The translations under genes were made by a program, and so were the position numbers. DNA of 23,138 bases from a virus. Positions 1 through 23,138 of this stretch are shown here, one piece after another. Location of the stretch: positions 1-23,138 of the IMG/VR virus record IMGVR_UViG_3300027659_000215; one strand, written 5' to 3'. The notes beneath the pieces were generated by a model, which had not been told where the DNA came from, did not search any database, and saw nothing but the letters and a program-made list of their open reading frames with translations. The first letter of the stretch is position 1. The number at the start of each line of letters is the position of its first letter.

Positions 1-1
1 A

Positions 2-199
2 AAAACTAAGGATCTCTTAGCTAATCCTCTTCCACCCATCAAAATTGCCGATAAACCCGCCTATAGCGTGGGTGTCGCATCGGATGGTCGTACTCAACTT
101 ATGATTAATGGTGAGTTTGGTACAAGTATTCTAACGATGGACGCCAATGCCGTGGAAACTATGATACGACTACTCGAGGCTACTCTATATGACAACTAA
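2..199 (+). CDS. C-terminal part of an unidentified phage protein
   Basis: An open frame enters the window at base 2 and stops at TAA 197-199, giving 65 residues of C-terminus. The end reads as a compact domain with alternating strand-like segments (YSVGVASDG, TQLMING) followed by a helix around METMIRLLEATLYDN-like residues. I do not recognise a family. The following gene starts inside it (ATG 189), the tight coupling seen throughout the window, which supports this frame as real coding sequence. The start lies outside the window. Confidence 0.6.
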   Translation, partial: KTKDLLANPLPPIKIADKPAYSVGVASDGRTQLMINGEFGTSILTMDANAVETMIRLLEATLYDN

Positions 200-362
200 T
201 GAGTTGAATAGGATATTGTTTGCCATGATAGGTGATTCACACCTTGTTAACGAATGGTGGAACAGTCAGAACAAAGCATTCGACTACGCCACGCCAAAAG
301 AGATCTACGAAGAGACTCCCGATAAAGTAATCAACTACGTTATGGAACACTACCAGCGATGA
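189..362 (+). CDS. 57-aa protein resembling the toxin-binding domain of MbcA/ParS/Xre antitoxins
   Basis: This 57-residue frame overlaps the end of the upstream gene by 11 bp. Residues 22-56 contain EWWN, then N-K-AFDYATPKEIYEETPDKVINYV. The spacing of W, N, A, P and the final helix resembles the DUF2384 domain (antitoxin MbcA/ParS/Xre, toxin-binding part), whose usual pattern is W..t.n.aL...tP.elL....g...v...l. The N-terminal helix-turn-helix part of full antitoxins is absent, and no RES-domain toxin gene is visible nearby. It could be a phage decoy that binds a host RES-type toxin, or an unrelated small helical protein. The family call is by eye and weak; that the frame is coding is more certain. 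Confidence 0.5.
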   Translation: MTTNELNRILFAMIGDSHLVNEWWNSQNKAFDYATPKEIYEETPDKVINYVMEHYQR

Positions 363-459
363 TCAAAGCACAAACTCTATTGAATACTACTTTACAAAGA
401 AAGAAGAAGCGTTGGACTTCGCGAAGAAGCATAATTCTGTAGCTCTTGAGTACAAATAA
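359..459 (+). pseudogene. Small gene with an apparent frameshift near its start
   Basis: An ATG at 359 overlaps the upstream stop as ATGA, exactly as at most gene junctions here, but its frame degenerates into a basic, improbable peptide and stops at an in-frame TAG. From about base 379 the protein-like signal is in a different frame, ending IEYYFTKKEEALDFAKKHNS and a few more residues at TAA 457-459. That frame has no ATG, GTG or TTG after its upstream stop at 328-330. One missing base between 362 and 382 would join the ATG to the good frame as a protein of about 33 residues. Alternatives are an assembly error or an ATT start at 379. Confidence 0.35.
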
Positions 460-464
460 TTACC

Positions 465-529
465 GCGTAGTATTTTAATTACTGTGTAGTATTTAAATAA
501 ACATGTAGTAAACGAAATAACAATGTACA
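465..529 (+). repeat. Phased TGTAGT-type repeats upstream of the first promoter
   Basis: The element GTAGT recurs at 467, 486 and 505, exactly 19 bp apart, each followed by an AT-rich stretch (TATTTTAATT, ATTTAAATAA, AAACGAAATAA). The next step, at 524, is the TGTACA -35 box of the promoter at 524-552. The regular spacing is what is seen; a role as operator half-sites is inference. Confidence 0.45.
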
Positions 530-552
530 ATAAATCGTCTATTTGTTATAAT
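524..552 (+). promoter_or_regulatory. Early-type promoter (TGTACA-17-TATAAT)
   Basis: The -35 element TGTACA is at 524-529 and the -10 element TATAAT at 547-552 with a 17-bp spacer ending in TGT, an extended -10. It drives the gene at 578. The spacer (ATAAATCGTCTATTTGT) is nearly identical to those at 1153, 1780 and 8339. Confidence 0.85.
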
Positions 553-577
553 AGATCATCAACACAGAAGGACACAC

Positions 578-847
578 ATGCTGAACTCGTCATCGACACT
601 CTACATTCGAATCGTGCCTGCCGACCGTGATCGCGGCTACGTGCTTCTCGTCTCGTGGGTCAAGCCCGTGATACAGAAGACCGCCACGCAGATCACGACG
701 ATGGGCACACCGACACGAGCAAGTCTCACCGCGGTCATCGACGCGGTCACGAAATCGTACAAGCCTCGCGAGGTCATAGACGTCACGCCTCCCGGCATCC
801 ACGCTCAGCTACGCAAGCTCTTCAACGAACCTCGGCACGTAAAATAA
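578..847 (+). CDS. Hypothetical phage protein, 89 aa
   Basis: ATG 578 follows an AAGGA ribosome binding site in the leader of the promoter at 524-552. The 89-residue product has a strand-rich N-terminus (TLYIRIVPADRDRGYVLLVSW), a Thr-rich middle and a C-terminal segment with PPGIHAQLRKLF. No motif tells me its function. It is transcribed alone: the next promoter begins 4 bp after its stop. Local base composition is noticeably GC-rich compared with the rest of the early region. Confidence 0.65.
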   Translation: MLNSSSTLYIRIVPADRDRGYVLLVSWVKPVIQKTATQITTMGTPTRASLTAVIDAVTKSYKPREVIDVTPPGIHAQLRKLFNEPRHVK

Positions 848-850
848 CGG

Positions 851-879
851 TGTACATTAAATCGCACTCGTGGTATAAT
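851..879 (+). promoter_or_regulatory. Early-type promoter
   Basis: TGTACA 851-856, 17-bp spacer ending TGG, TATAAT 874-879, preceded by ACGG. It serves the gene at 905 through the shared leader ending in an AAGGAAACC ribosome binding site. Confidence 0.85.
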
Positions 880-904
880 TGATCTAACAAAACAAGGAAA
901 CCAA

Positions 905-1147
905 ATGACAGATACACAGCGCCAGATTCAGATGTACGGGATGACCACAGAAGACATTCGCGAGCAGTACGTCGAGTCTATCACGGCTCGGATCGGCGGC
1001 ATGCCGATGGTGATTGCTTCCATCCTCTCGGACTGCCAGGAAATGCTGGCGATGGGCGCCGGCGCTCACTCGGTCGAGTATGTCCGTCAGAAAATGAACA
1101 TCGCGAAACACCTCCTTTTTGTCACGGCGCTCACCGAGACTGCATAA
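905..1147 (+). CDS. Hypothetical phage protein, 80 aa, helical
   Basis: The start ATG 905 is set by the AAGGAAACCAA leader shared with several other genes here. The 80-residue product is mostly helical by composition, with SITARIGGMPMVIASILSDC and a second helix around VRQKMNIAKHLLFVTAL. I recall similar small proteins in large phage genomes but know of no function. It is a single-gene unit, because the next promoter starts at 1153. Confidence 0.7.
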   Translation: MTDTQRQIQMYGMTTEDIREQYVESITARIGGMPMVIASILSDCQEMLAMGAGAHSVEYVRQKMNIAKHLLFVTALTETA

Positions 1148-1152
1148 AACGG

Positions 1153-1181
1153 TGTACATTAAATCGTCTATTTGTTATAAT
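1153..1181 (+). promoter_or_regulatory. Early-type promoter
   Basis: TGTACA 1153-1158 and TATAAT 1176-1181, spacer 17 bp (TTAAATCGTCTATTTGT), preceded by AAAACGG. It drives the pair at 1207 and 1564. Confidence 0.87.
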
Positions 1182-1206
1182 TGATCTAACAAAACAAAGG
1201 AACCAA

Positions 1207-1560
1207 ATGGAAACGATGACCCGCCAAGAAGAACTCCAGAGCATCTACTGGGACATGTACAAGGATGCCTACGGTGTTCGTCCTCGTGGTGTCGATACCT
1301 CCAACTGGACTGAGCTGGCGTTCAACAGCGAGTTCGAGTACCTTGCGACCATGATCCAAGACAACCACCAGCTGCGAGTAGCTGCTGAAGACAAGGCTGA
1401 GATTGCCTTTGAGATGCGAGTACAAACTGTGATCGCATGCGGTGCCAAGGATCGTGAGATGGCCCTCCGCTGGATCCACGAAGCTGAAGGTACCAACGGT
1501 GATGACGAGTACCTCTGCTATCTGGTGGGCCTGCCCTACCGCTACTTTGCCAAGGTTTAA
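1207..1560 (+). CDS. Hypothetical phage protein, 117 aa
   Basis: ATG 1207 follows AAAGGAACC at normal spacing; a second ATG at 1216 is possible but further from the ribosome binding site. The product begins with an acidic helical segment (YWDMYKDAYGVRPRG) and continues as helices with conserved-looking Trp residues. The YWD..KDAYG.RPR pattern is familiar from small proteins of large myoviruses, without known function. The next gene follows after 3 bp, so the two are cotranscribed. Confidence 0.75.
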   Translation: METMTRQEELQSIYWDMYKDAYGVRPRGVDTSNWTELAFNSEFEYLATMIQDNHQLRVAAEDKAEIAFEMRVQTVIACGAKDREMALRWIHEAEGTNGDDEYLCYLVGLPYRYFAKV

Positions 1561-1563
1561 GAC

Positions 1564-1773
1564 ATGTCTTACATTCAGGAAGCAATCCGTGAATGGGCTT
1601 GGATCGTAGGTGCAGAACGGCTGGACCAGCAATGGCTCCTGTCAGACTATGATTCATGGGAACGCAACCCGCACTATCGTGGTCCTGATCAAGGTCATCC
1701 CGAAGATTACTACGATCCTGATGGTCAGCCAGACGAAGCTCAGGAATGGCATGACTACGATCCTGATTGCTAA
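1564..1773 (+). CDS. Hypothetical acidic phage protein, 69 aa
   Basis: This gene starts 3 bp after the stop of the upstream gene. The product has an N-terminal segment with EWAWIVGAERLDQQWLLSDY, a pattern I associate with small conserved phage proteins, and a C-terminus very rich in Asp, Tyr, Pro and His (PEDYYDPDGQPDEAQEWHDY). The negative charge could mark a DNA mimic or simply a disordered tail; nothing in the sequence decides it. Confidence 0.7.
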   Translation: MSYIQEAIREWAWIVGAERLDQQWLLSDYDSWERNPHYRGPDQGHPEDYYDPDGQPDEAQEWHDYDPDC

Positions 1774-1779
1774 AAACGG

Positions 1780-1808
1780 TGTACAATAAATCGTCTATTT
1801 GTTATAAT
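1780..1808 (+). promoter_or_regulatory. Early-type promoter
   Basis: TGTACA 1780-1785, 17-bp spacer, TATAAT 1803-1808, with ACGG just upstream. It drives the genes at 1834 and 2103. Confidence 0.87.
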
Positions 1809-1833
1809 TGATCTATCAAAACAAGGAAACTAA

Positions 1834-2103
1834 ATGCCTACCGTATCTGAACTTCACTCCATGGACCTCGACACGCTGCGAGCCATGAATAAGACCATCG
1901 TTGCTATCATCAATTCTCGAGTCAAGACCGCACAGCGATCTGCAGCTCTGGTTCTGAGGGTCGGCCAAGAGGTAGCATGGACTGGTAAAAGCGGCCTGCC
2001 AATGCACGGCACCGTGACCAAGGTCAAGATCAAGATGGTCGAAGTGAATGCTGGCCCTCACGGCCGCTGGAACGTGTCTGCCACTCTCCTGAGAGCTGCA
2101 TAA
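1834..2103 (+). CDS. Small protein with an SH3/KOW-like beta-barrel C-terminus
   Basis: The 89-residue product has an N-terminal helical part (LDTLRAMNKTIVAIINSRVK) and a C-terminal part (about residues 46-87) reading VGQEVAWTGKSG..MHGTVTKVKIKMVEV followed by RWNVSATLL. This pattern of strands, ending in W.V....L, is typical of small SH3/KOW-like barrels seen in phage and bacterial proteins that contact nucleic acid or protein partners. The fold is inferred from pattern only and the role is unknown. Its stop overlaps the next start (TAATG). Confidence 0.72.
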   Translation: MPTVSELHSMDLDTLRAMNKTIVAIINSRVKTAQRSAALVLRVGQEVAWTGKSGLPMHGTVTKVKIKMVEVNAGPHGRWNVSATLLRAA

Positions 2104-2303
2104 TGAAAGTCTACATTGTCATAGAAAAAGATGACGCCGGTGGTTTCTATTGCGTGGCAGCTTACTCGACTTACGAAAAGGCTAAAGATCATGCTGAGGA
2201 TATAGCTGAGTACATGGATCTTGTCAATCGGGATGAGTGGACCTGGACGACCGAATTCGAAGACACCTGCGTGATGATTCAGGATATGACAGTAGTTGAC
2301 TAA
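2103..2303 (+). CDS. Hypothetical protein, 66 aa, small alpha/beta
   Basis: It starts in a TAATG overlap with the upstream gene. The product begins KVYIVIEKDDAGGFYCVAAY, then STYEKAKDHAEDIAEY. The order strand, strand, helix with an EKA motif recurs in the genes at 359 and 3551 and in many phage and bacterial small proteins of unknown role. It is acidic (pairs of Asp and Glu near the end). No catalytic motif is visible. Confidence 0.7.
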   Translation: MKVYIVIEKDDAGGFYCVAAYSTYEKAKDHAEDIAEYMDLVNRDEWTWTTEFEDTCVMIQDMTVVD

Positions 2304-2318
2304 AACAGTATACTATTG

Positions 2319-2347
2319 TGTACAATAAATGAGCTATTTGTTATAAT
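2319..2347 (+). promoter_or_regulatory. Early-type promoter placed for a leaderless transcript
   Basis: TGTACA 2319-2324, 17-bp spacer, TATAAT 2342-2347. The ATG of the gene begins at 2354, only six bases after the -10 element, so the expected transcription start coincides with the start codon. An AGTATACT palindrome lies at 2307-2314 just upstream. Confidence 0.85.
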
Positions 2348-2353
2348 AGACTC

Positions 2354-2542
2354 ATGAACAAACCAACATACACCCTCAAAAAAGCCTGCACAGAAACCAA
2401 GACCGGAGCCGAGCGGGTCGTCTGGTACATCATGGACGGCGACTTCGTGGTTGATGCCTGTGACCTCCGTCGGGATGCCAAGTACTTCTGCGACATGTGG
2501 AACGCAGCTCCTGCCTGCCAGTACAACAGCCGGACTGTGTAA
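2354..2542 (+). CDS. Hypothetical phage protein, 62 aa, probably leaderless mRNA
   Basis: ATG 2354 lies where transcription from the TATAAT at 2342-2347 should begin, and there is no ribosome binding site between them. The product has VVWYIMDGDFVVDACDLRRD followed by AKYFCDMWNAAP, a compact alpha/beta pattern with two Cys in the second half. An internal ATG (2432) would cut off almost half the conserved-looking part, so the leaderless start is preferred. AGTATACT palindromes flank the gene (2307-2314 and 2544-2551). Function unknown. Confidence 0.65.
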   Translation: MNKPTYTLKKACTETKTGAERVVWYIMDGDFVVDACDLRRDAKYFCDMWNAAPACQYNSRTV

Positions 2543-2569
2543 TAGTATACTAAAACAGTCAACTATTAG

Positions 2570-2598
2570 TGTACGGTAATTAGACGTTGTGGTATAAT
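2570..2598 (+). promoter_or_regulatory. Early-type promoter
   Basis: TGTACG 2570-2575 (last base differs from the usual A), 17-bp spacer GTAATTAGACGTTGTGG, TATAAT 2593-2598. It drives the ATPase operon starting at 2629. Confidence 0.82.
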
Positions 2599-2628
2599 AG
2601 ATCTATCAAAACCAAACAAGCAAAGTAA

Positions 2629-3534
2629 ATGAATACAAGCATCTCCTTCGATAAAGCCTCTTCTAAGTTCGTCTGTAACATTGATGGCACTACCTTCAAG
2701 ACTTCCAAGAAAGACTACATCGAGTACATGTACAAGAAAATCACTGGTGTGAAAAAGACTTTCAACGAAATCACTGGCACCATCACGGAAGTCAAGTCGG
2801 ATCGCTTCTGCATCAACCAACGCTTCAGCTTTGTTGAGAAGCTCATCAACATGGTAGCTTCTGGTGTACAACCCTCGGCTGTTATCACCGGTCAAGGTGG
2901 CCTTGGCAAAACCTACACGGTCACCAAGACTCTTGTCAACGCTGGCTACAAAGATGCTTCTACACTGGCTGACTTCCAAGTTGGTCAAGTTGTTCAACGC
3001 TCAAAGTTGTTTGTGACTATCAAAGGTTACTCTACCGCTAAGGGTTTGTTCCGGACTCTCTTCGAGAACAACGGTTCGGTTATCGTGTTTGATGATTGTG
3101 ACTCGGTGCTCAAAGACCCAGTTGCTCTGAACCTGCTTAAAGGTGCTCTGGACTCCTACGGCAAGCGTATCATCTCTTGGAATGCAGACATGAAGGATGA
3201 AGATCTGCCACGTAGCTTTGACTTCACTGGCAAGGTGGTGTTCATCTCTAACAAGGCTCAGAACGAAATCGATCAAGCCATCCGCTCACGTAGCATGATG
3301 ATCGACCTTGCAATGACTCTGGACCAGAAGATCGATCGTATGGACTTCATTTCTAAGTCTGCCGAGTTCATGCCTGAGTACAGCATGGAAGTCAAGCAGG
3401 ATGCTATGAACCTCATCCGCGAACTAAAGGATGACGCTAAGGAAATCAGCCTTCGCACTCTGATCTCGGTCTCTAAGATCCGCGCCTCTAACAAGGACTG
3501 GAAAGACTTGGCCGAATACATGTTGGTTGCTTAA
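2629..3534 (+). CDS. AAA+ family ATPase
   Basis: The 301-residue product has a Walker A motif GQGGLGKT at residues 88-95, a Walker B VIVFDDCD at 151-158, a sensor-1-like VVFISN at 203-208, and Arg residues in AIRSRS (219-222) that could serve as arginine finger. Residues 1-80 form an N-terminal segment that includes a lysine-rich helix. AAA+ ATPases of this size are frequent in large phages and act in remodelling of DNA-protein complexes, but I cannot assign it to a specific replication factor. It is the largest gene of the early region and has its own promoter. The ribosome binding site before ATG 2629 is weak (AAGCAAAG). Genes at 3551, 3764 and 4018 follow without promoters and are likely cotranscribed. 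Confidence 0.9.
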   Translation: MNTSISFDKASSKFVCNIDGTTFKTSKKDYIEYMYKKITGVKKTFNEITGTITEVKSDRFCINQRFSFVEKLINMVASGVQPSAVITGQGGLGKTYTVTKTLVNAGYKDASTLADFQVGQVVQRSKLFVTIKGYSTAKGLFRTLFENNGSVIVFDDCDSVLKDPVALNLLKGALDSYGKRIISWNADMKDEDLPRSFDFTGKVVFISNKAQNEIDQAIRSRSMMIDLAMTLDQKIDRMDFISKSAEFMPEYSMEVKQDAMNLIRELKDDAKEISLRTLISVSKIRASNKDWKDLAEYMLVA

Positions 3535-3550
3535 TTTTAAAGGAAAGAAA

Positions 3551-3754
3551 ATGACTTCGATTTTTATTGTACGTGCCGAGGACCGTGGCGCTCCAGAGAG
3601 CATCATCTACGGAGTGTACCCCACTGTTGAGTTGGCCCAGGCTCGCATGGCAGTGTTGGAAGATTCAAGGCATGAATTCTGCCATGATTTTGTCTGGTAT
3701 GACGAAGTGAAGGTTGGTCCCGCCGGTGCTGACTGTGAATGCCCTAACCGCTAA
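3551..3754 (+). CDS. Hypothetical protein, 67 aa, small alpha/beta
   Basis: The frame is open from TTG 3527, but AAAGGA at 3539-3544 points to ATG 3551. The product reads SIFIVRAEDRG then IIYGVYPTVELAQARMAVL, the same strand-strand-helix plan as the gene at 2103, and ends with a Cys-containing tail. The function is unknown. It lies 16 bp after the ATPase gene, in the same operon. Confidence 0.7.
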   Translation: MTSIFIVRAEDRGAPESIIYGVYPTVELAQARMAVLEDSRHEFCHDFVWYDEVKVGPAGADCECPNR

Positions 3755-3763
3755 GGAAACAAA

Positions 3764-4003
3764 ATGACCGTAGAATTTACTATTGATCGCTTGACATCCA
3801 AGCAAAAAGTCTTGGCCGACATCATCTGGAGCTTCGAAGAATTCGATCAGGTTGAGAAATTCATGGCCACACTCGGCCGCGCCGATCGGATGGAATGTGA
3901 GTCTCTCATAGAACTGATGAAGATGGCCGCTGTAGAACAATGCTACGAAGGCATCAGCGAGCTTGAAGAAGCCAAAGATGCTCTGCAGAAATACGTTAAA
4001 TAA
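3764..4003 (+). CDS. Conserved phage protein, 79 aa, helical
   Basis: ATG 3764 follows AAGGAAAC. The product contains DRLTSKQKVLADIIWSFEEF, then DQVEKFMATL and IELMKMAAVEQCYEGI. The RLT.KQK..ADI.WSFEE pattern is one I recognise from conserved small proteins in diverse large phages; no function is known to me. The protein is helical and acidic. It is the third gene of the ATPase operon. Confidence 0.75.
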   Translation: MTVEFTIDRLTSKQKVLADIIWSFEEFDQVEKFMATLGRADRMECESLIELMKMAAVEQCYEGISELEEAKDALQKYVK

Positions 4004-4017
4004 ATTAAGGAAAGACT

Positions 4018-4281
4018 ATGAACAAGACTATCGACTCCTCCACCGGCGGAACTACCACTTTCACTGCTACTGGCCTGATCCACAAGGCTGGTACCGGTGC
4101 CTACTCGGGCCGGATTGCCGAGATCGGCGTTGAATGCAAGGTCGTAGATGCGGTCAAGCGCGGCCGTGGCCGTCCTAAGTTGGTTACTTCCACCAATGGC
4201 TTCTATGACTTTTCCGCTCTCCAGCCCCAGGTCAAGCTGAAGAAGTTCAAGGGCACGGTTCGTATCGTGAAGTTCAAGTAA
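4018..4281 (+). CDS. Small protein with an AT-hook-like motif
   Basis: ATG 4018 follows AAGGAAAG. Residues 47-54 are KRGRGRPK, with the AT-hook core RGRP at 50-53, in an otherwise small strand-rich protein of 87 residues that ends in a basic stretch (VKLKKFKGTVRIVKFK). AT-hooks bind the minor groove of AT-rich DNA. The window itself has AT-rich tracts and AT-rich promoters, so a nucleoid- or promoter-binding role is possible, but one motif in a small protein is limited evidence. It is the last gene of the operon begun at 2629 and is followed by a strong hairpin. Confidence 0.75.
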   Translation: MNKTIDSSTGGTTTFTATGLIHKAGTGAYSGRIAEIGVECKVVDAVKRGRGRPKLVTSTNGFYDFSALQPQVKLKKFKGTVRIVKFK

Positions 4282-4293
4282 CACGTACGTCCT

Positions 4294-4337
4294 TTTCGGG
4301 CTTCTCGGTGTATAGATCTGCACTGAGAGGCCCGAAA
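4294..4337 (+). ncRNA. 17-bp stem-loop between operon end and promoter
   Basis: Bases 4294-4310 pair with 4321-4337 over 17 bp without bulges, including two G-U pairs, around a 10-base loop (TATAGATCTG). No T-run follows, so it is not a standard intrinsic terminator. It lies between the stop at 4281 and the promoter at 4354. It may protect or process the 3' end of the upstream mRNA, or be the stem-loop half of a promoter/stem-loop cassette. A decamer ACGTACGTCC at 4283-4292 recurs at 11010-11019 in the similar element there. Confidence 0.6.
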
Positions 4338-4353
4338 TCCTTGGAGATAACGG

Positions 4354-4382
4354 TGTACATTAATTAGACGTTATGGTATAAT
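4354..4382 (+). promoter_or_regulatory. Early-type promoter
   Basis: TGTACA 4354-4359, spacer TTAATTAGACGTTATGG, TATAAT 4377-4382, ACGG in front. The spacer is identical to that of the promoter at 4635. Confidence 0.87.
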
Positions 4383-4407
4383 TGATCTAACAAAACAAGG
4401 AAACCAA

Positions 4408-4629
4408 ATGGACATAGTAAAGAAAGTCATCCCCAGTGTTGGCGAAGCTGGTATTGACACAGAGGCATCTCCTGGTAATGGTAGCTATTACGTACGCATA
4501 TACGATGGCTCCTATGATGCTTGTGGATTTGATACTCTTGAGGAAGCGGTTGCCGAGCTCACGGATGCCGAGCTCATGGACATAGCATACGACTGGGAAC
4601 TAGATCGAGGCGAGAACTTTGCCGCATAA
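4408..4629 (+). CDS. Hypothetical acidic phage protein, 73 aa
   Basis: The start is fixed by the shared AAGGAAACCAA leader. The product has a Gly-rich strand region (GNGSYYVRIYDGSYDACGFD) followed by TLEEAVAELTDAELMDIAYD, an acidic helical C-terminus. It is strongly negatively charged. The function is unknown. It is a single-gene unit between promoters at 4354 and 4635. Confidence 0.7.
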   Translation: MDIVKKVIPSVGEAGIDTEASPGNGSYYVRIYDGSYDACGFDTLEEAVAELTDAELMDIAYDWELDRGENFAA

Positions 4630-4634
4630 AACGG

Positions 4635-4663
4635 TGTACATTAATTAGACGTTATGGTATAAT
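4635..4663 (+). promoter_or_regulatory. Early-type promoter
   Basis: TGTACA 4635-4640, spacer TTAATTAGACGTTATGG, TATAAT 4658-4663. The cassette from ACGG through the ribosome binding site is an almost exact copy of the one at 4354. Confidence 0.87.
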
Positions 4664-4688
4664 TGATCTAACAAAACAAGGAAACCAA

Positions 4689-4916
4689 ATGCTTAAGCAT
4701 ACAGAGATGGGGTTGTATTACGTGGTCTATGCACCCAGTTCCATCGCCGGTAGTGTAGAAATGCTCAAAGGTCCGTTTGGAACTAGTGCGGAAGCATATC
4801 ATATTTTAGGTACTATGAACCTCGTTGAACGGGCCGGTACGTACATTGAAAATCCCCGTATGAAGGTTGTGAAAGTAAGTGTTGGAATTGTTGAACAACC
4901 AAAGGAATCTAAATGA
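4689..4916 (+). CDS. Hypothetical phage protein, 75 aa
   Basis: ATG 4689 follows the AAGGAAACCAA leader. The product reads GLYYVVYAPSSIAGSVEMLK, then GTSAEAYHILGTM and a strand-like C-terminus (MKVVKVSVGIVEQP). Its strand-helix-strand plan resembles the other small alpha/beta proteins here, with no catalytic motif. Its end overlaps the next start by 4 bp. Confidence 0.68.
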   Translation: MLKHTEMGLYYVVYAPSSIAGSVEMLKGPFGTSAEAYHILGTMNLVERAGTYIENPRMKVVKVSVGIVEQPKESK

Positions 4917-5182
4917 CTAAAATGGCCTTCTCCGAAGTCAGAGCCATCGCTCACGAGTACTCTGAACTGACCTTCAAGAGTCGCGGATCCTACTCCTATG
5001 CCTGTGGTGTCTTTGAGACCATACTTTGCCATCTAGTTGCCGACCTGCCGAAGCACAAGCAGGCCGAATTTGCCGCTATGATGAAAGCCAACCTTGATCG
5101 TGAGCTCCACAAGGTTGCTACGGAGCGCAGCGAAATGCTCGACTGCTGGAAACAACATCTGCATTTTGATCAAACTGCATAA
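4913..5182 (+). CDS. Hypothetical phage protein, 89 aa, helical
   Basis: It starts within the stop region of the upstream gene (ATGA). The product is helical with two Cys near the middle (YACGVFETILCHLVADLPKH) and basic and acidic residues arranged as in coiled helices (MMKANLDRELHKVATERSEM). No domain is recognised. The next promoter follows the stop immediately. Confidence 0.7.
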   Translation: MTKMAFSEVRAIAHEYSELTFKSRGSYSYACGVFETILCHLVADLPKHKQAEFAAMMKANLDRELHKVATERSEMLDCWKQHLHFDQTA

Positions 5183-5187
5183 AACGG

Positions 5188-5216
5188 TGTACATTAATTA
5201 GACGTTTTGTTATAAT
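5188..5216 (+). promoter_or_regulatory. Early-type promoter
   Basis: TGTACA 5188-5193, spacer TTAATTAGACGTTTTGT, TATAAT 5211-5216. It drives genes at 5239 and 5457 through a short leader with AAGGAAAC. Confidence 0.86.
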
Positions 5217-5238
5217 AGATCCATACCAAGGAAACAAA

Positions 5239-5460
5239 ATGAACTTAAGCATCGGCACCAAGATCCAGTACAGCTGCCAAGCTGGCACTCTGAACGCAAC
5301 CATCACGAACATCACAGTTGGTCCAACCGCTCGTAAGGGCTTTATGAACACCTGGCTTTCCCTCTACATTCCGCTGCAGGATGGCATCAGCCGAGCTCAT
5401 TCTCTCCAGATTTGTGGTTCGAACGATGCTTTGGCAATGTTCAAAGTGAAAATAGTATGA
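5239..5460 (+). CDS. Hypothetical protein, 73 aa, strand-rich
   Basis: ATG 5239 follows AAGGAAAC. The product is strand-rich: IGTKIQYSCQAGTLNATITN, then WLSLYIPLQDG and FKVKIV. The opening G-T-K-I-x-Y and the alternating strands suggest a small barrel comparable to the gene at 1834. The function is unknown. It overlaps the next gene by 4 bp. Confidence 0.7.
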   Translation: MNLSIGTKIQYSCQAGTLNATITNITVGPTARKGFMNTWLSLYIPLQDGISRAHSLQICGSNDALAMFKVKIV

Positions 5461-5678
5461 AAGCAAAAATCCTGATCACTTCTCTTGAGAACATGCGATT
5501 GTTCGGAGGGAAGCTGCCCACAAAGCGTTGGGGTTACTGCGAGATTGTTCGGAATGTGACGATCGAGCCTGATCCGTATCAGGTTTATTCAGACGGCTGC
5601 TATGGCTACATCACGGTTTGTGGCGGCAGAGTTCGGGTCGTTAACAGCGGTGGTGATTCGTTTGGGCTCTATAATTAA
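5457..5678 (+). CDS. Hypothetical protein, 73 aa
   Basis: The frame is open from 5412, but the ATGA overlap at 5457 is the natural start, giving 73 residues. The product has KRWGYCEIVRNVTIEPDPYQ and a Gly/Cys-containing strand region (GCYGYITVCGGRVRVVNSGG). The strand pattern suggests a small beta protein. No function is known to me. Confidence 0.68.
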   Translation: MKAKILITSLENMRLFGGKLPTKRWGYCEIVRNVTIEPDPYQVYSDGCYGYITVCGGRVRVVNSGGDSFGLYN

Positions 5679-5682
5679 ACGG

Positions 5683-5711
5683 TGTACATTAATTACATCT
5701 TATGTTATAAT
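5683..5711 (+). promoter_or_regulatory. Early-type promoter
   Basis: TGTACA 5683-5688, spacer TTAATTACATCTTATGT, TATAAT 5706-5711. It drives the gene at 5733. Confidence 0.85.
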
Positions 5712-5732
5712 TGATTCTAAGAAGGAAACAAA

Positions 5733-6128
5733 ATGGATTACGAAAACATAGTAAACACTCAAGAAGGCATGGCTCGCATGCTGGGGCAGACCTTTGTCGA
5801 AGTGACTGGTTCTGTTGGTGACGGCGAGATGGTGTTTGTAACTGCAGACGGTGAGCGTTTCATGTTCGCTCACTCTCAGGATTGTTGCGAGCGTGTGGAT
5901 ATCGACGACATAGTCGGTGATCTGCAGGACTTGGTTGGCTCTCCGTTGCTCCAGGCTGAAGAAGTTTCAGGTGTGGCTCCTGTAGAGTTTGACGAAGGAG
6001 ATCACGAATCCGTGACTTGGACGTTCTACAAGTTCGGTACTCGTAAGGGCTGGGTGGATGTACGTTGGTTGGGTGAGTCTAACGGCTACTACTCAGAGAG
6101 CGTGGATCTGTTCGTAGAGCGTGTGTGA
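5733..6128 (+). CDS. DUF7448-like protein, 131 aa
   Basis: The product has a pattern I recognise from a domain of unknown function found in bacteria and phages (DUF7448): a strand region, then QDCCERVDIDDIVGDLQDLV, GSPLLQAEEV, and a C-terminal TWTFYKFGTRKGWVDVRW followed by LGESNGYYSESVD. The paired Cys at residues 52-53, the DIVGDL block and the SNGYYSE block are the family hallmarks. Length is close to what I expect for the family. No biochemical role is known to me. It is acidic and is the only gene of its unit; a non-coding stretch follows. Confidence 0.85.
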   Translation: MDYENIVNTQEGMARMLGQTFVEVTGSVGDGEMVFVTADGERFMFAHSQDCCERVDIDDIVGDLQDLVGSPLLQAEEVSGVAPVEFDEGDHESVTWTFYKFGTRKGWVDVRWLGESNGYYSESVDLFVERV

Positions 6129-6305
6129 TATACCCTGATGCTAGGCAGGTCAAGGCCTAGCAGTCCTATCCCAAGGATCACTCGTGCTAGAACGCGAGGC
6201 CGATGAGCATCGTATGCCCCACCACGGGTGCCGATGGACGATTAAATTGGGAAGCAGTTGTAAGCAGTGGAAGGTTGACAGCCGGGCGCATGCCTTAAAT
6301 AACGG
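6129..6305 (+). ncRNA. Gene-free stretch with a multi-helix RNA fold
   Basis: No frame of useful length fills these 177 bases. Helices can be drawn directly: TGCTAGGC 6139-6146 with GCCTAGCA 6155-6162; a closing helix TCCCAA 6169-6174 with TTGGGA 6247-6252; inside it CTCGTG 6181-6186 with CGCGAG 6193-6198 (one G-U pair) and CATCG 6208-6212 with CGATG 6232-6236. Together they make one hairpin followed by a closed multi-branch junction. No TTCRAATC-type T-loop or CCA end is present, so it is not a recognisable tRNA. It may be a small phage RNA or a processed 3' element; the promoter at 6306 follows directly. Confidence 0.4.
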
Positions 6306-6334
6306 TGTACAGTAATTAAATATTATGGTATAAT
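6306..6334 (+). promoter_or_regulatory. Early-type promoter
   Basis: TGTACA 6306-6311, spacer GTAATTAAATATTATGG, TATAAT 6329-6334, ACGG in front. It drives the long operon of small genes from 6358 to 8335. Confidence 0.85.
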
Positions 6335-6357
6335 AAACCCATACTAAGGAAAATATC

Positions 6358-6543
6358 ATGGCTTACAATACTGCACACTACGACAAAGAGGCTGAATACG
6401 CCAAGAAGTCTTTGACTCAGTTGTATGCTATCCGTACTCAGTTTGAGCTGGCGGTGGTCAATCATCCCAATGGTCCAAAGATGTTCAACGAGCATCTGCA
6501 GTGGGTCAAGATGAAAATCGCAGAACGCATTGGAAAGAAATAA
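6358..6543 (+). CDS. Hypothetical protein, 61 aa, helical
   Basis: ATG 6358 follows AAGGAAA. The product is helical and basic: KEAEYAKKSLTQLYAIRTQF, then FNEHLQWVKMKIAERIGKK. Heptad-like spacing suggests a short coiled coil. It is the first gene of an operon with mostly overlapping junctions. Confidence 0.68.
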   Translation: MAYNTAHYDKEAEYAKKSLTQLYAIRTQFELAVVNHPNGPKMFNEHLQWVKMKIAERIGKK

Positions 6544-6545
6544 TC

Positions 6546-6713
6546 ATGAATCACAACACTTCACAAGAATTCTCAGAGCTTCGCATTGGTCGCATGTTTC
6601 ACCTCAATGGATGCGACTATGTCAAGCAGTCAACACGCACTGCACGGATGCTCTGCAATAGCCGGATCTTCTACTTCGGTAAAACGTGGCATGTTCATGC
6701 AATTGCTTGGTAA
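6546..6713 (+). CDS. Hypothetical protein, 55 aa
   Basis: ATG 6546 is preferred over an upstream in-frame ATG at 6501 that would overlap the previous gene by 43 bp. The product contains FSELRIGRMFHLNGCDYVKQ and ends FYFGKTWHVHAIAW, a strand-rich plan with RIG.MF..NG, typical of small barrel proteins. The function is unknown. Confidence 0.6.
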   Translation: MNHNTSQEFSELRIGRMFHLNGCDYVKQSTRTARMLCNSRIFYFGKTWHVHAIAW

Positions 6714-6717
6714 CAAA

Positions 6718-6987
6718 ATGAACGAACAAAGAATTCGAGAACTTGCTGAACAGGCCAGCGCCCATGCCGAAGAAACTGTTCACTATTACATGGGACAATT
6801 TGATGGGCTAACGTGGGAAGCAAAGATACTAAAAGCACGAGACCTAAAGTTCGCCGAGTTGATTGTGAGAGAATGTGCCTGGATGGCCAAAGATCCAGCT
6901 CCTAGTGTTCACGATCATGATGCTTATAAATTGGGACGTAGATGTGCTGGCATTGATGTATTGAAACATTTCGGATTTGAAGAATGA
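6718..6987 (+). CDS. FAELIVREC-family phage protein, copy 1 (89 aa)
   Basis: The frame is open from 6586, but similarity to the next gene begins at MNEQRIRELAEQA, so ATG 6718 is the start. The family plan is MNE.RIREL at the N-terminus, FAELIVREC in the middle, and a C-terminal helix ending KHFGFEE. I recognise this plan from many phages; no function is known. The next gene is a paralog, and 32 bases encoding the central motif (6847-6878 and 7065-7096) are identical between the two. Confidence 0.75.
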   Translation: MNEQRIRELAEQASAHAEETVHYYMGQFDGLTWEAKILKARDLKFAELIVRECAWMAKDPAPSVHDHDAYKLGRRCAGIDVLKHFGFEE

Positions 6988-7214
6988 ACGAACGAATTCG
7001 TGAACTTGTCGAGAAGTCTTATATCTATGATAAACAGAATGATTCATCGTTCTTCAATAAGGAAAAGTTCGCCGAGTTGATTGTGAGAGAATGTGCTAGT
7101 ATTGCTTCAGGTACTGCTGTGGAAAATCCGCCCAATGATTTGTTTTATGGATATAACTTAGGCGTAAACAAAACGGCAGAAAAGATTAGAGAACATTTCG
7201 GAGTTGAAGAATAA
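6984..7214 (+). CDS. FAELIVREC-family phage protein, copy 2 (76 aa)
   Basis: It begins in an ATGA overlap with its paralog. It shares MNERIREL, KFAELIVRECASIA and a C-terminal GVNKTAEKIREHFGVEE. It is shorter than copy 1 between the N-terminal helix and the central motif. The pair looks like a tandem duplication that has diverged except around the central motif. No catalytic residues are evident. Confidence 0.75.
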   Translation: MNERIRELVEKSYIYDKQNDSSFFNKEKFAELIVRECASIASGTAVENPPNDLFYGYNLGVNKTAEKIREHFGVEE

Positions 7215-7288
7215 TGTTATTTGCTTGTGGCTTAATTGCTGGATTTGTCATATGTTTTCTAGTGTGGGTAATATGGAATCAAATGTAA
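7214..7288 (+). CDS. 24-aa single-pass membrane microprotein
   Basis: ATG 7214 overlaps the preceding stop as TAATG, the junction type used elsewhere here. The 24-residue product is one hydrophobic helix: MLFACGLIAGFVICFLVWV followed by IWNQM. Its GLI.GFVI core matches the microprotein at 7666, which supports both as real genes. The next gene starts within its last 16 bp. Function unknown; small phage membrane peptides include holin/antiholin-like and exclusion proteins. Confidence 0.5.
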   Translation: MLFACGLIAGFVICFLVWVIWNQM

Positions 7289-7491
7289 AATTTAGAATGT
7301 TTGGCTGGGTACCGAATGGCACGTACGATCATGCCGCGCATCTTGTTAGATATACTATAGTGGATGGCAATCCTGTAATTACCATCGCTAAGTTATGGGT
7401 AGATCAAGGTGGGCCTCAGGACTTAGATCAATACTACAATCAGCGGTGGGGTACATTCCCCGATTTTCCATCCAAACCAAAGAAGGACTAA
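7273..7491 (+). CDS. Hypothetical protein, 72 aa
   Basis: ATG 7273 gives MESNVKFRMFGWVPNGTYDH; upstream in-frame sequence back to 7204 is out-of-frame coding of the membrane microprotein. The product has a strand-rich body (HLVRYTIVDGNPVITIAKLW) and a polar Pro/Lys-rich tail. No family is recognised. An alternative start is ATG 7297. Confidence 0.6.
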   Translation: MESNVKFRMFGWVPNGTYDHAAHLVRYTIVDGNPVITIAKLWVDQGGPQDLDQYYNQRWGTFPDFPSKPKKD

Positions 7492-7492
7492 A

Positions 7493-7669
7493 ATGAAAAA
7501 TGATTGGGATACACAAGAACAGTCAGATATGTTTGACGAGTTTCTCGAAGACACATCGGATTCAAGGACGCGCACCTGGACACTGTCTTATGGTTACGAT
7601 GAACTAGAATGGGAAGCATTTCAGTATGGATGGAATGCAGCAAAGAAACACTTTAGAGTAGAACTATGA
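7493..7669 (+). CDS. Hypothetical acidic protein, 58 aa
   Basis: ATG 7493 follows AAGGAC near the end of the upstream gene. The product has an acidic N-terminus (DTQEQSDMFDEFLED) and a C-terminal ELEWEAFQYGWNAAKKHFRV segment. The E..AFQ.GWNAAK pattern is common in small phage proteins of unknown role. Its end overlaps the next ATG (ATGA). Confidence 0.62.
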   Translation: MKNDWDTQEQSDMFDEFLEDTSDSRTRTWTLSYGYDELEWEAFQYGWNAAKKHFRVEL

Positions 7670-7761
7670 GTTTCTTTTGGGGATTAATATTGGGGTTTGT
7701 CATAGGCGTGTTCTATATGGCGGATCGATCAAACGTAGATAAAAGAACAGAGACAGAATGA
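7666..7761 (+). CDS. 31-aa single-pass membrane microprotein
   Basis: The gene overlaps both neighbours as ATGA. The product is a hydrophobic helix (SFFWGLILGFVIGVFYMA) followed by a charged tail (DRSNVDKRTETE). The GLI.GFVI core is shared with the 24-residue protein at 7214. Orientation with the tail in the cytoplasm or periplasm cannot be told. Confidence 0.55.
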   Translation: MSFFWGLILGFVIGVFYMADRSNVDKRTETE

Positions 7762-8183
7762 AACTATTTTTAGACACAGAGTTTAATGGCTTTGGTGGGC
7801 GGCTTATGTCTATGGCCCTAGTACCAGAGTATGATCGGATTCGCGCATGGTATTGTGAGCTGAATATGAATGACCAGCTAGATCCGTGGGTCAGGGAGAA
7901 TGTAGTACCGCATATGATTCTGGTACCTTCCAGCCGCTCACAGTTTCAGAGTAGCTTGTCTTCATATCTTTTGCAGTTTAATGAGGTTACTATTGTCGCT
8001 GACTGGCCGGATGACATACGGCACTTTTGCGAATCGTTGATTACTGGTCCAGGAGAACGTATCAGCATTCCCACCGTGATCAAGTTTGAACTGGACCTGA
8101 GCATCGAGTACGAATCCACAGTACCGCATCATGCATACCACGATGCTGTCGGTATACGGGAATACTACAGGAATATAAAATGA
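7758..8183 (+). CDS. 3'-5' exoribonuclease, Rv2179c-like (DEDDh)
   Basis: The N-terminus LFLDTEFNGFGGRLMSMALV carries the first exonuclease motif (D6, E8), and the C-terminal HHAYHDAVGIREYYRNI carries the His/Asp motif of DEDDh nucleases. The central DPWVRENVVPH block is typical of the Rv2179c-like family, whose founding member is a mycobacterial 3'-5' exoribonuclease. The length of 141 residues is somewhat short for the fold. It may act in RNA turnover during infection. It lies in the operon of small proteins begun at 6358. Confidence 0.8.
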   Translation: MKLFLDTEFNGFGGRLMSMALVPEYDRIRAWYCELNMNDQLDPWVRENVVPHMILVPSSRSQFQSSLSSYLLQFNEVTIVADWPDDIRHFCESLITGPGERISIPTVIKFELDLSIEYESTVPHHAYHDAVGIREYYRNIK

Positions 8184-8335
8184 GCGATTATGATATGTCA
8201 GAACAGATTTTGATCGAGCAAAAAATTGCACTGCTGGAAGAATTGCTTAGTACCTTTGGTACTACAAGTTCGATGCGTGCCGATCTGAACGAAAGTCTAA
8301 AATTAGCTCGTGAGAAGCTACAAAACCTAAAATAA
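8180..8335 (+). CDS. Hypothetical coiled-coil protein, 51 aa
   Basis: It begins in an ATGA overlap with the exonuclease gene. The product is almost entirely helical: EQILIEQKIALLEELLSTFG, then MRADLNESLKLAREKLQNLK, two helices with heptad-like Leu/Ile spacing separated by a Gly-Thr turn. It may bind the exonuclease encoded just upstream, but this is only a neighbour argument. It is the last gene before the promoter at 8339. Confidence 0.62.
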   Translation: MSDYDMSEQILIEQKIALLEELLSTFGTTSSMRADLNESLKLAREKLQNLK

Positions 8336-8338
8336 CGG

Positions 8339-8367
8339 TGTACATTAAATCGTCTATTTGATATAAT
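8339..8367 (+). promoter_or_regulatory. Early-type promoter
   Basis: TGTACA 8339-8344, spacer TTAAATCGTCTATTTGA, TATAAT 8362-8367, ACGG upstream. The base before the -10 makes TGA instead of the usual TGT or TGG. It drives the genes from 8394 to 9258. Confidence 0.85.
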
Positions 8368-8393
8368 AGATCCATACCAACCAAGGAACTAGA

Positions 8394-8549
8394 ATGAACG
8401 AAGATAAACTAAAAGAGTTACGTGAACGGGCCGCGCTCATCCTTAGCACCAATGCACATTGGAAATCCTGTCAGGATGGAAGCTACGAAATGGCTTTGGA
8501 CTATGCTGGGTACTACACCCTTCTAGATGAAATCAATAAACTGAAATGA
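8394..8549 (+). CDS. Hypothetical protein, 51 aa, helical
   Basis: ATG 8394 follows AAGGAAC. The product is helical: EDKLKELRERAALILSTNAH, then ALDYAGYYTLLDEINKLK. It resembles short phage proteins of the NE.I.EL.E.A type. It ends in an ATGA overlap with the next gene. Confidence 0.62.
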   Translation: MNEDKLKELRERAALILSTNAHWKSCQDGSYEMALDYAGYYTLLDEINKLK

Positions 8550-8836
8550 AACAAGACTACACACTGTATATCTACAAACGTGATGCTCGTTGCAAAACAG
8601 GTGAGCGTTTGTATTCCACCTCCGTTTGGAGAGATCGTGATCAAGCGAGTATGGACCGCGAGGTGCTAGACTTGTCACACACCTTGTATCGCGTTGGTGC
8701 AGGCAACGGATGGCGCTTTGAATATGTGCCTACAATGAAAACTGTGCGAAACTTGATGAGCGGAAAAGATGTGCAAATCCCGCATGACACTCCACGTTCA
8801 TGTGATCCTTCTTCTGAAACTTATTGGAGCATGTGA
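8546..8836 (+). CDS. Conserved phage protein, 96 aa
   Basis: The product has DYTLYIYKRDARCKTGERLY, then DRDQASMDREVLDLSHTLY, a TMKTVRNLMSGKDVQI segment and a C-terminal CDPSSETYWSM. I recognise this set of motifs as a widespread small phage family without known function. The terminal CDPSSETYWSM is especially characteristic. It lies between overlapping or near-overlapping neighbours. Confidence 0.75.
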   Translation: MKQDYTLYIYKRDARCKTGERLYSTSVWRDRDQASMDREVLDLSHTLYRVGAGNGWRFEYVPTMKTVRNLMSGKDVQIPHDTPRSCDPSSETYWSM

Positions 8837-8837
8837 A

Positions 8838-8990
8838 ATGACTGAAGAACATAGTGATTATCTAAACGCTCTCCGAGATTCTGGAGTTACGAACATGTTT
8901 GGAGCAGGTGCTTATTTGCAGTCTCATTTTGGAATTACGCGCGCAGCTGCAAGAGCAATTCTACTGGAATGGATGAAGAGCTTTGATTAA
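8838..8990 (+). CDS. Conserved phage protein, 50 aa
   Basis: The frame is open from 8769, but ATG 8838, just after the upstream stop, is the natural start. The product contains EHSDYLNALRDSGVTNMFGA, then YLQSHFGITRAAARAILLEW. The LR.SG.TNMFGA..YL...FG pattern is a familiar compact helical domain of bacteria and phages, of unknown role. The next gene starts inside its last codons. Confidence 0.75.
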   Translation: MTEEHSDYLNALRDSGVTNMFGAGAYLQSHFGITRAAARAILLEWMKSFD

Positions 8991-9258
8991 TCTAAATTTA
9001 TCCGTTAGCTATCCGTTCAGTGATCGTTTTAAAATCTTAGCATCAACTTCTGGTATACTGACTAAGCATAAAGCGATTGAAGCAAACGCATATCGCACGA
9101 CAACTATTATTAAATTGGCGTTGTCATACACAGTCAGAGGAGATCACGCTGGCCTGCACGCAGAATTTGGATTATTCGGGTATGAATGTGAATTGCGAAT
9201 TTATGACACTCGTCACTGGGATTACAAAGCACAAAAATTCGAAGTAGCCAGCAAATAA
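8983..9258 (+). CDS. Conserved phage protein with a TTG start, 91 aa
   Basis: No ATG or GTG is available near the N-terminus, and the recognisable sequence begins immediately (LNLSVSYPFSDRFKILASTS), so TTG 8983 is the likely start, with GAAGAG at 8974-8979 as a close ribosome binding site. Other conserved-looking blocks are RGDHAGLHAEFGLFGYE and YDTRHWDY. I recognise the family from other phages (SVS.P.SDRFK ... DHAG...E.GL.GY ... YDTRHW) but know no function. Confidence 0.72.
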   Translation: MINLNLSVSYPFSDRFKILASTSGILTKHKAIEANAYRTTTIIKLALSYTVRGDHAGLHAEFGLFGYECELRIYDTRHWDYKAQKFEVASK

Positions 9259-9261
9259 CGG

Positions 9262-9290
9262 TGTACATTAAATCATCTTTATGTTATAAT
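9262..9290 (+). promoter_or_regulatory. Early-type promoter
   Basis: TGTACA 9262-9267, spacer TTAAATCATCTTTATGT, TATAAT 9285-9290, ACGG upstream. It drives the overlapping run of genes from 9311 to 10653. Confidence 0.85.
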
Positions 9291-9310
9291 AGATCTACAA
9301 AGGATTAAAC

Positions 9311-9406
9311 ATGAAACAATTTCTCAAAGAACTCTTCCAAGCCTCTATCGTAGCATTTTTGTTTGGCTTCCCCTTCATTCTTTATTTTTACCAGATGAAA
9401 CCATGA
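9311..9406 (+). CDS. 31-aa membrane microprotein
   Basis: ATG 9311 lies 20 bp after the -10 box with AAAGGA just upstream. The product has an amphipathic start (KQFLKELFQASIV) running into a hydrophobic helix (AFLFGFPFILYFYQMKP). It overlaps the next gene as ATGA. It is shorter than most gene finders report. Confidence 0.58.
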   Translation: MKQFLKELFQASIVAFLFGFPFILYFYQMKP

Positions 9407-9609
9407 GCAAGAAACTAGAAATTGACGGTGAAGTTGCCGATCGTATCACGTTACTGAATTTGATGGACTATCGCAAGTATCTGAAAGATGAATTGAAGGC
9501 TTTTAAGAAAGGCGCGTACTTACACGACAACGATGTTGCGGGTAACATTAAGCGCATCGAAGCTCTTACACTTATTATTCGTGATTTTACAACTGGAGAT
9601 ACTGAATGA
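9403..9609 (+). CDS. Conserved phage protein, 68 aa, helical
   Basis: The product reads EVADRITLLNLMDYRKYLKD, then KKGAYLHDNDVAGNIKRIEA and LTLIIRDF. The D.ITL.NL.DYR.YL......KGAYLH..D pattern is one I recognise from many phage genomes. It is helical and may be a small regulatory or structural protein; no function is known to me. Both junctions are 4-bp overlaps. Confidence 0.75.
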   Translation: MSKKLEIDGEVADRITLLNLMDYRKYLKDELKAFKKGAYLHDNDVAGNIKRIEALTLIIRDFTTGDTE

Positions 9610-9782
9610 TTCTGATTCAATACTGGCCTCAATTTGCATACCTTGCTCTGCTCACTGTTGGTTTAGGTATGACACTACAACAACATGGTAAACCCAAGAC
9701 TGGTAACGAGAGCATTTGGATTTCGCTAACAGCTTCGAGTATTGCGCTATTTTTGCTTTATATGGGAGGGTTCTTCAAGTGA
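9606..9782 (+). CDS. Small membrane protein with two hydrophobic helices, 58 aa
   Basis: Two hydrophobic segments (residues about 8-24 and 38-57) flank a short polar loop (QQHGKPKTGNES). The size and topology are compatible with a small holin-like or generic phage membrane protein, but no lysis gene is seen next to it. It overlaps its neighbours as ATGA upstream and GTGA downstream. Confidence 0.68.
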   Translation: MILIQYWPQFAYLALLTVGLGMTLQQHGKPKTGNESIWISLTASSIALFLLYMGGFFK

Positions 9783-10033
9783 ACGATGTAATCTATCTTT
9801 CTAGACGTAATCTGCTTGCGCTGCTTTCTAAACTCGACCGTGCCGAGGCAGGAGAAGAAACTGCTTGTACGATTATCAAGTATCAAGCAATTAGTAATCG
9901 ATATGCACAGTCTATGGACGAATGTCATGTAGTAGCTATCGAGGACGAGGAATATTATGGTGCTCAAAAGCGAAGCGCCGGTACAATGCATCCAAAAGAC
10001 GGAGGTGTCTATGAATCAAATTACTCTACATAG
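9779..10033 (+). CDS. Conserved phage protein with a GTG start, 84 aa
   Basis: The frame is open from 9716, but a GTGA overlap at 9779 with GGAGGG at 9764-9769 sets the start. The product has DVIYLSRRNLLALLSKLDRA, GEETACTIIK, and a C-terminal VVAIEDEEYYG followed by AGTMHPKD. I recognise this family (YLSRRNL..LL.KLDR ... AIEDE.YY ... G..HP.D) from betaproteobacterial and other phages; no function is known. Confidence 0.77.
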   Translation: MNDVIYLSRRNLLALLSKLDRAEAGEETACTIIKYQAISNRYAQSMDECHVVAIEDEEYYGAQKRSAGTMHPKDGGVYESNYST

Positions 10034-10217
10034 AGACAATCTTTATACAATACTTCAATTCATAGAGAAGTATGATCAGCCTATGTCGGACTTTGTGACT
10101 GTCACAGTTGACTCTTCTTCCGGCATTGGTTCTGTTGTAACGGTCAGCATTCATGCTGTTATCAATAGCGATTCGGTTACTATCACCAAAACAATCGTGG
10201 ATGAATCATCATGGTGA
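10011..10217 (+). CDS. Hypothetical protein, 68 aa
   Basis: ATG 10011 follows a strong ribosome binding site GGAGGT (10001-10006) inside the upstream gene, so it is preferred over an earlier in-frame start at 9957. The product begins NQITLHRDNLYTILQFIEKY and continues with Ser/Val-rich strands (VTVTVDSSSGIGSVVTVSIH). It appears to be a small alpha-plus-beta protein. No family is recognised. Confidence 0.65.
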   Translation: MNQITLHRDNLYTILQFIEKYDQPMSDFVTVTVDSSSGIGSVVTVSIHAVINSDSVTITKTIVDESSW

Positions 10218-10435
10218 AAAATACAAAACGTCTTATCAAGAAAGCTGGTTTTGTTTTGTGGGGGCCTGAAACTTGGGGTCCCGGTGAAGGTGAAATTGAC
10301 TGGTCCTGTGATTATAACGATGAACTTGAAAAGTACACAAAACTTTTAATTCGTAAGTGTATCAAGATCGATCGCAAAAATCCAGACGCTGCTCCAGGTG
10401 ACGCCATTGCCGAGTATTTTGAAATTAAGAAATGA
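10211..10435 (+). CDS. Hypothetical protein, 74 aa
   Basis: It overlaps the upstream gene by 7 bp and the next by 4. The product begins basic (VKNTKRLIKKAGFVLWGP), then has Trp/Gly/Glu-rich sequence and a C-terminal KYTKLLIRKCIKIDRKN with GDAIAEYFEI. The latter resembles the C-terminal helix of the FAELIVREC family at 6718 and 6984 (ELIVREC ... EKI.EHF), so it may be a distant relative with a different N-terminus. Confidence 0.66.
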   Translation: MVKNTKRLIKKAGFVLWGPETWGPGEGEIDWSCDYNDELEKYTKLLIRKCIKIDRKNPDAAPGDAIAEYFEIKK

Positions 10436-10653
10436 AAATAGCATCTGCTAATGGAGTAACGGGTTGCCTGCTTCGAGTGGGTTTTACCGAGTGGGTATTC
10501 CGCGTCTATGAAGATGATGGAAGCTTCAAAGACTATGATCTACATCACTCTGATCTGCAATTTACGATCTGTGATCCTGATGCTACCTTCTACGAAGATG
10601 GCGATATTTTAAAATTAGATCATAATCCGGAAACTCTTGGAATTGACGAATAA
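10432..10653 (+). CDS. Conserved phage protein, 73 aa
   Basis: The product has EWVFRVYEDDGSFKDYDLHH, then SDLQFTICDPDATFYEDGD and a C-terminal LDHNPETLGIDE. The FRVY......YD..HSDL..TI.D.DA.FYE...LDH.P.TLG set of motifs is a conserved small phage family I recognise, of unknown function. It is strongly acidic. It is the last gene of the operon begun at 9311. Confidence 0.77.
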   Translation: MKIASANGVTGCLLRVGFTEWVFRVYEDDGSFKDYDLHHSDLQFTICDPDATFYEDGDILKLDHNPETLGIDE

Positions 10654-10656
10654 AAT

Positions 10657-10685
10657 TGTACAACGATTTGCCTGTATGGTATAAT
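10657..10685 (+). promoter_or_regulatory. Early-type promoter, diverged copy
   Basis: TGTACA 10657-10662, 17-bp spacer CGATTTGCCTGTATGGT-like ending at 10679, TATAAT 10680-10685. The ACGG prefix is missing and the spacer differs from the others. It serves the gene at 10717. Confidence 0.75.
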
Positions 10686-10716
10686 AAATCTCTGTATTAC
10701 ATTATTGAAAGATTAT

Positions 10717-10941
10717 ATGCAAGAATGTTGCAATAATAACTGTGATCAAGGTCGAGCTTGTCCTAATCGAGTAGCAAATGATGACATAGTGGATAATCTA
10801 CGTAAACGAGCTGAAATTCGTAGACAAATCTCTACCAGAAAGTCAGTTCAAGAGGGAAAACCCGATAGAATTGCAGATTTGCTTGAAGAAGCTGCTGACG
10901 TGATTGAGTCTTTGCGTAAAAAGCTTCAGAAAAGCTCATAA
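10717..10941 (+). CDS. Hypothetical protein with an N-terminal Cys cluster, 74 aa
   Basis: A TTG at 10705 would extend it by four residues, but GAAAG at 10707-10711 favours ATG 10717. The product begins MQECCNNNCDQGRACPNRV, with four Cys within 15 residues that could bind zinc, and continues with a helical part rich in Arg and Glu (ADLLEEAADVIESLRKKLQ), a segment often seen in small phage proteins. The role is unknown. Confidence 0.68.
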   Translation: MQECCNNNCDQGRACPNRVANDDIVDNLRKRAEIRRQISTRKSVQEGKPDRIADLLEEAADVIESLRKKLQKSS

Positions 10942-10978
10942 TTCCCTATAATTCCCTATAATTAGGCTTTTCAGCCTA
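10938..10978 (+). repeat. Short tandem repeat followed by a small hairpin
   Basis: ATTCCCTATA is repeated at 10941-10950 and 10951-10960, partly overlapping the stop of the upstream gene. TAGGCT and AGCCTA then form a 6-bp hairpin (about 10963-10978) around TTTC. No T-run follows; a weak terminator is possible. Confidence 0.4.
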
Positions 10979-10994
10979 TATGAATCAACAACTT

Positions 10995-11061
10995 AGACAC
11001 CTCAAAGTGACGTACGTCCCTGCTCGTCAACGAGATGTATGGATACCTACTTGAGGTGTCT
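10995..11061 (+). ncRNA. Structured intergenic element with an 11-bp closing helix
   Basis: AGACACCTCAA 10995-11005 pairs perfectly with TTGAGGTGTCT 11051-11061. Inside, TACGT 11013-11017 pairs with ATGTA 11035-11039 and CTCG 11023-11026 with CGAG 11031-11034 around TCAA. A 10-bp palindrome GACGTACGTC also lies here, and its ACGTACGTCC (11010-11019) matches the decamer at 4283-4292. It sits directly upstream of a promoter, like the hairpin at 4294. No known riboswitch or ribozyme signature was recognised. Confidence 0.5.
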
Positions 11062-11087
11062 CATGATCACCTGACGCTGTATAAACG

Positions 11088-11116
11088 GCGTAATTAATTT
11101 GTAATTAATATATAAT
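11088..11116 (+). promoter_or_regulatory. Degenerate early-type promoter
   Basis: TATAAT at 11111-11116 is intact, but the region of the -35 reads ACGGCGTAATTAATT instead of ACGGTGTACATTAATT, as if bases were lost. It precedes the gene at 11143 and is probably weaker than the other copies. Confidence 0.55.
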
Positions 11117-11142
11117 AGATCCACAACAACAAGAGGTCTACT

Positions 11143-11286
11143 ATGAACTATACTCTAATTACTTCAATAGGTCGAGTGTATATGTTTTATGTAAAAGAAG
11201 CTGCGGAAATTTATCAGCGTGCATATGGTGGTACTTTAGTTGACAATAGCATTCTATTAAATGCTGAAAATGCTGTAAAATTGTGA
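11143..11286 (+). CDS. Hypothetical protein, 47 aa
   Basis: ATG 11143 follows AAGAGG at 11131-11136. The product reads NYTLITSIGRVYMFYVKEAA then EIYQRAYGGTLVDNS, a small strand-helix-strand plan. Its last codons overlap both a short membrane ORF (GTG 11283) and a terminator-like hairpin. It is the last gene served by early-type promoters before the late region. Confidence 0.6.
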   Translation: MNYTLITSIGRVYMFYVKEAAEIYQRAYGGTLVDNSILLNAENAVKL

Positions 11287-11435
11287 AAAAAGTCTTTAAG
11301 ACTTTTTTTCGCTTCTGTTTTCAATTGCTTGGAACTGTTTATTTCATAATAACTTGTTGTTTGATGGGTATTATGGGTATGATCATATATGGAATGTTTA
11401 CTGAAATTGTAAAATACGTCACGCTCATATTATAA
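11283..11435 (+). CDS. Possible 50-aa membrane protein with a GTG start
   Basis: A frame from GTG 11283 overlaps the preceding stop (GTGA) and runs to TAA 11433-11435, inside the late promoter. It encodes a basic start (KKVFKTFFRFCF) and a long hydrophobic segment (TVYFIITCCLMGIMGMIIYG). There is no clear ribosome binding site, and its first codons coincide with a terminator-like palindrome, so it may be expressed only by readthrough or may not be a gene. Confidence 0.4.
   Translation: MKKVFKTFFRFCFQLLGTVYFIITCCLMGIMGMIIYGMFTEIVKYVTLIL
11286..11309 (+). terminator. Probable intrinsic terminator at the end of the early region
   Basis: AAAAAAGTCT (11286-11295) pairs with AGACTTTTTT after a TTA loop, and the run of seven T at 11303-11309 completes an intrinsic terminator shape. 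The stem is AT-rich and therefore weak. It directly follows the stop of the gene at 11143 and separates early-type from late-type transcription. Confidence 0.5.
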
Positions 11436-11438
11436 ATA
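11431..11438 (+). promoter_or_regulatory. T4-type late promoter (TATAAATA)
   Basis: TATAAATA matches the late promoter consensus of T4-like phages, read by a phage-encoded sigma-like factor. It lies 28 bp before the first tail fibre ATG, and the same box occurs at the same place before the second fibre gene. Confidence 0.78.
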
Positions 11439-11466
11439 TACGATACAATCTTAATTTCTTACTACT

Positions 11467-12489
11467 ATGGCACTACCTGCTTCTGGATCTTCAATATCAT
11501 TGGCTCAAATTCAAACTGAGTTCGGTGGATCAAATCCGATATCACTCAATGAATATTATGGTGGCACTACCAACGAAAGAAGTTATTTGCCATCTGGCTC
11601 CAGTTGGGCTTTAATACCCACTAGTGGTACTATTTCTTGTAATCAATTCTTTAGTGCTGCTGCTAGGAGAGCTGTAGGTCATGACGCTTATGCCACTGCT
11701 GTAAGTGCGTCGCTATATACTTTTGATGCTACTCATTCGAGAACAATTGGTATTATAGCTATTGGCGGCGGCGGCGGCGGAGGCGGAGGATCGTCGAGAT
11801 ATTATGGCTGGGGTACTGTTCAAGGTGGAGCTGGCGGCGGCGGAGGATCAATGTATGGCACAACAATAACTGTTACTCCTGGTCAACAGTTATACGTATA
11901 TGTTGGTGCAGGCGGGTCGCTTGGTGGTGCTCGAGATGGACCTTATAGTGCTGGCAGCAATGGTGGGAGTGGAGGTTATTCTGGAGCCTTAAACTCTGCA
12001 CAAAATGCTTGGCATGTCTTAGCATATGGTGGCGGAGGCGGGCAGGTAGCTACAGTTAATACCAGTATTAATAATCAAGCTGTGGGTGCAGCGGGAGGAT
12101 CTGGCGGTGTGGGGAGCCTTATAAGTCCCGGTAATGTTGGCGCTCATGGCCCATATACAACATCCGGCAAGAGTGTTGCTACACAAGGAGGTGGCACCGG
12201 TGGCGCTGGTGTATACTTTCATACTTTTGTTAGAGCTGGTACAGGCGGCGCTGCCTCGGCCGGGGGTGGTTTAACTCACTCAAATGCAAATGCTAATTCG
12301 CCCGGCTATGGATCATTTAATTGGCACGGTTTATCCGGCCAACTGGCTGGTCCAGCAACTAGTGGTTATACTAACTCTTATTATGGTATAGGTGGCGGTG
12401 GCGGTGGCGGTGGCATAAATGTTGCTGACAACGGTGGCGGCATGCAAGGCGGCGCCGGTCAGCCTGGCGCGCTTGTAATATTTTGGTGA
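11467..12489 (+). CDS. Glycine-rich tail fibre/adhesin, copy 1
   Basis: The 340-residue product begins ALPASGSSISLAQIQTEFGG, then NPISLNEYYGG and a second SGTIS..QFFS block (about residues 53-64), the N-terminal plan of many phage tail-tip and fibre proteins. The rest is Gly-rich, with runs of up to nine Gly (about 100-108) alternating with Ser/Asn/Ala and aromatic residues, and ends GQPGALVIFW. Such domains form polyglycine-type bundles in phage adhesins. It is expected at the tail fibre tip, binding the host surface. It has a TATAAATA promoter and a leader without a ribosome binding site. The next gene is a close paralog. Confidence 0.85.
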   Translation: MALPASGSSISLAQIQTEFGGSNPISLNEYYGGTTNERSYLPSGSSWALIPTSGTISCNQFFSAAARRAVGHDAYATAVSASLYTFDATHSRTIGIIAIGGGGGGGGGSSRYYGWGTVQGGAGGGGGSMYGTTITVTPGQQLYVYVGAGGSLGGARDGPYSAGSNGGSGGYSGALNSAQNAWHVLAYGGGGGQVATVNTSINNQAVGAAGGSGGVGSLISPGNVGAHGPYTTSGKSVATQGGGTGGAGVYFHTFVRAGTGGAASAGGGLTHSNANANSPGYGSFNWHGLSGQLAGPATSGYTNSYYGIGGGGGGGGINVADNGGGMQGGAGQPGALVIFW

Positions 12490-12516
12490 TTACTAAATTG
12501 TAAAATATGTCATGCC

Positions 12517-12524
12517 TATAAATA
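12517..12524 (+). promoter_or_regulatory. T4-type late promoter (TATAAATA), second copy
   Basis: TATAAATA lies 28 bp before the second fibre ATG, followed by nearly the same leader as the first copy (shared ACAATCTTAATTTCTTACTA). It was evidently duplicated with the gene. Confidence 0.78.
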
Positions 12525-12552
12525 TATAACACAATCTTAATTTCTTACTACT

Positions 12553-13608
12553 ATGACACTACCTGCTTCTGGATCTGCGATATCGTTCAGTCAATTTCAA
12601 GGTGAATTTGGTGGATCAAATCCAATATCGATTAGCGAATATTATCGCGGTACTACCGAGGCTAGTCCCATGATTGGAAGATATTATTCGCCCAACGGCG
12701 GCACATCTTGGGCTTTAATACCACTTAGTGGTACTATTGCTTGCTCTCAATTCTTTAGTAGCGCTGCTAGGAGAGCTGTAGGTCATGACGCTTATGACAC
12801 TGCTAGATCTAATTTCCAATATACTTTTGATTCTAGTTATTCGGCTAGAATTGGTATTATAGCTATTGGCGGAGGCGGAGGCGGAGGTGGAGGCTCATCG
12901 AGATATTATGGCTGGGGTACTGTTCAGGGTGGAACTGGCGGAGGTGGAGGCTCAATGTATGGAGTATTGCTAGACATTACTCCTAGTGATGTCATATACG
13001 TATATGCTGGCTATGGCGGCGCCGCAGGTGGTGCTCGAGATGGACCTTATAGTAGTGGTAGCAATGGTGGAAGTGGAGGTTATTCTGGAGTCTTAAATGC
13101 TGCACGAAATGCTTGGCATGTCTTAGCATATGGAGGCGGTGGTGGTGAGGTAGCTTCAGTTAATACTGGTATTAATGTTCAAGCTGTAGGCGCCGCTGGC
13201 GGTCTGAGTGGTATCGGAGGCGCAATAAGTCCCGGTAATGTTGGCGCTCATGGCCCATATACGACAACCACCCAGGGCAAGTCTGTCGTCGTCCTTACAC
13301 AAGGAGGTGGCAGCGGCGGTGCCGGTGTATACTTTGGTCCCTTTGGTAGACCTGGTGGTGGTCCAACTTGGGGAACTTTTGGTTCGAATTTAACTCACTC
13401 AAATCCAAATGCTAATTCGCCCGGCTATGGAACATTTAATTGGCACGGTTTAGCTGGTCAGCTGGCAGGTCCAGCAGCTAGTGGTTATACTAACTCTTAT
13501 TATGGTATAGGTGGCGGTGGCGGTGGCGGTGGCATAAATGTTGCTGACAACAATTTAGCAATGAGTGGCGCTGCCGGTCAGCCAGGCGCGCTTGTAATAT
13601 TTTGGTAA
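12553..13608 (+). CDS. Glycine-rich tail fibre/adhesin, copy 2
   Basis: The 351-residue paralog of the preceding gene keeps the N-terminal plan (LPASGSAISFSQFQGEFGG, then NPISISEYYRG), the ARRAVGHDAY block, the long Gly run and the C-terminal GQPGALVIFW. It differs mainly by an insertion after the first EYY block and in the loops between Gly runs (for example YFGPFGRPGGGPTWG against YFHTFVRAGTGGAASAG), which would be the parts exposed to a receptor. Synonymous codon choice in the Gly runs also differs. The two copies may give the particle two specificities, or be alternatives. Confidence 0.85.
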   Translation: MTLPASGSAISFSQFQGEFGGSNPISISEYYRGTTEASPMIGRYYSPNGGTSWALIPLSGTIACSQFFSSAARRAVGHDAYDTARSNFQYTFDSSYSARIGIIAIGGGGGGGGGSSRYYGWGTVQGGTGGGGGSMYGVLLDITPSDVIYVYAGYGGAAGGARDGPYSSGSNGGSGGYSGVLNAARNAWHVLAYGGGGGEVASVNTGINVQAVGAAGGLSGIGGAISPGNVGAHGPYTTTTQGKSVVVLTQGGGSGGAGVYFGPFGRPGGGPTWGTFGSNLTHSNPNANSPGYGTFNWHGLAGQLAGPAASGYTNSYYGIGGGGGGGGINVADNNLAMSGAAGQPGALVIFW

Positions 13609-13629
13609 TATTTTTAAATAGGATTTACA

Positions 13630-14031
13630 ATGTATAGTTATACTTCAAAAATTATTTATGTTAATAATGAACATAAATCTATGTTAGTCGAATACACTCC
13701 AGATATCAGTACTCCAGTTTTTATGGGGTTGACTACAGATGGTATAGAGAATGCTCCAATGCATGAAAGAGTACAGTTTCAAGTCACTCTAAACATTCCA
13801 TTTCCACTAGATGGTGTTGAATTGGCAGAGCATATAAAAATACACGCACCATTAATGACGTGGCAGCAACAAATTGAAAATTCTGTTAAAAAAAGAGATG
13901 TTGTATTTACAACAACACCAATTGAAGTTGGTGCTACAGTAAATATAGAGAATCAAGAATTAAAACTATTTGAAATAGATCCAGATCAAATACCAAACTG
14001 GGCAGAATTAGCAGAGTTACTTAAAAAGTAA
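13630..14031 (+). CDS. Hypothetical protein after the tail fibres, possibly a fibre chaperone
   Basis: ATG 13630 follows AGGA at 13619-13622. The 133-residue product begins with a strand-rich part (SKIIYVNNEHKSMLVEYTPD), then FQVTLNIPFPLDG and a helix, and ends with IPNWAELAELLKK. It has no Gly-rich repeats. Its position directly after the fibre genes suggests a fibre assembly helper or a minor tail protein, but no family is recognised and this is a neighbour argument only. Its codon use is already AT-rich. Confidence 0.7.
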   Translation: MYSYTSKIIYVNNEHKSMLVEYTPDISTPVFMGLTTDGIENAPMHERVQFQVTLNIPFPLDGVELAEHIKIHAPLMTWQQQIENSVKKRDVVFTTTPIEVGATVNIENQELKLFEIDPDQIPNWAELAELLKK

Positions 14032-14061
14032 ATAATGTATTATTTAAATAATGTATTATTT
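14030..14061 (+). repeat. Perfect 16-bp tandem repeat over a start codon
   Basis: AAATAATGTATTATTT occurs at 14030-14045 and again at 14046-14061. The second copy contains the ATG (14051) of the first PP-loop gene, and the first contains a second ATG (14035) whose frame stops after nine residues. The repeat is at the left edge of the AT-rich operon. Confidence 0.8.
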
Positions 14062-15115
14062 TAGTAATGGAACCAACTTTGCATCTAAAATAGAAGCAAT
14101 AGAATATAATTTAAAATCTAAATTACTTCCAAGATTTTATTATTTTGATGACATATATGATAAAGTAAATTGGAAAATAGAACCTCCAGAAAATTTAAGT
14201 TATTATTATCTTCAACAAGCTATACGCCTTCGTGAAAAATATGATTATATAATATTATGTTATAGTGGTGGATATGATTCAACTCATATGTTAGAAACAT
14301 TTGCATTAAATAATATAAAAATAGATAAGATTATTACAGTTGGTGCTGTAAGTCAAGATTCATCTGAGAATGATGATTCCAATGCAAATGGCGAATTATA
14401 TCATAATGCTATACCGTATATAAAAGAACTTGGTTTAGAATCAATATACGAAATATTTGATTATACTAAATATTTCGATAGTTCTAAAAATTTTTCAGTA
14501 TCTCAATATTCGACTGATTGGACTAGTTATATGTCTGTGGGCTGTAGTCCTCATACATTTTTTTGGAAAGATCTGGAAAAATATGTAATCAATGAATCTT
14601 GGCGAGATAAAAAAACCGCACTACTTTTTGGTAGAGATAGACCAACTTATAATTTTTCTCTATATCCTCCATACGAGCGATGTTTTAATTTTGTAGATTC
14701 TATAGTAACAACTTTGGGAAATTCATTTGGTAATGAATATTGTGATAGAGTGAATTTTTATTGGGATCCATATTTCCCAGAAATCTTATTAAAACAATTA
14801 CATATTCTTAATAGAATTTATACTCATTATAAAACAACTAAAAATGAATCACCAATTTATGTAAATGGAAATTTACATGAGTTAATAATGAATCGTCCAA
14901 TGCATGAATTAATATATGATATAAAAAGACCTTTAATTCACAAATCGCCAAAATCAAAGAATCTTGTACTTAGTGTAAGAGATTCGTTTTTTAATAAAAA
15001 ACATAATTCTGAAATATTTAATTTCTATAAAGATGGTATTAAAGCAGTACAAAATAAAATTAATTTAAATAGTATTGTTAAGCCTACACTTTCAAGAAAT
15101 TATACGATAACATAA
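14051..15115 (+). CDS. PP-loop ATP-pyrophosphatase-like protein, paralog A
   Basis: Residues 66-80 read YIILCYSGGYDSTHM, with the PP-loop SGGYDS at 72-77 that binds ATP and releases pyrophosphate in N-type ATP pyrophosphatases (asparagine synthetase, QueC, PAPS reductase and relatives). Upstream, residues 50-65 carry a YYLQQAIRLREKYD helix. Later blocks LLFGRDRPTYNFS and NFYWDPYFPEILLKQLH also occur in the 414-residue protein at 17989, so the two are paralogs over most of their length. No glutaminase domain is present. The expected reaction is adenylation of a carboxylate or carbonyl substrate, followed by amide, thio or nitrile formation; the substrate is unknown. It overlaps the next gene as TAATG. 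Confidence 0.75.
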   Translation: MYYFSNGTNFASKIEAIEYNLKSKLLPRFYYFDDIYDKVNWKIEPPENLSYYYLQQAIRLREKYDYIILCYSGGYDSTHMLETFALNNIKIDKIITVGAVSQDSSENDDSNANGELYHNAIPYIKELGLESIYEIFDYTKYFDSSKNFSVSQYSTDWTSYMSVGCSPHTFFWKDLEKYVINESWRDKKTALLFGRDRPTYNFSLYPPYERCFNFVDSIVTTLGNSFGNEYCDRVNFYWDPYFPEILLKQLHILNRIYTHYKTTKNESPIYVNGNLHELIMNRPMHELIYDIKRPLIHKSPKSKNLVLSVRDSFFNKKHNSEIFNFYKDGIKAVQNKINLNSIVKPTLSRNYTIT

Positions 15116-15906
15116 TGATAACTAAAAATGATTGGTTTACATGTAAATTAGATTCAGTAGATTTTATACCGCATATACAACCATATAACTTTAATAAACT
15201 TGATTTTAATATTGCGTGTGAATATACAGCCAAAGAATTACATAAAAAGTATTCAACTATTTACGTAGCATATAGTGGAGGCCTTGATTCGGAATATATA
15301 GTAAGAACTTTTCATAGATTATCTATTCCTATAATTCCCATAATAGTTTCTTGCGGAAGCAAACATGAAAATAGTTTTGCAATTAATACGTGTTTAGAAT
15401 TAAACATAGAACCAATTATAATTAATGTATCTGAAAAAGATTTGTTGATTAAGTTTTATAAATTTATATTTGAACCATTTAAAAGTATAGGGATTAATTA
15501 TACTCATGCGTTTTTTGCCGCTGATTATGTATTAGCAAATAAAAGTGGCGTATTAATTACTGGAAATAATCTATTAGATGAACACGCCAATACCAATGAC
15601 GATGCCAACATCAATGATTGGGATTTTACATTAGGATATTATAATTCTAAACTTACACAAATAGATTTCTTTTTATACGATATTAGTACCGCCTTTTCAA
15701 TGCTTCCAAATATAGAACCCTTGGATGCGATTAGTGTACAACAATACAAGTCATACATATACAACATTCCCTTCAGAACCAAAATTAGACCACTGTTTTC
15801 TAACTATTTCAATCAAATATATAGAACAATGGTAAAAACAACTCCACAAAAATCTGCATATTTTAATAAAAAATTTACTGATAGCATTATAGATAGGTAC
15901 ACATGA
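15115..15906 (+). CDS. PP-loop ATP-pyrophosphatase-like protein, short form
   Basis: Residues 47-60 read STIYVAYSGGLDSE, with the PP-loop SGGLDS at 54-59. A GVLITGNN block (about 144-151) and an acidic NTNDDAN segment follow. It is 263 residues, shorter than its neighbours, and lacks their N-terminal segment and the FYW.P block. It is most likely a second enzyme of the same superfamily with a different substrate or role. The start overlaps the stop of the upstream gene by 1 bp and its end overlaps the next start as ATGA, so translation is coupled. Confidence 0.72.
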   Translation: MITKNDWFTCKLDSVDFIPHIQPYNFNKLDFNIACEYTAKELHKKYSTIYVAYSGGLDSEYIVRTFHRLSIPIIPIIVSCGSKHENSFAINTCLELNIEPIIINVSEKDLLIKFYKFIFEPFKSIGINYTHAFFAADYVLANKSGVLITGNNLLDEHANTNDDANINDWDFTLGYYNSKLTQIDFFLYDISTAFSMLPNIEPLDAISVQQYKSYIYNIPFRTKIRPLFSNYFNQIYRTMVKTTPQKSAYFNKKFTDSIIDRYT

Positions 15907-16625
15907 AAAATATTATATTCTTAATTTTGTTGGTGTTTTCTTCATTTTCAGTTCTATGTAATACTATTCAACTTGTAGTGGCAGCTTCACCTGGAGGACC
16001 AGATGATACAATTGCACGAAAATTAGCATACAGAATAGAAAATAAAGATATTAATATTGTAATAATTAATAAGTCTGGTGCATCTCATTTGATTGGACAT
16101 AGTTATTTTTCTCAATCAAATAACCCAATATTGTTAATATCAAACAATGTTTCGTCGCTTAAAATACCAAATATAGAAGAGATATTTAATATTGGTTATT
16201 TTTCTATGTTTGTATATGTGAACAAAGATTCCAATATAGATAGTTTAGAAGATTTAATTGCACGATCTAACAAAAAAGAAATTATTTTTGGAAATAGTGG
16301 AATTGGCACTCACAGTTATAATGCAATGGAGAGTTTGTGTACTAGTAAAATTAAGTGTTTGCCAATTAATTTTAAATCTAGCGCTGAAACTATGATATCA
16401 TTGTCTGGAAATTTTATTGACGCAGCAGCGGTAGTATCCTATGGAGCAACTGCATTTTCAAATTATAAACAACTAAAAATGATACATGAAATTAAAGAAC
16501 GTCATTGGTACAAATTATTTGGCAAAAATATATCTGATTCTGATAAATTGATAATAATTAATGAGTTAAATAAATTAGATTCACAATTCTATAAAAGTTT
16601 AAATATTGAAAAATCTATAAAGTAA
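15903..16625 (+). CDS. Secreted Bug/TctC-like binding protein, short
   Basis: A hydrophobic signal peptide (residues 2-18, KNIIFLILLVFSSFSVL) is followed by TIQLVVAASPGGPDDTIARKL, which matches the N-terminal strand and GGP.D..AR motif of Bug/TctC receptors of tripartite tricarboxylate transporters. GNSGIGTHSYNAMESLC (about 137-153) matches the family's second substrate-contacting loop. At 240 residues it is shorter than the usual 300 or so, mainly at the C-terminus. It should be exported to the periplasm. No TctA/TctB membrane subunits are visible in the window, so it is either a host-acquired binding protein or one with a changed role. Confidence 0.75.
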   Translation: MKNIIFLILLVFSSFSVLCNTIQLVVAASPGGPDDTIARKLAYRIENKDINIVIINKSGASHLIGHSYFSQSNNPILLISNNVSSLKIPNIEEIFNIGYFSMFVYVNKDSNIDSLEDLIARSNKKEIIFGNSGIGTHSYNAMESLCTSKIKCLPINFKSSAETMISLSGNFIDAAAVVSYGATAFSNYKQLKMIHEIKERHWYKLFGKNISDSDKLIIINELNKLDSQFYKSLNIEKSIK

Positions 16626-16632
16626 TATTGAA

Positions 16633-17067
16633 ATGGCATTAGCTATCTTTATGATATGGACGTTATATTTGTATTTGTGGCATCGACTTGTACATAAAAC
16701 TCCAGTGATCAAAAATTTTCACAGACATCACCACGTCTTCATTTTAAACAATCACACGTCTTGGAAATGGAATAATTTGTTTTTGTACAATGATGACATT
16801 ATAGGAACTGTTGATCTTTGGATTACAGATGTTTTACCCACAATACTGTTTTGCTTTATTTTTGATTCGTGGTATATTTTATTATTTTATTGGTGTTGGG
16901 CTGCGTTTTTACAAGAAAGGTTAGAACATAATCAAAATGTAAATTTTATTGGATTTACATTTGGTAAATGGCACTTGGAGCATCATCGAAATCCAAGTAA
17001 AAACTTTGGGTTATTTTTTCCCATTTGGGATAAGATTTTTAAAACAGAATCTATGAAATTAAATTAA
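16633..17067 (+). CDS. Membrane di-iron hydroxylase, fatty acid hydroxylase/sterol desaturase-like
   Basis: Histidine motifs of the superfamily are present in order: H17-RLV-H21, H30-R-HHH34 (HxxHH), and H114-LEHH118, followed by NFGLFFPIWDKIFKTE, a typical C-terminus of these enzymes (NFG....IWD..FGT). Two or three hydrophobic segments lie at about residues 2-15 and 68-92. At 144 residues it is short but keeps every motif. Known members hydroxylate or desaturate lipids, sterols or carotenoids with O2 at a membrane. The start follows the upstream stop by 7 bp with no clear ribosome binding site. Confidence 0.8.
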   Translation: MALAIFMIWTLYLYLWHRLVHKTPVIKNFHRHHHVFILNNHTSWKWNNLFLYNDDIIGTVDLWITDVLPTILFCFIFDSWYILLFYWCWAAFLQERLEHNQNVNFIGFTFGKWHLEHHRNPSKNFGLFFPIWDKIFKTESMKLN

Positions 17068-17081
17068 TATTGAAAGTAAAT

Positions 17082-17984
17082 ATGAAAAAATTATTTGTGT
17101 GTTGTGTGTTTATGTTAGCTAGTGTTTTTGCCAATGCAGAAATACCTCAAAAAATAAAAGTGTATGTTCCGTTGTTATCAATCATGCCTTTATGTACGAG
17201 TTTAGTAGAAGAGTATAATAAAATATATAATTCGTCTGCTATAATAGTGTATAAACCCGGTGCTGGAGGACTTTTGGCACTTCAAGAAGCTATACAAGAA
17301 AAAGATTTTTTAATAGTTTGTGGCAGCGGCGCTACAGACGCAGTTTTATATAAAGTTAATGTTCCAGAAACGTTTCATAGTGTATATCAGCAAATACAAA
17401 CTATTAACATTATGACTTTTACTGGCATATATTATATTACTGGAAATAATAATCAACACACAACATTAAAAGGTCTACTTAATTCTAGTACTGCTAATAA
17501 ACCTATAACTATTGGATTTGAAGGACTTGGATCTAAACTTATTGCTGGTAAGATTATTGGAAAAACACCAGTTATATGGGTTCAATATAAGTCAGCAGCA
17601 GATGCAGCTTCATCACTTGTTACAAATGATTTGGATTTATTTATTGGTGGTTTCAGTCCATTGCTCGGATTAGCAGAAAATAATAAACTAAAAATACTCG
17701 GCCATATTAACGTAGATACTGCTGCTGCCAATGCTATTGGTCCAAATTTGGCCGCTGATTATCCAGAGGCTTCTGGCGTAGCAAATTTTTTAAGTATTTC
17801 ATCTTTAAGGAAATATGCAAAAGAAGATTTAGAAGAAATGAATAAAAGAATTAGTGTCATTTTATCTATTAAAGAAGTAAGAGAAAACTTTGCTAAAGCT
17901 AATTATACTATGATCAATCCAATGAGTATTGAAAAAATAAATCAACATTTACTAAAATATAATAGTCTATTAATTCAGAAATAA
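17082..17984 (+). CDS. Secreted Bug/TctC-like binding protein, full length
   Basis: The frame is open from TTG 17070, but GAAAG at 17072-17076 favours ATG 17082, which also puts the basic Lys pair at the start of a signal peptide (KKLFVCCVFMLASVFANA, cleavage expected after ANA). The mature part has KIKVYVPLLS, KPGAGGLLALQEAIQ (like the N-pGA-G segment of the family) and a long alpha/beta body with GFEGLGSKLIAG in place of the G.SG.GS loop. Length of 300 matches Bug/TctC receptors. The usual GGP.D motif near the N-terminus is missing, so its ligand may differ. It is more diverged than the shorter copy at 15903. Confidence 0.68.
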   Translation: MKKLFVCCVFMLASVFANAEIPQKIKVYVPLLSIMPLCTSLVEEYNKIYNSSAIIVYKPGAGGLLALQEAIQEKDFLIVCGSGATDAVLYKVNVPETFHSVYQQIQTINIMTFTGIYYITGNNNQHTTLKGLLNSSTANKPITIGFEGLGSKLIAGKIIGKTPVIWVQYKSAADAASSLVTNDLDLFIGGFSPLLGLAENNKLKILGHINVDTAAANAIGPNLAADYPEASGVANFLSISSLRKYAKEDLEEMNKRISVILSIKEVRENFAKANYTMINPMSIEKINQHLLKYNSLLIQK

Positions 17985-17988
17985 ACGT

Positions 17989-19233
17989 ATGCAAAATGGC
18001 GTTTATCATGTAAATAATTTAACTTTTAATAATAAAGTTGATGCTCTTATATATGCAAGTACCTGTGAAAAAAACACTATTGTCCATTGGAGTTTTTATG
18101 ACGAAGTGTTTTCACAAATAGATTGGAAAGTTCCTGTCACTGAGACCTTATCAGATTTATATAAGAAGCGAGCTATTCAGTTAAGAGAAAAATACGACCA
18201 TTTAGTATTATCTTATAGTGGAGGTGCCGACAGCACGAATATACTACAAACATTTATTAAAAATAATATATTGCTAGACGAAATTGTAATACTTAAGCCT
18301 ACTAATAATTTTGCTAATTCGCTTTGGGAAGAATGTGATATTGCAGCAATACCATATTTAAAACAATATTTAAAAAATTCTGCAACAAAAGTTCGCGTTA
18401 TTAATATATCAGATTATGTTAACACTTTTTTCGAAAATAATCTAGATACAGATTATAATACACTGAATTGGTTATCACCTAGTTCTATGTATATGTCATC
18501 TCTCATTGCTCATGATGAATTTTGGAATTCACTATACATAAAAAATAAGAAAATAGCTTTTATAGTTGGTATAGATAAACCAAGAATAGAATTAGATGCT
18601 AAAGATAATTTTTCTTGTTCTTTTTTAGATAGTATGGCCGGTGTAAATCAAAATTTATCGTGGCCATTAAGTAAAGATAAACTAACTTATTCTGATGAAA
18701 ATTTCACTTTTGAATATTTTTATTGGACTCCAGATGTGCCTTTATTAGTAGTAAAACAATGCCAACTGATAAAAGATGCTTGTTTGAAATTTAAACAAAT
18801 TAAAAAAATTATTGCTACTAATCAACCGCAAGTTCTATTATACAGAACAGTAATAAATTATATTATATACGAAGAAGATGTGACAGCGGTGCAAACCATG
18901 TATACCAATGAAAAATATACAGTGACTAATAATTCAATTACTAATGCTCCTCATAATAAGCATTTTTTTAAAGGACAATCATCTTATATTATAGGAAGAT
19001 ACTCAGATATGGTATTAAACACACATAAACATATAAATTCAAGATTTTTTCAGCCAGTCTTATACAATCAGCCAAAATTTTATATTCCTGTTGCAGATAA
19101 CTTTAAAACATTTTTTAACAAAGCTCTTAGTTCACAAATAGAGGATAATTTAAATCATAATAAAATTATAACTGATATTGATAAATTACCTTCTTCGTAC
19201 AAAATGATCATGTCAAGAAAATATAGTTTATGA
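17989..19233 (+). CDS. PP-loop ATP-pyrophosphatase-like protein, paralog C
   Basis: Residues 71-85 read HLVLSYSGGADSTNI with the PP-loop SGGADS at 77-82, preceded by RAIQLREKYD as in paralog A. Shared later blocks are VGIDKPRIEL, FEYFYWTPDVPLLVVKQCQL. It is 414 residues, about 60 longer than A, mainly at the C-terminus, which has no motif I recognise. The same type of ATP-dependent activation is expected. It lies 4 bp after the binding-protein gene and overlaps the dioxygenase-like gene as ATGA. Confidence 0.75.
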   Translation: MQNGVYHVNNLTFNNKVDALIYASTCEKNTIVHWSFYDEVFSQIDWKVPVTETLSDLYKKRAIQLREKYDHLVLSYSGGADSTNILQTFIKNNILLDEIVILKPTNNFANSLWEECDIAAIPYLKQYLKNSATKVRVINISDYVNTFFENNLDTDYNTLNWLSPSSMYMSSLIAHDEFWNSLYIKNKKIAFIVGIDKPRIELDAKDNFSCSFLDSMAGVNQNLSWPLSKDKLTYSDENFTFEYFYWTPDVPLLVVKQCQLIKDACLKFKQIKKIIATNQPQVLLYRTVINYIIYEEDVTAVQTMYTNEKYTVTNNSITNAPHNKHFFKGQSSYIIGRYSDMVLNTHKHINSRFFQPVLYNQPKFYIPVADNFKTFFNKALSSQIEDNLNHNKIITDIDKLPSSYKMIMSRKYSL

Positions 19234-19790
19234 TATTTTGGAAAAAAGTTGATATTAATGGTTATTTAGATTATAGAAGAGATATTTTAGTTTATCTAAA
19301 TACAAATTTCAAATGGAGGATTATTGATGGAATACCCCAGTTTTGGAATCCAGTTCCATTAATAGATGTTGATACGTATTTTAGTCAATTGACTACGTCA
19401 GTCATTCAATACGGTAGTATAAAAGAAGTTTCTGTATGTTTTTTAGTAAATGACAATTCTACTTTACACATAGATCACACTTGTGGATTAAACGCTGGAG
19501 TAAAAGCACGATTAAATATTCCATTACTTAATTGTGCTGGATCAATAACTGCATTTTATAGTTATAGCGATATTGTTAAATACCCACATACTACTAATGC
19601 TGGTGGAACTAAAACGTGGAATAATTTAGCAAGACTTCACTTAACTCCAGTTACTACCATAGAACTCAACCAACCAACAATATTGCGCACTAGTGAACCA
19701 CACACTGTTTTAAATAAGAATAATAAATACCCTAGAATATCACTAACTATTTCATTTGAAGAAGATGTAGTCAAATATTTGGAAAAATAA
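19230..19790 (+). CDS. 2-oxoglutarate/Fe(II)-dioxygenase-like protein
   Basis: Residues 78-83 are TLHIDH, giving the H80-x-D82 metal motif, followed by ARLNIPLLNCAGSITAFY (93-110), the strand pattern of aspartyl/asparaginyl hydroxylase-like and related dioxygenases. A distal His (H158 in EPHTVLNKN) and R169 in YPRISLTISF fit the second metal ligand and the 2-oxoglutarate-binding Arg. At 186 residues it is the size of a minimal double-stranded beta-helix domain. It probably hydroxylates a small molecule or protein side chain. It is the last gene of the AT-rich operon. Confidence 0.75.
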   Translation: MIFWKKVDINGYLDYRRDILVYLNTNFKWRIIDGIPQFWNPVPLIDVDTYFSQLTTSVIQYGSIKEVSVCFLVNDNSTLHIDHTCGLNAGVKARLNIPLLNCAGSITAFYSYSDIVKYPHTTNAGGTKTWNNLARLHLTPVTTIELNQPTILRTSEPHTVLNKNNKYPRISLTISFEEDVVKYLEK

Positions 19791-19802
19791 ATAATTTTCC
19801 TA

Positions 19803-19831
19803 TGTACATTAATTCGTAATTGTGGTATAAT
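19803..19831 (+). promoter_or_regulatory. Early-type promoter
   Basis: TGTACA 19803-19808, spacer TTAATTCGTAATTGTGG, TATAAT 19826-19831. It marks the return of early-type transcription after the late region. Its spacer is identical to that of the promoter at 22378. Confidence 0.86.
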
Positions 19832-19855
19832 TGATCCATAACAGAAAGGATCGTG

Positions 19856-20869
19856 ATGAGAAAGTTAGCAACAATTCGTAAAATCGACGGCCTCACTCCC
19901 ATTGAAGGAGCTGATGCTATTGAGTGCGCTCACGTTGGTGGATGGAAGGTCGTAGTCAAAAAAGGTGAATACAACGCTGGTGATTTGGCTGTGTACATTG
20001 AGATCGACTCTTGGGTTCCTCACACTCTAGCTCCCTTCCTATCTAAGGGAAACTACCCACGCGTCTACAATGAAGTGGAAGGTGAACGCCTTCGCACGGT
20101 AAAACTGCGTGGTCAAGTTTCTCAAGGGTTGCTATTAAATCTTGACCACGCAATACCGGAAACACATTCGTTTGGTCCTGACGCAGATGTGTCTGAATAT
20201 CTTGGCATTCAAAAGTGGGAACCTCCTCTTGAATTCATGTCTTCAGACGCTAAAGGCGCTTTCCCTTCACAGATTCCAAAGACCGATCAAGAACGTATTC
20301 AGAATCTATCTGCTGAACTTGCTCAATGGAAGACTGAAGACCTCACTTGGGAAGTAACTGAAAAGCTTGAAGGCTCTTCAATGACTGCCTATCTAATTGA
20401 CGGTGAATTTGGAGTGTGTTCTCGTAACCTGAACCTAAAGCTTAATCCTGACGCTACATTTTGGAAGACTGCTATTGATGCAAAGCTTGAAGAAGCTCTG
20501 CGCAAATATGGCGACAATCTTGCAGTTCAAGGTGAACTTATCGGTGAAGGTATTCAAGGCAATATCTACAAGCTAAAGGGTACTCACTTCTACATCTACG
20601 ATATCTATGACATTGCAACTGGTAAGTACTTCGTTCCCGCTGTTCGCAGATTGTTTTGCGAGATGCATCATCTAAATCACTGCCCATCATTTGCTCATAA
20701 GTTTTTCCTAGATGATATCACTATTGACGAACTTCTTGCTAAAGCTGAAGGTAAGTCTGTAATGGGGCTTATTGGCTGCGAACGCGAAGGTTTAGTATAT
20801 AAATGCAACGAGAAGGAAGTTTCCTTCAAGGCAATTTCTAATCGCTATCTGTTAAAATCTAAGGATTGA
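19856..20869 (+). CDS. RNA ligase, DRB0094/Rnl5 type
   Basis: A GTG at 19853 is too close to AAAGGA (19845-19850), so ATG 19856 is chosen. The N-terminal 100 residues (RKLATIRKIDGLTPIEGADA, GDLAVYIEIDSWVP) form the OB-like domain of Deinococcus DRB0094-type RNA ligases. The nucleotidyltransferase part has motif I KLEGSS at 170-175 (Lys170 is the AMP-bearing residue), R190, E227 in GELIGEG, motif III HFYIYDIYD from 244, motif IV EGLVYK at 311-316 and motif V with K325. It seals RNA ends, including nicks in duplexes for the Deinococcus enzyme, and may repair RNAs cut by host defence. The length of 337 matches the family. Confidence 0.9.
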   Translation: MRKLATIRKIDGLTPIEGADAIECAHVGGWKVVVKKGEYNAGDLAVYIEIDSWVPHTLAPFLSKGNYPRVYNEVEGERLRTVKLRGQVSQGLLLNLDHAIPETHSFGPDADVSEYLGIQKWEPPLEFMSSDAKGAFPSQIPKTDQERIQNLSAELAQWKTEDLTWEVTEKLEGSSMTAYLIDGEFGVCSRNLNLKLNPDATFWKTAIDAKLEEALRKYGDNLAVQGELIGEGIQGNIYKLKGTHFYIYDIYDIATGKYFVPAVRRLFCEMHHLNHCPSFAHKFFLDDITIDELLAKAEGKSVMGLIGCEREGLVYKCNEKEVSFKAISNRYLLKSKD

Positions 20870-20870
20870 A

Positions 20871-21518
20871 ATGAAAGTCTATTTTTCTGGTTATCGCAAC
20901 CACTGGTTGTCTCCATACACTATTCTTGAGAAGGTGTTCTATTGGCGTGAAATTGACTACGATGAACCCATCATTCAGAAGTGGTCTAATCGGTTAAATC
21001 CACTGTGTCAGGCTGCGCAAAAGTTTCTGGATTTTGTACATCCTAAGATTAATTATGTGAAGATTGATTACTATGATACGTGGAGTATGGATCATACACT
21101 AGCACATATTGTATTGCCTATGCTCAAACAATTAAAAGAGAAAAAACCAGGTTCACCTTTTACAGATGATGAAGATGTGCCAGAAGAACTAAAATCTACC
21201 TCAGCACCTGCCAAAGAAAATGAATGGGATACTGATGGCAATCACTTTAAACGTTGGGATTGGGTCATGGATGAAATGATCTTTGCGTTTGAATGTAAAT
21301 TAGATGATTCATGGGAAGATGCATTCCGTGAAGGTGTGATTGATTGGAAGTCAGTACCATGTGCATGGGATGAAAACGGCAAACCTACATTATATAGCAC
21401 AGAAGATGGACCGAATAACACCTATAAATGCGATTATGATGGGATGAAAATAGTAAATGATCGAATTCAAAATGGATTCCGCTTGTTCGGTAAGTACTAT
21501 CAAGGGCTATGGGATTAA
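20871..21518 (+). CDS. Conserved phage protein of unknown function, 215 aa
   Basis: The product has MKVYFSGYRNHWLSPYTILE, then DYYDTWSMDHTLAHIVLPML, GSPFTDDEDVPEELKS, and ENEWDTDGNHFKRWDWVMDE followed by MIFAFE. This set of motifs is widespread in T4-like and other large phages, where it is annotated only as hypothetical. The acidic DDEDVPEEL stretch and the WDWV.DEMI.AFE helix are the best markers. It begins 1 bp after the RNA ligase stop, in the same operon. Confidence 0.85.
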   Translation: MKVYFSGYRNHWLSPYTILEKVFYWREIDYDEPIIQKWSNRLNPLCQAAQKFLDFVHPKINYVKIDYYDTWSMDHTLAHIVLPMLKQLKEKKPGSPFTDDEDVPEELKSTSAPAKENEWDTDGNHFKRWDWVMDEMIFAFECKLDDSWEDAFREGVIDWKSVPCAWDENGKPTLYSTEDGPNNTYKCDYDGMKIVNDRIQNGFRLFGKYYQGLWD

Positions 21519-21781
21519 TGCTTAATTGGATTTATGATGATTTTAAATCTCACTCTTTTCGTTTTTGCGTTGAGCTTTTAGCTTGGGCTATTAGCATTGG
21601 TTGTGCCATTGCTATGGCAGCAACAGTTCCTAATCCGCCGCTGCTTATCTTGTATCCCATTTGGATTACTGGTTGCGCTCTCTATGCTTGGGCTGCTTTT
21701 ACTAGAAAATCGTTTAGTATGTTGGCAAACTATCTGTTATTAATAAGTATTGACACAATTGGATTGATGAGAATGTTATGA
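21518..21781 (+). CDS. Small membrane protein, about 87 aa
   Basis: TAATG at 21518 is the likely start; an ATG at 21509 would add three residues but lies too close to the AAGGG at 21502-21506. Three hydrophobic segments can be seen: CVELLAWAISIGCAIAMAAT, LLILYPIWITGCALYAWAAF and SMLANYLLLISIDTIGLM. No family is recognised. It overlaps the following exonuclease gene by 4 bp. Confidence 0.72.
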   Translation: MLNWIYDDFKSHSFRFCVELLAWAISIGCAIAMAATVPNPPLLILYPIWITGCALYAWAAFTRKSFSMLANYLLLISIDTIGLMRML

Positions 21782-22374
21782 ATGAATGTGTAATTTACGA
21801 CTTTGAAACATTAAGTCAAGATACTCAAAGAGGTGTGGTGACATCGTTTGCTTTACTGTCGTTTAGCGAGAAGCGCTATATTAAAGATCCATATTCTTAC
21901 GAAGAACTGGTGGAAAGTTGTGCTTACATTAAGTTTGACGTTGAAGAACAAGTTAAAACTTTTAAACGTACGATGAGTAAGGACACAGTTGATTGGTGGG
22001 CTGAGCAAGGTGACGAAGCTAAGAAACAAATTCGGCCTTCACCAGAAGATAAGTCTATTTACGCGCTTTATGAACTATTAATTAATAGCTGTGAGTGTCC
22101 GAAGATAAAGAAGTCTTATACTCGTGGTAATACCTTTGATCCTATGTTTCTTCAATATCTAATGGATGATACTGGGCACCAAAATCCTTTCCACTGGCGC
22201 ACCATTCGTGATACACGATCTATGATTGAAGGTATGTCCTTTGGTATGGATTTAGACAATAGCTTTATGCCAGGTAATCTGGTTTCTAAGTTTCTTAAGC
22301 ATAATCCATGTCATGACGTTGCAATGGACGTTATGCGCATGCAACTGCTTGCTCAAGCCATTCTAGCAAAATAA
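21778..22374 (+). CDS. dexA: DexA-like 3'-5' exonuclease
   Basis: The N-terminus has exonuclease motif I CVIYDFETLS (D8, E10), motif II RGNTFDPMFL (D121) and motif III HDVAMDVMRMQ (H179, D184), the DEDDh arrangement of the DnaQ fold. T4 DexA has the same IDFET opening and size range, and degrades single-stranded DNA 3' to 5'. The 198 residues fit a DexA-type enzyme rather than a polymerase proofreading domain. It starts in an ATGA overlap with the membrane protein gene. The gene symbol is by analogy. Confidence 0.83.
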   Translation: MNECVIYDFETLSQDTQRGVVTSFALLSFSEKRYIKDPYSYEELVESCAYIKFDVEEQVKTFKRTMSKDTVDWWAEQGDEAKKQIRPSPEDKSIYALYELLINSCECPKIKKSYTRGNTFDPMFLQYLMDDTGHQNPFHWRTIRDTRSMIEGMSFGMDLDNSFMPGNLVSKFLKHNPCHDVAMDVMRMQLLAQAILAK

Positions 22375-22377
22375 CAG

Positions 22378-22406
22378 TGTACATTAATTCGTAATTGTGG
22401 TATAAT
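22378..22406 (+). promoter_or_regulatory. Early-type promoter placed for a leaderless transcript
   Basis: TGTACA 22378-22383, spacer TTAATTCGTAATTGTGG, TATAAT 22401-22406. The ATG begins at 22412, only five bases after the -10 box, so transcription should start at or next to the start codon. Confidence 0.86.
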
Positions 22407-22411
22407 TAACT

Positions 22412-23138
22412 ATGAAAATAGCTCTTGCCTCTGACGTCCATCTTGAGTTTGGTCAACTCGAAATCAATAACACTGAGAACGCTGATGCGCTTATTCTATC
22501 TGGTGACATCTGTGTCGCTAAGGATTTGAATGATCGTGCCGATGTTAACATACTCGGTGAATCACACAAGTCTAATAGATACCATGCGTTTTTTCAGAAG
22601 TGCTCTGAAGAATTCAAGCATGTGATCTATATTGCCGGTAATCACGAACACTATCACGGTGACTTTGCAACGTCTATCCCGCGTATTTGTGAGAAGCTTG
22701 CCTACTTGCCTAACCTTCATTTCCTCGATAAAGAGTTTGTAACCCTTGATGACATAACTTTCGTTGGTGGTACTCTTTGGACAGATATGAACAAAGAAGA
22801 TCCAAAAACGCTGTACTCGATCAAGAGTTACATGAATGATTATCAAATCATTAAAAACTCTGATCGAGTAGTAAATTTTCGTGATGAAGAAGGTAATTTT
22901 CACATCCGTCAAGCAAAGTTTTCACCAGAAGATTCTGTAGAAGATCACAAAGCAATGTTGGATTTTATCGATCATTCTACTAAGGATATTAATAAAAAGT
23001 TTGTTGTTGTGGGTCACCACTCACCTTCGAAGCTTTCCACTAAGCCTCAGTACGAAAAAGATGTAATAGTCAATGGCGCTTACTCTTCTGATTTGTCGGA
23101 GTTCATTCTTGATCGTCCACAAATCAAAGTCTGGACAC
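22412..23138 (+). CDS. Calcineurin-like metallophosphoesterase, cut by the window end
   Basis: The 242 residues present show the metal-binding motifs of the superfamily in order: D8-x-H10 in ASDVHLEFG, GD at 31-32 in ILSGDI, GNHE at 76-79, and GHHSPS at 201-206. The protein should be a metal-dependent phosphodiesterase or phosphatase. Being next to RNA ligase and exonuclease genes, it may trim nucleic acid ends or cyclic nucleotides. The next in-frame ATG would remove the first motif, so ATG 22412 is required although it leaves no room for a ribosome binding site after the promoter. The C-terminal part, where GxH lies, is outside the window. Confidence 0.88.
   Translation, partial: MKIALASDVHLEFGQLEINNTENADALILSGDICVAKDLNDRADVNILGESHKSNRYHAFFQKCSEEFKHVIYIAGNHEHYHGDFATSIPRICEKLAYLPNLHFLDKEFVTLDDITFVGGTLWTDMNKEDPKTLYSIKSYMNDYQIIKNSDRVVNFRDEEGNFHIRQAKFSPEDSVEDHKAMLDFIDHSTKDINKKFVVVGHHSPSKLSTKPQYEKDVIVNGAYSSDLSEFILDRPQIKVWT

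Follow-up and report, generated by a model that had tools for sequence, protein, structure and literature searches.

Several PP-loop synthetases, among them NadE, QueC, AsnB and CarA, use ATP to activate carboxylates, and the carbapenem and clavam pathways pair a PP-loop synthetase (CarA or BLS) with a 2OG oxygenase. Regarding viruses, tctA and a 2OG-FeII oxygenase gene were reported on SUP05 viral contigs, with the role of tctA called unknown (Roux et al. 2014, PMC4164917), and a 2019 review repeats the tctA observation (PMC6359870). The passages of the original report that deal with these uncultured marine contigs present the genes as separate putative AMGs and describe no PP-loop protein, TctC or cassette. 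The ligands of known TctC proteins are mostly carboxylates, which in known Bugs are contacted by an SPGGPDD-type loop (PMC5812351), and Bug27 and Bug69 bind quinolinate (PMC11452294). A different receptor, the PstS of cyanophages, is thought to raise phosphate uptake during infection (PMC6359870). For a phage cassette that combines PP-loop, TctC and oxygenase genes, in agreement with the original prediction, we found no description in the open-access literature, and the cassette presented here is real, widespread and apparently undescribed.

The window, i.e. the whole stretch of DNA that was analyzed, is a 23,138-base IMG/VR virus record of the linear class and represents a fragment. Behind its tail-fiber genes, seven AT-rich genes follow each other head to tail on the plus strand (14051-19790), with intergenic gaps of -1, -4, +7, +2, +4 and -4 in this order; the +2 gap becomes +14 if the second Bug gene begins with ATG 17082 and not with TTG 17070. 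All ORFs of the predicted tight array were found in place and its gaps were confirmed. The sharp drop in base composition was likewise reproduced, with exactly the quoted G+C counts per 60-base line (26 at 3001, 10 at 14101 and 12 at 18001). Overall the cassette has a GC content of 27.6% versus 43.0% elsewhere in the window, with values of 0.26-0.30 across 14-19.5 kb and 0.35-0.51 in the flanks. Upstream it is bordered by the gene for a 133-aa protein (13630..14031, plus strand), which ends 19 bp before the cassette start, and downstream by an RNA ligase gene, which starts 62 bp behind its end. The 133-aa protein belongs to a small-protein family sited between the fiber gene and PPL-A in other phages, with homologs at the equivalent position in L027 (phmmer 5e-5) and L028 (2e-4), and is probably a fiber accessory outside the enzyme set. 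No tRNA genes were found in the window, and promoter-like sites are not more common than in shuffled sequence (55 vs 48.6 +/- 8.6).

Three of the proteins, all encoded on the plus strand, carry PP-loop motifs (SGGYDS, SGGLDS and SGGADS): the PP-loop ATP-pyrophosphatase-like PPL-A with 354 aa (14051..15115), the first cassette gene behind the fiber; the 263-aa small protein PPs (15115..15906); and the 414-aa PPL-B (17989..19233). PPL-A and PPL-B are paralogs with 29% identity (E 7e-27). Using family profiles that were rebuilt without the window's own proteins, we obtained matches of 4e-97 for PPL-A, 1e-73 for PPL-B and 4e-64 for PPs, and in the collected set the pyrophosphate-binding SGGxDS motif is present in 142 of 155 full-length PPL and in 43 of 43 PPs proteins. 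The PP-loop region is common to PPL and PPs (hhalign 96.6%). Similarity to the HUP-like alpha/beta fold is clear for PPs and weaker for PPL. The PPs model (pLDDT 91) has 173 PDB matches at E <= 1e-3, the top ones listed being PP-loop enzymes (NcsA, TtuA, NadE, LarE), and its sequence profile is nearest to NAD synthetase (3p52, 3e-8). The PPL-A model (pLDDT 92) has no close solved relative: the best Foldseek match has an E of 1.9e-3 with a TM of about 0.3, with TilS, carbapenam synthetase, NcsA and LarE as the nearest structures; nearly all listed matches are PP-loop enzymes. At the sequence level PPL shows no NadE-like similarity, and Pfam and PHROG gave only weak matches of single or few members; in the absence of a convincing family or a close structure we regard PPL as a PP-loop family that has not been described.

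Conserved lysines, and no conserved cysteine (best column 35%), were found in PPL, while PPs has one conserved cysteine (92%), aligned with a cysteine of NAD synthetase. Sulfur transfer of the LarE, MnmA or TtuA type is therefore disfavored, as PPL has no conserved catalytic or Fe-S cysteine. Modification of tRNA or DNA bases (TilS, NcsA, QueC) is disfavored as well, since secreted receptors and a hydroxylase of the membrane belong to the set while the partner enzymes are absent; regarding the queuosine/7-deazaguanine pathway, we noticed a weak QueC similarity, and no QueD or QueE was present among the Pfam-scanned neighbors. In a FastTree phylogeny of 105 PPL proteins, which has some long branches and an unsure deep order, the two window copies sit in separate groups. 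The clade of PPL-A (26 rows, 100% support) has its genes mostly beside PPs or others and not beside TctC. The more weakly supported group of PPL-B (42 rows, 85%) has many TctC neighbors. The product of L042:8492-9715, a gene likewise located beside TctC, is 68% identical to PPL-B. Adjacency to TctC is found on many deep branches, and adjacency to TctA is dispersed over the tree.

Two genes code for TctC/Bug-like solute-binding proteins, both with signal-peptide-like N termini and predicted to be secreted, as had been proposed. The first (15903..16625, plus strand) retains the SPGGPDD loop and matches Pfam TctC at 1.5e-5, slightly short of the curated cut-off, and the leave-out TctC profile at 1e-40. 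The second (17070..17984, plus strand) matches the leave-out profile at 1.6e-21 and has its homolog at L042:7584-8486. Support for this second protein comes from the phage-derived profile only. In the alignment it has lost the carboxylate loop (GG/D), which counts against the mechanism preferred below. The phage TctC profile matches solved carboxylate receptors, namely the terephthalate-binding protein, Bug27 and BugD, at 1e-49 to 1e-54. None of the window's cassette genes codes for TctA, and TctB is absent from 17 TctA-type phage contigs, a further point against that mechanism. The TRAP receptor DctP was rejected as a stand-in for TctC, as it occurs near PPL in a few groups but has no signal peptide.

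Between the two receptor genes lies the gene for FAH (16633..17067, plus strand), a di-iron membrane hydroxylase that belongs to the fatty-acid-hydroxylase family (Pfam FA_hydroxylase, 8e-13), whose intact histidine boxes HX3H, HX2HH and HX2HH are kept in 16 of the 16 homologs listed. The last gene (19230..19790, plus strand) codes for a 186-aa protein that had been called a 2OG-dioxygenase. What stands of this assignment is an HxD...PH...R motif, common to a family whose genes neighbor FAH in other phages, which marks the protein as a putative 2OG-Fe(II)-type oxygenase; Pfam and PHROG gave no match, and a profile comparison of the family with a second oxygenase-like family (alignment A8) did not support it. 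After iteration this family has 107 phage members and conserves the motif; 63 of the members lie within 1.5 kb of PPL, PPs, FAH or Tct genes. With the domain calls checked in Pfam, PHROGs and NCBIfam and with the leave-out profiles, the three predicted PP-loop proteins, the first TctC-like protein and the membrane hydroxylase are thus firmly borne out by profile, and the proposed combination of ATP activation, oxygenases and an exported arm fits the gene content.

The cassette is one example of a widespread modular block of tailed, often large phages, which recurs with swapped parts in well over 100 other environmental phage contigs. A query with PPL-A returned one relative (L002), the alignment of both paralogs 71 loci, PPs six loci (including one already in the set and another that duplicates the L002 contig), TctA 55 loci and FAH 118, of which the best 80 were used. 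Many of the contigs are large; among 16 that were tested, PPL was present in 16 and the phage large terminase in 11. In L002 a glycine-rich fiber-like gene is followed by PPL, a Rieske oxygenase, PPs, a 116-aa protein, a radical SAM-SPASM protein, TctC and PPL, while the cassette nearest to the window's second half, with the same second Bug gene, is found in L042. Variable companions comprise Rieske, radical SAM-SPASM and 2OG oxygenase proteins, TauD, AsnB, SHMT, a DegT aminotransferase, an ATP-grasp protein and desaturases; membrane desaturases adjoin FAH or PPs in many other phages. Judged by eye only, other cassettes also contain sulfotransferase-like and glycosyltransferase-like proteins.

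The recurrent pairs are PPL/TctC (often TctA-TctC-PPL) and FAH/PPs. Among loci found with PPL (46 dereplicated groups), TctC or TctA occurs within 3 kb in 27 and PPs in 22, and all TctC and TctA genes in these loci are <=4 kb away from PPL. Where both occur, PPL directly adjoins TctC/TctA in 22 of 27 groups, compared to 7.1 (maximum 14) in 2000 gene-order shuffles. In the other 19 of 46 groups TctC and TctA are absent, with some of these loci ending at the contig edge, and this again counts against the preferred mechanism. Of the 40 viral groups found with TctA, 33 have PPL within 5 kb and 36 have TctC within 500 bp; the PPL figure may be inflated, as the TctA query was made from PPL-linked copies, a bias towards TctC from which the PPL-first and FAH-first counts are free. 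In 42 of 54 groups found with FAH, PPL or PPs is present within 5 kb. A PP-loop gene is among the partners in 42 of the 42 FAH groups that have any, and TctC occurs there only alongside PPL. FAH and PPs are directly adjacent in 30 of 46 cases (5.4 in shuffles, maximum 12). FAH-PPs pairs are also seen without PPL and TctC, so that the cassette may comprise two distinct pathways.

According to the original prediction, related phages with these genes single and dispersed, or an assembly join between unrelated DNAs, would speak against a functional unit. We found the opposite: the neighborhoods are conserved across very diverged phages, and the order fiber gene, 133-aa-family protein and PPL is repeated in other contigs. 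A chimeric assembly or a chance neighborhood was rejected in view of the recurring linkages and the gene-order shuffles. That the window holds an AT-rich island of unrelated hitch-hikers or an assembly chimera without joint function, as its sharp GC drop might suggest, is accordingly very improbable: the GC drop itself recurs (29 of 30 loci have a lower GC content in the cassette than in the surroundings), as does the junction on the fiber side, and the shuffles exclude chance. What goes beyond that prediction are the core pairs, the TctA that some members of the family encode themselves, and the virus restriction of PPL, PPs and FAH in our sample.

With respect to this restriction, PPL was found in none of 399 + 399 Pseudomonadota genomes (E <= 1e-10), sampled from the phylum and the order of a Rhizobacter MAG, and PPs and FAH were each absent from 398 genomes; the positive control of the scan, which covered PPL only, recovered it in 16 of 16 phage contigs. 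PPL, PPs and FAH had no match in the isolate phage collection either. TctA matches in this collection came from a contig of a Salmonella genome, from short enteric records without annotation and from unverified faecal contigs, and the three faecal contigs examined carry TctA and TctC without PPL. Scans of genome contigs yielded only a 9-kb PPL/TctA contig in the MAG TMED46, which is phage-like by gene content, and two bacterial TctA loci (L134 and L135), both without PPL. These results support the view that PPL, PPs and FAH are virus-restricted within the Pseudomonadota genomes and isolate phages searched. A known anti-phage defense system was rejected, as none of eight proteins had a PADLOC match.

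The carboxylate binding of TctC proteins, the ATP chemistry of the PP-loop and the tight linkage of PPL and TctC together point to an uptake of acid coupled to its activation. Tentatively, and at somewhat less than an even chance, we read the genes jointly: TctC captures an acid, the PP-loop enzymes activate its carboxylate and the oxygenases tailor the product. In the periplasm, the secreted TctC would pick up an organic acid and hand it over to a TctA permease, which would be the phage's own in cassettes that carry TctA and the host's in cassettes of the window type. PPL and PPs would then adenylate the carboxylate, releasing pyrophosphate, and couple it to ammonia or an amine, in the manner of other PP-loop synthetases without a sulfur-transfer step. 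Because PPL has no close structural relative, it is its superfamily membership that suggests carboxylate activation. FAH and the other oxidative enzymes would act on the product, or on an acceptor bound to the membrane, by hydroxylation or desaturation, and FAH together with the frequent desaturases suggests that part of the work is done on a membrane or lipid-like substrate. The outcome would be an oxidized, amide-bearing small molecule or an envelope lipid that aids infection. The cassette is solid, and each chemical step is one that we infer from it. A phage-native pathway, in which virus-restricted enzyme families, in place of genes borrowed from a host, and phage transporter parts take up an organic acid during infection and turn it into an oxidized amide or a modified lipid, is possible and falls clearly short of probable.

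The membrane-bound FAH, the secreted receptors and the position behind adhesin-type fiber genes would also suit a remodeling of the envelope, in which Bug-like proteins and membrane oxidases alter or mask some component of the surface; the infected cell or its debris would then no longer be adsorbed to by rival phages or by the phage's own offspring. The desaturases and, by eye, the glycosyltransferase-like and sulfotransferase-like genes of other cassettes would fit as well. We regard this as unlikely, since on its own it leaves TctA in 40 viral groups and three PP-loop enzymes unexplained, and the cassette sits among late genes, whereas superinfection genes are usually early. If the substrate served as food, TctC would allow the infected host to take up more of a carbon source or vitamin, and the enzymes would feed host metabolism, e.g. 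with NAD from pyridine acids. Phage-encoded pstS (PMC6359870), the binding of quinolinate by Bug27/Bug69 and the PPs profile closest to NAD synthetase are in line with such scavenging; however, no nadC- or nadD-type gene was recognized in the scanned neighbors, the PPL sequence is not NadE-like, and the oxygenase, radical SAM and AsnB genes point to synthesis over feeding, which makes it rather improbable. Even less likely is a hydroxylation or amide ligation of the phage's own upstream glycine-rich fiber. Here and in several other phages the cassette directly follows glycine-rich fiber genes and the small accessory protein, but a cytoplasmic fiber would be hard to reach for a receptor that is secreted and for a hydroxylase that sits in the membrane, and next to many cassettes of the TctA or FAH type no fiber gene was recognized.

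Among the described systems, the SUP05 contigs of uncultured marine viruses have a TctA domain and a 2OG oxygenase in common with the family. With the tripartite tricarboxylate transporter the family shares the TctC receptors, present in the window, and TctA plus TctC in part of its members, whereas it was found without TctB, and the window cassette lacks TctA; its tct genes are coupled to PP-loop genes, unlike the two bacterial TctA loci examined. PPL and PPs share the SGGxDS motif and the HUP-type fold with PP-loop synthetases and sulfurtransferases (NadE, QueC, AsnB/CarA/BLS, TilS, LarE, NcsA/TtuA), and PPL differs from these in having no family match, close structure or conserved cysteine. 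Like the carbapenem and clavam pathways the cassette has a putative PP-loop synthetase beside an oxygenase, and CarA/BLS are among the weak fold matches of PPL, but with this weak fold similarity and without an Ntn-type domain the likeness is a lead and not membership. Phage PstS is likewise a phage-supplied solute receptor for a host transporter, although of another receptor family, while the receptors of the window come with an enzyme set.

The metabolic genes of phages are for the most part interpreted as individual copies of host genes. A recurrent multi-gene cassette coupled to transporter receptors contrasts with this view, gives a context to the tctA reported on marine viral contigs, and makes it a testable question which compound is taken up and modified by these phages. 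A more conservative view would place it among the auxiliary metabolic cassettes of phages, as a further and new type; if the pathway reading is true, it would represent a diversified class of viral specialized metabolism.

Upstream of the seven-gene cassette (14051-19790) two glycine-rich fibre genes are arranged in tandem in the window, at 11467-12489 (340 aa) and 12553-13608 (351 aa). They closely resemble each other and the second matches Gly_rich_2 (1e-5), which suggests that the pair (11467-13608) may have arisen by duplication of an adhesin. Downstream lies a DRB0094-type RNA ligase gene (19853-20869; TIGR02306, 1e-56), which among isolates is matched most closely in Synechococcus phage S-CREM1 and Limnohabitans phage DC31; directly upstream of it an extended -10-like site, TGTACA-17-TATAAT, was noted at 19803-19831.

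In other loci the membrane di-iron hydroxylase FAH is immediately preceded by a fatty-acid desaturase (L144-L146, L148, L149 with a PF00487 match, L152, L162, L174), and desaturase homologues lie a few kb or less from FAH or the small PP-loop protein PPs in many more.

For viral pairs of the transporter subunit TctA and its secreted receptor TctC (loci L078-L131) no TctB partner was detectable in the 17 contigs searched. A 9-kb contig of the bacterial MAG TMED46 (L133, L136), carrying TctA, TctC, an aminotransferase-like protein and the long PP-loop protein PPL, is probably a phage contig binned into that MAG.

DctP, a TRAP receptor, has phage homologues near PPL in part of L035-L040, in L074 (5246-6190, 1e-49) and in L127 (7299-8237, Pfam 2e-54). 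The L074 cassette (5246-13851) is unusually large, its closely spaced genes encoding DctP, a GARS-like ATP-grasp protein, two PPL, three PPs and a Rieske protein. Since these DctP homologues start at the mature domain and lack a signal peptide, they are apparently cytoplasmic.
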